From an uncultured bacterium (GTDB lineage: Bacteria > Verrucomicrobiota > Kiritimatiellia > RFP12 > UBA1067), in the NCBI GenBank assembly GCA_902799955.1, contig CADCCQ010000056.1, positions 1 to 64,000 on the forward strand: a DNA stretch of 64,000 nucleotides, given 5' to 3'. Position 1 is the stretch's first letter. The number at the start of each line of letters is the position of its first letter. This document shows, in pieces, positions 1 to 64,000 of this stretch. Below the pieces are notes generated by a model. That model was not told the DNA's origin. It was given only the letters and a program-made list of their open reading frames with translations, and made no database searches. The translations under genes and the position numbers were made by a program.

Positions 1-2133
1 AAACAAACCCAGAGCATACTGTGCGTCTTTATCTCCCCGATCTGCCGCCTTCTGAAACCACTCGGCGGCTTTGCCATAGTCCTGTTCTACGCCTTCTCCA
101 TATTCGTAACACCATCCCATACAGGTCTGCCCATAGGCACACTGTTTAGCGGCCTCCTGAACCAACGTCCACGCCTTCATGACGTCCTTAGGAACACCTT
201 TCCCCTTCAAGTAGCACCTACCCAAGCAGGCTTTCCCAAAGGCATCCCCCTGGTCAGCGGCTTTCTGGTACCACTTCGCGGCCTTGTCACAGTCTTGCTT
301 TACACCTTCCCCATATTCACAACACCATCCAAATTTGGCTTGCGCCTGGGCATGCTCCTGCTCTGCTGCCCTAAGATACCATTTCGCCGCTTCATTATAG
401 TCCTGCTCTATGCCCTTGCCTTCATAAAAACACAAGCCCAAGTTGTACTGCCCAGCAACATATCCCTGCTCCGCCGCCTTGCGAAACCACGTCACAGCCT
501 CAGAATCGTCCTTCGCGACGCCCAACCCTTCTGCGTAGCACCTACCCAAGTTGTACTGCCCGGCAGCATACCCCCGCTCCGCCGCCTTGCGGAACCACCT
601 CACCGCCTCAAATTCGTTCTTCGAGACCCCCCACCCTCCCAAAAGACATTCTGCGAGTTTGTACTGCATATTAGGAATATCGGCATTAGCACGAAAACGA
701 TATCTTGAGACATCCTCTTCAGTGATAGATGTTTTATAGTCGGGTAGCGGTCGTTCATCTTCCTCTCGTTGCTTCTTCTTAATTATCTCCTCAAACTTTG
801 ACAATGCTTCTTTGTTGCCAGGCCTGCCAAGCCTATCCTCAATCTCCTTCTTGAGATCCGCAAAATGGCTGGGGATCAACACTGCATCCTTTGCGAATTC
901 CTCGAATGTAAATGAAATCAAGGATATTTCAGAGTAATCCGCAAGGTGGGCATCCAATTGATTGGACAAAGGTAGATGCAATGACGTCTTGCCTTTGTTG
1001 TCTTTCAGCCTTAACGCAAACATACGATAATGTCCATCATCAACAGCTAGGGCTGGCTCTTCCAGAATTTTGTCAAGAGAACGAGTTTCAGAAAATGTAA
1101 AGACTTCCGTTGGCAAATCTTGAAAATCCTGAGTTGACGCCTCTATACCTTTAAGTGCTTCGTACAATGTCACATGTGTCCCCCTTTGTCCGCTTGTCGG
1201 AGTATGACGGCGCGCCACCTTCCATGATGGTAATTTTTGCAGCTCACCAAATTCGAATGTAATCGCCGTACTGGGGTTTCTGTTCTCGATAGCAGTTTGT
1301 TCATCAAAGATATTCTTTCCGCCCCGGGACAAAATGGGAATGTCTGTTCCCGACCTAGACAAGGCAAGGCATCCCAATTGACCACTTTTATCAAGGGACT
1401 GCAACTCGTTCAGCATTTTCCAGTCTGGAATCGCATAGACAAATTCAAAGGACTTCTCTCCGACTCCAAGTTCAACCTCCCCCTGCTCACTACAGCGGGC
1501 AGAGATCACACCCGTCAACCCTGGGCCATATAACTTTGCAAACATCCGAGAACTATCAATTCGAAGTACATTGTTGACATCTCGATTTTTCAATACGACC
1601 GAGAATGCAAGCACATAGCTACCAAGGATAGACTTTTCCAAATCTTCTACATTTCCCTCTCGTCCACTGGACGAAGATGTTACACGAACATCCGTTACAG
1701 AAACTTCTCCACTCACTTTGTCCGACTGCGTCTTTTCATTTGTCCTTCGAGTCCCCATTGATATTTCATGGGAAGCACTTCCGCCAATTGATCCAGAAGG
1801 TTTAATACCCCATTTGAGCCGTCCCTCCGCATTGATTTTTACATCAGTCCGTGATTCATACCCTTCATGATCGGTAGCAACGTTGCCGGTTGATAATTCA
1901 ACTGTTTCTTTCACGGAAGAAGTTTGCGTGCTTTTCGTTGTTGTAGATTCGTTTACTCGGCCACTTCTCACCTGGACAGAAGACTTCTCATTTATGATGC
2001 GCGTGAGACGCACCCCTCTCAGTTCACAGGAGAACGTCTGTGGCCGGACTAAGGATTTAAGGTCTCGCCCTTCTTCCGCTGCGGTCACACCCAGACATGC
2101 TCCCACAATTATTGCAACCATTATTTGTCTCAT
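1..2133 (-). CDS. Exported Sel1-repeat protein, C-terminus beyond window
   Basis: Open from ATG 2131-2133 (GAAAGGAG ribosome site just upstream) to base 1 with no stop, so at least 711 residues and 3'-partial. It starts with a short signal peptide (MRQIMVAIIVGACLGVTAAE). About 450 residues of Ser/Thr-rich, unrecognised sequence follow. From about residue 480 there are successive Sel1-like repeats of about 36 residues (pattern A..W..KAAE.G.A.AQYNLG..Y..G.GV..D). Sel1 repeats form alpha-solenoid protein-binding surfaces; no enzymatic motif is seen. The next gene upstream encodes another exported Sel1 protein, so the two are probably related in function. Exact partners are unknown. Confidence 0.85.
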   Translation of the reverse strand, partial: MRQIMVAIIVGACLGVTAAEEGRDLKSLVRPQTFSCELRGVRLTRIINEKSSVQVRSGRVNESTTTKSTQTSSVKETVELSTGNVATDHEGYESRTDVKINAEGRLKWGIKPSGSIGGSASHEISMGTRRTNEKTQSDKVSGEVSVTDVRVTSSSSGREGNVEDLEKSILGSYVLAFSVVLKNRDVNNVLRIDSSRMFAKLYGPGLTGVISARCSEQGEVELGVGEKSFEFVYAIPDWKMLNELQSLDKSGQLGCLALSRSGTDIPILSRGGKNIFDEQTAIENRNPSTAITFEFGELQKLPSWKVARRHTPTSGQRGTHVTLYEALKGIEASTQDFQDLPTEVFTFSETRSLDKILEEPALAVDDGHYRMFALRLKDNKGKTSLHLPLSNQLDAHLADYSEISLISFTFEEFAKDAVLIPSHFADLKKEIEDRLGRPGNKEALSKFEEIIKKKQREEDERPLPDYKTSITEEDVSRYRFRANADIPNMQYKLAECLLGGWGVSKNEFEAVRWFRKAAERGYAAGQYNLGRCYAEGLGVAKDDSEAVTWFRKAAEQGYVAGQYNLGLCFYEGKGIEQDYNEAAKWYLRAAEQEHAQAQAKFGWCCEYGEGVKQDCDKAAKWYQKAADQGDAFGKACLGRCYLKGKGVPKDVMKAWTLVQEAAKQCAYGQTCMGWCYEYGEGVEQDYGKAAEWFQKAADRGDKDAQYALGLF

Positions 2134-2177
2134 CTTTTTCTCCTTTCGGAGCATCCGGTTTTGTGATAATTTGTCGT

Positions 2178-2786
2178 TTATTTCACTCCAAGCTCTTCAA
2201 GCTTCGCTTTCGCGCCGACGTGGTTTTGGGCGGCAGCGAGGCGCAGTAGCTGGATTGCACGGCGACCAGCACCTTGTTCCTTGCTAGCGGGATGATGTGG
2301 ATTGAGATAGAGCTGCGCAAGGTTGTACTGCGCATCGGCGTAGTCCTGCTTTGCGGCCTCATTGAGCCACTTCATCGCCAGGTTCCTGGATTTCCTGTCA
2401 GAAAACCTCGCATAGTATACACCAAGATTGTACTGCGCCTGCGCATGATCCTTCGCCGCCGCCTTCTTCAGCCATTCGAGTGCCTTGTCCTCGTCAAGAT
2501 CAACTCCGGTTCCGTTCATGTAGAAAAGCCCCATCTGGCATTGGGCGGGAGCATAGCCGGAATCGGCCGCCTTGCGCGTCCACGCAACGGCCTCCTTAAC
2601 GTTCTTCGCGACGCCGCGTCCGTCGCGGAGCATTTGCGCATAGCGGAACTGCGCCGCGGCATCGCCCTTCTCTGCCGAGGTCTTGACGCTTTGCGCCGCA
2701 ACCGCCGATGGTACCTTCGCGTCTCCTGCTGCAGACGCCCACACCGAGCAGAAGCACACCAACAACACAACTATCGTCTTTGTCAT
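2178..2786 (-). CDS. Small exported Sel1-repeat protein (202 aa)
   Basis: ATG at 2784-2786 has AGAGGTG upstream and begins a clear signal peptide (MTKTIVVLLVCFCSVWASAAG); the longer frame upstream looks untranslated. Residues about 40-195 hold four Sel1 repeats (AAAQFRYAQMLRDGRGVAKN, then similar units). It is probably a periplasmic or surface solenoid. It precedes the larger Sel1 gene by 44 bp, so the two may be cotranscribed. A TATAAT box at 3096-3101 would give a leader of about 300 nt running antisense through the glycine riboswitch. Confidence 0.85.
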   Translation of the reverse strand: MTKTIVVLLVCFCSVWASAAGDAKVPSAVAAQSVKTSAEKGDAAAQFRYAQMLRDGRGVAKNVKEAVAWTRKAADSGYAPAQCQMGLFYMNGTGVDLDEDKALEWLKKAAAKDHAQAQYNLGVYYARFSDRKSRNLAMKWLNEAAKQDYADAQYNLAQLYLNPHHPASKEQGAGRRAIQLLRLAAAQNHVGAKAKLEELGVK

Positions 2787-2865
2787 CACACCTCTGTCAT
2801 CACGGTTCAGTCTTCCTACTCTTTCCAGACATCGGCGGGGGCGGAAAACGGAAACCTCCTCCGAT

Positions 2866-2985
2866 GCATCGGATGAGGCGCCTGAGAGAGCCCGGAAAGA
2901 TGCACCGAAGGAGGTGAAACTGCACGAGGGCAGCATCCTCTTCTCGCGTCTTTCCAATGAAGTTTCTCAGGCTTCCATCCGACGC
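2866..2985 (+). promoter_or_regulatory. Glycine riboswitch aptamer (single, orphan)
   Basis: The plus strand has the conserved glycine-aptamer blocks in order: CTGAGAGAG, CACCGAAGGAG..GAAACTGC, and TTTCTCAGGC followed by the P1 3' strand. Three stems are present: P1 2869-2875 with 2976-2982, P2 2881-2887 with 2965-2971 (7 bp), and P3 2894-2900 with 2949-2955 (7 bp). The blocks closely resemble the first aptamer of known gcvT-type riboswitches. No plus-strand gene follows for over 2.4 kb, so its usual target (glycine cleavage or transport) is missing here. Confidence 0.75.
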
Positions 2986-3095
2986 TTCCCATGTCCGCAG
3001 GGGCTGACGGCGATGGAACGCCATCCCTGCCCTGCGCGGGAAATCTGTTTCACCTCGGCGGCCTGGGCTTTCGCCCATTTCGCCTTGGTGCACAT

Positions 3096-3101
3096 ATTAT
3101 A
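3096..3101 (-). promoter_or_regulatory. Extended -10 box (TGGTATAAT), leftward
   Basis: On the minus strand the sequence reads TTTGTGGTATAATATG, an extended -10. It would start transcription near 3089 toward the Sel1 gene at 2786. No good -35 is visible. Confidence 0.5.
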
Positions 3102-3110
3102 CCACAAATT

Positions 3111-3162
3111 CAGGTCTGCGGACGAAAAAACTTCCGAAAAAATCTTCCCGGCCGCAGACCTG
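3111..3162. repeat. 11-bp inverted repeat with A-rich spacer
   Basis: CAGGTCTGCGG (3111-3121) and CCGCAGACCTG (3152-3162) are perfectly complementary across a 30-bp spacer with two A6 runs. It could be a weak terminator or part of the decayed riboswitch expression region. Confidence 0.45.
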
Positions 3163-3277
3163 CCCGGGCTCTCTCAGCCGGGTATCTGCCTAATGGCATA
3201 ATGATATACGAGCGCAGCCAGAGAATCTGACAAGAAAACTACTCATTCTTGCCATTTGGGAGATATAGCGAAAAAAC

Positions 3278-3298
3278 CTGCGGGGAGTGTCCCCACAA
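3278..3298. repeat. Palindromic REP-like element (GGGGAnTGTCCCC family)
   Basis: The core is TGCGGGGAGTGTCCCCACA with an inverted GGGGA/TCCCC stem. It shares flanks (GAGATATAGC..., CAAGGATTT) with the copy at 6991-7015. Confidence 0.7.
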
Positions 3299-3305
3299 GG
3301 ATTTC

Positions 3306-3536
3306 TCAAACCGAAATGCCTTGAATTCCTTTGCCGACACCCATGGAATCGAGCCGTGTCCAATATTCCGGATGGGCGGTGGACGGCGTTCCTCCCGTGC
3401 GGGAATAGGACAATGACAACAACTTTGCAGACGGATAAGTCGATCTGATTCGCGTCCGTCTCAATGCATGATGATACTCAGGATCCAGCCGCCTACCATG
3501 CGCTTCAGACGCCTTTATCGTAAACATCTTGCCCAT
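3306..3536 (-). pseudogene. HsdS (type I restriction specificity subunit) fragment
   Basis: This 76-residue ORF starts 2 nt after the stop of the DUF1016 gene. It contains RLDPEYHH near the N-terminus and SRTGGTPSTAHPEYW in the middle. RLDxEY and GGTPSxxxPEYW are hallmark motifs of the target-recognition half-domains of type I specificity subunits, which normally exceed 350 residues. After PEYW the sequence leaves the family and ends, so the recognition domain is missing. It is a deletion remnant of a restriction-modification locus, consistent with the YhcG-type nuclease next to it. Confidence 0.6.
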
Positions 3537-3538
3537 GG

Positions 3539-4645
3539 TTATTTCTTTCCCTTCCTAATCCGCGCTCGTGCCACCTTTTGCGGCGCGGCAAGTAGTCGCG
3601 CTTCTTCAAAGGCGGCGCGTTCGCGTTGGAGTTCCCTTCGCAGCTCCTCTTCCGTCGGCAGGTTCAGGTGATACTTCACCGCAAATAGGTTGCGTTCGTG
3701 CTCGTTCAGCGTGTAGCGAATCACCGCCTCGTCACGATCAGAACCAAGGACAATGCCGACTGGTGGATTGTCACCGGGATTCATACGCTCGCGTTCGTAG
3801 TAGTGCTTGTAGAGCTGCATCTGCCCAAGGTCTTCGGGCGTGACCTTGCCAACCTTCAAATCGACCAGGAAGAAGCAACGCGCAAGGAAGTTGTAGAAAA
3901 CGAGATCGCAATGATAGACCTCATTGCCAACGTGAATCGGGCACTGCTCGCCGACCAATGCAAAGCCGCGCCCCAACTCCAACAGGAACTTCCCCAAATG
4001 ACGGATAAGCCCCGCCTCCAAATCAGCTTCTTTGTAGGCAAACGGAGAAACACCCGTGAACTCCAAGATCGCCGGACTTCTCACAATGTCCTTCGGTTCC
4101 GGACGGCTGCGCTTCACATAACCTGACGCCTTCTTGAGATCGACATGATTCGCAAGCAACCGTTCGTAGAACTGCGTCGATATCTGCCGCTGCAGGTCGC
4201 GCACTCCCCATCCGGACTTGGCACACTCTTCGAGATAGAACTGCCGTTTCTTGGCATTTTCAACGCTCGCTAACGTACGATAATGGGACCAGCTCAATTG
4301 GTCACACAGTGTGTGACGATTTGGGAATGCCAGAAATACCAGTCGCATGTACTTGAGGTTTGTCGATGTGTAGCCGGGGCCGAACTCCGCCGTCAATTTC
4401 AGCGAAAGACCCTTGATGAGGCCATCCCCGTACTTCGCACGTTCCGCCCCGCCCTGCTTCTCGACAATCTCACGCCCAACATTCCAATAGGCATCGACCA
4501 TCTCCTTGTTGGCAACGGTGTAAACCTTCGCGCGCGCCTTCGCGATATACGACCGAACGCGCTTGTATAGTTCCGCCTCGACGGATTCGACGACCTCGAC
4601 ATTCGGCTTGATCAAAGCGGTTTCTGCCTTGCGTGCTTTCTTCAT
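3539..4645 (-). CDS. DUF1016 / YhcG-type PD-(D/E)XK nuclease-domain protein
   Basis: The 368-residue product matches the YhcG/DUF1016 family in length. An N-terminal helical part (AYWNVGREIVEKQGGAERAKYGDGLI, given here in pieces; LSWSHYRTLASVENA-type motif) precedes a C-terminal PD-(D/E)XK-like part. Its core is CDLVFYNFLARCFFLVDLK (D and K in catalytic spacing), followed by QMQLYKHYYERE. These proteins are often found with type I restriction systems; their role is thought to be DNA cleavage or repair. It overlaps the upstream ORF by ATGA and is followed 2 nt later by an HsdS fragment, so it remains from a restriction operon. Confidence 0.85.
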   Translation of the reverse strand: MKKARKAETALIKPNVEVVESVEAELYKRVRSYIAKARAKVYTVANKEMVDAYWNVGREIVEKQGGAERAKYGDGLIKGLSLKLTAEFGPGYTSTNLKYMRLVFLAFPNRHTLCDQLSWSHYRTLASVENAKKRQFYLEECAKSGWGVRDLQRQISTQFYERLLANHVDLKKASGYVKRSRPEPKDIVRSPAILEFTGVSPFAYKEADLEAGLIRHLGKFLLELGRGFALVGEQCPIHVGNEVYHCDLVFYNFLARCFFLVDLKVGKVTPEDLGQMQLYKHYYERERMNPGDNPPVGIVLGSDRDEAVIRYTLNEHERNLFAVKYHLNLPTEEELRRELQRERAAFEEARLLAAPQKVARARIRKGKK

Positions 4646-5013
4646 CGTCCGGCCTCCTCTTCAGCCGCCGTATTGATGAACTTCGCCAACTCCGCGCCGA
4701 TCGCGTCCAGCTGATTGACCTTGGTCGGCTTGCCGGTCGCGTCAAAGCCAATGTCGTCGGCAATGGTCATGAAGATGTCCTCGTCCGGGAAGGTCTCCAC
4801 TGCGTTCGATTCCGTACAAATCCATTCGCGTATTGCATGGATATCTGCGAGCGAAAAGCTGTGCCACATGGAGCCGCCGACGATCGGCTTCGGGTAGTGC
4901 TTTGTCAGGATCGGGCCAAAGATGTCGAGCGCACGGACGTAGGACGCGGCCTTGCCGCTTCCGTCCGTGTTCGTAGCGAAGATGAATTCTGTAAACGATT
5001 GCCTAAACATCAT
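4642..5013 (-). CDS. Small protein upstream of DUF1016 nuclease, possibly truncated
   Basis: The product is 123 residues (MMFRQSFTEFIFATNTDGSG...). The FxEFIFxTNTDGSGKAxSYxRALD pattern resembles the N-terminus of larger restriction-type endonucleases, without their catalytic part, so this may be a truncated subunit. This assignment is from recollection and is weak. It is translationally coupled to the DUF1016 gene by a 4-bp ATGA overlap. Transcription probably starts at the -10 at 5151-5156, giving a leader of about 130 nt. Confidence 0.6.
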   Translation of the reverse strand: MMFRQSFTEFIFATNTDGSGKAASYVRALDIFGPILTKHYPKPIVGGSMWHSFSLADIHAIREWICTESNAVETFPDEDIFMTIADDIGFDATGKPTKVNQLDAIGAELAKFINTAAEEEAGR

Positions 5014-5150
5014 TTACCATCGTCCTTTTCTGGTTCGTCAGGTCGTTGAGGTTCGCCTTTCTGCTCGGGTTTTACATATTTTCGTGGCGGTTCTCGTCAC
5101 TCGACTATATGGCCCTGACATCCCTGCCAGGACATGGAATATTATATCAC

Positions 5151-5156
5151 AAATCA
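5151..5156 (-). promoter_or_regulatory. Extended -10 box (TGATATAAT) for the restriction remnant operon
   Basis: The minus strand reads TTTGTGATATAATATT. It lies about 140 nt upstream of the ATG at 5013 and has the same form as the boxes before metY and the transposase gene. Confidence 0.5.
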
Positions 5157-5207
5157 CATATAAAATCATCTATGAAAAACGAAATTTCTCATCCTTCGCG
5201 GAACACC

Positions 5208-5373
5208 GTAGGGACCTTCCCCGTAGGGACACTCCCCGCAAAGTTTCCAACAAACTACACGGCCTAAATTCCCAGAATCTAGTGGGAACACTCCCCACAG
5301 GGATTAGGATGTTTGAGTGTTTGGGGGTTTGAGTGTTTGGGTTGGAATCCTGTGGGGACACTCCCCGCAAAAT
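5208..5373. repeat. Cluster of REP-like palindromes left of the ATPase gene
   Basis: Copies of the GTGGGGACACTCCCCGCA family lie at about 5208-5222 (degenerate), 5222-5243, 5281-5303 and 5350-5373. A direct repeat of TTTGAGTGTTTGGG units sits between the last two. The same combination recurs at 6830-6893 on the other side of the ATPase gene. The rest of 5014-5445 shows no gene. Confidence 0.75.
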
Positions 5374-5432
5374 AAGTCTTGGTGCAATTCGGGAAGTCGT
5401 CTTCCCATATTGCACCATTCTCCAAGATGTGG

Positions 5433-5438
5433 TATAAT
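5433..5438 (+). promoter_or_regulatory. Extended -10 box, predicted leaderless start of the ATPase gene
   Basis: GATGTGGTATAATATGCTCC ends right before ATG 5446. Only 7 nt separate the -10 from the start codon, so transcription should begin at or next to the ATG. Confidence 0.65.
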
Positions 5439-5445
5439 ATGCTCC

Positions 5446-6597
5446 ATGAACATCGAAAGACAAATTGCAACGGCAGTGAAGAAGGCGTCAAAGGAGCTTC
5501 CTGTCATAACCATTGTCGGCCCTCGACAGTCTGGCAAGACAACGCTTGTAAAGGCACTTTTCACCGACAAGCCTTACAGAACGCTTGAAGATCCAGATAT
5601 GCGCAGGCTTGCCGAAAACGACCCAAGGACATTCTTTGCCGGAATCCCCGACGGTGCAATCCTCGACGAAGTTCAACGAGTGCCCGATCTTCTTTCCTAC
5701 ATACAGGGCATTGTGGACGAGAAAGGCACCAATGGGCTTTTTGTCCTCACTGGCTCCAGCAACATTCTCCTTATGAAGAACATAAGCCAGACCCTCGCCG
5801 GGCGATGCGCGATATTCACATTGCTTCCTCTCAGCCTTGGGGAAGCGGACGGACTTTTGCCAAAGGGCGATATGCTTTCCGCCGTCCTCGTCGGCGGCTA
5901 TCCACGCTTTCTCTCTGGGGGTATAAGACGCAAAACATTTTTCGACGGTTACATCGACACATACGTGGAACGCGACGTGCATCAGCTCCTCAAGATCAAG
6001 GACACGCTGCTCTTCACAAACTTTCTCCGCATTCTCGTAGGGCGCATCGGCTCTATTCTCGACGTGACGTCCATTTCAAACGACACCGGCGTCTCCACGA
6101 AGACTGTAATGGAATGGCTCTCCATACTCCATACTTCGTACATTTGCTTCCTTCTTCCGCCATGGTATGAGAATCGAGGCAAGCGGCTCATAAAATCTCC
6201 CAAACTTTATTTCTACGACACCGGGCTTGCCTGTGCGCTCGCAGGAATCAACGATGCGGAACAATTGGATCGCGATCCGCTTCGCGGAGCGCTTTTCGAG
6301 AACCTTGTCATTCTTGAGGCGATGAAACGCGCCTACAACAGTGGCGACCGTCCGAGCCTCTATTTCTACCGGGACTCCAAGGGCGTGGAAGTCGATCTTG
6401 TGGAATACTACGGCAGAAAGCTCATTCCTACGGAGATAAAGTCCTCCGCCACATTCAATCCGGCGTTCTGCAAGAACCTCTCGGTTTTTGCCGAACGGTA
6501 CAGCGACGTATGCGAGCATCCATCCGTCGTTTACGCCGGAAGCGAGTCCTTCACCTTCAAGGGAGTGTCGTTCAAGCCGTTCCATTCTCATTCCTGA
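5446..6597 (+). CDS. DUF4143-type AAA ATPase
   Basis: This 383-residue protein has Walker A GPRQSGKTT near residue 25, Walker B-like GAILDEVQRVPDLL, TGSSN (sensor), GRCAIFTLLPLSLGEA, YVERDV, and a C-terminal half with KLYFYDTGLACAL, FENLVILEAMKR and FYRDSKGVEVDLVEY. This is the standard order of the AAA_14/DUF4143 family, whose C-terminal part is nuclease-like. Cellular function is poorly known; such genes are common, often horizontally acquired, and sometimes toxin- or defence-associated. ATG 5446 is preferred to the longer frame because the promoter lies inside the extension. It stands alone, flanked by repeat clusters on both sides. Confidence 0.85.
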   Translation: MNIERQIATAVKKASKELPVITIVGPRQSGKTTLVKALFTDKPYRTLEDPDMRRLAENDPRTFFAGIPDGAILDEVQRVPDLLSYIQGIVDEKGTNGLFVLTGSSNILLMKNISQTLAGRCAIFTLLPLSLGEADGLLPKGDMLSAVLVGGYPRFLSGGIRRKTFFDGYIDTYVERDVHQLLKIKDTLLFTNFLRILVGRIGSILDVTSISNDTGVSTKTVMEWLSILHTSYICFLLPPWYENRGKRLIKSPKLYFYDTGLACALAGINDAEQLDRDPLRGALFENLVILEAMKRAYNSGDRPSLYFYRDSKGVEVDLVEYYGRKLIPTEIKSSATFNPAFCKNLSVFAERYSDVCEHPSVVYAGSESFTFKGVSFKPFHSHS

Positions 6598-7396
6598 TAC
6601 TGCCATGTTATCTGCCTTCTGCCTCTTTTGGCTATTCCGTTCTGTTCAAGAACTTATTCAGCAAAAAGGCTGTTGAAGCGCATCTTGTCCTTTGGATATA
6701 CCGCGCCAACAAAATCGCCAAGCTTATCGTCTGCGAGTATCTTTGCGAATATATCCTCAAACGTTTTGTTTCGGTGCTATTGGGAAGTCTCATCCGTAGG
6801 GACACTCCCCGCAGAAATCCGAGGGTTTGAGTGTTTGGGGGTTTGAGTGTTGAGTGTTGAGTTGGAATACTGTGAGGACACTCCCCCCACAACACCACCT
6901 GGGAACAAAATGAGAATTCATTGCGGAAAATTCTCAAGAAAGAGTAACCACCCAAAACATCAATCATTCTGTCTATTTGTGAGATATAGCAAAATCCCCT
7001 GCGGGGAGTGTCCCCGCAAGGATTTACGGGACGGGCGGGACGAGCGAGACGGGCGAGACAGGCGAGACCCTGTGGGGACACTCCCCGCAAGGTTTTCAAC
7101 GGCGAGGACGTCGTCGCTACGCGGGGGGTAGTCGTTGTTGAATGTGGAAATGTGGAAATGTTGCCAAAATCCAATGCAAATATCCAATTGAAGGTGGGCA
7201 ACTGTCAGTCGCTAGTGGCTGGCGGCTAATCGCTAGAGGAAACAACTATGACAACTGATAAAAACAACTCTTACCATTTGGGCGCAATCGCGCCCGATTT
7301 CAAGAACGCCGCGTGGTTACGCGGTGGGGGAAAATGTTGTTCAGGTTGTTTCCAAAATAAGCTAGTCTGTAATAACTGACGAATGGCGGGTAGCCG
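6598..7396. repeat. Gene-free interval with REP-like palindromes and short tandem repeats
   Basis: REP-like copies lie at about 6797-6817, 6867-6893, 6991-7015 and 7069-7093. The stretch 6826-6862 repeats TTTGAGTGTT units, and 7024-7066 repeats a GGGACGGGCGAGAC-like unit. I see no supported gene; open frames here run through the repeats. The element shared with 3260-3300 extends beyond the palindrome. Confidence 0.65.
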
Positions 7397-8878
7397 CTAG
7401 TGGCTAGTACACGTCGTCTGCCTGAGCTGCTCGGAGGGGTCGAACCGGTCGGCAGAATACGGATACGCGCCAAGGGCGACAAGAGCCTCCCCGGCGAGGA
7501 AGAGCGAACCGCATATCAGCGTCGGGCCGTCTCCGGACATGGCGATCGCCTCGGAGAGCGACGCGGCGGCTGCCGCGGCGATGCCCTCTTCTCGCATCAT
7601 CGCCGCGAGAGCCTCTGCGGACAGCGAACGCGGGTTGTTGGTGCGTACGGCAATGGCACGCCCGACAACGGGCTTCAGGATGCGCAGTACCTCCCGGACG
7701 TCCTTGTCGCCGCAGAAACCAGCGATGAGGGTGAGAGGGGTGGGGAATGGGAAATTATGGAATTGTGGAATTATGGAATTATGGGATTGTGAAATTATGG
7801 GATTGGGCGAATGAGGAATGGGGGGGTGAGGGAGTGGGGAATTATGGAATTGTGGAATTATGGAATTATGGGATTGTGAAATTATGGAATTGGGCGAATG
7901 GGGAATGGGGGGGTGAGGGAGTGGGAAATTATGGAATTGTGGAATTGTGGAATTATGGGATTGTGGGATTATGGGAGTGGGTGATTGGGCGAGTGCGAAG
8001 ACGAGCGCCTGCGCGGCGGGCGGGTTGTGGGCGCCGTCCACGATGAATCGCCCGACGCGCTGGAACCGTCCCGGCCACACGACGTCCGCGAGTCCCCTTC
8101 CAATCGCCGCGCCATCGGGGCGGAGGTCGGCGGGAAGCGCCTTCATGAGCGCCATGGCGGTGACGGCGTTCTCGCGGTTGAAAGAACCGCCGAGGGCGAA
8201 GCCAGGCGGCAGTTCGCGTTCGTCGGCGGCATCCGGCGCGTAGACGAACGGAGAGCCCAGCTCCACGGCCTTCCCCTTCACGATCTCAACGACCTCGGAG
8301 ACGTTGCGGCCAAGAACAACCGGGACGCCAGGCTTGACTATCCCGGCCTTCTCGGCGGCGATCTTCCCGACGGTGTCGCCGAGCCAGTCGCAGTGGTCGA
8401 GGCCGATACGCGTTATGGCGGTGGCGACGCTGGAGCAGACATTCGTCGCGTCAAGGCGTCCGCCGAGGCCCGTCTCCAGAACGGCGACGTCGACCCCGGA
8501 ACTGTCCGCGACGAGGAAGGCGACGGCGGTGAGGGCCTCGAAAAATGTGAGGTCGGGGACATTTGAGGCGGCGCGCTCCACCTCCGCGGCGGCCTCGTCG
8601 AGGACGGAATCCGCCGCCGGCGCGCCGTCGAGCATGAAGCGCTCGTTGATGCGCACAAGGTGCGGCGAGGTGTAGCGGAATGTCCTCAGCCCCGCGGCGC
8701 GGAGGCACGAATCCACCATCGCGCACACAGCGCCCTTCCCGTTAGTCCCGGCGACGTGGACGGCGCGGACGCGCAGGTGCGGGTCGCCGAGGGCGTGAAG
8801 GAGCCGCGCTATGGCGTCCAGCCCCGGTTTCATGCCGAACCGTCGGCGCGCGGCCAGTCTCTCAAGAAACGGCGTCAT
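7397..8878 (-). CDS. folC: Folylpolyglutamate synthase / dihydrofolate synthase
   Basis: FolC adds glutamate to dihydropteroate or folates in the cytoplasm. The N-terminal half carries the Mur-ligase-like ATP motif HVAGTNGKGA (residues 41-50), TSPHL, LETGLGGRLDATN, GLDHCDWLG, and AAEKAGI. The later motif FIVDGAHNPPA is also clear. The C-terminal ligase domain starts at TLIAGFCGDKDVREVL. Between these lies an in-frame low-complexity insert of about 80 residues (NSIIPQFHNF-type repeats), making the protein 493 residues instead of about 420. It follows the UbiA-family gene by 3 bp. Confidence 0.9.
   Translation of the reverse strand: MTPFLERLAARRRFGMKPGLDAIARLLHALGDPHLRVRAVHVAGTNGKGAVCAMVDSCLRAAGLRTFRYTSPHLVRINERFMLDGAPAADSVLDEAAAEVERAASNVPDLTFFEALTAVAFLVADSSGVDVAVLETGLGGRLDATNVCSSVATAITRIGLDHCDWLGDTVGKIAAEKAGIVKPGVPVVLGRNVSEVVEIVKGKAVELGSPFVYAPDAADERELPPGFALGGSFNRENAVTAMALMKALPADLRPDGAAIGRGLADVVWPGRFQRVGRFIVDGAHNPPAAQALVFALAQSPTPIIPQSHNSTIPQFHNFPLPHPPIPHSPNSIISQSHNSIIPQFHNSPLPHPPIPHSPNPIISQSHNSIIPQFHNFPFPTPLTLIAGFCGDKDVREVLRILKPVVGRAIAVRTNNPRSLSAEALAAMMREEGIAAAAAASLSEAIAMSGDGPTLICGSLFLAGEALVALGAYPYSADRFDPSEQLRQTTCTSH
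7741..7985. repeat. In-frame minisatellite inside folC
   Basis: Units such as GGAATTATGGAATTGTGG and a longer period of about 92 bp ending in GGGGGGGTGAGGGAGTGGG are repeated about three times. The length keeps the folC frame open. Composition (AT-rich words in a GC-rich gene) differs sharply from both sides. Confidence 0.85.
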
Positions 8879-8881
8879 GCG

Positions 8882-9796
8882 TCAGACCCCGGGGATGGCG
8901 CGGGCGACCGCCGCAACGGCGCAGAGCGCGTAGCCAATGAGGATCGCCCACATGACGCGGTCGGTCGTCAGGATGCGCTCGGGCCGGCCGACGTCGCCCT
9001 TCCGCCAGGCGAGGAACATGTAGCGAGAGATGCCGAGCAGCACGAAGGCCGACGTGACCCAGAGCCCCGGGAAGCGGCGTCCCATCGCGGAGGTGAGCGT
9101 GTAGGCGAGGTACTCGGCGAAGGAAAGCGCGGCGGCGAGAACGATGAGCGCCTTCAGGAGGACCGGGTGGTAGCGCCGCAGGACGGCGCGGGACTCCTCG
9201 GCGACCTCCATCTCGTTCTTGCGCTTGCAGAACGCCAGGAACATGGAGAGCGTGAAGGTACAGACGAGGAGCCATGGCGAGATGTACGCGGCGATGATCG
9301 CCGCGCCGGCGACCGCGCGCAGGACGAAGCCCGCCGCCAGCGTGGCGACGTCGACATACGGCAGGCGCTTCAGGAAGCCGGTGTAGAGGCACTGCATGAC
9401 GGTGTAGGCGAGGATCGTGCCGAACGCGACGGTACGCGACGGCATCAGCATCACGACGAGGGCGGGGTATGCGAAGCCGACGGCGAAAAGCACGAGCGCG
9501 ACCCTTACGGCGGAGATACGGCTTATGAGGCGGGCCGCCACTGGGCGGTAGCGCTTCACAGGGTGGAGGCGGTCCTCGTCGAAGTCCGCGACGTCGTTGA
9601 GGAGGTAGAACGCGGAGGAGACGAGCGAGAAGGCGCCGGCCATCGCGACGGCCATGAGGAAGGAGCGCCAACCCCTGACGAGCGCCGTCTGGCTGGAGTC
9701 CGCCACCGAGAAGAACCACGCCATCATCACGACGCCGTTCTTGGTCCACTGCTCGACGCGGATCGCGCGGGCCCAGATCGCCAGACGCGAGATCAC
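8882..9796 (-). CDS. UbiA-family prenyltransferase (DPPR synthase-like)
   Basis: This integral membrane protein of about 304 residues is almost wholly hydrophobic. It has the first Asp-rich motif NDVADFDEDR followed by HPVKRYRPVAA, and a later YVDVATLAAGFVLRAVAGAA. The R.EQWTKN start and HP.K..RP signature resemble decaprenyl-phosphate phosphoribosyltransferase-like members rather than quinone enzymes; the substrate is inferred only. GTG 9796 has GGAGG 8 nt upstream and overlaps the previous stop as GTGA; an in-frame GTG at 9811 is the alternative. It sits between the WPL-repeat gene and folC in one run. Confidence 0.8.
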   Translation of the reverse strand: MISRLAIWARAIRVEQWTKNGVVMMAWFFSVADSSQTALVRGWRSFLMAVAMAGAFSLVSSAFYLLNDVADFDEDRLHPVKRYRPVAARLISRISAVRVALVLFAVGFAYPALVVMLMPSRTVAFGTILAYTVMQCLYTGFLKRLPYVDVATLAAGFVLRAVAGAAIIAAYISPWLLVCTFTLSMFLAFCKRKNEMEVAEESRAVLRRYHPVLLKALIVLAAALSFAEYLAYTLTSAMGRRFPGLWVTSAFVLLGISRYMFLAWRKGDVGRPERILTTDRVMWAILIGYALCAVAAVARAIPGV

Positions 9797-10905
9797 TTGA
9801 GCGACCTCCACTGGATTATCCCCCAGAAGAGCGAGTGGTCAGTGTAGACCGGGCACTCCTCGCTTTCATAGAGCGTCCAGAACTTCGACCAGTTGCGGTC
9901 GACCGCCGGCACCCAGCGTATCGGGAACAGCGAGAGGAACCTCGAATGCGTCACGCCCTTGACGGCAGCGCCCTCGCCGGATTCGCTCTCCCAGAGCGGC
10001 CAGAGGCGGAAGTGGCCCTTACCCGACGCCCAGAACGGGAAGACCCTTACCTCGTCGTCGTATATCTCCACGAGCTTCCAGCCAAAGCGCATCACGGAGG
10101 CCTCGGCCTTCCCGTCGGAATAGTTCCTCAGCTTGACGTTCTCGTAGAGCGGCCATATCGAAAGCCTCGACCTTCTCGCGTTCGACTCCCACTCGAAGAT
10201 CGGCCATGGGCACCTGAGGCGCATCTCGGGCGCGGAGTTCATGCGGGCAGCCCAGGTCTTCGACCGCGTCTCTGTCCACGAGAAGAACGGCGGCAGGAAG
10301 AGGTCCTGGCTCTCGCGTTCGCGGCGGACCTGCCCGTAGAGCGGCCAGAGCATCCACGACCACCCTTCGCCGGAGGTGTCGCGGTCCGCACGGTACGACG
10401 CCCATGTGGAGATAGGCCAAAGCGCGTAGCGGTGGTCGCTTTCGCGCTGGTGGTTGATGCCGTAGAGCGGCCAGAAGCCCCACGAGCCGTCGTCGCGCCA
10501 GCTGATGAACGGGAAGAGAATCGCGTTCGTCTCCATCCATTCGCGGCCGCGCGGCGTCTTGTACTGGTGCCAGAGAGGCCAAAGCGCGAACCTGGCGTCG
10601 TAGAGCCCGAGGACGTGCGGGTGGCGGCCTACTAGCGGGAATATCCCGGCGTACCGCCCGCTGGCGTCCCTGCCGTTGAACCAGATTGGCAGAAGCGCGA
10701 ACTGGTACTCGTCCTTCTCCGGGAAGTCCTGCCAGTAGGCGAGGTAGCAGAAGCGCCACCAGTCGCGATGGCAGGTGAAGAGGGGCCAGAGGACGTCCGT
10801 CACCTCCTCTTCCTGCGAGACAAGCGGACGCAGCGCCCAGTAGTCGGGCTTCTGCTGGTAGAACGGCCCGATCTGGAGCGAGACTGCTAGGATGCTACTT
10901 AGCAC
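9793..10905 (-). CDS. WPL(Y/W)-repeat protein of unknown function
   Basis: The 370-residue product is built of about 17 short repeats, each centred on a hydrophobic-Trp-Pro-Leu/Ile-aromatic core: VLWPLFT, ALLPIWF, GIFPLVG, ALWPLWH, ILFPFIS, GFWPLYG, ALWPIST, MLWPLYG, SIWPLYE, VFPFWA, RLWPLWE, SLFPIRW and others. Spacing is about 20-25 residues, suggesting a beta-rich solenoid, propeller or barrel. No recognised catalytic motif. Start is a GTG at 10905 inside the end of the TPR gene; a start a few codons downstream is possible. Its position between a large membrane/TPR protein and a UbiA-family enzyme suggests an envelope role, which is inference. Confidence 0.75.
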   Translation of the reverse strand: MLSSILAVSLQIGPFYQQKPDYWALRPLVSQEEEVTDVLWPLFTCHRDWWRFCYLAYWQDFPEKDEYQFALLPIWFNGRDASGRYAGIFPLVGRHPHVLGLYDARFALWPLWHQYKTPRGREWMETNAILFPFISWRDDGSWGFWPLYGINHQRESDHRYALWPISTWASYRADRDTSGEGWSWMLWPLYGQVRRERESQDLFLPPFFSWTETRSKTWAARMNSAPEMRLRCPWPIFEWESNARRSRLSIWPLYENVKLRNYSDGKAEASVMRFGWKLVEIYDDEVRVFPFWASGKGHFRLWPLWESESGEGAAVKGVTHSRFLSLFPIRWVPAVDRNWSKFWTLYESEECPVYTDHSLFWGIIQWRSLK

Positions 10906-13900
10906 TCTTCCTTAGCTCCTCGAACTCGCGCTTCTCGTACTCCGACAGCTCGTTGGCCCTGCTCTGCACGGAGCGGAGCGTCACCTTCGCGCGCAGGATG
11001 TCGCCGCGCTTTATCTGGATGCGCGCGAGCGCAATGACCATGCGCACGTCGGCGGGGCGTCCGTTGGAGTCCTTGGAGAGGTCGCACGCCTTCTGGACGC
11101 ATTTCTCGGCCTCGTCGAGGGACTTGCCGGCGTCCATGAGGATCGAGCCCAGGGTCTCCCACGCGACGTAGAGCGTCGGGGCGGCCTCGACGGCCATGCG
11201 CGCGTAGCTCTCGGCGGCCTGGAAGTCGCGGCGGCGGCGCAGTACCTCGGCGAGGTCGTTGAGGGCCAGCGGGACCTTGCGCTCGCCGGCAACGCTGCGC
11301 CTGAGGTACGTCTCGGCCTCGTCCATCTTCTCGCGCTGGAGGGCGAGCGACCCCATGACGTAGTTGGCGAGCGGATCCTCGGGATTCTGGTCAAGGGTGT
11401 CGACGGCCTGGCGCTCGGCGTCGGCCGTGTCGTTGAGCTGGATGTCGAGGCCGAGGATCATGTCGCTCGTCGCCGCCGTCGGGTTCTCGCGGGAGGCGAC
11501 GATGAACGCGTCGCGGGCGCTGCGGATGTTGTCGCTGCCGCCCTTGCGCATCATCAGGAAGGCGCGGATGGTCTGGAGGTGGAAGTCCGTCGTGGAGCGG
11601 GCCTGCTTCGTCATCGCCGGGAGGATGACGTCCTCGAGCTCCTTCATGAGAGAGACCTTCTCGTTATTGCTATCCTCCGTGGCGGGCTTTTCCGCAAGCG
11701 CGTCGATCTGGCGCATCACGGTCATGGCGAGAAGGTACCACGCCTCCATGCTGGCGCGGTCCTTGTCCGTCGCCTTCCTGAGCAGCTGCTTGGCGTCGCC
11801 GAGCTCGCCCTTCAGGAGGTGCACCATGGCGACGAGCGGATACAGCGAGGGGTCGTCGCCGTCCTTCTCCATGATCTTCTTGATGTACCCGTGGGCGACG
11901 TCGGCGTTGCCGGCGGCGAGCTCGAGCCTCGCCATGCCAAGCAGGGCCTCCCTGTTCGACGCGTTCCTGACCAACGCCTCCTTGTAGACGCTGCGCGCCT
12001 TTTCGCGGTCCTTCGGGGTGGCGTAGAAGGCGGACATCAGCCTGAGCTCGGCGTCTGCGCGGGCGGCCGGCGACATCAGGCTCATGGCCCGGTTCAGCTG
12101 GGCTACGCCGACGTTGTCGCGCCCGCCACCGCCCTTCAGCCTCTGGAGCCCCTGCTTGAGGAGGATGTCTAGGTTGCAGATGTACCCGTAGAACACGCTG
12201 AGCGAGCCGACGTCGTACCTGCGGCGGTTGTCCTCCTTGATGCGGTTGAGCCTGGCGATGATCGACTTCTGCTTCTTCTCGGCCCGGGGAAGCCTCGCGC
12301 CGACGAGCTCGAGCTCGTTGAACAGGGCGCAGATGTTGTCCGTGTCGATTTCGTTCAGGACGAGCTCGTACATGTCGAACGCCTTGTCGAAGAGCTTCAT
12401 CGCCTCGTCGCCCTTCCCGGCGTCCTGAAGCCTGAGCCCCTCCTCGTGGAAGGCGTAGCCGCAGTTGTTCGCGACGAGGCCCATGTGGCGGCGGAGGTGG
12501 TACCGGAGGAGCTCGAGGCGCGTGAGCGGCTTGTTCTCGTCGACGTGGAACACCTGGAAGCTGCCCCAGCCCTTGTCCACGTCGAGGATGGCGGAGATTT
12601 CGCCCCACTTCGACCAGTCGCCGCGGCGGGACGGGTCGCCGCCGAAGAAGTACGTCTCGGCAACGGGCTCCATGGGCCTGTCGTCGGAGCTGGACTTAGC
12701 GTTGAACCAGAGGTCCGGGGCGTCCAGCACGACGGCCTTCCTGCCGATGTCGGGGTCGTTGGCGAACCACTTCTGAACGAACAGCTCCATCCTCTTGCGC
12801 TGGAGGTTGGGATGGCGCATGAGGACGTCCACAAGCTCGGCTGAGAGCTTCTCGCCGCCGAGCTTCGCCTCGGCGACCTTGTCCGCCAGGCGCTTCACGT
12901 ATTCCATGTCCTCGCCGCGGTTGAGGCAGACGAGGTTCAGCTCCTTGCCGGCCTTGTATGCGGCGATGCGCAGCTGGTCCTGCATGGCGTTGAGCTCCTC
13001 GTGGCGGACGCCGTTGCTGTCCCAGTAGCGGAGGCCGCCGGCCACCACCCAGGTGCGCCCGTCGAGGTCCGCGACGATCCTCTCGGCGATCTTCTCGGCG
13101 AACGCGCCCTCGTCGGGCGAGGACGCGACGAACCTGTTGATGAGCGAGGACGCGACGAGGACCGCGGCGAAGAAGCCGCCGACCGACCAGCCGATGATGC
13201 GCGCCACCTTGTCGGAGACCGACTCCGCCCCGTTGAGCTGCACCGACTCGTTCACCGGCGCGCCCCTCTTCGTCTGGGCCCACCAGTACGCCATGAGGTA
13301 GCCAGCCGTAGCGGCGACCAGGGTGCACGAGACGATCGGCGCGTCGCCGACGGGACGCAGGACGATGGACGGGGACAGGGTCGTCGCCGCCGCCAGGATC
13401 GTGACGAGCGTCATCGCGCCGTGGAACGTCCAGGTCGCCACGCCGCGGTCGCCCCTGAACGCGCCCACGCTGGAGAACAGCGACATGACGAACGGCAGGA
13501 TCGCGAACAGCGGCACGACGTACCAGTCGGACGCGATCCTGGTCGCCGCCTTGATCATCCCGCCCTGCCACTTCGTGAACTGGGAGAAGTCGCCTGTCGC
13601 CGGCACTGACCACGCGAAGACGACGACGATCATCGAGAGGAGGAACAGCGCGGACGCGGTGTAGCCGCGCCCGTCGCGACTAAGCGAGACCGCCCAGAAC
13701 ACGCCGATGAACACTGGAGTCAGCGCGAGGAATCCTACGCTGTCCGCCGCGCCCATTCCGACCATAGCGCCGGAGAGAAGCGGAACCGCCCACGCCAACG
13801 ACTTCGGCAGGCGGGCGAACGGAATCGCGAGCGCCATCGCGGCGAGCGCCCACGTCGCGTCCAGGAGGCGGGGCTCGATGTGCGTGGCGGACTCGAACAC

Positions 13901-14377
13901 CGCCGGGGTGAAGATGAACACGACCGCGGCCGTCACGCCGCCGATCCTGCCGAACCGCGCCGCATCCGCCTTGGTGTAGTCGCCGGCCGTCCTGCCGCGT
14001 ATGAACGCGCCGACAACGGCGAAAAGCATCATCGACGAGAGAATCCCGCAAATCGGCGCCAGCCACGGGGAGGCCCCTGTCGCCCGCGCGAAGATGGCCG
14101 TAAGCGGGAACCGGTTGAACGGGTATGCGTCCAGTCCCAGCCACTCGCACAGCAGGCCGGCGGGCTCGCCGGGATGCGCGAACGGCGAGACCGACGGCAG
14201 GTACATAACCGCCGCCAGCAGGCCGACCGCCGCCGCCAATATCCAGTCCGTGAGTCGGCGCGGCGCCTCCGCCGAACTGTCCGCCGCCGATGTTGATGAA
14301 GTGGTTTCGATCATCTTCCTTGCCCTTTCGTTTGCTGAATTCCTGTTACGGCGTGGAGCGGCCTCTCCTCGCGCCAT
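10895..14377 (-). CDS. Large membrane protein with DUF2723-like N-terminus and C-terminal TPRs
   Basis: The protein has 1,160 residues. After a polar start, residues about 45-430 contain around ten membrane segments with an early luminal-type motif PSVSPFAHPGEPAGLL. This resembles DUF2723/PMT-like glycosyltransferase-fold proteins. Residues about 430-640 are soluble, and about 640-1,150 form tetratricopeptide repeats (ALLGMARLELAAGNADVAHG, AWYLLAMTVM, NYVMGSLALQREKMDEAETY, AWETLGSILMDAGKSLDEAE). It may handle lipid-linked sugars or assemble envelope complexes; not established. ATG 14377 is 4 nt after the metY stop; ATG 14314 with AAGGAAG is an alternative. The 3' end overlaps the WPL-repeat gene. 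Confidence 0.8.
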   Translation of the reverse strand: MARGEAAPRRNRNSANERARKMIETTSSTSAADSSAEAPRRLTDWILAAAVGLLAAVMYLPSVSPFAHPGEPAGLLCEWLGLDAYPFNRFPLTAIFARATGASPWLAPICGILSSMMLFAVVGAFIRGRTAGDYTKADAARFGRIGGVTAAVVFIFTPAVFESATHIEPRLLDATWALAAMALAIPFARLPKSLAWAVPLLSGAMVGMGAADSVGFLALTPVFIGVFWAVSLSRDGRGYTASALFLLSMIVVVFAWSVPATGDFSQFTKWQGGMIKAATRIASDWYVVPLFAILPFVMSLFSSVGAFRGDRGVATWTFHGAMTLVTILAAATTLSPSIVLRPVGDAPIVSCTLVAATAGYLMAYWWAQTKRGAPVNESVQLNGAESVSDKVARIIGWSVGGFFAAVLVASSLINRFVASSPDEGAFAEKIAERIVADLDGRTWVVAGGLRYWDSNGVRHEELNAMQDQLRIAAYKAGKELNLVCLNRGEDMEYVKRLADKVAEAKLGGEKLSAELVDVLMRHPNLQRKRMELFVQKWFANDPDIGRKAVVLDAPDLWFNAKSSSDDRPMEPVAETYFFGGDPSRRGDWSKWGEISAILDVDKGWGSFQVFHVDENKPLTRLELLRYHLRRHMGLVANNCGYAFHEEGLRLQDAGKGDEAMKLFDKAFDMYELVLNEIDTDNICALFNELELVGARLPRAEKKQKSIIARLNRIKEDNRRRYDVGSLSVFYGYICNLDILLKQGLQRLKGGGGRDNVGVAQLNRAMSLMSPAARADAELRLMSAFYATPKDREKARSVYKEALVRNASNREALLGMARLELAAGNADVAHGYIKKIMEKDGDDPSLYPLVAMVHLLKGELGDAKQLLRKATDKDRASMEAWYLLAMTVMRQIDALAEKPATEDSNNEKVSLMKELEDVILPAMTKQARSTTDFHLQTIRAFLMMRKGGSDNIRSARDAFIVASRENPTAATSDMILGLDIQLNDTADAERQAVDTLDQNPEDPLANYVMGSLALQREKMDEAETYLRRSVAGERKVPLALNDLAEVLRRRRDFQAAESYARMAVEAAPTLYVAWETLGSILMDAGKSLDEAEKCVQKACDLSKDSNGRPADVRMVIALARIQIKRGDILRAKVTLRSVQSRANELSEYEKREFEELRKSAK

Positions 14378-14381
14378 GTCG

Positions 14382-15659
14382 TCACCTGACCTTGGCGAGC
14401 GCCTGTTCGAGGTCTGCGATCAGGTCATCGGGGTCTTCCAGGCCGACTGAGAGGCGGATGAGGTCCGGCGGGATGCCGGCCGCCTTGAGCTGCGCGTCGG
14501 TGAGCTGGCGGTGGGTGTGCGAGGCGGGGTGCAGGACGCAGCTCCAGGCGTCGGCCACGTGCGTCACGATGCCGATGAGCTTGAGCGAGTCCATGAACTT
14601 GATCGACGCCTTGCGCCCGCCGCGGATGCCGAACGTCATCACGCCGCACGGCGACGGGCCGTCGAACTGCTTCTTCAGGAGCGCCCTGTACTTGGAGCCG
14701 GGAAGTCCGGCGAAGTTAACCCACGCGACCTTCTCCTGCTTCGAAAGCCACTTCGCGATCTTCAGGGCGGACTCCGCGTGCCGCCTGATCCTCAGGTGCA
14801 GGGACTCGAGCCCCAGGTTCAGGAGGAACGCGTTGAACGGGGATGGTATCGAGCCGAAGTCGCGCATGAGGTGCGCGGTGCACTTGACGATGTACGCCTG
14901 CTTGCCGAACGTCTTCACGTAGCTGAGGCCGTGGTACGACTCGTCCGGCGCCACCAGGCCGGGGAACTTGTCTGCGTGCGCCTCCCAGTCGAAGTTGCCG
15001 GAGTCGACGATACAGCCGCCGACCTGCGACGAATGCCCGTCCATGTACTTCGTCGTGGCGTGCGTCACGATGTCCGCGCCGAACTCGAACGGACGGCAGA
15101 GTATCGGCGTCGGGAACGTGTTGTCGACGATCAGCGGAACGCCGTTCCTGTGCGCCACCTTCGCGAACTTGCCGATGTCGAGGATGCACCCCGACGGGTT
15201 GGAGACCGTCTCGCCGAAGACGCACTTCGTGTTCGGCCTGAACGCCTTCTGGATCTCCTTCTCGCTCGCGTCGGGGTCGACGAAGGTGAACTCTATGCCG
15301 AGCTTCTTGAGCGACACCGCGAAGAGGTTGAACGTGCCGCCGTATATCTGCGCGGAGGAGACGACGTGGTCGCCGGCGTTGCAGAGGTTGAGGACGGCGA
15401 AGGTGGACGCGGCCTGGCCGGAGCTGGTGAGGATCGCCGCGACGCCGCCCTCGAGCGCGGCAATCTTCTTCGCGACCTCGTCGTTAGTCGGGTTGGCGAG
15501 ACGGGTGTAGAAGTACCCCGGCGCCTTCAGGTCGAAGAGGTCGGCCATGTGCTGCGTCGTGTCGTACTTGAACGTCGTGGAGGAGTAAATGGGCACCTGG
15601 CGGGGCTCTCCGCACTTCGGGCTCCATCCGCCCTGAACGCATAGTGTATCTATTTTCAT
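14382..15659 (-). CDS. metY: O-acetylhomoserine sulfhydrylase
   Basis: PLP enzyme of the Cys/Met metabolism family, 425 residues, full length. It would make homocysteine from O-acetylhomoserine and sulfide. Visible motifs: N-terminal TLCVQGGWSP, YSSTTFKYD, YFYTRLANPTNDEVAKKIAALEGG, SSGQAA, VFGETVSNPSG, VDNTFPTP and the PLP-lysine segment THATTKYMDGHSSQVGG. The C-terminus has SVGLEDPDDLIADLEQAL. Members acting on O-acetylserine are similar, so homoserine is the preferred but not the only reading. A PatB-like lyase lies 5 kb away. The -10 box is 8 nt before the ATG, predicting a leaderless mRNA. Confidence 0.9.
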   Translation of the reverse strand: MKIDTLCVQGGWSPKCGEPRQVPIYSSTTFKYDTTQHMADLFDLKAPGYFYTRLANPTNDEVAKKIAALEGGVAAILTSSGQAASTFAVLNLCNAGDHVVSSAQIYGGTFNLFAVSLKKLGIEFTFVDPDASEKEIQKAFRPNTKCVFGETVSNPSGCILDIGKFAKVAHRNGVPLIVDNTFPTPILCRPFEFGADIVTHATTKYMDGHSSQVGGCIVDSGNFDWEAHADKFPGLVAPDESYHGLSYVKTFGKQAYIVKCTAHLMRDFGSIPSPFNAFLLNLGLESLHLRIRRHAESALKIAKWLSKQEKVAWVNFAGLPGSKYRALLKKQFDGPSPCGVMTFGIRGGRKASIKFMDSLKLIGIVTHVADAWSCVLHPASHTHRQLTDAQLKAAGIPPDLIRLSVGLEDPDDLIADLEQALAKVR

Positions 15660-15667
15660 AGTGGTGT

Positions 15668-15673
15668 ATTATA
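15668..15673 (-). promoter_or_regulatory. Extended -10 box, predicted leaderless start of metY
   Basis: The minus strand reads TTTTGTGATATAATACACCA, with TATAAT 8 nt from ATG 15659 and no ribosome site between. Confidence 0.65.
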
Positions 15674-15707
15674 TCACAAAACAGTCTAAGAATGAAGAGC
15701 GTTCGCG

Positions 15708-16493
15708 CTATCTCCGCTGGCGGAGGATCTCGTACATCGCGACCGCGGCGGCGACGCCGGCGTTGAGGGACTCGAAGCCGCCTGGCATCGGCAGCTCGGC
15801 GATGAAGTCGCAGTCCTCCCTGACGAGGCGGGAGACGCCGCGCCCCTCCGCGCCTATCACGAGCCCGGCGCGTCCCTTGAAGTCGACGTCGCGGTAGTCC
15901 CTGGCGTCCTCGCCCCAGTCGAGCGCGGTGAACCACATCCCGGCGTCCTTCAGGTCCTTCATCGCCCGGACGAGGTTCACGACGTGCGCGACCTTGACGT
16001 ACTCCGCGCCGCCGGCGGAGGCGCGGACGGCCGCGGGGGTTATGCCGCACGCGCGGTCCTCGGGGATCACGACCGCCGTGACGCCGACGGCGCACGCCGT
16101 GCGCAGGATCGACCCCACGTTCTGCGGGTCCTCCAGGTGGTCGAGGACGAGGACGGTCGCGTCCTCGTCGCCGCGCACGGCGTCAAGCACCTCGCCGAAG
16201 CCGACGTAGGGGTAGCCCGTCGTCTTCAGCGCGACGCCCTGGTGGTGCCCGAAATGAGTGAGCTTGTCCAGGCGCGCGCGGTCCATGCTGCGCACCACCA
16301 GCCGCCGGGCGCGCGCCTCGTCGCGTATCCTCGCGAGCTGGTCGTCCTCGCCCTGCTCGGCGGGGGGCAGCACGATCTCGGTGGCCGTGCGGCGCCCGGC
16401 GGCGAGAGCCTCCTCCACGGGGTTGCGCCCGTAGAGCCACTCGCCGCCGGTCACCATCTCGCACGGCCCGACGCCATGTCTATGGCCGGACAT
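15708..16493 (-). CDS. rlmB: RlmB/TrmH-family 2'-O-ribose rRNA methyltransferase
   Basis: This SPOUT methyltransferase of about 261 residues probably methylates 23S rRNA G2251. The N-terminal substrate-binding part begins WLYGRNPVEEALAAGRR. The catalytic SPOUT domain shows the motifs LVLDHLEDPQNVGSILRTA, FKGRAGLVIGAEGRGVS and IAELPMPGGFESLNAGVAAA (motifs 1-3 of the family). The frame is open upstream inside rhaA, but ATG 16493, 2 nt after the rhaA stop, fits translational coupling. ATG 16457 would also keep every conserved motif. It is the last gene of the rhaA run. Confidence 0.88.
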   Translation of the reverse strand: MSGHRHGVGPCEMVTGGEWLYGRNPVEEALAAGRRTATEIVLPPAEQGEDDQLARIRDEARARRLVVRSMDRARLDKLTHFGHHQGVALKTTGYPYVGFGEVLDAVRGDEDATVLVLDHLEDPQNVGSILRTACAVGVTAVVIPEDRACGITPAAVRASAGGAEYVKVAHVVNLVRAMKDLKDAGMWFTALDWGEDARDYRDVDFKGRAGLVIGAEGRGVSRLVREDCDFIAELPMPGGFESLNAGVAAAVAMYEILRQRR

Positions 16494-16495
16494 CC

Positions 16496-17659
16496 TCAGC
16501 GCTTGAGAAGGACGTCCGTTTCGTACTTGCGGACCTCCTTGAACCATTCCTCTCCGGCGGGGACGCCGGCGCGCCTGCAGAACTCCGCCCAGACCTCCTC
16601 GAACGGATAGTTCTTGTACTCCTCCTGGAGGACGAGCTGCGCGGTGAACTCGCCCGCGTCCTGCAGGGCCTTGAGCTGCGCGTTCGGCGTGAGCATCGCC
16701 TTGAGGAGCTCCTTCTGCATGTTGCGCATTCCGAGCACCCACGCCGCGACGCGGCAGATGGAGGCGTCGAAGTAGTCGAGCGCGACGAGGAAGTTCTTCG
16801 GGCCCATCTTCACGATCTCCTGCGCGGCGGCGCGGAGGTCGTCGTTCTGGCGGATCACGTGGTCGGAGTCCCAGCGCACGGGGCGCGAGATGTGGAACGC
16901 GACCTTGCCGAAGAACATGAGGAACGAGCTGATCTTGTCCGCCACGTTCTCGGAGAGGTGGAAGTGGCCCATGTCGAGAAGCGCGAGGATCTTGCGGCTC
17001 TGCGCCGTCGGGATGACCCACTTCTTGTCGTACTTCGTCTTGAAGATCTTGTCGAGCGACTCAGCCATGCGCTTGCGCGGCCCGAGGCGGTCGGAGGGCT
17101 CGTCCTTGTAGCCGTCGGGGCACCAGAAGTTGATCGCGCACGGGCTCTTCAGCGACTTGCCGAAGTACTCCGCGATCTTGAGGCACTGGATGCCGTGCCT
17201 GATCCAGAACGCCCTGATCTTCGGGTCGGGCGACGAGAGCGTGAGGCCGTCCACCACGTTGGCGTGGGAGAAGAACGTCGGGTTGAAGTCGAGCCCGTAG
17301 CCGCGCTTCTTAGCCCACTCCACCCACGGCGTGAACTGCTCGGGGGAAATCTTGTCGCGGTCGACGACCTTGTCCTTGTGGACGCCGTAGCACGCGTGGA
17401 GGTTGACGCGGTGTTTGCCGGGGATGAGGGACATCGCCTTGTCGATGTCGGCCATCAGCTGCTCCGGGGTCGTGGCCTTGCCGGGGTAGTTGCCCGTGGT
17501 CTGGATGCCGTTGGAGGCGCCGCCGACGGACTCGAATCCGCATACGTCGTCGCCCTGCCAGCAGTGCATGGAGATCGGCACCGCCGCGAGGTCCGCGATG
17601 GCCTTCTCCGTGTCTATCCCGATCTTCGAATACTTCTTCTGCGCTTCTTTGTAGCTCAT
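16496..17659 (-). CDS. rhaA: L-rhamnose isomerase, internal active-site segment missing
   Basis: It should interconvert L-rhamnose and L-rhamnulose. At 387 residues it closely follows E. coli-type RhaA: SMHCWQGDDVCGFES, GIQTTGNYPGKA, LDFNPTFFSH, INFWCPDGYKDEPSDRLGPRKR, LDMGHFHLSENVADKIS, HISRPVRWDSDHV, LDYFDASICRVAAWVLGMRNM. However, the segment between LDKIFKTKYDKK and SRKILALLDMGHF is about 25 residues shorter than the family. That segment normally holds a metal-binding Glu and the catalytic Lys (E234 and K236 in E. coli, from memory). The frame is intact, so activity or substrate may be changed. AAAGGAG precedes ATG 17659. Confidence 0.88.
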   Translation of the reverse strand: MSYKEAQKKYSKIGIDTEKAIADLAAVPISMHCWQGDDVCGFESVGGASNGIQTTGNYPGKATTPEQLMADIDKAMSLIPGKHRVNLHACYGVHKDKVVDRDKISPEQFTPWVEWAKKRGYGLDFNPTFFSHANVVDGLTLSSPDPKIRAFWIRHGIQCLKIAEYFGKSLKSPCAINFWCPDGYKDEPSDRLGPRKRMAESLDKIFKTKYDKKWVIPTAQSRKILALLDMGHFHLSENVADKISSFLMFFGKVAFHISRPVRWDSDHVIRQNDDLRAAAQEIVKMGPKNFLVALDYFDASICRVAAWVLGMRNMQKELLKAMLTPNAQLKALQDAGEFTAQLVLQEEYKNYPFEEVWAEFCRRAGVPAGEEWFKEVRKYETDVLLKR

Positions 17660-17746
17660 GTTTCTCCTTTTCTTTGTTTGGTTTGTCCCTTGTTGTTTCT
17701 TCTCTGTACGAAATCAGTTCCCGTGTCCGCCGGCGCAAGCCGCGCG

Positions 17747-19132
17747 TCAGGCCGCGTCCCCGCCCGAGCTTTCCTGCTTGCAGGTCAGCGCCATGAAGAA
17801 CACCGAGAGGACGCACGCCACGATGAGCATGCCGAACGTCCAACCCCAGCCGGCCCTCTTCGCCACCACGCCCATCACCCAGTTGGCCAGGATGAACGTG
17901 CCGAGGAAGTATCCGAAGAAGCCCGTGAGCCCCGCCGCCGTGCCCGCCGCGTTCTTCGGCGCGAGGTCGAGCGCCTGCACGCCGATGAGCATCACCGGCC
18001 CGTAGATGAAGAACCCGATGCCGATGAGGCTGATGATCACCACCGTCAGGCTGTCGATGAAAGCCCAGTACAGGGCGATGAACACCAGCACCAGCGCCAT
18101 GAAGAGGATCGTCGGCATTGCGCGCTTGCCCTTGAACACCTTGTCCGACACCCAGCCGCAGAGCAGCGTCCCGGGGATGGCGGCGTATTCGTACGCGAAG
18201 TACGCCCAGCCAGCGCTCTTGATGTCGATGCCGCGCTCCTTGAGGATCGTCGGCGCCCAGTCGAGGCAGCCGTAGCGCACCATGTAGACGAACGCGTTGG
18301 AGAGCGCGATGAACCAGAGGTACTTGTTGTTTAGGACGTACTTGAAGAATATCTCCTTCGTCGAAAGCGTCTCCTCCTGCTTGGCGGAGTAGTTCTTCGG
18401 GTAGTCGTTGCGCCACGCCTCGACGGACTGCAGGCCGCACGACTGCGGCGTGTCCCTGAGGAGGACGTACGCGAGGAGCGCGATGAAGAGCGCCGTCGCC
18501 GCGGGGAACGCGAACGTGCCGACGAGGAAGTACAGCCCCTGGTGCTGTCCGTAGAACCAGCTTCCGAACCACACGGCGCCGTACGTCGCCATCGGGCCGA
18601 CGAGTCCTCCGCCCACGTTGTGCGCGCAGTTCCAGATGCTCATCATCGTGCCTCGCTCGTTCTGCGAGAACCAGTGCGTCATCACTCGACCGCACGGCGG
18701 CCAGCCCATGCCGTTGAACCATCCGACAAGGGTGTTCAAGACGCCCATGACGACGATCGCCAGCGTCTTGTGCTCCGCGCCAATCGACTTGATCGGCACG
18801 ATCATGAAGCACATCGCGATCGCGGAGAGCACCAGCCCCAGCGGCAGGAACACGCGCGCGTTCGAGCGGTCGCTTACGCTGCCCATCAGGAACTTCGAGA
18901 ACGCATAGCCCGCCGCGTTCAGGCCAAGGACGAAGCCAAGTTCGGCCTTGTCGAAGCCAAGCGGCTCCATGGAGGGGATTGCCATCGACAGGTTCTTCCT
19001 CACGAGGTAGAACCCGGCGTATCCGATGAACGCCCCGATGAACACCTGCCAGCGCATGCGCCTGTATCTGGCGTCGGCCGCCGGGCCCGTCTCCGCCGGC
19101 TTGTACTCCGGCTGCTTCATGAATGCAAACAT
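17747..19132 (-). CDS. GlpT/UhpT-type (OPA) major facilitator transporter
   Basis: A 461-residue membrane protein with 12 predicted segments. The organophosphate:phosphate antiporter signature is clear near the N-terminus: RWQVFIGAFIGYAGFYLVRKN, here split as RWQVFIGAFIGYAG and FYLVRKN. FSKFLMGSVSDRSNARVFLP and NERGTMMSIWNCAHNVGGG also fit. Members import glycerol-3-phosphate or hexose phosphates against phosphate. The DUF1667 gene just upstream and rhaA just downstream suggest a role in sugar or glycerol-phosphate use; substrate is not proven. AAAGGGG precedes ATG 19132. Confidence 0.87.
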   Translation of the reverse strand: MFAFMKQPEYKPAETGPAADARYRRMRWQVFIGAFIGYAGFYLVRKNLSMAIPSMEPLGFDKAELGFVLGLNAAGYAFSKFLMGSVSDRSNARVFLPLGLVLSAIAMCFMIVPIKSIGAEHKTLAIVVMGVLNTLVGWFNGMGWPPCGRVMTHWFSQNERGTMMSIWNCAHNVGGGLVGPMATYGAVWFGSWFYGQHQGLYFLVGTFAFPAATALFIALLAYVLLRDTPQSCGLQSVEAWRNDYPKNYSAKQEETLSTKEIFFKYVLNNKYLWFIALSNAFVYMVRYGCLDWAPTILKERGIDIKSAGWAYFAYEYAAIPGTLLCGWVSDKVFKGKRAMPTILFMALVLVFIALYWAFIDSLTVVIISLIGIGFFIYGPVMLIGVQALDLAPKNAAGTAAGLTGFFGYFLGTFILANWVMGVVAKRAGWGWTFGMLIVACVLSVFFMALTCKQESSGGDAA

Positions 19133-19151
19133 TGGCCTGTCCCCTTTGCGT

Positions 19152-19493
19152 CTACATGTTCGCGGTCGCGACTACGTCCACGCCGGTCTCCGCGACGTCG
19201 GGTATGATGACGTCGCCTATCTTCACGGGAAGCTGCACCGTCGTCTGGTGCATCGCGAAGAGCACTGCCTCTATCTTGTCCTTCGGCACGGCGGTCTTCG
19301 TCTTCACCGGCAGGGGCTTGCGCATCCCCGCGATCCGGACGAGCCCGGTGACCATGCGCGTCGGGTGGAGCGCCTCGCTGCGCCCGTACGCCTCCCCGCG
19401 TGGACACGTATGCCCCGTCACGGTCACGTCGTCGCCGTTCACGACGACATCAAGTTCGCAGCCCTTCGGGCAGTTTATGCATATCATCTTCAT
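19152..19493 (-). CDS. DUF1667 protein (small Cys-rich oxidoreductase partner)
   Basis: The 113-residue protein starts with a CINCPKGC cluster and has a further GHTCPRGEAYG motif, typical of DUF1667, with Cys residues that may bind iron. The family usually accompanies GlpA/GlpB-like FAD dehydrogenases of glycerol-3-phosphate oxidation. No such dehydrogenase is in this window, but a GlpT-like transporter follows 19 bp downstream. Ribosome site GAGGTG and a TAAAAT box at 19525-19530 precede it, so it probably opens the operon that runs to rlmB. Confidence 0.85.
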   Translation of the reverse strand: MKMICINCPKGCELDVVVNGDDVTVTGHTCPRGEAYGRSEALHPTRMVTGLVRIAGMRKPLPVKTKTAVPKDKIEAVLFAMHQTTVQLPVKIGDVIIPDVAETGVDVVATANM

Positions 19494-19524
19494 TTGTGTT
19501 CACCTCGGTATTCGTAGTCTTTTA

Positions 19525-19530
19525 ATTTTA
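19525..19530 (-). promoter_or_regulatory. -10 box (GGGTAAAAT) before DUF1667-transporter-rhaA run
   Basis: TAAAAT on the minus strand would start a transcript about 25 nt before ATG 19493, leaving room for the GAGGTG ribosome site. This contrasts with the leaderless genes. Confidence 0.45.
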
Positions 19531-19620
19531 CCCAAAATCTCCGCATTTCGCAAGCGGAAATATGCGGGAATATGCGCCGCATCGCGCGGCGGACTTTCGC
19601 CGGCGGGGGCGGACGAGCCG

Positions 19621-20850
19621 TCAGGACGCGGCAGCAATGCCCGCGCACCACGTCGCCAGGCGCTCCAGCGCCTCAAGGAGCGTGGCCCGGGAACAGGCGA
19701 GGTTCACCCGCAGGAACGACGTCCCGGCGGGCTCCCCGAACTGCGCGCCATTCGCGAACCTAACCTTCGCCTCGCGTTCCAGACGGCGCTCCAGCTCCGC
19801 GGACGGCACGCCGAACGCCGTCATGTCCACCCACGCCAGGTATGTCGCCTCCAGCGCGGCTACGCGGCACTGCGGCAGCCGCGCGCGAAGGAAGCCGAGC
19901 ATCGCCCTGAAGTTCCCCTGAAGATAAACGCGCAGCTCGTCGAGCCAGTCGGCGCAGCTGTCCCACGCCACGGACGACGCGATAAAGCCGAATAGATTGA
20001 GCTCTCCCACGCAATGTACCCTGATGGCGCGGCGAATCCGCTCGCGGACATCCCGATCCACACACACGACCGCCGACGTCTGGAGCCCCGCGAGGTTGAA
20101 CGCCTTCGAGGCCGACCAGAACGTGACCGAGGACGCGGCGAAGCCCTCGGAGATGCCGGCGAACGGGACATGGCGCGAACCCGGCATCTGTAGATCGGCG
20201 TGTATCTCGTCGCTGGCAACGAACACGCCATGGCGCAGGCATATCTCCCCCGCCCGCCGCAGCTCCTCCGCAGTCCACGCGCGGCCCACGGGATTGTGGG
20301 GGTTGCACAGCAGAAAGAGCCTCACGCCGGGGACGGAGACCTTGCGCTCAAGGTCGTCGAAGTCCATCTCATAGGTGAAGTCTCCATCCGCGGCGTTCCG
20401 GACGGGAACGCGGCGAAGCGGACTTTCAACAATCTCCAGCCCCTGGTTGCGGATCGTGGTGAAGAAACTTCCGTAGACGGGCGTCTGTATGACGACCTTC
20501 CCGTCTTGTCCGCAAATCGCGCGAAGAACGGCGGCAAGCGCCGGGATGACGCCTGTCGCGTCCAGGATCGTGTCGGGCGCGACCGTGAGGCCATGGCGGC
20601 GGGAAAGCCACCGGGCCAGGCTTTCGTGCCAGGCTGGCGGCGGCAGGGCGTAGCCGAACACGCCGTCATCCACGCGGCGACGCAGCGCCTCGACGATGGC
20701 CGGGGCCACGCGGAAGTCCATGTCCGCCACCCAGAGCGGCAGCACCCCTTCTTCGCTCGGCGTATCCCATTTCACGCTCGCCGTGCCGCGCCGCGACGAA
20801 GCACAGGCGCCGAAGTCAAATGCCCCGTCCCCGATTTCTCCTTCTTGCAT
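19621..20850 (-). CDS. PatB/MalY-type class I/II aminotransferase (cystathionine beta-lyase-like)
   Basis: PLP enzyme of 409 residues. PLPLWVADMDF-like N-terminus (here VLPLWVADMDFRVAP), VFGYALPP, TPVYGSFF, LLCNPHNPVGRAW, VASDEIHADL and the lysine motif WSASKAFNLAGLQ place it in the PatB/MalY branch. That branch includes C-S lyases acting on cystathionine or cysteine conjugates. A link with metY (sulfur amino acids) is plausible. AGGAAAGG precedes ATG 20850. It stands as a single gene; the 3' side is 127 bp from the DUF1667 start. Confidence 0.87.
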   Translation of the reverse strand: MQEGEIGDGAFDFGACASSRRGTASVKWDTPSEEGVLPLWVADMDFRVAPAIVEALRRRVDDGVFGYALPPPAWHESLARWLSRRHGLTVAPDTILDATGVIPALAAVLRAICGQDGKVVIQTPVYGSFFTTIRNQGLEIVESPLRRVPVRNAADGDFTYEMDFDDLERKVSVPGVRLFLLCNPHNPVGRAWTAEELRRAGEICLRHGVFVASDEIHADLQMPGSRHVPFAGISEGFAASSVTFWSASKAFNLAGLQTSAVVCVDRDVRERIRRAIRVHCVGELNLFGFIASSVAWDSCADWLDELRVYLQGNFRAMLGFLRARLPQCRVAALEATYLAWVDMTAFGVPSAELERRLEREAKVRFANGAQFGEPAGTSFLRVNLACSRATLLEALERLATWCAGIAAAS

Positions 20851-21153
20851 CTTGCCTTTCCTGTTCCTTCTTCAATTCGTTTCTTCTTCCTCTTATCATC
20901 GAAGCAGCTGCAAAACCCCGAACCTTTATCATGCAAAGTTCGCCAAGTGCGCAAGGCTTCATCTGAGATGACATTGCGCCGAGGCGAACAAGCAGGTTTT
21001 GCAATTGACACTCTCGTTTGAGGATAACACAATATATTACAAAATTTGATTCTCGCTGTCAATCCTATTTTGTCGCATTTTTTGGCAAGACCACAAGCAG
21101 TCAACTCTTCATAGAATCAATTGTATTTTCCACGTTCCTTTCTGCCGACTCTG
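20851..21153. other. Gene-free interval, nothing recognised
   Basis: AT-richer than both sides. It contains pyrimidine-rich and A/T runs but no supported ORF, strong terminator or RNA. The promoter of the PatB-like gene should lie in its left part. Confidence 0.4.
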
Positions 21154-21339
21154 TCACAGTGCCGAGAGCCCTGCGCCGATGCCCTGCAGTATGCCGCCGA
21201 TTATGGCGCCATACGGCGGCTCGCCGCATCGGCTGTTTGCGCGGCATTCCGCGCAATGGCAGCTCGCGCACCCCGCCAAGCCGAAAAGCGCAATCGCGGC
21301 GGCAGCCAGCGCAAGCCCCCTGCCCATCTTTTTCATCAT
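21154..21339 (-). CDS. Small Cys-rich lipoprotein (61 aa)
   Basis: AAAGGAGG lies 8 nt before ATG 21339. The product has a signal peptide with lipobox LAGC (MMKKMGRGLALAAAAIALFG then LAGCASCHC). Downstream are further Cys residues (CHCAEC, RC) and a Gly-rich hydrophobic tail (GAIIGGILQGIGAGLSAL) that may associate with membrane. No family recognised. Its size and Cys content recall small envelope lipoproteins. Confidence 0.75.
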   Translation of the reverse strand: MMKKMGRGLALAAAAIALFGLAGCASCHCAECRANSRCGEPPYGAIIGGILQGIGAGLSAL

Positions 21340-21477
21340 AGCATCCACCTCCTTTCATGGAGTAGGGACGCAACCGCACGAAATCTGACAGACTTTCTTG
21401 AAGATCACCCCCTCTCCTTCGTCGGCCCTGTGGCCTTCTATTTGATGAACTGTACCATTGGATGAACTGATCCCCCT

Positions 21478-21500
21478 TCCCGTGGGGACACTCCCCGCAG
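21478..21500. repeat. REP-like palindrome
   Basis: CCGTGGGGACACTCCCCGCAG, the same family as the copies around the ATPase gene, here just downstream of the lipoprotein gene ending at 21506. Confidence 0.7.
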
Positions 21501-21505
21501 AACTA

Positions 21506-22279
21506 TCAAAGGCGATTAAACCTCTCAGGGGGAATATCCATTCGGAACGCCGTGGTAAAATTCTCAAAAAGGAAATCCCACCACTGATCATCAGGGTACA
21601 TTTTTCTAAATCTACGAGAAATTCTACTGTTCATTCCATCAAACTTTCTTCTATCACCCGATGACATAGGATAAAAGCCCATATACTGAATCCAATACGG
21701 ATTGCGCCACATATAGTAAGGCGGTTCTCTAAGTACTTCGTAGCCCCACATGACTAAACTCGGGGTCGAGTATTCTTCAGGATACATTTGCGTATAGATG
21801 AAATACACGTCATCGTCCGTGATGGCGGCGATGCCCGCCAAGGACGATCCGTCCTTCCCAAACCAGGCAAGGCCAACCGTGCTGACAATCCGGTTACTGA
21901 TTGACCCAAACGAGACCGCGTCATCCATCTTGCACTTGCGAAGCAAGTCAATGAGTTCATTCCCAAACCGCCTGTCATCGGGCGAATCATCTTCAGGCTT
22001 CACCTCCTTAAATCTGATCCAATTTATATCACGTCGCACACACTGTAGATCTGAAGGACGCGACATCCACGGCCATCTCTCTTTCCGGAAATAAAACGCC
22101 CTATCCTCGTCAAGCGTCTTGATTCGATCTCGCATGGCCTCGAAAACCATCTCCCTAGCTGCCACAATTTCCTGCTCAATCGGCTCGTATTCAATATCGA
22201 TGCAACCTACGAATTGCATCGTGGTCAGCATTACGACAAATGCCAGAGTCATCACTCCACTATTGTTTTTGTTCCGCAT
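21506..22279 (-). CDS. Lipoprotein, paralogue of the duplicated protein at 39693-41156
   Basis: 257 residues with a lipobox (MQFVGC). The mature part shares long blocks with both halves of the protein at 39693-41156: REMVFEAMRDRI, FGNELIDLLRKC, GLAWFGKDGSSLAG, AAITDDDVYFIYT, PPYYMWR and FRMDIPPERF. Family and function are unknown. It is the last gene of the toxin/immunity array, so a role as an immunity or orphan-immunity lipoprotein is possible but not shown. AAGGAG precedes ATG. A truncated copy of the RHS gene start lies immediately upstream. Confidence 0.8.
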   Translation of the reverse strand: MRNKNNSGVMTLAFVVMLTTMQFVGCIDIEYEPIEQEIVAAREMVFEAMRDRIKTLDEDRAFYFRKERWPWMSRPSDLQCVRRDINWIRFKEVKPEDDSPDDRRFGNELIDLLRKCKMDDAVSFGSISNRIVSTVGLAWFGKDGSSLAGIAAITDDDVYFIYTQMYPEEYSTPSLVMWGYEVLREPPYYMWRNPYWIQYMGFYPMSSGDRRKFDGMNSRISRRFRKMYPDDQWWDFLFENFTTAFRMDIPPERFNRL

Positions 22280-22319
22280 TTTAGTTTCTCCTTATACATG
22301 GCAGAATATAGTTCATATG

Positions 22320-22385
22320 CTATTTTGAATACAGAATATTTGTCGTATTTCTTTCTACGCTCCACTTCTTCACCATCATCGCCAT
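22320..22385 (-). pseudogene. Truncated copy of the RHS-type gene start
   Basis: A 21-codon ORF beginning MAMMVKKWS matches the first codons of the RHS gene at 35806 (MAMIVKKWT), with the same GATGTCAAAT leader. It then diverges and stops. It marks the end of dispersed element copy 1. Confidence 0.7.
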
Positions 22386-22389
22386 ATTT

Positions 22390-22611
22390 GACATCTTTTC
22401 GCTCTGGGGCCGAGCGTCGTCCGCGACCGCCGCGAACAGGTACACTCCGGCCATCTACAACAATAAACAGATTTACCTTCGATGGAATTCCACGAAATCT
22501 GAAGTTTTTTCACGTCTGACATTTTCATCGGCTGTCTCGCCGCCCATTGGAGGTTTGCGAGAGCGTGCGCAATCGGAGGAAGAGCGGGGATGTCGTTCGC
22601 ATGGCGGAGCC
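22390..22611 (-). repeat. Dispersed leader element, copy 1
   Basis: About 220 bp strongly similar to 35808-36040. It includes the shared core ending GCGGGGATGTCGTTCGCATG (plus strand) and the block GGCCGAGCGTCGTCCGCGAC. On the minus strand it lies between an upstream gene's C-terminus and a new gene start. Confidence 0.8.
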
Positions 22612-23204
22612 TTCGGCGCCGTATTCTTGGCATCCTCCACCCCTCTCGCAAAGGGTGTTATTGATAATGGAACGATAAACCTTTTTCCATGCCAGACACA
22701 CTCACTCCCAAAACGGGCCTTCAGAGAAAATTCCGCCACACAACACGCAGACAAGGAGTGGAACTCCACTTTTACATCACCTAGCGGATTCTGCTCCGGC
22801 ATAAGATTTGATATTGGTGTCGCATACAGCAAACGACATGAGACCTTGCCTTTCTCTTCCTTGGGCAAGAAGAAGTACAATCGTTGACAATGAGAATCGC
22901 ATTCCTTTGCCACGAGGACATCCCCTATGATGGTCGGCCGCCACAACAGGACGAAACTGTTCTCGGTTCGAATTAGTAGCAGGTCCTTGTTTTTTTGCCG
23001 AATGACAAGCCGACGTTCAAAGTCATGATCAATATCTTTTGAAATCCGTTCTTCGGCCTTCCATACTCCGTCTGTAGAACTTACCTCCTGTGATATTAAT
23101 TCCTCGCGGTCATACAGCGGAGATATGCATGAACTCAAGCCTTCCAGCCCTGACGCTGAAACGTCAAGTGCCAACAACAAAAAGAACCAGGAAATATTTT
23201 TCAT
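22473..23204 (-). CDS. Exported protein paired with RHS fragment 3, candidate immunity
   Basis: 243 residues with an N-terminal signal peptide (MKNISWFFLLLALDVSASGL). Its ATG overlaps the stop of the upstream RHS fragment as ATGA, the tight coupling expected of a toxin tip and its immunity protein. The mature sequence is unrecognised. The last about 55 residues (from KAPPCERHPRSS) are encoded by dispersed element copy 1, so the original C-terminus seems to have been replaced. Periplasmic location fits a cell-wall-acting tip. Immunity is inferred from position only. Confidence 0.75.
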   Translation of the reverse strand: MKNISWFFLLLALDVSASGLEGLSSCISPLYDREELISQEVSSTDGVWKAEERISKDIDHDFERRLVIRQKNKDLLLIRTENSFVLLWRPTIIGDVLVAKECDSHCQRLYFFLPKEEKGKVSCRLLYATPISNLMPEQNPLGDVKVEFHSLSACCVAEFSLKARFGSECVWHGKRFIVPLSITPFARGVEDAKNTAPKAPPCERHPRSSSDCARSRKPPMGGETADENVRREKTSDFVEFHRR

Positions 23205-24472
23205 TTCGAAATCGCCTCTTGAATCTTCTTCAGGTTTTCTGGCACTGTGACATTCTTCTTGTCAGACCATCCTTTAGGGCATGGACATCCATTTTTGACT
23301 TCCATCTCAACCAAGTCAATCTCTATACCCTTATTTTTTGGGTTTTTGGACGCCGTCCACAAATCAAGCCATTCATCTCTATCCACTCCGCTAGGCGCAC
23401 CAGGGCGCGGTATCACCCACCCTGAACCTCCATCGCGAACCGTACGGCTATCACCGCCCGAATTCTTTTTCCTACCCCTGTAGATGACAAACTGGGTGCC
23501 TGGCTCGTACGCATAATCATCCCTTCCCTTGGAAACTCCTGTTTTTACAACCTTGTTAGTCGCGTAAGACCATCCAGCCAACCCTACCGCAGCGTCCATT
23601 TCTGTTAAATCCTTCTTATTCCAACTGTTTCTTTCAGCAGGCTTCTGCCCCGTATAAAATGTTATCAACATCCACCTATAACATTTTTTCAATCCAAAGA
23701 GATCTATGTCATCCGTACTCCTATTTCCCACAAAACAATATTTATTTGGAGACGGCAGTAAATCCCTCGCCACCCACCTCCCCGCCACTGGCTCGTAGTG
23801 TCTGTAATTGTAATACACAAGACCCAGCACACCATCGGCGTACTCGGAGGAGAAGCGGTAGGGATTGGCCGCGGTAACATTGAACGCCGTGAAGGCTGTG
23901 TTGGTTGTTGTCGCAGTGACCATGCCGAATGGCGCATACTCGTAGTGCGCAGGGATGCCGCGCGCGGACTGGTAGGACACAAGGTCGGACACGTTCTTGT
24001 TTCCGTCGTGGAAGTAGAAGAAGTTGTAGGAGCCCGAGACGCGCTGCATCCAGAGCGGGCGCGTCGCCACTGGCTCTGTCGGATCCCATCCAAAGGCGAT
24101 GTCGACCGCGTTGTTTGCGGCGGCGTTCAGGCGTTGGACGCAGAGGTAGCCGTCGTACACGAAGCGGTGGTGGGCGTTGGTCGTGGCCGAGACGGCGCTC
24201 GGCCCTCCCGTACTGTCGGTCACCGTCTCGAGGTATTCGACGCGGCGGCCCATGCGGTCGTATTTCATTGTGATGTTGGTCGTGCCGCACTCCCACAGGA
24301 CGGGGCGGTTCTCGCCGTTGTAGGTAACCTGCCAGACGCCTGTCGCGGTCTTTATCAGCGTCTGATTGCCGTCGTCATCGAACTGCGGCAGGAATCCGCC
24401 AGCGCCTTCAACGATGTTCGTGTACTGATTCAGGCCGTTGGCGGTGTAGGTTCTGTTCGATTCGAGATCCAT
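23201..24472 (-). CDS. Orphan RHS C-terminal fragment 3 with distinct tip
   Basis: 423 residues. Positions 1-260 are the end of an RHS core almost identical to the full RHS gene (YTNIVEGAGGFLPQFD, NGENRPVLWECG, HHRFVYDGYLCVQRLN, YEYAPFGMV, LVYYNYRHYEPVAGRWVARD, DIDLFGLKK). After LFGLKK comes a unique tip of about 160 residues beginning CYRWMLITFYTG. It has TVRDGGSG and DRDEWLDLWT, which loosely recall the 3D domain of cell-wall lytic enzymes. Homology to the core begins abruptly near 24490 with no promoter or signal peptide, so this is a displaced cassette. ATG 24472 may not be used. Confidence 0.8.
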   Translation of the reverse strand: MDLESNRTYTANGLNQYTNIVEGAGGFLPQFDDDGNQTLIKTATGVWQVTYNGENRPVLWECGTTNITMKYDRMGRRVEYLETVTDSTGGPSAVSATTNAHHRFVYDGYLCVQRLNAAANNAVDIAFGWDPTEPVATRPLWMQRVSGSYNFFYFHDGNKNVSDLVSYQSARGIPAHYEYAPFGMVTATTTNTAFTAFNVTAANPYRFSSEYADGVLGLVYYNYRHYEPVAGRWVARDLLPSPNKYCFVGNRSTDDIDLFGLKKCYRWMLITFYTGQKPAERNSWNKKDLTEMDAAVGLAGWSYATNKVVKTGVSKGRDDYAYEPGTQFVIYRGRKKNSGGDSRTVRDGGSGWVIPRPGAPSGVDRDEWLDLWTASKNPKNKGIEIDLVEMEVKNGCPCPKGWSDKKNVTVPENLKKIQEAISK

Positions 24473-24621
24473 GGACGAAATACGGTTGCGAACTTATTCT
24501 CTCCCCAAGAACACAAGATCTTCATCTTGTTCTGGATTACTGATTGCAATTGCATTCTCATGTTGATCAAAACTAAGCATAACGGCTGACCCCAGTGGTG
24601 GAGTAAGAGTGGTGGAGTAAC

Positions 24622-25470
24622 TCATGTCAGAACCTTTCTTCCTTTAGCCGCAAGGCAATACCTCCTCTGCGGAGAATGAGGGTTTTCGGCATCGACAGCG
24701 GCAATGTACCCGGCAGTTGCAAGCGGAGTCAGGTAGCGTGACGTGAAGAAGTTCGCGCTCGAGACGCTCAGCGCCGCACGCAGCTCAGCCGGTCGCCTCG
24801 GTCCATCGGCAAGGAGCTTGAGCAGATCGAAGGCGACTTTGTTGCTGCCTTTCTCCAGAAGACGCGGCACACTGACGGAAATCGACTGCGCGAAGCGCTC
24901 AAACGCCTTCCGCCGCACTTTCTGGGACTTCTCCTCGTCGACGGAAAGCCCCTTCCTCGCAGGTCCGGAGAGTTTCTCGTCCTCGAGTTCCCTGAGGACA
25001 AGATGAATCGACTTCTCGTGCATCTCGCGAATCTGCTCCCAGGGGACGATGTGGGAGTTGTATGACATGGTCGAGTTCTGCTTAAGCGTCTTCATGAAGG
25101 CGCTCACGTCGTACATGCGGCGGAAGAACCTCTCCCTGAACGACTGCTTACCGGGCTCATCGCCCGTTCGCACGCACATGTCCCATTCCTGGCGGATTTC
25201 GGAAAGTCGAACGCCTTGGTAAAGCGAAGCGATGCGATCAAACAGCTCTCCGTCGTCCAGCTTCCGCGCTTCGGGAAGATATACGAGCAAGTGGAAGTGG
25301 TTGCCCATGAAGCAATACGCCAGCACCCCGATTCCGGAGAACTCCGCCACGCGCCACATCCGTGCGACAAAACGCGAACGCTCCTCCTCAGTCAGGAAGA
25401 ACGCACGGTTCGCAATCCTGCTGATGAGGTGATAACAGCGATTGGACTTGAAATTGCGCAGGGCTCTCAT
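24622..25470 (-). CDS. REP-associated tyrosine transposase (Y1/RAYT)
   Basis: 282 residues. The HUH/Y1 transposase hallmark GNHFHLLV follows YHLISRIANRAFFLTEEE and VLAYCFM. A catalytic Tyr would be in the helix around MYDVSAFMKTLKQN. The C-terminal about 90 residues form a winged-helix-like part (KLLADGPRRPAELRAAL). RAYT enzymes mobilise REP palindromes; the flanking GGGGTCAGACCCC palindrome is the likely substrate. ATG 25470 has a TATAAT box only 7 nt upstream, predicting a leaderless mRNA. Confidence 0.88.
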   Translation of the reverse strand: MRALRNFKSNRCYHLISRIANRAFFLTEEERSRFVARMWRVAEFSGIGVLAYCFMGNHFHLLVYLPEARKLDDGELFDRIASLYQGVRLSEIRQEWDMCVRTGDEPGKQSFRERFFRRMYDVSAFMKTLKQNSTMSYNSHIVPWEQIREMHEKSIHLVLRELEDEKLSGPARKGLSVDEEKSQKVRRKAFERFAQSISVSVPRLLEKGSNKVAFDLLKLLADGPRRPAELRAALSVSSANFFTSRYLTPLATAGYIAAVDAENPHSPQRRYCLAAKGRKVLT

Positions 25471-25477
25471 GTCGGGT

Positions 25478-25483
25478 ATTATA
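25478..25483 (-). promoter_or_regulatory. Extended -10 box, predicted leaderless start of the transposase
   Basis: The minus strand reads AAATATGCTATAATACCCGA, with 7 nt from TATAAT to ATG 25470. Confidence 0.6.
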
Positions 25484-25583
25484 GCATATTTGCGCCTACT
25501 CCACCACTGGGGTCAGACCCCAGCCCGTACCGCACCAATCACGCGCTTACAGTCAAACATATACAGAAAAGATCCCCTTAGTC

Positions 25584-26534
25584 CTACTTAATAAAGTACC
25601 ATTCCGAATCTGCGTAGTCAATTATATTAGGCAAGCTGACAACAGTATATCTTCGAATCAAACCCGTGTTCGTCGCCGCTGCATCGCCCTTAACCCAAGA
25701 CGGATCTCGTTCCTGGACAATCGATTCTATGCCGACAAATGAAAGACACTTCCCGCAAAGGCTGTCTAAGCCAATTTTCATAGCCTCCATTGGCCTGCCT
25801 TTCGGACGGTGGAAGTCTGGATCGGGCTGAGGCGGATAGCATCCGCCGTCTCCGAATTCAAACACCACCTGAATTTCTTTGCCTCCCTGCGTGCCTAAAC
25901 GCGGGAAACGGAAATCAATGTAATACCGATTTTCACCTTGGCAATCTCGCCTGCAAAGTATTCCAGTCGCATACGCTGGTTCTCCAAAACCCCTTGCAAG
26001 AAGCGGACGAAACACAGACACACCACTATCCGCCTTTTGCTGTCGAGTTTGCGGTTCGGAGTTTAGTATCTGTACAAGCTTGAAAAATCTTTTGTACCCA
26101 TATCCACACTGCATTTGAACCGGAATGACAAACATCTCATACATCCAATTCTGCTCAAATGGAGAGATTTCAGAAACGCTTTCATACCCGACCATCCAGA
26201 TCTTGCGATTGCAAACTTGATCAAGAAGTGCTTTGTCGCCTCGAACATATATCTTTTCCTTGATATCTGACCTTTCCAGTCGCAGCGTGTATTCAACACC
26301 TGTCTGAGCATTCGTTTGTTTATCCACAACGCCCCACAATTCCAATCTCTCACCAAAGGAGTTGCCCAACATTGGCTTAAGCTCAGAATATTGGCCTGAC
26401 GAATCTCGGATGATAAACTCTCTCGCATGAACTGGGCCCTTGACGCAATCCGCCACCTGAGCGTTTTCTGCCCCATGAGCGGTTGCAACAGCCATGCTGA
26501 CCAGCACACCTAAAAAGCACTTCGAATTATACAT
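25584..26534 (-). CDS. Exported protein paired with RHS fragment 2, candidate immunity
   Basis: 316 residues from ATG 26534, which has GAGGG 9 nt upstream; an earlier ATG at 26543 lies 3 nt after the RHS stop. It has a signal peptide (MYNSKCFLGVLVSMAVATAHG). The mature part has several Cys pairs (CGYGYKRFF, CRRDCQG, CGKCLSF) suggesting disulfides. No family recognised. Position directly behind a distinct RHS tip makes it a candidate cognate immunity protein acting in the periplasm. Confidence 0.75.
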   Translation of the reverse strand: MYNSKCFLGVLVSMAVATAHGAENAQVADCVKGPVHAREFIIRDSSGQYSELKPMLGNSFGERLELWGVVDKQTNAQTGVEYTLRLERSDIKEKIYVRGDKALLDQVCNRKIWMVGYESVSEISPFEQNWMYEMFVIPVQMQCGYGYKRFFKLVQILNSEPQTRQQKADSGVSVFRPLLARGFGEPAYATGILCRRDCQGENRYYIDFRFPRLGTQGGKEIQVVFEFGDGGCYPPQPDPDFHRPKGRPMEAMKIGLDSLCGKCLSFVGIESIVQERDPSWVKGDAAATNTGLIRRYTVVSLPNIIDYADSEWYFIK

Positions 26535-26546
26535 ATCACACATCCC

Positions 26547-28877
26547 TCAATTCTGGGGTTTCACGGGCTTAATCTTAGAGTGATCAATCCGCGGATCATT
26601 TTTCCCAGCAACAATCCAACCGCCACAAGCAACACACCATACCTCTTGGTTATAAGCGTCCCTCATTGAGCCTTGCCACTCTCCAAGATCAGCCTTTAAA
26701 ACCGTCATGCAAGCTATTTGTTTCCGTTTGAAGATATCACCTTCACCATCATTGTTTTCATCTGGATTATGAATTCCGTCTGCATGAAAGAAATTTCCGC
26801 AACCATCATAATATGCATAATCAAAGCGACAGTTCTCATCTCCACCGTCCCTATGTTTTCGTTGCCAATTTGACATATCCACCTCCCCAGTATTCTGATC
26901 AACCTTAATCTCTGATTCTGCAGTTCCTTTTTTTGAATCCCACAGATGAATTGAATATATGATTGGAGATTCATTGTCTCTACATGTTTTGCAACGCACC
27001 ATCTCGCCTTTTTTCTTCTGTGCATTTTCGAGCTTTGCATAGCAATGCACTTGCTCTTTTTTTAATAAATCAATGTCGACACCTACATGACAGGAAACAA
27101 TGCCTATGCACCCCCTTGCCAATGTCTCTCGATACCATCTCTTTTCCTCTGGAGTCAATTTGCGCCCTACACGCCGTTCAATCCTTGCGATAAAATCAGA
27201 CAAGTAGTCCTCGAAGGAAATAGCCTTTTCCAAACCCAAGACATCAATATGATTGTAACCATCATTGGATAAAAGACGGTAAAGGTTAGAAACATGCGGC
27301 AGTTCATCTCTGCTCGTCCATCTCCCGTCCACTGGATTGTAATGTCTGTAGTTGTAGTACAGCAGACCTAAGGCACCGTCTGCACACTCCGCCGAGAACC
27401 TAAACGGATTATACTCGCGGAAGTCATAGGCCGTTACAGGCGTGCTGCGGCTTGTCGCTGCGACAGCTCCGAATGGCGCGTATTCGTAGTGCGCGGCGAT
27501 TCCGTTCGCCTGCTGGAAAAAGACGAGCTCAGACACGTTCTTGTTGCCGTCGTGTGTATAGAAGAGGTTGTACTGTCCGTACTTCTGGAGGACTAGCGGG
27601 CGTGTCGCGACCGGCTCCGAAGGATCCCATCCGAACACGAGGTCGATGGCGTTGTTGGAGGCACCGTTTAGGCGCTGGATGCAGAGATAACCGTCGTACA
27701 CGAAACGATGGTGAGCGTTAGTAGCGCCGCCAACTGTTTCAATATACTCCACCCTCCTTCCCATACGGTCGAACTTCATCGTGATGTTCGTGTTTCCGCA
27801 CGACCACAGAACAGGACGGTTCTCACCATTGTAAGTCACAGACCAGATACCCGTCGAGGTCTTTACGAGCGTTTGGTTGCCGTCGTCGTCGAACTGCGGC
27901 AGGAACACGCCAGCGTCTTCCACGATGTTCGTGTACTGGTTGAGGGCGTTGGCTACATATGTGCGATTTGTGCCGAGGTCGAGCGACGAGATGCGGTTCC
28001 CGATGTCGTCGTACTGGTAGGTGTACTCCGTCAGGTTCGTGGCCGCCGTGTCCTTCGTCCCTGACACGAGTTCGCTCCTGTCGTTGTATCCGTAGTGGTC
28101 GGTGCGTGCCTCGCTCATCATCGAGCCCGAGCGGGTTATCGCGGTGCGCCTTCCCGCCGCGTCGTTCACGTAGTCGTACTGCGAGATTACGCCTCCGTTG
28201 ATGTGGTTCTGCACCTGCGTCAGCAGGTCGCGGCTCTGCTCGTAGGTGTAGTACGCCGAGCCGGAGCCGCCGTACTGGAGGCGGCTCTTGAGATCCGTAC
28301 CGGGGAGGTAGTAGTATGTGAACCAGACGCCCGCCATCATCACGCGCTTCATGCGGCCAGTGTCCGCCTCGTACTCGATTATGTTCTTGCGAGAGTTGTC
28401 TATCGTGTACCCCAGGTCGCGGCCGAATGCGTCGCGGTGGTGAGCAAGCGTCTTGCCGTAGAGACCCGTCGTCGCCTCCGATACGACCTCGCCATAGTCG
28501 TTGTAGGCCGTGACGGTGGTCCCCGCCGCGGCCGTCGCGGACACCTGCCGACCCATCGCATCGTACGCGAGCGCAATGGACGGTGTGCCGTCCGAGTAGG
28601 CCGTGTTCGTCAGGTTGTTCCAGCCGTCGTAGGAGTAGGTAGTGACGATGCCGCGAGCCCATATGCGCGTCGCGAGATTTCCATTGGGTGTGTAGGTGTA
28701 TACGGGGCCGTTGCCGTCGGCGTAGACTTTGTTGGTCATACAACCCGATGCCTCGTAACGGAGCCAAGTCGTGACGTTCCCAGAATCTGGCCCAAGTGAT
28801 TTTTTGCAATAGGTCATCATTGTTGATTTGTTGCCGAACACCTTGGCTGTGATTTCAACCATTTTATGACTATTCAC
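26547..28877 (-). CDS. Orphan RHS fragment 2 with distinct Cys-rich tip
   Basis: 776 residues from a GTG at 28877 (ATG 28862 also possible), without signal peptide. From about residue 40 it is near-identical to the 3' third of the full RHS gene (NGNLATRIWARGIVTTYSYD, YDAMGRQVSATAAAG, MMAGVWFTYYYLPGTD, YEYAPFGAV, LLYYNYRHYNPVDGRWTSRD). After HIDVLGLE there is a tip of about 225 residues. It contains RKLTPEEKRWYRETLARGCI then GIVSCHVG, and HCYAKLENAQ. GCIG...CY spacing may mark a Cys catalytic centre, but I cannot name the family. It is a displaced toxin-tip cassette. Confidence 0.8.
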   Translation of the reverse strand: MNSHKMVEITAKVFGNKSTMMTYCKKSLGPDSGNVTTWLRYEASGCMTNKVYADGNGPVYTYTPNGNLATRIWARGIVTTYSYDGWNNLTNTAYSDGTPSIALAYDAMGRQVSATAAAGTTVTAYNDYGEVVSEATTGLYGKTLAHHRDAFGRDLGYTIDNSRKNIIEYEADTGRMKRVMMAGVWFTYYYLPGTDLKSRLQYGGSGSAYYTYEQSRDLLTQVQNHINGGVISQYDYVNDAAGRRTAITRSGSMMSEARTDHYGYNDRSELVSGTKDTAATNLTEYTYQYDDIGNRISSLDLGTNRTYVANALNQYTNIVEDAGVFLPQFDDDGNQTLVKTSTGIWSVTYNGENRPVLWSCGNTNITMKFDRMGRRVEYIETVGGATNAHHRFVYDGYLCIQRLNGASNNAIDLVFGWDPSEPVATRPLVLQKYGQYNLFYTHDGNKNVSELVFFQQANGIAAHYEYAPFGAVAATSRSTPVTAYDFREYNPFRFSAECADGALGLLYYNYRHYNPVDGRWTSRDELPHVSNLYRLLSNDGYNHIDVLGLEKAISFEDYLSDFIARIERRVGRKLTPEEKRWYRETLARGCIGIVSCHVGVDIDLLKKEQVHCYAKLENAQKKKGEMVRCKTCRDNESPIIYSIHLWDSKKGTAESEIKVDQNTGEVDMSNWQRKHRDGGDENCRFDYAYYDGCGNFFHADGIHNPDENNDGEGDIFKRKQIACMTVLKADLGEWQGSMRDAYNQEVWCVACGGWIVAGKNDPRIDHSKIKPVKPQN

Positions 28878-28917
28878 TCGCTAGCGTGGACGGACCGATT
28901 ATGCCTTTCTAACAGCT

Positions 28918-29505
28918 TTAGTGATGAAGTGTTTTTGTTTGCTCATCGCTTTCGTTATATAGTCTTCGTCGTTGTAGAATAGGATGTTCATACACCCAAG
29001 ACCAAATGCTTCCATCAACTTGACATACAGAGAGTTTGATAATGCCACTTTTATATGTAGCCGGGCGATGTTGTCCTCTGTCGACAATTAGTAAATTGGA
29101 AATATCAAGCCTCATAAGCAAAGATGTATTACGGATAGGAAAGATTCTCATTTCTGACACAGTTTGTTTTGTAGGTATACAAGCAATAACATTCCACGGA
29201 CATCCATGTGCATGATATGGCATAGCGAGATTATCATCACCCACAATGTCTCCACGAGAATAAGCTGAAATCATATGGTGTGGACCCCAAGGCTCTCCAA
29301 CTTCAAGAACTATATCCGAATATTCGTTAGAATAGTAAAAAGTTCGCCAAGATTCTACATCAGAAAGAGAATACTCACCGATTTCATCCCAATTAAATTT
29401 CTCTATTGTCTCAGACAGATTTTTGGGGGGCGCTATGCTACAACCTTCAAGAGTAAATATTGATACAAGACCAATGATTACGGTGTTAGGAAAAGCATTT
29501 CTCAT
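28918..29505 (-). CDS. Lipoprotein paired with the full RHS protein, candidate immunity
   Basis: 195 residues with a lipobox (FTLEGC) after a short signal sequence. GAGGAGG precedes ATG 29505, 49 bp after the RHS stop. The mature part has no family I recognise. A lipoprotein facing the periplasm would be the right place to block a peptidoglycan-active tip, so immunity to the 3D-domain tip is the leading hypothesis. This is inferred from position only. Confidence 0.75.
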   Translation of the reverse strand: MRNAFPNTVIIGLVSIFTLEGCSIAPPKNLSETIEKFNWDEIGEYSLSDVESWRTFYYSNEYSDIVLEVGEPWGPHHMISAYSRGDIVGDDNLAMPYHAHGCPWNVIACIPTKQTVSEMRIFPIRNTSLLMRLDISNLLIVDRGQHRPATYKSGIIKLSVCQVDGSIWSWVYEHPILQRRRLYNESDEQTKTLHH

Positions 29506-29554
29506 GAATGTGACCTCCTCATTACGAAGTGAACACTAAGGCACTATTGCTATA

Positions 29555-32500
29555 TCAAAGGTTATCGCATGGCGTATTTCCTCCAGTTCTTTTATGTGTA
29601 GCAAGATTTAATTTCACACCAATATTTTCTACTTTACCACATTTTATACATTCATCATGGTCTTGTTTCCCAATGTCAAAACGACACAATTTATCAGTAG
29701 GAACAACTATTTTTCCTCCCCTATCGTGAACCGTCTGCGTGATTTCTTGGCCATTAAGTGTGTATGTAATTGTACTACCGAATGGTATTGAACGCGGAGC
29801 TGCCACCACGCCTTCTGTAAATTTAGTTCCGTCAGCAGTTATGCCAGACGCATTATCGCCGCAACAAATCTTGCAAACGCAATAATATGTAAGAGTTGCC
29901 TTTATAGCCAATTCTTTTCCCTGTGAAGCTATATGAGCGGCTTCGGTTTTGGGTCCCCATTGACCATCAGCAGGAGGAGATAGAAGTCCCGCATTAATTA
30001 ACAACATTTGGTATTCTTTAATCTTTTGAACCGTTTTAGGTCCTAAAATGCCATCGGTTTTTGACCCAACTATACACTGTATTGATTTAACGCTTCTATC
30101 GCTAGTCAACCCCAAATAATCAAATCCTGAAAGTGATGAGTTCAAAACAAAAACATATGTATTCAGATCCAAATCCTCCTCTGGATCGCGTTGATGCCAT
30201 CTGCCATATTCCTCATTGTAATGCCTGAAGTTATAATATACAACGCCCAAGATATCATCAACATATTCAGACGAAAAGTGGAACGGATTGTACTCGCAGA
30301 AGTCGTACGCCGTCACGGACGTGCCGCTGCCAGTCGACACAACAGAGCCGAATGGGGCGTACTCGTAGTGCGCGGCGATTCCGTTCGCCTGCTGGAAGAA
30401 GACGAGCTCAGACACGTTCTTGTTCCCGTCGTTGGTGTAGAAGAGGTTGTACTGCCCGTACTTCTGTAGGATAAGCGGGCGTGTCGCCACCGGCTCCGAA
30501 GGATCCCAGCCGAACACGAGGTCTATGGAATTGTTGGCAGCGGCATTGAGCCGCTGGATGCAAAGGTATCCGTCGTACACGAAGCGATGGTGGGTATTTG
30601 TCACACCGCTTACCATCTCGACGTATTCGACGCGCCGGCCCATGCGGTCGAAGGACATTACGATGTTCGTCGCGCCGCACTCCCACAGGACAGGGCGGTT
30701 CTCGCCGTTGTAGGTGACCTGCCATACGCCGGTTGAGGTTTTAATTAAAGTCTGGTTGCCGTCCAGATCGAACTCCGGCAGGAATCCGCCCGCGCCTTCA
30801 ACGATGTTCGTGTACTGGTTGAGGGCATTGGCTGTATAGGTTCTGTTTGTGCCGAGGTCGAGCGAAGAGAGGCGGTTGCCGATATCATCGTACTGATAGG
30901 CGTATTCGTTCAGCGTCGCGTTCTTGACGGCATTGGTCAGCTCATTGCGGTCGTTGTAGCCGTAGTAGTCCGTCCTTGTCTCGCTCATCATCGAGCCCGA
31001 GCGGGTTATCGCGGTGCGCCTTCCCGCCGCGTCGTTCACGTAGTCGTACTGCGAGATGACCCCGCCGTTGATATGGTTCCTTACCTGCGTCAAGAGGTCG
31101 CGGCTCTGCTCGTAGGTGTAGTAGGCCGATCCCGAGCCGCCGTACTGGAGGCGACTCTTGAGGTCTGTCCCTGGGAGGTAGTAGTATGTGAACCAGACGC
31201 CCGCCATCATCACGCGCTTCATGCGGGCGGTGTCCGCCTCGTACTCGATGATGCTCTTGCGGGAGTTGTCTATCGTGTACCCCAGGTCGCGGCCATAGCC
31301 GTCGCGATGGTGAGCAAGCGTCTTGCCGTAGAGGCCCGTCGTCGCCTCGGACGCGACCTCGCCATAGTCGTTGTAGGCCGTGACGGTGGTCCCCGCCGCG
31401 TCCGTCGCCGACACCTGCCGCCCCATCGCGTCGTAGGAGAGCGATATCGACGGCGTGCCGTCGGAATAGGTCGTCGAAACAAGCTGGTTCCAGCCGTCAT
31501 AAGCGTAGCTCGTGACGACGCCGCGCGCCCATGTGCGCGTCGCGAGATTGCCGCTGTCGGTGTAGGTGTAGGTCGGGCCGTGGCCGTCCGCATACGTCTT
31601 CGCGAGGAGGAGCCTGGTCGCCTCGTCGTAGATCCAGGTAGTAGTGTCGCCCTGCGGCGCGCTGGGGTCAGTGCGCCCTACCGTCTCATCCCTGAAGGTC
31701 GTCATGTTCGTCATGACGTTGAAGGCGTCGTAGGCGTAGGTCACGGGGTAGGTGCCGCCGCCCTCGTAAACCTTGTTGCCGCGAAGGTCGTATTCGTACA
31801 CCATCGCGACGCCCAGCGCGTTCGTGACCGCCGCAAGGCGGCCCGCCGCGTCGTAGGCGTAGCTCGTCGTCGCGCCCGTCGCGTCCGCCGTCGAGGCGAG
31901 GCGCCCAAGCGCGTCGTAGGCGTTGGTCGTCGCGTTGCCACGTCCACCGGTCTTGACGACCGCACGGCGGTATGCGTCGTACGCGACCGTGTTCGTGACG
32001 GCGGAATGGGAGACGGAGAGCGTCACGACGCCGTCCACCGATTCCGTCAGCGAGAGGTTCGTCGCCTCGGGGACGCGCTCGTACGAGAGGCGCGTCGATG
32101 TCGCGGGGTCAAACTCCGCCCACGCTTCGGTCGCGTTGCCGCGCACGTCGATCAACACGCTGCGCGACTCGTTCGCGAGGGTGAGCCCGGACACCTGCGC
32201 CATGTTCGTGGTGACGAGAGGTGCGATGGACGGGTCGGAGCAGAACTGCACGCCCGTCGCCACGCGCCACACTTCGCCATCGACGATTTCGTTCTCTACC
32301 AGGCTCTGCGAAGCGCGGAACGCGCCGTCCGCCGAGCGGACGACGGATACGAGGTCGCCCCACTGGTCGTACATCCGCGTCTCCGTTGGCTCGCCGGTCG
32401 ACGCAGTGGCGATGAGCTGGCCCCTCGCGTTGTACGTGCGCTCCGTCGTCAGGGTCGAGCCGTTCGCGCCCGGGCGCTCCTCGCGCACGACCTCGCCGAA

Positions 32501-35500
32501 GCCGTTGCGGTACGTCTTCGCCCAGCGCGCGCCGTCCGGCGAGAGGTAGTTCACCTTCTCCCACCTCAACCCGTCCGACGTCACGCCGTACGCGTGGTAT
32601 TCGGGCGTTACGGCGGTTCCCGTCACGGAGGCGAGCGAGCCGTCGGGGTTGATTGTCGTCACGCGCGTTCCGCCCGAGGGGAGCGTGACTGTCGTCGTCC
32701 TCCCGTCGGCGGAGTAGGCGTATGCCGTCACGAGGCCGTGTTCGTCAGTCTCCGAGACGACGCGCCCCTCCCCGTCGTACGCCCACAGGCGCGTCCGCGC
32801 CTCGCAGCCGTCCGCCGTGTCCGTCTCGCGGACGACACGCCCGTCGGCGTCGTACTCGTACGCCGTCGCCACCGCGCCGTGGCGGCCGTACCTGACGGAC
32901 GAGACCTTCGCCTTCGCCGCGTCGTATGAGTTCGTCGTGGCGATCCCGTCCTCGCCGAGCGTCCACACGGGGCCGGTGCAGATCCAGTCGGCGGACGACG
33001 ATTTGCCGTCGGAGCGGACGGACGAGACGACCTTGTGCGACGCGCTGTAGCGGTTCGTCGTCCAGGCGGTCTCGCGCCACTCGCCGCCAACAAGCGCGTA
33101 GTCATGGACGGTGACGGCGTTTCCGGATGCATCGTATGACGTCACGCGGCGGATCGACTTCCCGTCGACGACTAGGAAGCCACCGTCTGCGGACCACACG
33201 CCCTCGTTGCGCGTCTCGGTCCAGGAGAAGTCGGCGCCGACGGGCGAGTAGTCCGTCCGCACGGCGCGTCCCGCCTCGTCGACGGAGAGGGTCGTGCGCC
33301 CCTGCGCGTCGAGGTCGCGGAAGCTCGTCCGCGACTCGTTCCCGGCGCGACGGACGCGCGTGACGCGGTTCGACGCGTAGACGGTCTCCTCGTCCTCGAC
33401 GGTGACCCCGTTCTCCGTCACCACGCGACGGCGCGGGCGGCGGTCCACCACGCCGCCGGACGCCCCGTCGTCCGAATAGGACCACGAAGTCGAGCGGAGG
33501 ATCCCGCCCCTCACCGCCGCCGTCTCGTTCGTGACGCGGTTCCAGCCGTCGTAGAGGTACGAGGTCTGGAGCCCGGTGCCGTTGACGTCCGAGGCGACGG
33601 TGCCTGTGTCGTTCCGCTCGGCGGAGTAGAGGGTACGTCCGCCGACGACGCGCGAGGTCTCCATGATTTCCCTGTCCGAGACGTCGAGCACGGACGACTC
33701 GGCGCGGACGACTCCGCCCGTCGCGTCGAGCGTCGCGAGCGTCGCGTTCCACGCGCGGGCGACCCCGTCGTACGAGATCGTCTTCGCCACCGTCCTGGCG
33801 GCGTCCGTCCCCGGCGCCTTCGTGAACGTCCAGTCCTGCGCCGAACTGTCATAGACCCACTCGGAGTGGAACTGGAACTGCTCATTCCGGTATTCGTGGA
33901 GGTGGAACGTCGATACGCCATCACCCGAAAAGGTAAAGGTCTTCGCAACCGCGCCGGACGGTCCGCTCCACGTAACGCGGTATGACGTGCCGGAAAGCGC
34001 CTCCACGTCCATGCGTCCGTCGGCGCGCGAGACGACGGACGTGATTGCGCCGGAGCCCGCGTCGCGGAGAACGTCGATGCCGAGGCCCTCGACGGGGACC
34101 GCCTCCCCGTCGGCGGGGGTCAGCGACTTGACCGACCCGTCGGGCCAGTAGGTTATCTCCGTCCTGTCCTCAAGGACCTCGACGAGGAAGCCGTCCTCGT
34201 CATAGCGGACGCCGCGCGCGAGGCCGGCTGACATGCCGGCGGGGCGTCCGTCCCTGTATTCCGTGGCCTCGCCGAACGGATCGACGGTCACGACGTCCAG
34301 CGGACTCGCGTCCCTGCGCGACACGACGCGGCGGCACATCGGATGGTCGTAGACGAGCGCCGCAGGGGTCCAGAGCCGCCCGGCGGGTCCCGTCTCCCGT
34401 ATCGCGAGCCGCCCGACGGGAAGTCCCGCGATCCAAGGCGTCCGCCCGAAGTTCTGCGAGAACTCCACGCACCCGTTCGCGGCCGTCGTCCCCTCGCCGC
34501 AGTCGCAGTCGCACTTCCTCGCCTTCTCCGGCATGGCGCTGAACGACACGACGCCCTTGTCGACCTGACGTCCATCCTCCAGGAGCACGAACCGCACCTT
34601 CCCGACCTTGTTCGTCCCTTTCCAGGAGTCTGATCCGGCGTCGGCGTACGCCTGCGCGGTCTCCCCGCCGCTCCCATCCACCACGATGCCGTCAGCCTTG
34701 TCAACATACGCGATCTTATACGCGCTCCCGGGCTTCTTCGTGCCGTCTATCGTCGCCGTCGCGCGCGGCGAGCCGCCCATCTTCGGCGAGAACCTCACGC
34801 TCTGCCGGTCAAGAACGAGCCAGACGTCGTTGGTGCCTTCCGAGAACGAGAAGGTGCATGACACGCCCGCCGGGCCGCCGATGCTCGACATCTTCATGGA
34901 CACGGGATAGCTGATGCCCCCGACGAGGACGCCGGAGACGACCTGTCCGGGCGTATCGTTGGGATACGACGCCGACGCCGTCAGGTCGCCGATGCTCAGC
35001 TCCACGTAGTCGTCGCCCGCGACCTGCAGCGCATACGTCCCCGTGGCAGGGGGCGTGAACCATCCGCCCTTGACCACGACCTCGCAGACGTTGCTGTAGT
35101 ACGTCCCGTCCACGTGGAAGTCGAACGGCCACGACACCGTCGTCGTCCCGCCGCCGCCGGAAAGGCCGTAGATGGAAAAATCACCGTGCGGCTTGCTGAT
35201 CACGACATTGGCCGTGAAGACTCCGCCGAACCCGGAGGCGCCGTCGGGAACGTCGCGGAGCGGAACGCCGCGCGCCGCAGCGGCCGGGGCGGGCGCAGGC
35301 GCAACCAGAACGGACTCGGTCGGAGCGGGGGACTTCCCGGCGGACCGGGCGGAATCGGCCTTGGACGCCGGCGAGGGAACCGTCCCCTCCGGCGCACGGG
35401 CGTCAGGAGAAGGCGCCGGCAACGCACCGGCCCCGGTCGCCGCCTCGATGGAGGAGCCGTCAAGCGCGAACACGAACACGCCGACCGCGTCGGGCCACTC

Positions 35501-35806
35501 CGACAGCGGCACGAACGTCCCCTCGCCGCTGTCAAGGACGGTCCAGTCGTCGGCGAGGATCTGGTAGCCGAGCGGCACGTCGCCGACGCCGAACACCATC
35601 AGCACCGCGTCGGCGCCGCCGTCCATGAAAAGAAGAAGTCCACCGTCGACGCGTACGCATTCCGCGACCAGCCCCGACGCCGAGACGGCTGTCGGCGGCT
35701 CGGCCGACGCGTCAACGCCGACGTACTCGAACGCCACTGCCGCCATCACGGCGGCTACAAGCGCCACGAACAGCTTTCCTGTCCACTTCTTCACTATCAT
35801 CGCCAT
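29555..35806 (-). CDS. Full-length RHS/YD-repeat exported protein with peptidoglycan-binding and 3D-type tip
   Basis: 2,083 residues. ATG 35806 has AAAGGA 8 nt upstream and starts a signal peptide (MAMIVKKWTGKLFVALVAAV). A Pro/Ala linker leads to a PA14-like beta-sandwich at about 190-320 (YYSNVCEVVVKGGWFTPP, YALQVAGDDYVEL). Then come a CDCDCGEG motif, a long array of YD repeats, and the RHS core ending near FDYLGL. The last about 185 residues hold two peptidoglycan-binding-like units (KTDGILGPKTVQKI, ADGQWGPKTEAAH). A 3D-type domain follows (ASGITADGTKF, VVAAPRSIPFGSTITYT, TVHDRGGKI). The tip should therefore bind and cleave or remodel cell wall. No T6SS parts are nearby. Confidence 0.88.
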   Translation of the reverse strand: MAMIVKKWTGKLFVALVAAVMAAVAFEYVGVDASAEPPTAVSASGLVAECVRVDGGLLLFMDGGADAVLMVFGVGDVPLGYQILADDWTVLDSGEGTFVPLSEWPDAVGVFVFALDGSSIEAATGAGALPAPSPDARAPEGTVPSPASKADSARSAGKSPAPTESVLVAPAPAPAAAARGVPLRDVPDGASGFGGVFTANVVISKPHGDFSIYGLSGGGGTTTVSWPFDFHVDGTYYSNVCEVVVKGGWFTPPATGTYALQVAGDDYVELSIGDLTASASYPNDTPGQVVSGVLVGGISYPVSMKMSSIGGPAGVSCTFSFSEGTNDVWLVLDRQSVRFSPKMGGSPRATATIDGTKKPGSAYKIAYVDKADGIVVDGSGGETAQAYADAGSDSWKGTNKVGKVRFVLLEDGRQVDKGVVSFSAMPEKARKCDCDCGEGTTAANGCVEFSQNFGRTPWIAGLPVGRLAIRETGPAGRLWTPAALVYDHPMCRRVVSRRDASPLDVVTVDPFGEATEYRDGRPAGMSAGLARGVRYDEDGFLVEVLEDRTEITYWPDGSVKSLTPADGEAVPVEGLGIDVLRDAGSGAITSVVSRADGRMDVEALSGTSYRVTWSGPSGAVAKTFTFSGDGVSTFHLHEYRNEQFQFHSEWVYDSSAQDWTFTKAPGTDAARTVAKTISYDGVARAWNATLATLDATGGVVRAESSVLDVSDREIMETSRVVGGRTLYSAERNDTGTVASDVNGTGLQTSYLYDGWNRVTNETAAVRGGILRSTSWSYSDDGASGGVVDRRPRRRVVTENGVTVEDEETVYASNRVTRVRRAGNESRTSFRDLDAQGRTTLSVDEAGRAVRTDYSPVGADFSWTETRNEGVWSADGGFLVVDGKSIRRVTSYDASGNAVTVHDYALVGGEWRETAWTTNRYSASHKVVSSVRSDGKSSSADWICTGPVWTLGEDGIATTNSYDAAKAKVSSVRYGRHGAVATAYEYDADGRVVRETDTADGCEARTRLWAYDGEGRVVSETDEHGLVTAYAYSADGRTTTVTLPSGGTRVTTINPDGSLASVTGTAVTPEYHAYGVTSDGLRWEKVNYLSPDGARWAKTYRNGFGEVVREERPGANGSTLTTERTYNARGQLIATASTGEPTETRMYDQWGDLVSVVRSADGAFRASQSLVENEIVDGEVWRVATGVQFCSDPSIAPLVTTNMAQVSGLTLANESRSVLIDVRGNATEAWAEFDPATSTRLSYERVPEATNLSLTESVDGVVTLSVSHSAVTNTVAYDAYRRAVVKTGGRGNATTNAYDALGRLASTADATGATTSYAYDAAGRLAAVTNALGVAMVYEYDLRGNKVYEGGGTYPVTYAYDAFNVMTNMTTFRDETVGRTDPSAPQGDTTTWIYDEATRLLLAKTYADGHGPTYTYTDSGNLATRTWARGVVTSYAYDGWNQLVSTTYSDGTPSISLSYDAMGRQVSATDAAGTTVTAYNDYGEVASEATTGLYGKTLAHHRDGYGRDLGYTIDNSRKSIIEYEADTARMKRVMMAGVWFTYYYLPGTDLKSRLQYGGSGSAYYTYEQSRDLLTQVRNHINGGVISQYDYVNDAAGRRTAITRSGSMMSETRTDYYGYNDRNELTNAVKNATLNEYAYQYDDIGNRLSSLDLGTNRTYTANALNQYTNIVEGAGGFLPEFDLDGNQTLIKTSTGVWQVTYNGENRPVLWECGATNIVMSFDRMGRRVEYVEMVSGVTNTHHRFVYDGYLCIQRLNAAANNSIDLVFGWDPSEPVATRPLILQKYGQYNLFYTNDGNKNVSELVFFQQANGIAAHYEYAPFGSVVSTGSGTSVTAYDFCEYNPFHFSSEYVDDILGVVYYNFRHYNEEYGRWHQRDPEEDLDLNTYVFVLNSSLSGFDYLGLTSDRSVKSIQCIVGSKTDGILGPKTVQKIKEYQMLLINAGLLSPPADGQWGPKTEAAHIASQGKELAIKATLTYYCVCKICCGDNASGITADGTKFTEGVVAAPRSIPFGSTITYTLNGQEITQTVHDRGGKIVVPTDKLCRFDIGKQDHDECIKCGKVENIGVKLNLATHKRTGGNTPCDNL

Positions 35807-35807
35807 A

Positions 35808-36040
35808 TTTGACATCCTTTCGCTTCTGGGCCGAGCGTCGTCCGCGACCGCCGCGAACCGATACACTCTGCCCTTCTAAAACAATAAACGGATTTCACGT
35901 CCGCGCAATTCCAAGGAATCTGAAGATTTTTTATGTCTGGCATTTTCATCGCTTTCATTCGGCTTTCTCATCGCTCATCCGAGGTTTTCGAGAGTGCGCG
36001 CAACCTGCTGAAGAGCGGGGATGTCGTTCGCATGGCGGAG
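35808..36040 (-). repeat. Dispersed leader element, copy 2
   Basis: On the minus strand this lies directly before the full RHS gene and encodes the last about 30 residues of the upstream lipoprotein. It matches copy 1 over its whole length and copy 4 (48668-48785) over its gene-proximal half. Confidence 0.8.
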
Positions 36041-36773
36041 TCTTTGGGGACTGTCCCCATCTTTCCACCGCGAACATAACTTCACACTGGCGTTCCTCGG
36101 TTTTGGAAATCACGAATGTCTTATGAAACGAGAATCCTTCCACGCCATAGCAATCAGTTCTTCGTACAAGCACACTCACATTCTCCTCAACTTTCGCAAG
36201 CCCGGACCCTAGAAAACTTTCTCTATCTAGCACAAGGTTGGTCCCGCCCTCAACCGACAGAAAAGCATTTGGATGACCCACAGGCCAAACATCTATTTTG
36301 TATGACATGTTCGGACGCTTCTTGCTTGTGAGCTCCGCCGTCGCAACCACGCATCTGCCAGTACCTGCATTGGCACTTTGCCTTTTGACGCGCCAACATG
36401 GGAACATGATGCCAACAGGTTGTTTTTTGCCTTGTTGTCCACTCGCACTCAGGCTATTTATTTCATACACCTCTCCATTGTCAAACACCCATTGATTGTG
36501 CACGATACCAGATCCAAAATTATTCGTTGGAAGCCCAAGAATACCTTCAACCTCTTCATACGAAGTTGCGTCCACAACCTTGTCCGCAAGTCTAACATCG
36601 AAAATCCTCATGTTCTGCGCACACTTCCCGATTGAAGTGCTAGGATGCTCGGGAATCGTCGCGCAGCCATTACACAGCAGACCCATAATTACGGCCATGC
36701 GAAACATTACTCGGCAACTGCCCGTAAGCACTGCAAGTACAGGGGACAAAACGATTCGTGCAAAGGGTTTCAT
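35955..36773 (-). CDS. Lipoprotein with grafted leader and repeat-derived C-terminus
   Basis: 272 residues. The start MKPFARI and its ribosome region (AAAGGAACGCCCC) are shared with genes starting at 38819 and 41156. A second, natural-looking lipoprotein signal follows (MFRMAVIMGLLCNGC), so a leader seems to have been added. The mature part is unrecognised. The C-terminal about 28 residues (KTPPCERHPRSSAGCAHSRK) come from dispersed element copy 2, as in the protein at 22473-23204. It precedes the RHS gene by about 150 bp. Function unknown. Confidence 0.75.
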   Translation of the reverse strand: MKPFARIVLSPVLAVLTGSCRVMFRMAVIMGLLCNGCATIPEHPSTSIGKCAQNMRIFDVRLADKVVDATSYEEVEGILGLPTNNFGSGIVHNQWVFDNGEVYEINSLSASGQQGKKQPVGIMFPCWRVKRQSANAGTGRCVVATAELTSKKRPNMSYKIDVWPVGHPNAFLSVEGGTNLVLDRESFLGSGLAKVEENVSVLVRRTDCYGVEGFSFHKTFVISKTEERQCEVMFAVERWGQSPKTPPCERHPRSSAGCAHSRKPRMSDEKAE

Positions 36774-36888
36774 GGGGCGTTCCTTTCGATCTGCGTTTCT
36801 TTGACAGGATTAACAGGATTGACAGGATGATGCTTTTTCCACAACGACAGCAGAACCTTGAATAACACCATGAACAATTGCATTACAA

Positions 36889-37137
36889 TCACCGCCACTG
36901 CGCAATAGACGAAGACTCCCACCAACATGAGACCAAGACCCAGCAAAACATTACCAGACCCAGCAAAACATTACCCATATGTTCCTGACCACCAATTATG
37001 TCACGCATAAAGGAGATATACGGCCTAAGAACATATTCGACGGCATTGACGGTCGCCTTCTCGGCAACCATCGAACCCACGCAGATGAAACAAACACAGC
37101 AACAGAATAACGCAAGAATACTTTTGATCAATTTCAT
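36889..37137 (-). CDS. Small two-segment membrane protein (82 aa), copy A
   Basis: Begins MKLIKSILALFCCCVCFICV, a hydrophobic Cys-rich segment, and has a second membrane segment (LGLVMFCWVLVSCWW) before a short tail. No family recognised. It lies within the segmental duplication. Compared with copy B at 41272 it has an extra stretch (DIIGGQEHMGN), so the two diverge only by that indel and point changes. Confidence 0.6.
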   Translation of the reverse strand: MKLIKSILALFCCCVCFICVGSMVAEKATVNAVEYVLRPYISFMRDIIGGQEHMGNVLLGLVMFCWVLVSCWWESSSIAQWR

Positions 37138-37141
37138 CTTG

Positions 37142-37240
37142 TCATTCCTTTCTTTGCGTCCCTTGTGTTCTTTTGGCCTTCCTATCCAATTCCGCGAGCG
37201 CGAGGGACAAGCCGAGAATTGTCTTTGTCAGTTTCTTCAT
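37142..37240 (-). pseudogene. 32-residue leader remnant (MKKLTKTILG...), copy A
   Basis: The first codons and ribosome region match the exported protein starting at 39689 (MKKLTKTILVATLVLA). After the hydrophobic segment it switches to ELDRKAKRTQ and stops. It overlaps the ribosome site of the 82-residue gene. It is most likely a truncated signal-peptide cassette, possibly still translated. Confidence 0.6.
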
Positions 37241-37317
37241 GGTTCATCTACTCCTTTCGCTTGCCGCCACAGGGCGCGGTCCGACCGCGCCATCGCCGTC
37301 GCGCCTATAGCCACTAT

Positions 37318-37998
37318 TTATTTTATCTTCCACTTTATGCAGACGGTCTCGGACACTACTATGTCTCGCAACGATGTCACAGACCCGGAGCCATCGTATG
37401 CGGATGATGGAGTAGCAAGGTTGTTGGAATAGATATAGTCCCGAGCCTCAAACCCGGTGTAAATGATTTCGTTGATTTCGCAAAGTGTCACGCCCGCATC
37501 CCTCGCCATCCGTTGGGCGACATCACGGGCATTCTTTACCGCCAGCGTCCTCGCCTCGTTTCTGGCGGCGGCCGGGTCAAACAGTTCAAACGAGTTTCTC
37601 AGCGAATTGACTGCCTTACAGCTGAAGAGCGCCGAATTTATGCGATTCAGCCTGACTCGATCAACCTTGGCAACGAATATGTAGTCCTCTTCGAACTTGT
37701 AGCCGTTGAATTTGCGCCCCTCGCGCCAATCATAGTCGGCACACATGCTAATCCCAGATGTGACGACTTCGTTCGTCGAAATGCCCGCTGTGGCAAATGC
37801 CGAGGCGAGCGTGGCCGTATGTTCTTCAAACATGCGCCGCGCAACCGTCATGTCCTTGTCTTCGGCCGAAACGGTGAAAGTAATCTTCATCTTGTCCGGT
37901 TGCCGTTTCACAACGCCTTTGCCCGTCACGGTAAGTTCACCGCCGAGCGAAACAAGCGCGAATCCAATCACGCCAAGTGCAACTATCATCTTCTTCAT
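37318..37998 (-). CDS. SIMPL-domain (DUF541) periplasmic protein
   Basis: 226 residues from ATG 37998, which has AAGGAGGAAACG upstream; the longer frame adds MANKEET without a site. A signal peptide (MKKMIVALGVIGFALVSLGG) precedes a SIMPL domain: ELTVTGKGVVKRQPDKM, FTVSAEDKD, VVTSGISMCADYDW, FDPAAARNEARTLAVKNARD, AQRMARDAGV. The family is envelope-located and poorly understood. An extended -10 (TGTTATAAT) at 38088-38093 gives a leader of about 85 nt. Confidence 0.85.
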   Translation of the reverse strand: MKKMIVALGVIGFALVSLGGELTVTGKGVVKRQPDKMKITFTVSAEDKDMTVARRMFEEHTATLASAFATAGISTNEVVTSGISMCADYDWREGRKFNGYKFEEDYIFVAKVDRVRLNRINSALFSCKAVNSLRNSFELFDPAAARNEARTLAVKNARDVAQRMARDAGVTLCEINEIIYTGFEARDYIYSNNLATPSSAYDGSGSVTSLRDIVVSETVCIKWKIK

Positions 37999-38087
37999 CG
38001 TTTCCTCCTTGTTTGCCATTTGGTCACTATCGGAACATTCTCCGTATCAACTACCCCGCAAGACACCCATCCCACGGGACGGAATGT

Positions 38088-38093
38088 ATTATA
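38088..38093 (-). promoter_or_regulatory. Extended -10 box (TGTTATAAT) for the SIMPL gene
   Basis: The minus strand reads AATTATGTTATAATACATTC, about 90 nt upstream of ATG 37998. Confidence 0.5.
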
Positions 38094-38162
38094 ACATAAT
38101 TTCCCGACCGCCGCAGGACGCGTTCCACCCGTTCGGCCCGTTCCATCCGGCGCCGTGTCCAT

Positions 38163-38819
38163 TTAGTTCGAACGTATGAGTCGGTAACAGGCGACACGGC
38201 TGTTGTAGAGAAACACGGAATCAGGATGCGATGGCGACACGACGGCATGCCATCCGCTACGATCCTCGATCTCCTCGCTCTCCCACACGCACTTGAAGCT
38301 TTGGTCGAAGACATAGATCCGCGACCAATTGTGGTATGTGCGCGGAGCCTTCACGACAACCAGCCGCTCGTTCTCGTCATTCCCGAACGATGCCGCGCAC
38401 GGCAGTCTGTAACCCCAACCTGCGCGATGGCGTCCAAGGATTTCCGTGGTCTTGAACATCGAGTCGACAATCTGTATGTAGTCGCCCTCGCTCGTTGCCG
38501 CAACCGCCACGCAGACCGTATTCGTGCCGAAGCGCAACGGCGACGATTCACTGGCTATCGTCGTACCGTCGCGCAGCTTGTATCGACGCCGTTCCCGCTC
38601 CTCATGCGAAACATTGTCGTTCCACACGCGCCCGTCCCTGCTCGCGCCCTCTTCGACAAGCCGCGCAATCTCGGCGGTTGTCGCGGCGTCGCACGGCTCA
38701 AGTGTCCAGTGTTCAATGTCTATTCTGCTCACGCACCCCGCCGCGAACGCCAGGGACGAGACGAGAATCCCCCTACGCAGAGCGGCGGAGGACAAGTTGA
38801 TTTGTGCAAAGGGTTTCAT
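38163..38819 (-). CDS. Lipoprotein with shared MKPFA leader
   Basis: 218 residues from ATG 38819 (ATG 38831, touching the upstream stop, adds four residues). The start MKPFAQINLS matches the other MKPFA leaders, and the signal ends in lipobox FAAGC. The mature region is unrecognised. It contains a seven-strand-like C-terminal part (RIYVFDQSFKCVWESEEI, HPDSVFLYNSRVACYRLI) suggestive of a propeller blade. It is directly coupled to the upstream gene. Confidence 0.75.
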   Translation of the reverse strand: MKPFAQINLSSAALRRGILVSSLAFAAGCVSRIDIEHWTLEPCDAATTAEIARLVEEGASRDGRVWNDNVSHEERERRRYKLRDGTTIASESSPLRFGTNTVCVAVAATSEGDYIQIVDSMFKTTEILGRHRAGWGYRLPCAASFGNDENERLVVVKAPRTYHNWSRIYVFDQSFKCVWESEEIEDRSGWHAVVSPSHPDSVFLYNSRVACYRLIRSN

Positions 38820-38831
38820 GGTGATGTCCAT

Positions 38832-39689
38832 TCAATAAAGCGGAATGGAGAAATTGAAGGCATAACGCAATGAGCCATCGTCCATCGTCGAAGGTTCGCG
38901 CAACGGCGCCGAAAGCGTCAACATTCGGTCGTGCGTGGACGACAGCGAGTTGGCCTTAGGTGAAAGCGTGATTTTCATGCGGGCTTTCGGCGCAGGTGAG
39001 AACATTGCGCCGAGTATTCCCCTGTTTCGCTCCTCGACTCCCTTGCGTGTACGCGCGGCAAAGATAAGCGAGGGCTTTTTGTCGTCGCGTTTACGGTAAA
39101 GCCTAACCTCCCGCACTTCATCACCAGATTGGGGACGCTTGGTTATTATCGTATAGTCCCTGCTTATTGGATATGCGACGCTCAAGCACGAATCGGCGGG
39201 TAATGCCCTTCTTGCGACCACGGCACAATCGACGCGCACCTCGTTGTCGCGTCGAAACCGGTATATTACAGAAACCTTGATGTCCTCGGACGGAACGGCG
39301 AAACGGCTCTCGACTGTGGCCAGCACGTCCGACCCTTTCCTGTTTTCATCTGGCTCCAAGTATCGCAAGCCCCTATCCTCGTTCTCCGTTACTGAAACAA
39401 ATTCGAGCTTGGCCTTTTCACCGTTCATTGTCAGCGAAACCTCGCTCTCGCCATTGATGTAAAACTCCTCAACCTTCGACGTGTTCCAACAAATGTGTTT
39501 CAGAGCGCCCGTCGAACGGTTGAACGCATATTCCCGAAAACTCAACTTGTTCATGTTCACAACCGTGAACACATTGCTTTCTGCGCCAAATGTCGACACA
39601 TACCAGCCGGCATCCGTCCAGTCACCAACACACTCGCAGCTCGCGAGCACGAGGGTCGCGACGAGAATCGTCTTTGTCAGTTTCTTCAT
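38832..39689 (-). CDS. Exported beta-rich protein with MKKLTK leader
   Basis: 285 residues. Signal peptide MKKLTKTILVATLVLASCEC includes a possible lipobox (LASC). The mature part has many alternating hydrophobic strands (SEVSLTMNGEKAKLEFVSV, VSVIYRFRRDNEVRVDCAVV) as in carbohydrate-binding or galactose-mutarotase-like sandwiches, but no catalytic motif. It is followed without gap by the lipoprotein gene at 38819. Function unknown. Confidence 0.7.
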   Translation of the reverse strand: MKKLTKTILVATLVLASCECVGDWTDAGWYVSTFGAESNVFTVVNMNKLSFREYAFNRSTGALKHICWNTSKVEEFYINGESEVSLTMNGEKAKLEFVSVTENEDRGLRYLEPDENRKGSDVLATVESRFAVPSEDIKVSVIYRFRRDNEVRVDCAVVARRALPADSCLSVAYPISRDYTIITKRPQSGDEVREVRLYRKRDDKKPSLIFAARTRKGVEERNRGILGAMFSPAPKARMKITLSPKANSLSSTHDRMLTLSAPLREPSTMDDGSLRYAFNFSIPLY

Positions 39690-39692
39690 CCT

Positions 39693-41156
39693 TCATCTAC
39701 TCCTTTCGCTTGCCGCCGCAGGGCACGTTCCTTCAATTTCCTTTGTTGACTCCTGCCGGACACGGCGCGCAGCCTGAAACTTCTCTGGGGCGATATCCAT
39801 CCGAAATGCAGTGATGGATTTTGCAAACAAGAACGACTCCTGCAACGATCGACTATCTGGATACATTTTTTCCAGTTTCGAATAGATCCTTTTCATGCAC
39901 ACCCTCAATCTTTTCTCATCCGCTAACCATATATGCTGTGCAAGCCCCGAATCTCGCCACGCATAGTACGGTGGTCTTGACCGGAATTGCTTGTCATAAG
40001 TTTCATGCATCACGGTCTTCTCCGTCACGAGTCCCATGACGGTGTAGACGAAATACACTTCGTCAGACGTAATGGCGGCCATGCCGGCCAATGACGATCC
40101 GTCCTTCCCGATCCAGGCAAGACCTGCCGTGTTAACAGTTCGGTTGCTGATTGACTCAAAGGAAACCGCATCGCCCATCGTGCATTTCCGAAGCGAGTCC
40201 ATGAATTCTTCTCCAAGGCGGACATCATCGGACGAATCCACCCAAGGCTTCACCACTCCAAATCTTGTGTAGAAATCATCCGACCCCAACTCCCGCCGTG
40301 GCAAAACAGGAACTCGGCAATAGAAGTCGCGATCTTCGGCGAGCTTCCCAATTTGATCCTTAATGGTTTCTAAGACCATTCCCCTTAAAGACGCAAGATC
40401 ATCCTCTATTGGCTCAGATATGCGGACGCAACCCTTCTGAAATCTCTCAGGGGAAATGTTCATTCGGAACGCCATAAGGTTCGCAACCCTCAGACTCAAC
40501 TCAGACAACTCATCGTACACCTTACCTGATTCTGAATCAATCCTGTTCTCACACGTCCTCAATCTTTTCTGCTCAACCAATCCGAAGTACAACGCCCAAC
40601 ATGGATGTCTCCACATATAGTAAGGCGGTTCTTTAAGTACTTCAAATACACCAAATGGTTGGCCCGGGCCTTCAAAACGAATCATTTCCGTATAGATGAA
40701 ATACACGTTGTCAGACGTGATGGCGGCTATGCCAGCCAGTGACGATCCGTCCTTCCCGAACCAGGCAAGACCAACCGTGTCGACAATTCGGCTTCGGATT
40801 GATTCAAATGAGACCGCGTCGCCCGTCGTGCACTTGCGAAGCAAATCAATGAGTTCATTTCCAAACAGTCCGTCATCGGGCGGATCCTCATCTGTCTTCA
40901 CCACATCAAACCTGGAAAGACATAGCTCTTTCTCATCCAACCTGTGCCCCATCCAAGGCCAGTGCCCTTTCCGACAATAAAAGGATCGATTCTCCGCAAG
41001 TTTGCCAATTCGATCTTGCATGGTCTCGAAAACCATTTCCCTTAAAGCCGCCAAATCACGCTCAGTCGGCTTTTCTTTCGTGCTGACGCAGCCCGAACAT
41101 ACTATCGCCGCCCCCACAACGACCCGTACAAAAATCATTCGTGCAAAGGGTTTCAT
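39693..41156 (-). CDS. Lipoprotein made of two tandem copies of an unknown domain
   Basis: 487 residues: leader MKPFARMIFV with lipobox VCSGC, then two homologous halves of about 220 residues each. Both contain LREMV.ET..D.IGKLAE.R.FYCR, GDAVSFESI.NR, GLAW.GKDGSSLAG.AAITSD.VYF.YT, PPYY.WR and FRM.I.PE.F. The single-copy paralogue is at 21506-22279. The last about 20 residues are encoded by the conserved leader of the next gene (CPAAASERSR). Function unknown; internal duplication is recent-looking. Confidence 0.8.
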   Translation of the reverse strand: MKPFARMIFVRVVVGAAIVCSGCVSTKEKPTERDLAALREMVFETMQDRIGKLAENRSFYCRKGHWPWMGHRLDEKELCLSRFDVVKTDEDPPDDGLFGNELIDLLRKCTTGDAVSFESIRSRIVDTVGLAWFGKDGSSLAGIAAITSDNVYFIYTEMIRFEGPGQPFGVFEVLKEPPYYMWRHPCWALYFGLVEQKRLRTCENRIDSESGKVYDELSELSLRVANLMAFRMNISPERFQKGCVRISEPIEDDLASLRGMVLETIKDQIGKLAEDRDFYCRVPVLPRRELGSDDFYTRFGVVKPWVDSSDDVRLGEEFMDSLRKCTMGDAVSFESISNRTVNTAGLAWIGKDGSSLAGMAAITSDEVYFVYTVMGLVTEKTVMHETYDKQFRSRPPYYAWRDSGLAQHIWLADEKRLRVCMKRIYSKLEKMYPDSRSLQESFLFAKSITAFRMDIAPEKFQAARRVRQESTKEIEGTCPAAASERSR

Positions 41157-41271
41157 GGGGCGTTCCTTTCGGTTTGCGTTTCTTTGACAGGATTAACAGG
41201 ATTGACAGGATGATGCTTTCTCCACACCGACAACAGAAACTTGAATAACACCATGAACAATTGCATTACAA

Positions 41272-41478
41272 TCACCGCCACTGCGCAATAGACGAAGACT
41301 CCCACCAACATGAGACCAAGACCCAGCAAAACATTACCATGCCACGCGTAAAGGAGATATAGGGACTAAGAATATAGGCGATAGCATTGAATGTCGCCTT
41401 CTCGGCAACCATCGAACTCACGCAAACGAAACAAACACAGCAACAGAATAACGCAAGAATACTTTTGATCAATTTCAT
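41272..41478 (-). CDS. Small two-segment membrane protein (68 aa), copy B
   Basis: Begins MKLIKSILALFCCCVCFVCV and ends in the same LVSCWWESSSIAQWR tail as copy A at 36889. It is shorter by 14 residues in the middle (the frame is kept). Function unknown. Confidence 0.55.
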   Translation of the reverse strand: MKLIKSILALFCCCVCFVCVSSMVAEKATFNAIAYILSPYISFTRGMVMFCWVLVSCWWESSSIAQWR

Positions 41479-41482
41479 CTTG

Positions 41483-41581
41483 TCATTCCTTTCTTTGCGA
41501 CCCTTGTGTTCTTTTGGCCTTCCTATCCAATTCCGCGAGCGCGAGGGATGAGACGAGAATAGCCTTTGTCAGTTTCTTCAC
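41483..41581 (-). pseudogene. 32-residue leader remnant, copy B
   Basis: GTG start, then KKLTKAILVSSLALAELDRK and stop, parallel to 37142-37240. It is a truncated signal-peptide cassette. Confidence 0.55.
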
Positions 41582-41820
41582 TTCACCTTCTCCTTTCGCT
41601 TGCCGCCGCAGGGTGCGTTACCCGCGCGGCGCGGCTGGACTCTGCCGCGCGGGATTGCCCGCCGGGGCGCTTTCATCGCCTTTTTCATGGTTGACATTTT
41701 ACCATGTTTCCTTTCGCTTTGACACAGCCTTTTACGGTAACTCAACGAATGATGCTGCGGATCTCAAGTCCTTGATAAAATCTCAGGGGGCTGTCCCCGC
41801 TTCTCTATTCCCTCGTTTTA

Positions 41821-42627
41821 CTAATTCTTGGGGCTGTTGCTCAACAAACCAGAAAAACCGTATAGCCAGAAGTCCCTTTCCCAATCTTTAGCAAAACACT
41901 TCAATGAACATTCCGCGTGAAGCCTTCCGCTTCCGTCCTCGCCCACAACAACAATCGGACTAATCGTTCCATCGTCCAAGGATATCCTTATAACCAAGGC
42001 ATCTCCAGTCCGAACATCCTCTCCGTAGGAGACAGACCACAATGTTTCACGGCACAGACTCCGCCTCACCCATAGGTTGTTGTCAGTATCAACAAACATC
42101 ATATCGTATATTGGCCTGTCTAAATGTTCAAACTGCCGTTCGTCTTTTCGTACAAGGAACGGCAACGCGACAACATTATTCGTCAAACTCCCGACCACGC
42201 ATGTGCATGCTCCCAAATCATTGTGAAAAGAAATTGCTTTCCCCTTTTCACAATCCTCCCAAATCGAGTTACGGAACACAACCTCCCGATCATACGTCAC
42301 CTCAGAATTGTATGGGAACTCAAGCAGGACTGTTGGCAGTCTTAAGAGGAACTCTCCCAGCAATGGCATAAAGCCCCTTCGTGGCCACGAGAAATACTCA
42401 ATGTAGAAGAAGTCCGGAATGTAAACCGCCGACCGTCTCTCTGTTTTCCAGATATGAAAACCTGTGATTTCTGAACTATATCCAAGACAAGAAACATGAC
42501 TTGTCGTTCTATTCCATAAGCAGCCAGAGAGAAAAATGAGACTCACCGATATCAAGACAACAAGTATCCCGTTGGTCGTTTTACTTAACAGGCTCTTGGC
42601 ATTACGGCTTTCATTTTTTCGCTTCAT
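41821..42627 (-). CDS. Lipoprotein of unknown family
   Basis: 268 residues from ATG 42627 (AAAGGA upstream; ATG 42633 adds two residues). It begins with a basic stretch (MKRKNESRNAKSLLSK), then a hydrophobic segment ending in lipobox FLSGC. The mature part is beta-rich with no recognised motif. It lies just after a truncated copy of the giant GH123-like gene's start, so its own promoter is probably the TAAAAT box in that remnant. Confidence 0.75.
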   Translation of the reverse strand: MKRKNESRNAKSLLSKTTNGILVVLISVSLIFLSGCLWNRTTSHVSCLGYSSEITGFHIWKTERRSAVYIPDFFYIEYFSWPRRGFMPLLGEFLLRLPTVLLEFPYNSEVTYDREVVFRNSIWEDCEKGKAISFHNDLGACTCVVGSLTNNVVALPFLVRKDERQFEHLDRPIYDMMFVDTDNNLWVRRSLCRETLWSVSYGEDVRTGDALVIRISLDDGTISPIVVVGEDGSGRLHAECSLKCFAKDWERDFWLYGFSGLLSNSPKN

Positions 42628-42718
42628 GGACATCCTTTCTTCTTGTTCTCGTTAACCTGTTAAAGCCTATCTCTTCCGAGCGGATCGCACATCTGCACAC
42701 CTTCTTTGTTGTTGTCAT
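42611..42718 (-). pseudogene. Truncated copy of the GH123-like gene start
   Basis: ATG 42718 begins MTTTKKVCR, identical to the gene starting at 48648, then diverges and stops after 35 codons. A TAAAAT box at 42726-42731 sits 7 nt before the ATG exactly as in the parent gene. Confidence 0.7.
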
Positions 42719-42757
42719 GGTTGACATTTTACCATATCTCCTTTCGCTTGACATCCC

Positions 42758-43666
42758 TCATGGCGCCGTTTCGGGGGCCCATGCAAGTACCCAGTTGATA
42801 ATCCGTGTCAATTTCTTGTGATCGTAGAAACACTCGTCGCTCTTGCGATACAACGCACGGCGGCGCAGTTCCTTTAACTTCGGGACGTCCTTTCGCGTGG
42901 CGCAATAGAGAATGTCGTTCGCGGCCTCTTGGCCGTAACTCAAATGCACGCCGTTATCCAGAATCGTCTTGTAGGCTGCGTTAAACTTATTGGCGTCCGG
43001 CTTGAACTTCTCCCGCATGCCCGCGGGCATTGCGCTCTTCGACGCCACAGTCTCCCTCATGAACTTTGCGGCGGAACTGTTCTTGTCTTCTGATTCAAGA
43101 AGCCTGCTGAAGGTTTCCCGAAGTTCCTGCTGCCCCTTCTTGCCCTGTGCGATCATATTCCATTCAATCGTCTCCACAAGTTGGTAGCGTATATCCGGAT
43201 CCTTCTCCACCTCCATCCGTTTGAGGAGGGCCTTGGTCATATCTGTGGATTCCGGCATGAGGAACCTGATCGCGCCGAGCGCATTCGTCCTGACAAGGGC
43301 ATCCGAATCGTTCAGCTTTTCGCAGAGCATCGGCACCGCAAAGTCGTCGAACAATCCGAAGATGAAATAGACTTGCCAGTAATACCTTTCCGGATCGATC
43401 TTGAGGAACTCCTCCGCGTCCTTCACCGCCGGGGCGTACTGGAGCATGGCGAGTTCCTGCATGGCGTCAAACTTCCGGCTCTCGCCCATCTTCGCCTTGT
43501 TCCTCCGATAGTACTCCAGGAAGGCCGCTCCAACTTCATCCCCTCCAATTACGATCAGGACACGCGAAGTCACATCATGAAGCCTTGATGTCGGATTGGA
43601 GGTCTTGAAAATGTCCAGCATCAGCGGCACCGACGAATCCTGCTTAGCCTGTCCGAGAAGCCACAC
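42758..43666 (-). CDS. HEAT-like C-terminal part, split by frameshift from the GH123-like gene
   Basis: The 302-residue frame begins inside the end of the upstream gene. Read one base earlier, the sequence continues as RLADK...DKVKYVWLLGQAKQ, so this is the out-of-frame continuation of that protein. It is alpha-helical with HEAT-like units (VPMLCEKLNDSDALVRTNAL, ALLKRMEVEKDPDIRYQLVE). No ribosome site precedes it. The break is at about 43683 near GGACAAGAAGACAAGG. It may be a mutation, an assembly error or a rare recoding site. Confidence 0.7.
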   Translation of the reverse strand: MWLLGQAKQDSSVPLMLDIFKTSNPTSRLHDVTSRVLIVIGGDEVGAAFLEYYRRNKAKMGESRKFDAMQELAMLQYAPAVKDAEEFLKIDPERYYWQVYFIFGLFDDFAVPMLCEKLNDSDALVRTNALGAIRFLMPESTDMTKALLKRMEVEKDPDIRYQLVETIEWNMIAQGKKGQQELRETFSRLLESEDKNSSAAKFMRETVASKSAMPAGMREKFKPDANKFNAAYKTILDNGVHLSYGQEAANDILYCATRKDVPKLKELRRRALYRKSDECFYDHKKLTRIINWVLAWAPETAP

Positions 43667-46600
43667 GTACTTGACCTTGTCTTCTTGTCCGCCAGCCGGA
43701 CGGCGACCGCCTCCGCGACCGCTTTCCCATTATCCCTGACGGTTTTCTCCAGCGAAAGCATTTCTTCTCGAGAGGTATTCTTCGACATTTTCAGAACGCG
43801 TTGGATAAATGCGTCCGCGTCAAACGTGGCCCCGCCGTCCGACACCGGCGGACGTAGCCGCTCCAACGTGACGCGGACGACGGAACGCCCGGGATCGGCA
43901 AGCCACGCCGGCGCGAAACCGGCGCCGGGCCCCGGCTCCGCCGAGCCGATCTTCGTCCCGCCGGCAAACACCTCCAGCCTCCCGCCCCGGCACACGTACT
44001 CCACGGCATACGTCCCGTCCGCCGCCCTCGAAAGCCGCGCCGCCTCGCCGAGCGCATGGTCGCGTCCGCTCCCGTTGGGCACGGCCACCGCCTCCAGCGT
44101 CCCGTCGCCCCTCTCCTCGACGATTACGGAAGGTTCCCTCGGCCTGCCCTTCACGAATCCGTCCGTGTATGCCGGGAAGAGGCGGAACGGCCCCTTCGCC
44201 CGGATCGACAGCCGCCAGCATTCGCCGCACGGAAGCCCGAAGCCCGTCTGACGGGGCATCCCGTCCTCTTCGACGACCGGCAGCGATCGGACGTTCCCGA
44301 ACATGTCCGCCGCGTCAACCGGCCCTTCCGACCTGCAAGCCCTCCACCATGCCGCGCGGAGCGGCGAACAGTCTCCCCAGAGTCGCGTGCGCAGGTCGCG
44401 TCCGTGCTTTCCGGGATCGACGGCGTCGTCGTACCTCATGTCCGGCACGGCAAGCGCCTGCGGATTCTCGATCAGTTCCTTCGGCACGTAGCGGACGATG
44501 TATTCCGCCGCGAGCCCCAGGTCGCCCGCCTGGTGCGCGAGCGCCGCGAAGCGCAGGGCGAGAGGCCCGCGCATCGCGTCCGGCATCGCCGCCCATACCT
44601 CGTTTGTAAGCGCGGCTTCCAGGCCGTTCAACACAGCCGGCCGCATCTCCTCTATCTCAGACGAATTGAACTTCACGCTCCACCACGGCCCGAGCATCGA
44701 CATCTCCGGGAACGTCCGCGCGCCGGACTCCGCCGCCGCGCGAACCACCTCGTTCGTCACGTAGTCCATCGTCGGCAGCGGAACAAGCCCATTCTGCGAC
44801 GCGAAGCGCGGCAGCAAGGTCGCCTGGCGCCGCCCCTGCGCGCGGGCGCGCGCCTCCGGCGTCGCGTCAAGCCAGTGTTCCGTCACCGCCATGTACTGCT
44901 GCCGGAAGTTGAACGGATACCAGCCGTTCTCGCCGTCCAGGGCGAAGTCCAGCGGCTGCGGCGTGATCGTCTCGCCGTTGACGGAGAGCGTCATCCTGCC
45001 GTTATGGATGTCGGCGCGGAGGCGTATCCCGTCCGGCCCGCAGGCGACATGCCGGCTCTTGACAAGCTGGCGCGGCGTGGGATCGAAGTACGCCGACCAG
45101 CGCATGTCGCGTTCGCCGGTGTTCTCCCAAACGGACACGTTCCAGTCGTTCGTCGCGCCGACGACGCGCTCGATCCTGAGGACCGGCATCCTCTGCCCGT
45201 ACTCCAGCGACGGCGCCCCGAGGTAGAACTCGAGGAAGGCGCCGCCGGACCTTGACTTGGCGTCCGCAGCCCTTGTCGGCTTCGCGGTGAACTCCGTCGT
45301 TCCCGTGAAGTCGCGCATGACGCCCTTCGTCGAATACCACACGACCCATTCGTCGCACGTGCGGAACGACGTCCGCGAGACGTCACGCGCCAGCGGGACC
45401 ATCCTTCCGCACGCGCTCCACCGCACGTCGCCGCACGTCAGCAGGTCGTCCATCATCGACACCCTCGCGCCGTCCTCGCATGCGTGGCGGTACAGCGCAC
45501 GCCAAACGTCCTCCGCGAACTGTCCGCGCGCCCTGCTTCCGGCCGGCGCGGCGTTGCCCGTCCTGGAGAGCGCCGCCACGGCGTTCGTGACGTCGCCGCC
45601 GTCGAGCTCGGCATACGCCTTGCCGAGCGCGGCGAACCGTTTCGGGTACCGCGCCTGTTCAAGCAGGAACGGCAGCCGCGTGTACATCGTCTGCCCCTCG
45701 TAGGCGAACACGCGGTCCGAGGCGTATCCGGCGTCGAAGCGCCTCTTCCAGATGCCGGGCGTGATGCGCCGCCAGCAATCCACCATCAGCGGGTAGTCGC
45801 CGCAGCTGTACGCCGCCGAAGTGAAGTCGCAGAGGATGTCGTCGCGGTCGCGCGGCGACTCGAGCCAGAGGGACGATCCCGGCTTCATGTACTCGCGGAT
45901 GATCCGAAGCGTCTTCTCGCGAACGGATTTCTCCTTGAAGAACAGTTCACGGGTGTCGAGGTTGCGCACGTCGCTCTCGAGGCGCGAAAGGCTGCGGAGG
46001 CGCAGGGACACGTTCATGGCGGGTATGCGCGTCGCGTAGTCGCCGTCCGCCGGCGCGATGCGGTCCAGCTCGTCGAGCATCAGCTCCGGGCTCCCGCCCC
46101 AGCGGCTCGTCAGGTGGAAGAGGTGCGAGAAGCGCAGGCTGTAGGAGTCCGGACAGGCGGCGATCCCCGCCCTATACCACGACTCGCGTTCCCCTTCCGT
46201 CGCGGACGGGTTTTCGAGCTGGACGAGCCGCGCCGCGGACGCGGGGATGTCGGGACGCAGCACGAACGCCTTGCGCAGATGGACCTCGGCGTCCCATATC
46301 GTCTTTTCGTAACCCTCCCATCCGTCCTTCGTCACTGTAGCGGCATAGCCGGTGCCGCGCGTGTTCCACGCCTTGCGGTAGAGAGTCCGTCCGCGCAGGT
46401 ACTCGATGAGCCACGGATCCACCTCGGCGGCGCGGACTTCCATCTGCTCCAGGAGAAGCTCGTTCTCGGCTGCGCCCCACTGCTCGACGAGGTTCGCGAC
46501 GAGATCGACATTGTTTGAGTTGCACACGGCGGGATCGGCTGCGGCGCGCACGATGTCCTCGCAGAGGTTCGTGATCGCCAGGGCGTTCAGCGCGCGGTCC

Positions 46601-48648
46601 CACATCTTGGCGTCCTCCGCGATTGCCGACGCCAGTTCCGCCGCGACAAGCGGATTCTCCTTCGCGCGGCGACCCTCGTAGAGCCTGTAGGCGTCTGCGG
46701 CCATCGTCTTCGGATCAAGGCCGGCCCTCTTGCGCATCCACGGTTTCGTGCGCAGTGCCATCGCGCGGTAGAGGAAGTGGACGGCATTCGTGTCGAAGTC
46801 GGAAAGCAGGTCCTGCTCCCAGTACGGCGTCATGATTCCGCCGAACCGCTCGCGGGCCTCGAACGCGACGGCCCTGCGCCCGCCAGGCGGCAGGGCGTCC
46901 GATCCCGGCAGGAACAGCGCTTCGTAGAACGGCGCGCCCCTGAGCCGCTTCACGTTGCGGGTGAGGTGGGCGTGTTCGGGCTGATCGTCGCGCACGGTTC
47001 CGTCGGGCGTCTCCTGTATCGGCGTCAGTTCGACCGGCACCTCCCCGTCATCAACGGGCGCGGCCGACATCGAGGCAAGCGACTCCACTTCGCGCCGGAA
47101 GGCGGCAAAGTCGAATGCGCCCTGCCGCGCGGCGCAATAACCGTATCGCGCGACGATGTCCTCGGCCTTCCGCCTTGTCGCCGCCCGCGACGCATCGTCC
47201 CCTTCCGTGCACATCAGACGAATCTTCTCCGCCGCCACGACGCCGGCCTTCAGCGCGATCAGGCGGGTGGACGGCTCCCCGTTCGGATAGACGAGGAACG
47301 TGTCTCCGGCCATGCGTCTCTTCGTGTCATACGAGGCGTCCTTGTACGGATCCTCCGGCCATGCGTTCGCGGCGCGGAACGTGAATCCGTCGAAGCCAGC
47401 CATCGCGGGATAGGCGCCGAGCCAGAACGCCTCGTCGTCGGAGCCGGACATCAGCGCGTTGGGACGGCTCTCCGCGCCGCAGACGTAGATTGTCGTCTTC
47501 ATCCCCTTCTCGCGTCGCGCGGGCAGCATGGCGAGGCAATCCTTGTCGAGATGTTTCAGGGACTGGCTGTAGCAGTCAATGCCGATACCGTCGAAGTCGG
47601 ATGCCTTTCGGTTGCCTGTCGCGTAAATCTTGAGGCCGGGGGCCGTGCGGCGGACCAGCTCGGCGACGGCGCGCACCTCGTCAGGCGTACGCTCGTCCAA
47701 CGCGATGTACGTGTCGCCCAACCACCCCTTCGCCTTCAGATGCGCGGCGAAATCGACGAGGAACGGGCTCCAGTATCTCTCGAATTCCGGCGTGCCGGGA
47801 AGCAGCTTCGCGCGGCGCTCCTTGCCGTCCGCGCCGCGCCACGTCGCCATGTCGCCCCACGGACACATCGCGTAGCAGGCGATCTCCGGGCCGATGCCGT
47901 ACATGCGCCCCATCATGACGTATCTGTCGAACACGGAGTAGTCGAACGACCATGAACCGTCGCCGTTCTCCTTGCGTCCGACCATCGAATGGAACCCGTC
48001 CTTGTACTGGTGGTTCCAGGGGAGGTCGGATATCGTCGTCGTGAGGGTCTTCACGCCACATTCGGCCAGTTTGCGGAATACCGTCCCCATCTTCACGTAG
48101 TGGATGCCGGAAAACGGTTTGACCTTGAAATGGCGGGCGATGGCCCACGGATGCTGCCAGAGGTCAAGGCAATATCTGCGCTTGGAAGGCTTCGGGAGTT
48201 CGCGGTCAAGGACGGTCACTTCCAGCGGCCAGAACGACTTGCGCCCCGGCTTCGCGTTCGGCGCCGCCGTCACGATGCAGAACGTAGGTTTCCGCGCCCT
48301 TTTCACCCCTGAATCGCTTCGGACGACATCTGGGCGGCTCTTCGTGTCCTTGCCGTCGGGCTGTGTCGCGTAAACCACGTCGTCGCAGTATGCGACGCCT
48401 ATTGAAACACCGTCGAAATACGGCGCGAACTGGGTAAGGGAGAGCGTGGCGAATTCTGCCCCCTCGGGAATCGGCACATACGCCGTCTCGCCACGCCACA
48501 CCGTCACTGAGAACGTCGGCGTGCCGCCGGACGTCGCCGCGCCAAGTGCCGACACAGCCGTGACCGCAAAAGCAATAGAGAGCAAGCCCCTCCACTTCTT
48601 CACTATCAGAGACGTCGCACGTCTACACACTTTCTTTGTCGTTGTCAT
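43621..48648 (-). CDS. Giant exported GH123/DUF4091-like protein, frameshifted at the end
   Basis: 1,675 residues. Signal peptide region MTTTKKVCRRATSLIVKKWR then a hydrophobic stretch. Residues about 150-520 match the GH123/DUF4091 beta-N-acetylgalactosaminidase-like fold (CLDLWQHPWAIARHF, FRKLAECGVKTLTTTISD, GDTYIALDERTPDEVRAVAE with a likely catalytic D-E pair, GIGIDCYSQS). Residues about 640-1,050 are helical, TPR-like. About 1,150-1,300 looks like a LamG/sialidase-type sandwich (DWNVSVWENTGERDMRWSAY). The helical end carries on in another frame at 42758. It probably acts on host glycans at the cell surface. A TAAAAT box 7 nt from the ATG predicts a leaderless mRNA. Confidence 0.8.
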   Translation of the reverse strand: MTTTKKVCRRATSLIVKKWRGLLSIAFAVTAVSALGAATSGGTPTFSVTVWRGETAYVPIPEGAEFATLSLTQFAPYFDGVSIGVAYCDDVVYATQPDGKDTKSRPDVVRSDSGVKRARKPTFCIVTAAPNAKPGRKSFWPLEVTVLDRELPKPSKRRYCLDLWQHPWAIARHFKVKPFSGIHYVKMGTVFRKLAECGVKTLTTTISDLPWNHQYKDGFHSMVGRKENGDGSWSFDYSVFDRYVMMGRMYGIGPEIACYAMCPWGDMATWRGADGKERRAKLLPGTPEFERYWSPFLVDFAAHLKAKGWLGDTYIALDERTPDEVRAVAELVRRTAPGLKIYATGNRKASDFDGIGIDCYSQSLKHLDKDCLAMLPARREKGMKTTIYVCGAESRPNALMSGSDDEAFWLGAYPAMAGFDGFTFRAANAWPEDPYKDASYDTKRRMAGDTFLVYPNGEPSTRLIALKAGVVAAEKIRLMCTEGDDASRAATRRKAEDIVARYGYCAARQGAFDFAAFRREVESLASMSAAPVDDGEVPVELTPIQETPDGTVRDDQPEHAHLTRNVKRLRGAPFYEALFLPGSDALPPGGRRAVAFEARERFGGIMTPYWEQDLLSDFDTNAVHFLYRAMALRTKPWMRKRAGLDPKTMAADAYRLYEGRRAKENPLVAAELASAIAEDAKMWDRALNALAITNLCEDIVRAAADPAVCNSNNVDLVANLVEQWGAAENELLLEQMEVRAAEVDPWLIEYLRGRTLYRKAWNTRGTGYAATVTKDGWEGYEKTIWDAEVHLRKAFVLRPDIPASAARLVQLENPSATEGERESWYRAGIAACPDSYSLRFSHLFHLTSRWGGSPELMLDELDRIAPADGDYATRIPAMNVSLRLRSLSRLESDVRNLDTRELFFKEKSVREKTLRIIREYMKPGSSLWLESPRDRDDILCDFTSAAYSCGDYPLMVDCWRRITPGIWKRRFDAGYASDRVFAYEGQTMYTRLPFLLEQARYPKRFAALGKAYAELDGGDVTNAVAALSRTGNAAPAGSRARGQFAEDVWRALYRHACEDGARVSMMDDLLTCGDVRWSACGRMVPLARDVSRTSFRTCDEWVVWYSTKGVMRDFTGTTEFTAKPTRAADAKSRSGGAFLEFYLGAPSLEYGQRMPVLRIERVVGATNDWNVSVWENTGERDMRWSAYFDPTPRQLVKSRHVACGPDGIRLRADIHNGRMTLSVNGETITPQPLDFALDGENGWYPFNFRQQYMAVTEHWLDATPEARARAQGRRQATLLPRFASQNGLVPLPTMDYVTNEVVRAAAESGARTFPEMSMLGPWWSVKFNSSEIEEMRPAVLNGLEAALTNEVWAAMPDAMRGPLALRFAALAHQAGDLGLAAEYIVRYVPKELIENPQALAVPDMRYDDAVDPGKHGRDLRTRLWGDCSPLRAAWWRACRSEGPVDAADMFGNVRSLPVVEEDGMPRQTGFGLPCGECWRLSIRAKGPFRLFPAYTDGFVKGRPREPSVIVEERGDGTLEAVAVPNGSGRDHALGEAARLSRAADGTYAVEYVCRGGRLEVFAGGTKIGSAEPGPGAGFAPAWLADPGRSVVRVTLERLRPPVSDGGATFDADAFIQRVLKMSKNTSREEMLSLEKTVRDNGKAVAEAVAVRLADKKTRSSTCGFSDRLSRIRRCR

Positions 48649-48655
48649 GGTTGAT

Positions 48656-48661
48656 ATTTTA
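48656..48661 (-). promoter_or_regulatory. Extended -10 box (TGGTAAAAT), predicted leaderless GH123-like gene
   Basis: The minus strand reads ATTATGGTAAAATATCAACC and then ATG 48648. The same arrangement is repeated at 42726-42731 and near 41697-41702. Confidence 0.6.
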
Positions 48662-48667
48662 CCATAA

Positions 48668-48785
48668 TTCTTTTAACTCTGGGCCGAGCGTCGTCCGCGA
48701 CCGCCGCGAACCGATGCACTCTGCCCTTCTAAAACAATAAACGGATTTCACGTCCATGGAATTCCAAGAAATCTGAAAATTATTA
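48668..48785 (-). repeat. Dispersed leader element, copy 4 (half)
   Basis: Shares GGGCCGAGCGTCGTCCGCGA and the following about 100 bp with copies 1 and 2. It lies upstream of the GH123-like gene as copy 2 lies upstream of the RHS gene. Confidence 0.75.
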
Positions 48786-48842
48786 AGAATCTTTGAACGC
48801 CCCTGGTAGTCAATTATTCCGCACGGCGATAGGGTTTTATGG

Positions 48843-48848
48843 TATAAT
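48843..48848 (+). promoter_or_regulatory. Extended -10 box (TGGTATAAT) for the restriction-modification gene
   Basis: TTTTATGGTATAATTTTCAC with 17 nt to ATG 48866, leaving a leader of only about 10 nt. Confidence 0.6.
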
Positions 48849-48865
48849 TTTCACCAGTCAAAACT

Positions 48866-51778
48866 ATGAAAACGAAATCGGACACGGCGCAGCGGCAGGC
48901 CGCACGGAAGTTTGTCGAATACTGGACGTTCCAGCGCGGCAGCGAGAAAGGCGAGGATCAGCAGTTCTGGAACTCGCTTCTCCGCGACGTCCTCGGCGTC
49001 GCCGACGTTGAACAATGCATCAAGTACCAAGTGCCCGTTCCCATGAAAGGCACGACAAAGTTCCTCGATGCGTGGATTCCCGAAACGCGGGTGCTGATTG
49101 AGCATAAATCCCGTGGCGTGAACCTCGACGCGCCGCAAGCGGGACACGGCGGGCTCACTCCATACGACCAAGCCGCAGAATACGACGCCGCCCGCCCGTT
49201 CGACGAAAAGGCGCGTTGGATCGTCACATGCAACTTCGACGAGTTCCGCATCTACGACCGCGCAAAGCCCCTCGCCCCGCCGCTCACGCTGAAACTCGGC
49301 AACCTCCCGAAAGAGGCGTACCGTCTCGCGTTCCTCGTGAACCCGAAGGAAAAGGCCATCGACCGCGAGCTTGAAATCTCCGTGCAGGCCGGAAGGATTG
49401 TGGGAGAGATATACGACGCCCTTCTTGAGCAGTATGATAATGTCCATGTAGAACATGTAGATCATGTAGAATTGGCTACGCCGCCTCAATCATCTACACG
49501 TTCTACATGTTCTACACGGATAAATGAATCTTGTCTAGCCGCGCTCAATCGCCTTTGCGTGAGGCTGGTGTTCTGCCTCTACGCCGAGGACGCCGGCATC
49601 TTCCCGAAAGACTGCTTCCGCCGTCTCATAGAGGCAACCCCCGCGCCGTTTCTCCGCGAAAGGCTCATTCGCCTTTTCCAGACGCTCGACACGCCGACCG
49701 ACAAGCGCAACCCCTACCTCGACGCCGAACTTTGCGCATTCCCCTACACGAACGGTGGACTGTTCCACAATGCAGCCGAAAGCGACATTCCCCCAATTAC
49801 GGACGACCTTCGCCAACTCCTCATCGGCGCGTCGCAATTCGACTGGCGCGACATCACGCCTACCATCTTCGGTGCGCTCTTTGAATCGACCCTCAATCCC
49901 GTCACGCGCCGTGCGGGCGGAATGTCCTATACTTCCGTCGAGAACATCCACAAAGTCATCGACCCGCTCTTCCTCAACGACCTCACGCGCCGCGTGAACG
50001 AGTGCATCGCGCTGCCGCCCGCGCCGTCGCGGAACAGGCGGCTTCTCGCGCTGCAAACCGAAATGGCCTCCAAGACCTTCCTCGACCCAGCCTGCGGCTC
50101 CGGTAACTTCCTCACGGAAACCTACATCTGCCTCCGTCGCCTTGAAAACCGCATCATCGCCGCGCTCCAGCAGGGACAGGGCGAACTTGACCTCGGCATT
50201 TCAATAAAAGTCTCAATCACGCAGTTCTTCGGTTTGGAGATAAACGACTTCGCCGTTGCCGTCGCCAAGACCGCGCTCTGGATTGCGGAATCGCAGATGA
50301 TGGAGGAGACGGCTGAGATACTGCACCGCGAACCCAACTATCTTCCGCTCAAGGACAACGCCAACATCGTAGAGTGCAACGCCCTTCGCACGGATTGGCC
50401 GCGCACCGACTACATCATCGGCAATCCGCCGTTCGTGGGCGCGAGAATGATGGCGCAGGGATCGGAGCAGAAGAAAGACATTGAAACGCTCTTCGGAGAC
50501 ATCAAAGACGTACAAGACCTCGACTACGTCTGCGGATGGTACAAGAAGGCCGCAACGACGGATGCCTTTTGCGCATTCGTCTCCACCAACTCCATCTGCC
50601 AGGGCGAATCTGTTGCCGCGATGTGGAAGCCGATGTTCGAGAGGGCGGGGACTGTCATCGACTTCGCACACCTCACGTTCCGCTGGGACAACGAAGCGTT
50701 CGACAAGGCACACGTCCATTGCGTGATAATCGGATTCCATTGCAATCAAGAATTGCTTTCGCTAAGGGGAGATTCGGAGTCTCGGAGTTTAGGAGAAGAT
50801 TCCAGAAAATCTCCAAGCCTTTCAAACTCCAAAACTCCCAGCAGCGAAAGCAAGTTCATCTTCGACAATGGCCGCGTCATTCCGACCAGCCACATCAACG
50901 CCTACCTCCTTCCGGCACCTGACGTTTTCATCGAAAACCGAGGCGGCGTGAAGACGCCCGGCCTCGACGCGATGAGCAAGGGCAGCCAGCCAACCGACGG
51001 CGGCAACCTCATACTCTCGCCTGTCGAGCGCGACGAAATCATCGCCAAGTGGCCGGACGCCGCCTCGTTCATCCTCCGCTACATCGGCGCGGACGACTAC
51101 ATCAACAACATCTTCCGCTACTGCCTCTGGCTTGTCGGCGTGGCCCCCAACCGCTACCGCCACATCGCCCCCATCATGGAACGCCTCGCGCGCGTCGCCG
51201 AAATGCGCCTCCGAAGCCCCACGAAGTCCGTGCAGCGCGACGCGGAGAAGCCCATGCTCTTCACGCAGATTCGCCAGCCGAAAACGGATTACCTCGTCGT
51301 GCCGGAAGTCTCCAGCGAACGCCGCAAGTACATTCCGATTGGTCTTATCAAACCTGATGTCATCGTCAGCAATATGCTGTACGTCATCCCCAATGCCTCG
51401 CCTTACCTCTTTGGCGTACTTATCTCAATCGTACACATGGCATGGATGCGCGTAGTTGCCGGTCGATTGAAAAGCGACTATCGCTACACCCCCGCCGTTT
51501 ACAACAACTTCCCATGGCCCGATCTCTGCGTCTCTGCGTCTCTGCGCGAGAAAATAACCACCACGGCGCAAGCCATCCTCGATGCCCGCGCTCGCTATCC
51601 CGAATCGTCGCTTGCCGACCTCTACGACCCGCTCACGATGCCGCCCGACCTCCGCGCCGCACACGAGGCGAACGACCGCGCCGTACTTGCCGCCTACGGC
51701 CTTGCGCCCGATACGCCCGAACCCGAAATCGTCGCCCACCTTTTCAAGCTCTACGCCGACAAGGTGAATAAAGCATGA
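48866..51778 (+). CDS. MmeI-like fused restriction endonuclease / N6-adenine methyltransferase
   Basis: 970 residues, the size and order of type IIL enzymes. The N-terminal nuclease has FLDAWIPETRVLIEHKS with D68 and E79-x-K81 in PD-(D/E)XK spacing. A helical linker follows. The methyltransferase has FLDPACGSGNFLTETY (AdoMet motif I) at about 413-428, FFGLEINDFAVAVAKTALW, and the N6-adenine motif IIGNPPFVGARMM at about 519. The target-recognition domain and C-terminal helices follow. Two low-complexity palindromic inserts are tolerated in frame (about residues 190-218 and 632-658). A single protein would methylate and cut; specificity cannot be read by eye. Confidence 0.88.
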   Translation: MKTKSDTAQRQAARKFVEYWTFQRGSEKGEDQQFWNSLLRDVLGVADVEQCIKYQVPVPMKGTTKFLDAWIPETRVLIEHKSRGVNLDAPQAGHGGLTPYDQAAEYDAARPFDEKARWIVTCNFDEFRIYDRAKPLAPPLTLKLGNLPKEAYRLAFLVNPKEKAIDRELEISVQAGRIVGEIYDALLEQYDNVHVEHVDHVELATPPQSSTRSTCSTRINESCLAALNRLCVRLVFCLYAEDAGIFPKDCFRRLIEATPAPFLRERLIRLFQTLDTPTDKRNPYLDAELCAFPYTNGGLFHNAAESDIPPITDDLRQLLIGASQFDWRDITPTIFGALFESTLNPVTRRAGGMSYTSVENIHKVIDPLFLNDLTRRVNECIALPPAPSRNRRLLALQTEMASKTFLDPACGSGNFLTETYICLRRLENRIIAALQQGQGELDLGISIKVSITQFFGLEINDFAVAVAKTALWIAESQMMEETAEILHREPNYLPLKDNANIVECNALRTDWPRTDYIIGNPPFVGARMMAQGSEQKKDIETLFGDIKDVQDLDYVCGWYKKAATTDAFCAFVSTNSICQGESVAAMWKPMFERAGTVIDFAHLTFRWDNEAFDKAHVHCVIIGFHCNQELLSLRGDSESRSLGEDSRKSPSLSNSKTPSSESKFIFDNGRVIPTSHINAYLLPAPDVFIENRGGVKTPGLDAMSKGSQPTDGGNLILSPVERDEIIAKWPDAASFILRYIGADDYINNIFRYCLWLVGVAPNRYRHIAPIMERLARVAEMRLRSPTKSVQRDAEKPMLFTQIRQPKTDYLVVPEVSSERRKYIPIGLIKPDVIVSNMLYVIPNASPYLFGVLISIVHMAWMRVVAGRLKSDYRYTPAVYNNFPWPDLCVSASLREKITTTAQAILDARARYPESSLADLYDPLTMPPDLRAAHEANDRAVLAAYGLAPDTPEPEIVAHLFKLYADKVNKA
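49437..49520. repeat. In-frame palindromic insert 1 in the restriction-modification gene
   Basis: CATGTAGAACATGTAGATCA on the left arm is mirrored by CTACACGTTCTACATGTTCT on the right. It encodes about 28 residues (VHVEHVDHVE... STRSTCSTR) between the conserved ALLEQYDN and LAALNRL segments. Confidence 0.7.
50761..50840. repeat. In-frame palindromic insert 2 in the restriction-modification gene
   Basis: GGAGTCTCGGAGTTTAGGAG pairs imperfectly with CTCCAAGCCTTTCAAACTCC. It encodes a Ser/Arg-rich loop (GDSESRSLGEDSRKSPSLSN). Confidence 0.7.
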
Positions 51779-52089
51779 AACACCGAGCAACAGGACGTCC
51801 AAGAGGAAGGCCTCCGAGCCTTCCATACGACCTCGCCGAACAGATACTTCGCGATCTTGAAAGTAGGATGGATCGCAGCACCATGCTTGTCAGGCCCGAA
51901 ATCGCGTCAATGGCGAGAAAGCTGAACGTCAGCCGCTCGTCAGTGAAAAGGGAAATCGTGAGCATCAGAAATAGCGGTTTTCTTGAACTCTGCCACATCT
52001 ATAAAAGGCCAACGGACAAGGTCTGCACCATCATGTACAGAATCCTTCGCCCCTCACTACCAAGCACCGACACTCATTGTGGCTCATAA
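51775..52089 (+). CDS. Small AT-hook / winged-helix DNA-binding protein
   Basis: 104 residues. Its ATG overlaps the end of the restriction-modification gene as ATGA. Residues 5-15 carry an AT-hook-like core (ATGRPRGRPPS). Residues about 45-75 form a helix-turn-helix (EIASMARKLNVSRSSVKREI, VSIRNSGFLEL). The coupling suggests a controller or accessory factor of the upstream enzyme. Its 3' end runs into a tandem repeat array. Family not named. Confidence 0.7.
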   Translation: MKHRATGRPRGRPPSLPYDLAEQILRDLESRMDRSTMLVRPEIASMARKLNVSRSSVKREIVSIRNSGFLELCHIYKRPTDKVCTIMYRILRPSLPSTDTHCGS

Positions 52090-52161
52090 TTCCCCTCGCC
52101 GTGGCTCAAAAATCCCCCTGCCGTGGCTCAAAAATCCCCCCGTAGTGGCTCAAAAATCCCC
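52077..52161. repeat. Four-copy tandem repeat GTGGCTCAAAAATCCCCC
   Basis: Four units of about 21-22 bp start at about 52077 (degenerate), 52099, 52120 and 52144. They begin within the last codons of the winged-helix gene. Spacing near two helical turns would suit binding by a DNA-binding protein. Confidence 0.7.
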
Positions 52162-52240
52162 CTCTCGTACCTACGCCTTGCGCCCAGCATACCCAGACCG
52201 AGATCGATGCTGACCGAAATTCTCATCGCCCGTTTTCGGG

Positions 52241-52291
52241 GTGGCGGGCGTCCCGCCCGCCACTCTTGTACAACGCGCTGCCAGCGCGTTG
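52241..52291. repeat. Two perfect palindromes between convergent genes
   Basis: A stem of GTGGCGGGCG/CGCCCGCCAC with a 3-nt loop (52241-52263) and one of CAACGCGCT/AGCGCGTTG (52271-52291). They may act as a bidirectional transcription barrier or be REP elements. The rest of 52162-52376 holds no gene. Confidence 0.7.
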
Positions 52292-52376
52292 CCGAAGCTG
52301 TCTTTGTTTTAGATTTCGCTTTTGCTTTTGTCCGTGTAGGGGTGGCTGGAGGGTCCCCCTCACGTCCCTTCATTTC

Positions 52377-55300
52377 TCACTTCCCGACCGTGACTTTGAA
52401 ATGATGCGTGCGGCTCTTGCCAGGGGCGAGCGGGAGCGCGGTCTTCATCACGGGTTCAAGACAGTAGAAACGCCGCCATTCGTCGGGAGCAAGCGTCTCG
52501 CAGAGCGGCGTGCGCTCCGTGCCGGGATTCCAGACGTACCACGTGTCGTTGCCAGATACCTCGACGGTAATCGACCGCTTCCGCTTGAGATCGACAAGCT
52601 TGTGCGGCTTTCCGTCTGCGGCAAACTCCTGCATCACCCACGGACGCGGCAGCGCCTTTCCGTCCACCGCCACCTTGCAGGCGTCCAACACCGCGAAATA
52701 AGGATGAAAACCAAGGGCGGATTCGTACGGCACGGAGCCCGTGTTTGTCTCCGTCACGGCGATTTCCACGCCGTCATTCCCTGCAATGGAAATGACGGCG
52801 CGAAGTCTGAACGGATGCGGCCATGTCTTCATCGTCTCGGGCGTCGAACACGTCTCAAGTTCAACGCCGTGCTTGCCAATTCGCCTCACGAAACGCCATT
52901 TCATGTATCGGACAAGTCCGTGCTTCGGCATACCCTCGCGCCGTCCGACCCAAGGCCAGCAGATCGGCACGCCGCCATGGACCTCCTTCCCCCACGGGGT
53001 CTTTTCTGGCATGAAAAACACGTCCTTGTCCCCGCCAAGCGACATCGGATGCCAACTCGTCAGGGTTGCCCCGTCGTAACGCACGTATGTTCTGCCCAGC
53101 TCGCTTTCGCAGACGATTCCGTTGCGGGTCTCTTCGTCCATCGCCCGCGTCAGTCCGTAGAACGGTTCGCCGAGCGGATCCCTGCGCCCGTCCTTCCACA
53201 CCTTGCGAATACGGTATTCGTGGCGCGAGTGGGTGGGGAGCCCCAGGTCTTCGTAGCGGGCCACGCGGTAGGGAATCCCGTTGGGAACCTCGCTCTTCAC
53301 TTTCGCAAGGAATTTGCCGTCGCGCCAGAGTTCGTAGTGGTCGAAGTCAGGCGACATCTCCGCACCCCAGAGGAGGTACATCTGCCCGTCCTTCTCGCCG
53401 TGTCCCGCGCGCGGCTTTTCGATGAGCCCCGTCCAGCCGGGCGGAGGTTCCGCAACCGCGTCGCGCGTGACGCGCGGAACGTTGTGTTCGCGCATCCATT
53501 TCGCATACGGGTCAAGCCAGTCCGCGCACATCCGCGCAACCAATTCACTGGGACAACGGGCATCTTGCCCGTTGACGACGACATCTCCACCCCCCTTCTC
53601 ATACGACGTGATCGCGAAGCGGAACGTGAAGTTCATCGAATCGCCGTCGGGCTGGTGCATCTGCAGCCAGTCGGCGAAGAGGTACGGATAGATGGCCGTC
53701 TTGCCCTTTGGCGGCCTGCCGGTGTAGCATGTCTTGTCGGGATGGATCTCGCCGAACTCCGTGAGCGTGGAGTCGCGCATCATCAGCGCCACGCCGAAGT
53801 CGGCGTTCTCCACCAGACACCAGTCGCGCACGGCGAAGTAGGCGTCCGTCGTCATCGGATGGCAGTCCTCGTAGGGACGGACGACCGTTCCGTTGAGGTG
53901 CGCCGTGAACGCTCCCCCCGGCACGGCAAACGGGAACGCGAGGTAGCCATAGCGATAGTAGCGATGCGTGTTGAAGAGATCGCGCGCGTGCTCGATCCTG
54001 CACTCAACGTCGATGCGCTTCTCGTCGTCGGCGAGGCGGACGGTCCGCGTCACCTTCGCACCAAGCGCCTTTTCGGGATCGGCCTCCCACGTCTTGTGGT
54101 TGTCGCGGGTGTAGAGGAGGCGGTTCGCCGGGCCGTCGAGGAGTTCGCGCCCGAGGTCCTTGTCGAAGACGGAGTAGATCACGCCGTTCGTCACGGCCAC
54201 GCGGTACCAGCGGTTCTCGGTGAGGCCGTTCTGTGCAACGGGCAAGATGCCCGTTGTCCCAGTGCTGCCATCCGCAACGGGCGAGACGCCCGTTGTCCCA
54301 GTATTCAGCCCAAGTTTCGCGACGGCCTTGGCGAGTTCGTTGGAAGCGGTTGCGGCGGCGCGCTCGATCCAGTCGCGCTTCTGCATCCACGTCTCGAACA
54401 CGCGCCGTCCCTTGTAGCCGCTCGTGCCGTAGGAATGTTCGTCGTTCAGAATCAGATACCACCATGCGCGATCCACGGCGGCGCGGTCGAGCGTACCGGC
54501 GAACGTGCCAAGTCGTTCCGCGGTCTCAAGCATCCGATCCGCGTTCAGCTTGTCGGCGAGCAATTCGGGCGTCGAGGCGGCGTGTTGCAGCCAGCCGCTC
54601 GTCATCTCGCCCGTGAGCGTGGGGATCTTGTCGCCGAACTTCTCCTCAAGGTACTCGAACGGCTCGTCGAGACGTCCCACCGTGCGGAACTGCGGCCACT
54701 GCCATTTCTTGTTCCACTTCGCCGCGAAATCCGCGAAGCCGGTGTTCGGGTTCTCGTCGTCGTTGTACTGTGCAGCCAACCAGACGTCGTACGGATACTT
54801 CTTCTCCAGAATTTCGAGGAACGCGGGCATTCGCCTTTCAACGCCGTTGACCGTTGCGCGGTCTCCGATGCCCAACCGATTGTAGCCATAGCTGTAATGT
54901 GTAGAGCACCACATCAGCAGCGACTCGTCGTGACCGGGCGCTTTCCACCGGAACACCATCGGCAGAGGAGAGTCGTACGACACCTCCACGCGCGCGGCCC
55001 CACCCATCGCGTCAGGGTTCCACGTCGATGCGTGGATCGACGTGTTCTTCTTCCAGATCGTCGAGGGGAACGGATTCCACTGGTTCGGCAGGAACACGCC
55101 GTAACGGATGCCTGCACGGACATACGGCGCGATGATGGAACAGCTGATGCCGGGGTTGTCCGCCATCAGGAAAGTCCGCGTGCCAATCCCCCACTTTTCG
55201 GCGAGGAGCCTCTTCGTGAGCGTGGAACGCTCGATCTCCGTCTCGGAGAAGAAGTGCGTGTGGTTGCCCGCGCACGTCACGCCCACGTCCATGCGCCCGC

Positions 55301-56357
55301 GCGCCATGTAATTGGTGACGATGCGCCAGGCGGCGTCCTCGCCCTTGTCCTGGTGGTAATTGTCCCAGAACCACACGCCTTCCATCACATAGCGATACGC
55401 CGCCGGGTCGTCGTCTGAACGCATGTCATTGTCGATGAGCCGCGCCGCCTCGTCGATGCGCCGCACGCTTCCGTGGCGCTGGATGTACTGCGAGTTGTGG
55501 AGACCGACGTCGGTGTGCGACGACTTGAGCCCGTAGAGCTTCCACTCGCGTACCGGCGGGAGGCTGGCGGGCAGGCGGTTCGTCGGCACAAGCTCGTGGA
55601 CGGCCTCGCCGGAACCATTCTTGCGCGAGATCATGCGCCAGCCGTCGCGCGTGAGCATCGAGAGCGCCATGACGGATTCGCCGCGCAGCGGACGGTACGG
55701 GCCGGTCCAGGCGTTGCGCCTCATCTTCTTCGCACCGATGCTGCGCGCGTCCAGCTCCGTCCACGTCGTGCCGTCGTCGCTGCCGAGGAGGCGAAACGTC
55801 ATCGGATCGCGCGCGTCCCCCCGCTTCTCCCCGAGCCAGCGGTCGTTTGCCGTCGCCCAGTCGTAGGCGGTGACGGGCTGCGGTTCGGCGTAGTCGACCT
55901 GCAACCAGCATTTCGACATGTCCGCGCCGCTCGCGCCATTGACGGAGTACCATTTCGTCGAAAGGTTGCCGTCCACCGCCCGGACAATCGGCGACCTCGC
56001 GCTGGAATCCATGCCATCGCCCCAGGAGAATCCCGAACGACGCGGCGTCACGTCCTCTTCGCCGTTCAAAAGACGAAACTCGGAAAGCTGCACGCCGTTC
56101 CGCTCGCCCATGCAGTCGTCGATCTTGAAGCGGTAGTGACGAAACCGCCAAGGCATATTATCCGCTGCCGCAAACGCCGCAAAAACACAACCCGGCCACA
56201 GCAGAACTGCTGCGGCAAGACCACCTCCAATCTTTGCCCCCCTGTAGAGCAGAGACCCGCGCCTTGGTGTTGCCGGCGGTGCGGCTTCCCTCTCGTCAAA
56301 CTGTACGTGCGGATTTCCCGCATGCGGCTTTCTATCGAGTACCGTTCCTGTTGTCAT
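52377..56357 (-). CDS. Exported GH38-like glycosidase fused to an aldose-epimerase-like domain
   Basis: 1,326 residues. After an odd N-terminus (see domain V relic) comes an export signal or lipobox-like stretch (LAAAVLLWPGCVFAAFAAAD). A discoidin-like domain spans about 70-240 (WLQVDYAEPQPVTAYDWATA). A GH38-like catalytic region starts at LKSSHTDVGLHNSQY (about 280) and includes GVTCAGNHTHFF. The middle is beta-sandwich. Residues about 1,090-1,326 are a hexose-6-phosphate mutarotase-like domain (VHGGVPICWPWVGR, ALGFHPYFAV, ETLAPDEWRRFYCLEPV). It likely trims mannose-type glycans at the surface. AAGGAAGGGGG precedes ATG 56357. Confidence 0.78.
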   Translation of the reverse strand: MTTGTVLDRKPHAGNPHVQFDEREAAPPATPRRGSLLYRGAKIGGGLAAAVLLWPGCVFAAFAAADNMPWRFRHYRFKIDDCMGERNGVQLSEFRLLNGEEDVTPRRSGFSWGDGMDSSARSPIVRAVDGNLSTKWYSVNGASGADMSKCWLQVDYAEPQPVTAYDWATANDRWLGEKRGDARDPMTFRLLGSDDGTTWTELDARSIGAKKMRRNAWTGPYRPLRGESVMALSMLTRDGWRMISRKNGSGEAVHELVPTNRLPASLPPVREWKLYGLKSSHTDVGLHNSQYIQRHGSVRRIDEAARLIDNDMRSDDDPAAYRYVMEGVWFWDNYHQDKGEDAAWRIVTNYMARGRMDVGVTCAGNHTHFFSETEIERSTLTKRLLAEKWGIGTRTFLMADNPGISCSIIAPYVRAGIRYGVFLPNQWNPFPSTIWKKNTSIHASTWNPDAMGGAARVEVSYDSPLPMVFRWKAPGHDESLLMWCSTHYSYGYNRLGIGDRATVNGVERRMPAFLEILEKKYPYDVWLAAQYNDDENPNTGFADFAAKWNKKWQWPQFRTVGRLDEPFEYLEEKFGDKIPTLTGEMTSGWLQHAASTPELLADKLNADRMLETAERLGTFAGTLDRAAVDRAWWYLILNDEHSYGTSGYKGRRVFETWMQKRDWIERAAATASNELAKAVAKLGLNTGTTGVSPVADGSTGTTGILPVAQNGLTENRWYRVAVTNGVIYSVFDKDLGRELLDGPANRLLYTRDNHKTWEADPEKALGAKVTRTVRLADDEKRIDVECRIEHARDLFNTHRYYRYGYLAFPFAVPGGAFTAHLNGTVVRPYEDCHPMTTDAYFAVRDWCLVENADFGVALMMRDSTLTEFGEIHPDKTCYTGRPPKGKTAIYPYLFADWLQMHQPDGDSMNFTFRFAITSYEKGGGDVVVNGQDARCPSELVARMCADWLDPYAKWMREHNVPRVTRDAVAEPPPGWTGLIEKPRAGHGEKDGQMYLLWGAEMSPDFDHYELWRDGKFLAKVKSEVPNGIPYRVARYEDLGLPTHSRHEYRIRKVWKDGRRDPLGEPFYGLTRAMDEETRNGIVCESELGRTYVRYDGATLTSWHPMSLGGDKDVFFMPEKTPWGKEVHGGVPICWPWVGRREGMPKHGLVRYMKWRFVRRIGKHGVELETCSTPETMKTWPHPFRLRAVISIAGNDGVEIAVTETNTGSVPYESALGFHPYFAVLDACKVAVDGKALPRPWVMQEFAADGKPHKLVDLKRKRSITVEVSGNDTWYVWNPGTERTPLCETLAPDEWRRFYCLEPVMKTALPLAPGKSRTHHFKVTVGK
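53550..53574. repeat. In-frame palindrome GACAACGGGCATCTTGCCCG, copy 1 in GH38-like gene
   Basis: Inverted CAACGGGC/GCCCGTTG stem. On the coding strand it yields the peptide VNGQDARCPS between ordinary protein segments. Confidence 0.75.
54236..54300. repeat. In-frame palindromes, copies 2 and 3 in GH38-like gene
   Basis: Two copies of CAACGGGC..GCCCGTTGTCCCA (54236-54261 and 54275-54300) in tandem encode TGTTGVSPVADGSTGTTGIL and then PVA. They lie in a loop between the helical and beta-sandwich regions. Confidence 0.75.
56298..56331 (-). other. Group II intron domain V relic
   Basis: The 34-nt minus-strand segment reads AAAGCCGCATGCGGGAAATC followed by CGCACGTACAGTTT. It keeps the AGC triad, the GAAA loop and the CG bulge of intron domain V, with a mispair in the lower stem. 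No intron body or reverse transcriptase is present. It is translated as part of the GH38-like N-terminus (RKPHAGNPHVQFDE). Confidence 0.65.
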
Positions 56358-56421
56358 GGACTTCCCCCTTCCTTGGGTTATCCAGTAGAAAACAGAACCT
56401 GATTTCTACTGTGCATGCACC

Positions 56422-56730
56422 TTACGCTTTCTCGACGTACTGCCTCACGCCGAAACCCGCCCGCGACGGACGGAACATCATCCCGTTCGCCTCCGGGTCG
56501 TCGATGAAACGCTCGTTCCTCGCGTCCCACCGGAGCTTGTGCCCGGCGAGATCGACCGTCGCTCCTGAATTGACCGTCAGCGCCGCATCGACCGTCTCAT
56601 CGTCGGTCAGCGTGTAGTTCGCCGCGACCGGATTGGTGATCGCCGCGTGCAACGGTGCAGACACCGCCGCGCCCGTCGCAAGAACGGTGATCGACCGGCG
56701 AATCGCCTTTATGATTTCTTCGGCTTTCAT
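56422..56730 (-). pseudogene. Truncated paralogue of the beta-helix surface protein
   Basis: 102 residues. Residues 28-67 (AAITNPVAANYTLT, DDETVDAALTVNSG, ATVDLAGHKL) are almost identical to the start of the mature protein at 56737-59553. After LAGHKLRWDARNERF the sequence is unrelated and ends. It has its own signal-like start (MKAEEIIKAIRRSITVLATG). Probably a remnant of tandem duplication of the surface gene. Confidence 0.65.
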
Positions 56731-56736
56731 TGCGGG

Positions 56737-59553
56737 CTACTTGACGATAATCACGAAACCGCTATAGATATAAAGGCCATCGGCCCTCTTGACGACGGAA
56801 TACCGCCGCCCTTCGTCGCCGCGCACGAACTTGAGCGTATTGAGATTCGACGGCGTACTGCCGCTCCAGTCAATGACCTTCGTGCCTCGCGGAACCTTCT
56901 TCGTACCGAGCTTGACCTTGACCGTCGCGTTATTCGCGAACGAAAAAGTATTCCTTACTTTCACTTTGTTATACACGTACTGGCTCCGCGAATACACAGG
57001 CCAGCCGAGCGAGGCCGGCCATGCGCTGAAATCAAGCGTCGAACCGTCCTGCATGGTCGGTCCGTAGAAGTAACCTCCCGCATTCTCCGGACGGAACTCG
57101 CCATAGACGTTCAGCGCCGCAGTGCCGATGTCCCAGTCGGCATTGTATTTCACCACGATGTTGCTTACGGAAAGGTCTTTCTCGAGCCACAAGGCGCAAT
57201 TCAGGTTGATGGTCGCGTTTTGCACGTAGCTTGCATTCCTAAACGTGTGCAGATAACCGCCGCTTGTGATGTCAAGCGTGCCGTTCGAGATTGTGGTGTT
57301 GTTCAGGTAGAAGTTCTTGCCCCCCGATATGCCCATCTGGAGCGTCTTGCCGCCGAGATCAAGCGTCGTCGCGCCGTCCAGATCCATGTAGAAGCCCGCA
57401 TTGTGCGGCACGGTGAAATAAGATCGCTCCGCTTCCGCCAACCTAAAATAGAACAACATGGCGGCGCCCGTCCACATGTCCGTTCCGGTATTGGTCAACG
57501 TGCCGCCCTTCAGTACGAACATATACGACCTGAGTCCCGTCTGGCCGTTCTGGTCTACCGTCGCCCCCGGAAGGATATCTACTTCGGCGTATCCTCCGCC
57601 AGTAGCGCTTGTCGCCCCGCCAAGTTCGTTGAAGTAGCCGTCGTGCTGATTGTGTGCAGTAGAGAGCTTAACAATGCCTGCGGCGATTTCGTTGCCGCCG
57701 GTATAGAACTGATAAAGCTTGGTGGGGATGAATGTGCCTCCCCCCTGCTTGACGAACCTCAGGCTGCCGGAAAGCGTCACGGATGTGTTCTCGACCGTCG
57801 TACCCGACGGCACGTCCAGGACAAGGTTGCCGATCTGCGACGTGGAGTTCGTTATGGTGGACTCGTTAAAAGTCGTCATCACGGAGCAGGGGATCTTCAC
57901 CGTATTGCCCTTCAGGTCTATCGTCGCGCCGGCTGCCAATACGAAGCCGAGCCCGGAAAGATCGATTTCGTCCGTGCCTTCCGACAGGGAAAGCCCCGTC
58001 AGAACGTATGCCGCCGGAGTAATCCCCAAGTTCGCGTTCGTCAGCACCGTGTACTCCGCAAGGGAACTGAAATGCACCTCCATGTCGGCCGTCACCCCGT
58101 CCGTCCACTCGTAGGGGAACGGCGTCCCGTCCGCCTGATAGTAGTCCCACTTGACATCCCCCTCCTTTTCAACGTTCCACACCGCGTATTCCGGACTGAG
58201 CGTCGATTTGACGTAAAGTCCGTCGCTGCGCGTGACGGCTTCCACGTCGGACACCGTCGTTGCAAGCGTGAATGTCGCATTCGGAATCGACGACCACGAA
58301 ACGAGCTTTTCGCCGTTCGTTATCGCGCGCGCGCCGGTATCGACCGTCACGGTCGAACCGGAATAGAACGTGGTGGACGCAAGGACATTGAATGTCGCGT
58401 TAGTGAAGAATCCGAGGTCGAGTGTAGTTGCAGTATGTCCACTCGCACCGAGCGTGACAAGCGGGATGTTCGCCTCGGCGGCGACGTTCAACGGCGGCGC
58501 ATATCTTTCATGGACTACGACATTTTTTCTGTTGGATTTGTTGCCGCCCTGCGAACTGAATGTCGCGCCAGGGCGGAATAGAAATGACTTCACGGGAGAT
58601 ACACTACTGGCGTTCTGGTGGAGTTTGCCGTTCACGATGAAATCGCAGTTGGCAGCACTGACGTCGCCCATCGAAAATTGGAATGTTCCATTTGATTCTC
58701 CGGACACGACGATTGTTCCGCTCCCGGAATACGACATCGACCAGCAATAGATCGTTGCAGACATCTTGTATGTCAGCGTATGCCCGTTCATCGTCATGGT
58801 GCTGGCTTGATAGGATCCACCACGTGCAGCGGCATACCACAGCATTCCGAATGTCTGGCTGCCGCCTATGGTCGTGTCATCAGTGAGCGTGATGTTGTGA
58901 AGATAGCCTTGGTTCGCGTCCATGTACCAAGCCCCGTTATTGTTGTAGCCTGTAACTTGCGTGTCGTTCACAAGCGCCCCGCGTCCGTCCAGACCGCTGC
59001 CGGCGAGTTCATAATTGTAATCGTAGTAGCCGGTACCACCGATATTGATCTGTCCGCCGTTTTCGACGACGAGTTTGGAATGTTGCGCGCCACAGCAGGC
59101 TCGTTTGGTGTTGTTGGGGTTTTTCTTCACGACGCCGGCCTTCACGACAAGCGACACGACGCCACTGCCGCCGAATCCGGTGTTCTCTTTCGTCATGTTG
59201 AGCGTTCCCGCACCGGTCTTCCATACCTGGAGTTTCGAACCGCCTGTCAGCGTCACGGCGGAGTTGTTGACCGTGACGCCCGAATCGACATTTATTTCAA
59301 GCACGCCTCCGACGACGGAAGAGGTGATCGTACCTGCGGCCGTGCCAAGCCCCTTGACGGTCAGCTTGTGCCCGGCGAGATCGACCGTCACGCCGGAATT
59401 GACCGTCAGCGCCGCATCGACCGTCTCATCGCCGGTCAGCGTGTAGTTAGCCGCAACGGGGTTGGTGATTGCTGCCCACGACGGCATCGCCGCCGCTACG
59501 CACATTGCCGCCGCCAAGATGGCGGCTTTCCCAGTCAGTATTCTCTTGCTCAT
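56737..59553 (-). CDS. Exported beta-helix surface protein (autotransporter-passenger-like)
   Basis: 938 residues from ATG 59553 (AAAGGGAACC upstream; a longer frame exists without a site). Signal peptide MSKRILTGKAAILAAAMCVA. Most of the protein is short beta-repeats rich in Gly, Asn and Thr (TLTGDETVDAALTVNSGVTV, SVVGGVLEINVDSGVTVNNS, LNNTTISNGTLDITSGGYLH), typical of right-handed beta-helix passengers. The first repeat pattern recurs in the middle (GATIDLKGNTVKIPCSVMTT). No C-terminal beta-barrel is seen, so export or anchoring is by another route. Possible adhesin or glycan-binding protein. Confidence 0.78.
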   Translation of the reverse strand: MSKRILTGKAAILAAAMCVAAAMPSWAAITNPVAANYTLTGDETVDAALTVNSGVTVDLAGHKLTVKGLGTAAGTITSSVVGGVLEINVDSGVTVNNSAVTLTGGSKLQVWKTGAGTLNMTKENTGFGGSGVVSLVVKAGVVKKNPNNTKRACCGAQHSKLVVENGGQINIGGTGYYDYNYELAGSGLDGRGALVNDTQVTGYNNNGAWYMDANQGYLHNITLTDDTTIGGSQTFGMLWYAAARGGSYQASTMTMNGHTLTYKMSATIYCWSMSYSGSGTIVVSGESNGTFQFSMGDVSAANCDFIVNGKLHQNASSVSPVKSFLFRPGATFSSQGGNKSNRKNVVVHERYAPPLNVAAEANIPLVTLGASGHTATTLDLGFFTNATFNVLASTTFYSGSTVTVDTGARAITNGEKLVSWSSIPNATFTLATTVSDVEAVTRSDGLYVKSTLSPEYAVWNVEKEGDVKWDYYQADGTPFPYEWTDGVTADMEVHFSSLAEYTVLTNANLGITPAAYVLTGLSLSEGTDEIDLSGLGFVLAAGATIDLKGNTVKIPCSVMTTFNESTITNSTSQIGNLVLDVPSGTTVENTSVTLSGSLRFVKQGGGTFIPTKLYQFYTGGNEIAAGIVKLSTAHNQHDGYFNELGGATSATGGGYAEVDILPGATVDQNGQTGLRSYMFVLKGGTLTNTGTDMWTGAAMLFYFRLAEAERSYFTVPHNAGFYMDLDGATTLDLGGKTLQMGISGGKNFYLNNTTISNGTLDITSGGYLHTFRNASYVQNATINLNCALWLEKDLSVSNIVVKYNADWDIGTAALNVYGEFRPENAGGYFYGPTMQDGSTLDFSAWPASLGWPVYSRSQYVYNKVKVRNTFSFANNATVKVKLGTKKVPRGTKVIDWSGSTPSNLNTLKFVRGDEGRRYSVVKRADGLYIYSGFVIIVK

Positions 59554-59731
59554 TTTTTTGGTTCCCTTTCTTGTTGCCCATGTGGGCGGTTTGTTTGAAG
59601 TTGCTTGTTTGAAGTTCAGAGACAGAAACACGCAAGGCGGCTCGTCGCGCACGGTGCGCGGCAAGTCGCCTCTGGAATGCCCGTTAGGGCGTCATAGAAC
59701 GCGCTCTGGGCGCATTCAGCTATTAGATTTT

Positions 59732-59759
59732 AGCGCGGTTGTAGGCGGTTTTATGGAGG
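59732..59759. repeat. 28-bp direct repeat, left copy
   Basis: GCGCGGTTGTAGGCGGTTTT plus ATGGAGGG is repeated perfectly at 60581-60608. The repeats bracket the MNT-HEPN gene pair. The interval 59554-59782 has no other feature. Confidence 0.8.
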
Positions 59760-59782
59760 GTGAATATGGCCATGGTCATGCT

Positions 59783-60190
59783 TTATTTATCAGCGCATAT
59801 TTGCTGCGCAAGTTTAACGACAGTTTCTATGAATTGCCCTGTCGGCTCGACAAAAGGCAAAACATCATCTTCTGAAATGTCGTATGCGTCGTCATAATCT
59901 CCCGTCTGACGCATTGAGAAGAGCTGATGGTAAAGTCGTCCGATTTCAGGAGTGAGGATTCCGGCCTTGATGAACTTTAGGCCGAAGATATGGCGAACGC
60001 CGCTATGGGTTTGCGCGGAATCGCCGTTGGCGACGAGCAATGCCGTCACTGCGTTGTATGCGGCATAGTAGAGGCGGTTCGCCGTGGTCTCCCAATACTT
60101 CATTGCCGCATTGCCCTTCGCCTCCTCGTATGCACGGCGGGCTTTGGCGACGCGGAGTCCCACGGTCAATTCGCGTTCTTCTCTGGTCAT
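59783..60190 (-). CDS. HEPN-domain protein (toxin partner of MNT)
   Basis: 135 residues from ATG 60190, which overlaps the nucleotidyltransferase stop as ATGA. The all-helical sequence with AANRLYYAAYNAVTALLV-like core (TANRLYYAAYNAVTALL), THSGVRHIFGLKFI and LFSMRQTGDYDDAYDISE matches HEPN proteins of MNT-HEPN systems. In those, the HEPN protein is usually the RNase toxin. The canonical RX4-6H motif is not obvious, so catalytic activity is uncertain. Confidence 0.82.
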   Translation of the reverse strand: MTREERELTVGLRVAKARRAYEEAKGNAAMKYWETTANRLYYAAYNAVTALLVANGDSAQTHSGVRHIFGLKFIKAGILTPEIGRLYHQLFSMRQTGDYDDAYDISEDDVLPFVEPTGQFIETVVKLAQQICADK

Positions 60191-60618
60191 GTCCATAGCG
60201 GGATTCCGTCTCTCATCACGTTTTTGTAGAAAGGTGTGCCGCGCCGTGCGTCCCAATCGCGAATCGTGTACATGATAGGGTTCACCATCATGTCGGCACC
60301 CCATCCGAATTCACAGACGGGGTAGCTCACCTCGTCCATGTCGGATCGGGTTATGCGGTCTTTGTCAAGAAGGATAAGCACGTCCCAATCGCTGTCGGGA
60401 CGGGCGTCGCCGCGCGCACGTGAACCAAACAAAATGGCCCTGCTCTTCCCCGGCGCCGCCTTGGCCAACGTCTCGCCGATGAAACTTGCGAGCGCACCGC
60501 CAACAGGCGCAAACGCGCACCCCTCTAGCGACCGCTTGCGCGGCTCACTGCGTTCGGGGGATACCACACGCGGCGTTTTCGCGCGGTTGTAGGCGGTTTT
60601 ATGGAGGGCGGGCGTCAT
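60187..60618 (-). CDS. MNT-type minimal nucleotidyltransferase (antitoxin)
   Basis: 143 residues. The nucleotidyltransferase motif LFGSRARGDARPDSDWDVLIL (GS-x-R...D-x-D) is complete, given as LFGSRARGD and DSDWDVLIL. MNT antitoxins neutralise their HEPN partner by AMPylation. The first about 45 residues are unusual; HKTAYNRAK is encoded by the right copy of the 28-bp repeat, so the ORF start may have been grafted and a later start is possible. Confidence 0.82.
   Translation of the reverse strand: MTPALHKTAYNRAKTPRVVSPERSEPRKRSLEGCAFAPVGGALASFIGETLAKAAPGKSRAILFGSRARGDARPDSDWDVLILLDKDRITRSDMDEVSYPVCEFGWGADMMVNPIMYTIRDWDARRGTPFYKNVMRDGIPLWT
60581..60608. repeat. 28-bp direct repeat, right copy
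   Basis: Identical to 59732-59759, same orientation, 849 bp apart. Preceding TTTT also matches. Confidence 0.8.
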
Positions 60619-60631
60619 GGTGTGGGCTTCC

Positions 60632-61522
60632 TCACGCCATTGAAGCCTTTAGCTCCTTGACCTGCACAAGCGACAGGCCGGTACATTCGGCAATCTCTTT
60701 CAACATGAGTTTCCCGTTGGCGAGCAATTTCTTCGCCAATGCGAGAACCGCCTCGCGCCTGCCCTCGCGCTTGCCGCGCGCCTCACGGCGCACCGCGATT
60801 TTTTCTGCGAACTCTTCTACTGCTTCGCACATAGTGAGCCTCCCTTCTTCTGATTTTTTGAACTCGTTGACTCTCTTCCTGAGAACGTCAAAATACATAT
60901 CAGCCGCATCACGACACAACAGATCGTGTATGAGTCGACCGACATCGGTAGCGCTACGCGTCGCACCGTTCACGTAAATGATGTGAGTACCGTCGCCGAA
61001 AGCCCTGCAGCCCAACTCTTCTATCATGCGATTCACATGATAAACATCCTTGCCGCCGCCCATCATGTCATTCTCGGTGATGAAGATAACGTAGGTATCG
61101 CGCAGCTTGTCAAAGTCCTCGCCCGACTTGAGCGCGTTCGCGTCCATCAGCGCGGAGTTGTACCGCGCGCGCTTCGGTTCGGCTCCGTCTTTCGCGCGCT
61201 GTATCTCGATGTCGTATTCCCTGCCTTTGGAATCCCTTGCGAACACGTCAAAGCGAACGCCGCGCCCCTGAAGGCTCTTGATCGGGTACTCGGTCTGGGA
61301 CTTGATTACCTTCAAATCCTTCTTGCCAAGGATGATCTGCAAAATCAGCTCAATGCACTCCGGCGCGTTCTCAAGGCACTTCGACATGAAGGTGTCGTCC
61401 ATGAGGCGGAGGTTCTTGACCACGGCAAGGGTCTCCCGTTTCATGACGTACGCAGAGCGCTCCGCCCCCGTCTTGCCGAGTGCGGACGCTTTCCGTCTGT
61501 CGTTATGCTTTGCCTTCGTCAT
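60632..61522 (-). CDS. Rpn/PD-(D/E)XK nuclease-family protein
   Basis: 296 residues. It shows the DUF/transposase_31-like pattern: NLRLMDDTFMSKCLENAPEC, LQGRGVRFDVFARDSKGREY then DIEIQRA (D...E-x-Q catalytic pattern), KRARYNSALMDANALKSGED and VYHVNRMIEEL. The C-terminus is charged (EARGKREGRREAVLALAKKL) and ends in a helix-turn-helix-like stretch. Related Rpn proteins promote RecA-independent recombination and some act in phage defence. It lies 13 bp upstream of the MNT gene. A TATAAT box at 61570-61575 precedes it. Confidence 0.85.
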   Translation of the reverse strand: MTKAKHNDRRKASALGKTGAERSAYVMKRETLAVVKNLRLMDDTFMSKCLENAPECIELILQIILGKKDLKVIKSQTEYPIKSLQGRGVRFDVFARDSKGREYDIEIQRAKDGAEPKRARYNSALMDANALKSGEDFDKLRDTYVIFITENDMMGGGKDVYHVNRMIEELGCRAFGDGTHIIYVNGATRSATDVGRLIHDLLCRDAADMYFDVLRKRVNEFKKSEEGRLTMCEAVEEFAEKIAVRREARGKREGRREAVLALAKKLLANGKLMLKEIAECTGLSLVQVKELKASMA

Positions 61523-61570
61523 GTTTTTATCGCTTTTCGCCCAAGATACATTTGTCCCAAGCGGCGGATA

Positions 61571-63910
61571 TTATACTCTATTTCTCGTTTTCATGTCAAG
61601 GGGCGCGTTCCGTTTTCCGTTTCCGCCCGCGCGGCGCGGCGGAATCGGTTCCTCTTTCTTCTTTATCGGTTGGTTCAAGGTTTTCGAGAGTGCGCGCAAC
61701 CTGCTGAAGAGCGGGGATGTCGTTCGCATGGCGGAGCCAAGGACCGGGTAGAACATGGCGGACGGAATGGTTCGCACAAGTTCCGCCGCAAGTTCCTCGT
61801 CGCCGCAGGTGAGTGCGGCGGCCGCGAACATCGCCGTCACGGCAAGGCGGCGCGGCGGCGGCGCCTCGGGCAACAGCGCGCCGTCCCTGTAGCGGCGGAT
61901 CGTCTCCAGCGTCTTTCGCCGCACGTCGTCGTCCTCGTATGCCCAGCCCCTGTCATCAAGCGTCCAACCCTCCTTGTCGTATCGCGCGAGCAGCCTCCAA
62001 CGTCCGATGACGTAGAACGCCGGCACCCACGTATCGTAGCGTCCCGTCGCGAGCGCATGGTCGAGGAGTCGGGTAAGGCGTTCGCGCCGTGGGTCTTTCA
62101 GCTCAAGCAGTGTCCGCGCGTACGCCTCCCATGCGCGCAGGTCGTCGAAGCAGAACTCCTGGCAGCGTTCAAAGCTGCGCCTCGCCTCGTCGAAGTCTTC
62201 GTGGGCGAGTCCGATGAGCCGTTCCGCCGCGCGGTAGCGCTTCGGATGGAGCGTCAGCGCCTCCTTGAAAAGGCGTGTCGCGCGTGCGCGTTTCTGTTCG
62301 TGTTCACGGGCGTCTTCAGGCGAGACGGACGAACCATGCGCGCGCGACGCCTCCGCGGCCGTTGTCGCCGCCTGGATCATCTTGACGAGCCAGGGGTCTG
62401 CGGTCTGCTGGAAGCGCGCGTCCTTCGCGCCGATGCGGCGACCCTCCAGCCGGCCGAACGGAAGCGTCGCCTCGATGATCTCAAACGCCCATTCCGCGCC
62501 ATACCTCTTGTCGGAGGCGTCCGACACCACGCGCTTCGTCAGTTCGACAAGTCGGTCGACGTCGTCCGGGAACTCCCCTTGTTCAAGCGACCAAAGGCAT
62601 TTCTGCCGATAGACCTCTCCCGCCAACACGAGGAGCTGCGGGGCGTTCGCATGGTGCGGCGCGCCGACATTGGGCATCTGCGCGGCGACAAGCGCGTCCA
62701 TCCGGCCGATGCGCGTCTCCGGCCAGCAGGCGTCGTAGCAGTAGTACGACGCCTGCCTGTCGATGAAGTTACGGAACACGCCCTCGACCTCCGCGTCCAT
62801 TCCGTCAAACGGCGCGAGGAGCGCGGCGCGGCTTGCGTCGTCGATGCGGCTGCGGAACTCGCGCCAGGCGGGGGCGTCAAGGTTCAGGCGGACGGCGGTC
62901 GCAGGCGGCTGTGGTGGCGCGGGCGGCGGTGCGACATTGGCGGGGGACGGTTTCGGCGCGGCGGCGCGGCGCGAAGCCATGCGCCATGCGCAGACCGCGC
63001 CAGCGGCAAGGATGAGCAGCGCAGAACACGCGGCGACAGCGCGGACGCGGCGACGCCAGGGCGCGGGACGGCGCGCGACCCGTTCCGCAAACGGCGCGAG
63101 ACGCCCGCCGTCAAGCCGCACGGACGGATTGCGCGAACAGAGGCGGGCGACCACGTCGCGCCAGGGGAGGTCGAAGTCGTCCAGCAGTGCAAGGCATTTC
63201 TCGCGGTTGTCGTCCTCGAACCAGAATCCCGTGACGAGGCGGAAGAGCATGACGCCGAGCGACCAGGCGTCCGTCTCTGGACTCGGGGCCGCGTCCGGAC
63301 CGCCGCGCAGCAGTTCCGGCGCGAGATAGCCGTACGTTCCCATGTGAAGCGCGGAAAGATCCGCCGAAACGTCGTCCGGAACAGAATCCGACCTGCGGCG
63401 CACCTCGTCGCCGAAGACGCGCGAGATGCCGAAATCGCTGATCACGGCGCGCCCGTCGGGTCCGATGAGGATGTTCTCCAGTTTCACGTCGCCGTGGACG
63501 ATGCCCTGCGAGTGGATGTAGTCCAGGCCCTCGCAGACATCGGCGAACCAGGCGGCCGCACGCTCCTCGTCGATGCCACGGCTGCACGCCTCGTCAAGGG
63601 TCGTCGGCACGCCGTCCGGCGAGAGGACGAGATCCATCGAGAAGTACGGCGTGCCCGTCTCCTCGTCGACAACGAAGTCATGGATCCGCACGACCCTTGG
63701 ATGCGACACCCTTGCGAGGGCGCGCCCCTCTGCGAGGAAGAGCGACTTCCGCTCCTCCGCATGGCTCGATACGTCCACAAACACCTTGAGCGCGCGCCTG
63801 ACGCCGAGCGCTTCGTGTTCCACCTCATAGACGCGGCCCATGCCGCCGCCGAGCGGACGCACCACGCGGTATCCGCCCAGCTTGTCGCCCGCCTTGATTT
63901 CGCGCACCAT
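61571..63910 (-). CDS. Membrane Ser/Thr protein kinase with C-terminal helical domain
   Basis: 779 residues from ATG 63910 (GGGAGG 6 nt upstream); ATG 63937 is an alternative. Kinase motifs: GGGMGRVY (21-28), K42 in ALKVF, HGDVKLEN catalytic loop (139-146, HGD instead of HRD), DFG 159-161, GTYGYLAPE. A single membrane segment near 290-310 (AACSALLILAAGAVCAW) precedes a periplasmic, TPR-like region. The final about 55 residues (VLGSAMRTTSPLFSRLRALS onward) are encoded by dispersed element copy 3, so the native end is probably lost. It is a Hanks-type signalling kinase; targets unknown. Confidence 0.85.
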   Translation of the reverse strand: MVREIKAGDKLGGYRVVRPLGGGMGRVYEVEHEALGVRRALKVFVDVSSHAEERKSLFLAEGRALARVSHPRVVRIHDFVVDEETGTPYFSMDLVLSPDGVPTTLDEACSRGIDEERAAAWFADVCEGLDYIHSQGIVHGDVKLENILIGPDGRAVISDFGISRVFGDEVRRRSDSVPDDVSADLSALHMGTYGYLAPELLRGGPDAAPSPETDAWSLGVMLFRLVTGFWFEDDNREKCLALLDDFDLPWRDVVARLCSRNPSVRLDGGRLAPFAERVARRPAPWRRRVRAVAACSALLILAAGAVCAWRMASRRAAAPKPSPANVAPPPAPPQPPATAVRLNLDAPAWREFRSRIDDASRAALLAPFDGMDAEVEGVFRNFIDRQASYYCYDACWPETRIGRMDALVAAQMPNVGAPHHANAPQLLVLAGEVYRQKCLWSLEQGEFPDDVDRLVELTKRVVSDASDKRYGAEWAFEIIEATLPFGRLEGRRIGAKDARFQQTADPWLVKMIQAATTAAEASRAHGSSVSPEDAREHEQKRARATRLFKEALTLHPKRYRAAERLIGLAHEDFDEARRSFERCQEFCFDDLRAWEAYARTLLELKDPRRERLTRLLDHALATGRYDTWVPAFYVIGRWRLLARYDKEGWTLDDRGWAYEDDDVRRKTLETIRRYRDGALLPEAPPPRRLAVTAMFAAAALTCGDEELAAELVRTIPSAMFYPVLGSAMRTTSPLFSRLRALSKTLNQPIKKKEEPIPPRRAGGNGKRNAPLDMKTRNRV
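61678..61738 (-). repeat. Dispersed leader element, copy 3 (core only)
   Basis: 60 bp nearly identical to 35981-36040, including GAGCGGGGATGTCGTTCGCA. It is read here as kinase codons in a different frame from copies 1 and 2. Confidence 0.8.
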
Positions 63911-63926
63911 ACCGTTCCTCCCGTCC

Positions 63927-64000
63927 TCATTCCCCATACATCGCCTCCACCGCCCTGACGCGGGCGTCTATCCGTGACTTCGCCTGCAGAACGTAGCCGC
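63927..64000 (-). CDS. C-terminal end of an unidentified protein (5' part outside window)
   Basis: The frame GYVLQAKSRIDARVRAVEAM then YGE and TGA at 63927-63929 is open to the window edge. The stop lies 17 bp before the preferred kinase start, fitting an operon. Too short to identify. Confidence 0.5.
   Translation of the reverse strand, partial: GYVLQAKSRIDARVRAVEAMYGE

Follow-up and report, generated by a model that had tools for sequence, protein, structure and literature searches.

In the RHS and CDI systems that have been studied in detail, the toxin mostly acts in the cytoplasm, its immunity protein is cytoplasmic as well, and a dedicated device delivers the toxin. Closest in layout to the locus described here are the orphan rhs/cdiA-CT cassettes (Poole et al. 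2011, PMC3150448; Koskiniemi et al. 2014, PMC3967940), in which silent 3' fragments lie behind a full-length gene and carry tips unrelated to each other, each tip being adjoined by an immunity gene; the copies are homologous only as far as the tip boundary, and the modules are mobile between genomes. Sec-exported RHS proteins also have close precedents in the Sec-dependent RHS toxins surveyed by Zhang et al. (2012, PMC3482391), who list Verrucomicrobia among the hosts, and in WapA of Streptococcus suis (PMC12704120). Among the polymorphic toxins of the 2012 survey, Imm65 is the sole immunity family that appears to be a lipoprotein (PMC3482391). Immunity genes are known to be kept after loss of the cognate effector, as in the type VI secretion system (T6SS) orphan immunity arrays of Vibrio cholerae (Kirchberger et al. 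2017, PMC5361080).

We analyzed a 64,000-nucleotide stretch of DNA (the window; contig CADCCQ010000056.1 of assembly GCA_902799955.1, positions 1-64,000, forward strand) from an uncultured bacterium assigned by GTDB to Verrucomicrobiota; Kiritimatiellia; RFP12; UBA1067. The gene coordinates confirm an array of one exported RHS gene (RHS1) and two promoterless RHS 3' fragments (RHS2 and RHS3), which end in three different tips (Table 1). A different exported or lipoprotein gene lies directly after each tip in all three modules, as the original prediction had it, and the arrangement matches the orphan rhs/CDI cassette layout (PMC3150448) to which that prediction had likened it. The array differs from those cassettes in its bacterial lineage, in the exported or lipoprotein nature of its immunity candidates, in tips that resemble envelope-acting enzymes, and in that we found no CdiB or T6SS partner here.

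Table 1. Coordinates of the RHS array and associated features in the window
Feature	Position	Strand	Remarks
Orphan immunity gene (putative), lipoprotein	21506-22279	minus	97.7% identical to the gene after a different RHS tip in locus L003
3' remnant of a toxin tip read as deleted, ~35 codons	22262-22369	minus	98% identical to the L003 tip
Second RHS leader copy	22361-22616	minus	Includes start codons MSNMAMMVKKW; read as what is left of the 5' end of a deleted RHS gene
Immunity candidate 3, exported (predicted)	22473-23204	minus	ATGA overlap (-4 bp) with RHS3; 3' end runs into the RHS-leader copy
RHS3, 3' RHS fragment	23201-24472	minus	RHS1/RHS2 homology starts at ~24489
Tip 3	23204-23689	minus	Family in genomes G120, G349 and G217
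Y1 (REP/IS200-like) transposase gene	24622-25470	minus	Between modules 2 and 3
Immunity candidate 2, Sec-exported (predicted)	25584-26543	minus	3 bp after RHS2
RHS2, 3' RHS fragment	26547-28877	minus	Without signal peptide; homologous to RHS1 from ~28777 to the tip boundary
Tip 2	26550-27230	minus	Microbial-transglutaminase-like; RGCIG Cys41, Asp137, His ~151 (tip numbering)
Immunity candidate 1, lipoprotein	28918-29505	minus	Lipobox LEGC; 49-bp gap after RHS1
RHS1, full-length	29555-35866	minus	ORF opens at GTG 35866; likely start ATG 35815
Tip 1	29558-30103	minus	PG_binding_1, then 3D/YuiC-like domain
RHS leader (promoter/5' region) of RHS1	35782-36047	minus	Repeated at 22361-22616
Lipoprotein gene upstream of RHS1	35955-36773	minus	71% identical to the gene beside the immunity gene in L003
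Fused double orphan-immunity gene (putative)	39693-41156	minus	49% and 45% identical to L003

From its likely ATG start, RHS1 is predicted to begin with a signal peptide or signal anchor, followed by a PA14-like stretch, RHS/YD repeats (PF05593, E 1.4e-32), an Rhs_assc_core and tip 1. The PA14-like N-terminus that had been proposed scores below the family cut-off (E 0.0005; 20.4 bits against 24), though another locus (L004) gives the same sub-threshold match at the same position; being sub-threshold in two proteins, PA14 was dropped as an established domain. The RHS-associated core TIGR03696 is above cut-off in RHS1, RHS2 and RHS3. We compared the three cores at the nucleotide level and found that they are not near-identical, as had been claimed: identity over the whole alignment is 81% for RHS1/RHS2, 72% for RHS1/RHS3 and 70% for RHS2/RHS3, with 100-bp blocks ranging from ~60 to 93% and only parts of RHS1/RHS2 reaching ~90 to 93%. 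Identity between the copies falls sharply at the tip boundary, from ~60-93% upstream to ~30-50% after it. Both members of the paired Asp of the autoproteolysis site (RD... and D-x-x-G) precede the tip in RHS1, RHS2 and RHS3, and the first is present in 70 of 71 RHS tips of the same bacterial family; the tips would presumably be released by autoproteolysis. The product of the Y1 transposase gene has a Fic-like/winged-helix C-terminus, and pieces of its N-terminal part are found again close to RHS genes at two other loci (L013 and L097). This gene, the repeated leader with its scar, and the single and fused orphan immunity genes are additions to the original prediction.

RHS2 and RHS3 lack their 5' ends and have a transposase gene between them, a further RHS gene appears in the window as a deletion scar (described below), and a copy of tip 1 in another genome is frameshifted. 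These features would suit a degenerate locus, in which RHS2, RHS3 and the scar are functionless pseudogene debris of an expanding RHS family and RHS1 alone, or none of the genes, matters. However, the two fragments and the three immunity genes all have reading frames that stay open for hundreds of codons, and similar arrays with intact tips and exported neighbors recur in many genomes, and we regard degeneration as unlikely.

Tip 1 contains a PG_binding_1 domain (E 2.5e-6), and the domain after it aligns with 28 to 39% identity to 3D-domain proteins of the same bacterial family. One of these relatives, a lipoprotein, scores PF06725 at 5.8e-14; tip 1 alone falls below detection by PF06725 in a profile search, and a joint profile of tip 1 and its 3D relatives matches Bacillus YuiC structures at ~1e-18 (3e-18). 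YuiC, whose catalytic residue is D162, is a minimal lytic transglycosylase of the MltA-like type (PMC4499186). Tip 1 resembles the 3D lytic transglycosylases YuiC/Sps and MltA (PMC4499186) in its 3D pattern, retaining the Asp of DRGG (D-x-G) and the Asp at the catalytic position; it differs from them in being an RHS C-terminal tip with a candidate inhibitor alongside and in having Pro in place of the first Asp of the trio. Because of this replacement, we classify tip 1 as a 3D-like muralytic domain rather than a confirmed 3D member, and its predicted activity, binding and cutting peptidoglycan, is not certain.

Tip 1 and immunity candidate 1 also occur together in another genus (G105, locus L005), where the immunity protein is 83% identical and the copy of tip 1 carries the frameshift mentioned above. 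Between the two genomes, the tip and immunity gene are 84 to 96% identical at the nucleotide level, beside an adjoining core at 63 to 92%, mostly 75 to 85%, a pattern that supports the predicted exchange of cassettes. This joint movement between genera, together with the recurrence of the pairing, the presence of different tips on homologous cores and the retention of one neighbor after deletion of its toxin, argues against the possibility that the RHS proteins are the bacterium's own surface or wall-remodeling proteins, with housekeeping enzymes as tips and ordinary lipoproteins without an immunity role as neighbors. In favor of such a role, some relatives of tip 1 in the same bacterial family are 3D-domain lipoproteins that stand alone and resemble housekeeping enzymes, the window encodes many exported proteins, and a GH123-like protein in the window (43621-48648) has an RHS leader too. 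We consider this explanation quite improbable and favor that of a toxin encoded with its immunity protein.

Tip 2 resembles the microbial transglutaminases (KalbTG, 5M6Q, PMC5612097; Streptomyces MTG, 1IU4) in its RGCIG catalytic-Cys motif and in its Asp and His positions; it differs from them in being carried by an RHS protein and adjoined by an exported immunity candidate. Alone, it matches a Kutzneria microbial transglutaminase at 5e-5. When combined into a profile with two relatives from elsewhere in the phylum, the match to the Kutzneria enzyme reaches 4.8e-8, and the profile also finds Streptomyces transglutaminases (MTG) at ~5e-5. Cys41 and Asp137 are invariant in the three relatives, and the His is present in all, slightly shifted in one. 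Tip 2 is predicted to modify or cross-link envelope proteins. The neighbors of the tip 2 relatives are exported; one has weak similarity (Z 4.8) and the other none (Z 0.9) to immunity candidate 2, which shows remote similarity to the tip 2 neighbor in G229 (locus L180). These comparisons point weakly to co-inheritance of tip 2 and its neighbor.

Transglutaminase domains occur also in host-directed effectors (PMC3482391), and Tc toxins use RHS cocoons, so that toxins aimed at eukaryotes (rumen protozoa, fungi or the host), as in Tc-type RHS proteins, might be considered. A muralytic tip that binds peptidoglycan and dedicated immunity proteins that are exported fit mainly bacterial targets, however, and no Tc-like partner genes were seen beside the array, making a eukaryotic target extremely improbable. 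Both of the firmly assigned tips, 1 and 2, are similar to enzymes active outside the cytoplasm. The proposal that the toxins target the cell envelope gains support from the PG_binding_1 and 3D-like domains of tip 1, the similarity of tip 2 to a secreted transglutaminase and the export of tip neighbors across the family.

For tip 3, a structure-based search found no solved relative, and a single-sequence AlphaFold model (pLDDT 38) was unusable for fold search. Its relatives lie in other families of the phylum, with 66% and 47% identity in G120 and 52% over part of the sequence in G349. Two motifs, D-x-G and [LI]D[LV]W, are invariant in this family and are similar to those of the 3D domain; hhalign comparison of the tip 3 profile with the tip 1/3D family gives a probability of 10% (E 0.003), the resemblance otherwise being one of motifs alone. 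A distant relation between tips 1 and 3, and a 3D-like fold for tip 3, are possible. At the level of sequence, the three tips show no homology to one another, in agreement with the original prediction. One G120 locus (L176) carries tip 3 followed by a lipoprotein similar to immunity candidate 3 (25% amino acid identity, E 1.2e-5, Z 12.9), and a longer RHS gene in the same genome carries a tip 3 relative followed by another immunity-3-like neighbor (Z 5.6).

A candidate immunity gene adjoins the tip in three of three modules, and co-inheritance of neighbor with tip is seen in other genomes for tip 1, tip 3 and the fourth tip described below, and is weak for tip 2. The three immunity candidates have no match in Pfam or NCBIfam. 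Of 19 homologous tip pairs among all those extracted, 8 have neighbors that are homologous too; the neighbors are therefore likely to be exchanged as well, to diverge fast, or sometimes to have been mispicked by the script.

We next compared neighbors across the bacterial family, extracting 71 distinct RHS tips from 56 loci. The median gap between tip and neighbor was -4 bp. A signal peptide or lipobox was called in 57 of the 71 neighbors (80%), with a TM-like start in 6 and no export in the remaining 8. By the same rule, 154 of 466 neighbors of other ORFs (33%) were called exported (Fisher p 7e-14, or 9e-10 with the first ATG as the only start considered); these fractions are approximate, as the calls come from a hydrophobicity/lipobox rule rather than a trained predictor and the background includes spurious ORFs. 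The uniform export of immunity candidates that had been predicted for the array is seen at all three modules and, in most cases, family-wide. Within the approximation of these calls, exported or lipoprotein immunity candidates appear to be the rule across the family, in a T6SS-independent variant of RHS; in the 2012 survey a single immunity family appeared to be lipoproteins (PMC3482391), whereas exported candidates are the majority here. Cysteine content in the tips (2.8% versus 2.1% in a noisy background, p 0.014) was set aside as too weak to serve as evidence of export. In a distant family of the phylum, locus L180 (G229) consists of densely packed short RHS 3' fragments with different tips, nearly all with an exported or TM-start gene behind them.

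The predicted PVC-type host agrees with the close relatives of the RHS core, which belong to metagenome-assembled genomes of Kiritimatiellae, Verrucomicrobia and Lentisphaerae, many from goat, sheep and cattle guts. The array's own genome (3.8 Mb, 92% complete) contains five RHS cores, three at the array and one on each of two other contigs (C22 and C50). At the C50 locus (L085), an RHS tip with an HEVGHMLGLEH metallopeptidase motif is followed by a small lipoprotein. TIGR03696 is present in 72 of the family's 115 genomes. The T6SS sheath marker VipB (PF05943) was found neither in the array's own genome nor in 114 of the 115 family genomes, in line with the predicted absence of type VI secretion; judged by this marker, the array's genome lacks the accompanying T6SS by which T6SS-delivered Rhs effectors are recognized. 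The sole VipB-bearing genome (L184, G044:C5) is 56% complete and has no RHS match. No outer-membrane exporter or injection device was found for the RHS proteins.

Downstream of module 3, the window holds the remains of what appears to be a fourth RHS gene. At a junction at ~22361-22369, a second copy of the RHS leader and its start codons runs directly into the last ~35 codons of a tip of the type found at L003, which is followed by the immunity gene. The simplest reading of this scar is an internal deletion of a fourth full-length RHS gene that spared its leader, its tail and its immunity gene. We rejected a mobile-element boundary as the source of the leader repeat because the repeat leads on to the RHS start codons, after which comes the end of a known tip. 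The fourth tip and its lipoprotein also occur together at a second locus, L017, where the tip is 46% and the neighbor 31% identical to those of L003; this is therefore a recurring pair, of which the window holds only the immunity half. An AlphaFold model of the fourth toxin's tip from two sequences reached a pLDDT of 56, with the conserved GYWGCGANV region below 50, and was unfit for fold search.

The fused double gene in the window belongs to the same orphan-immunity family. The fused form is also present in G086, where it stands by itself, as does a single-copy relative in G060, and the lipoprotein gene upstream of RHS1 is possibly an accessory orphan immunity gene whose 3' end was lost into the RHS leader. 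Conservation of a neighbor without its matching tip, which the original prediction had named as a result that would count against it, was found for this orphan-immunity family, where a visible toxin deletion accounts for one case, and was not found for the other neighbors. As in the V. cholerae arrays (PMC5361080), immunity was kept after effector loss; here, by contrast, the loss is read as an internal deletion that fused the RHS leader and start codons with the end of a tip, so that the immunity gene now follows the RHS promoter, with no need for insertion of a new module.

The RHS leader occurs in just four places genome-wide, all on this contig. One is a 107-bp stretch (48678-48784, 93% identical) directly upstream of 43621-48648; this gene encodes an exported protein of 1675 aa that has a catalytic domain of the GH123 type, shares an 18-bp stretch at its coding start with RHS1, and may have captured an RHS promoter. 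Another is a 59-bp exact copy of part of the leader at 61678-61736, distant from the RHS genes. Separately, the 5' regions at 36748-37290 and 41131-41627 (upstream DNA, start codon and MKPFAR codons) are 85% identical and lead into different lipoprotein genes; the same MKPFA start recurs at ~38820, giving common expression and signal segments with different bodies.

The toxin-plus-immunity reading is well supported by sequence comparison. The sequence itself shows the architecture, the domain matches of tips 1 and 2, the recurrence of pairs, the family-wide export of neighbors and the scar; toxicity, neutralization, autoproteolytic release of the tips, recombinational loading and T6SS-independent delivery are inferences. 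We consider it very probable that this is an RHS polymorphic-toxin locus with a Sec-exported full gene, silent spare-tip cassettes, envelope-located immunity and recombinational loading, with predicted toxicity and protection. In this model, full-length RHS1, carrying one active tip, would be exported by Sec into the periplasm of the producer, and the two silent 3' cassettes would each store a spare tip together with the matching immunity gene. Because Sec export would place the RHS1 toxin in the producer's periplasm, exported immunity would be needed if the tip acts there. The exported or lipoprotein immunity protein would neutralize the toxin both while it is being exported through the periplasm of the producer and when it arrives in that of a kin cell. 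Recombination within the common RHS core would transfer a spare tip to the full-length gene, for which the cassettes appear competent because core identity reaches 93%. Immunity genes may outlive their toxins, as where the internal deletion would have taken the fourth RHS toxin and left its leader, last codons and immunity gene.

The cassette layout and Sec-dependent RHS proteins were already known; new here is that T6SS-free genomes, immunity candidates that are mostly exported and a toxin-deleting scar occur together. The scar would be a clear snapshot of an orphan immunity gene arising while keeping the toxin's promoter, and deletions of this kind, if the reading is true, would offer a direct route to an immunity bank. 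The families of tips 1, 2 and 3, with their neighbors, provide concrete candidate pairs. We propose tentatively, and with somewhat more doubt than confidence, that gut and rumen Kiritimatiellae carry a large, T6SS-independent RHS arsenal specialized for the periplasm of target cells, with exported immunity as the rule and a novel delivery route. A bacterial family, common in ruminant guts, that appears to have toxins leaving by Sec, protectors in the envelope and none of the usual T6SS raises a testable question, namely, how the toxins cross to a rival cell. If the proposal is true, they would need to cross only the outer membrane of that cell, and the route by which they are delivered would be new.
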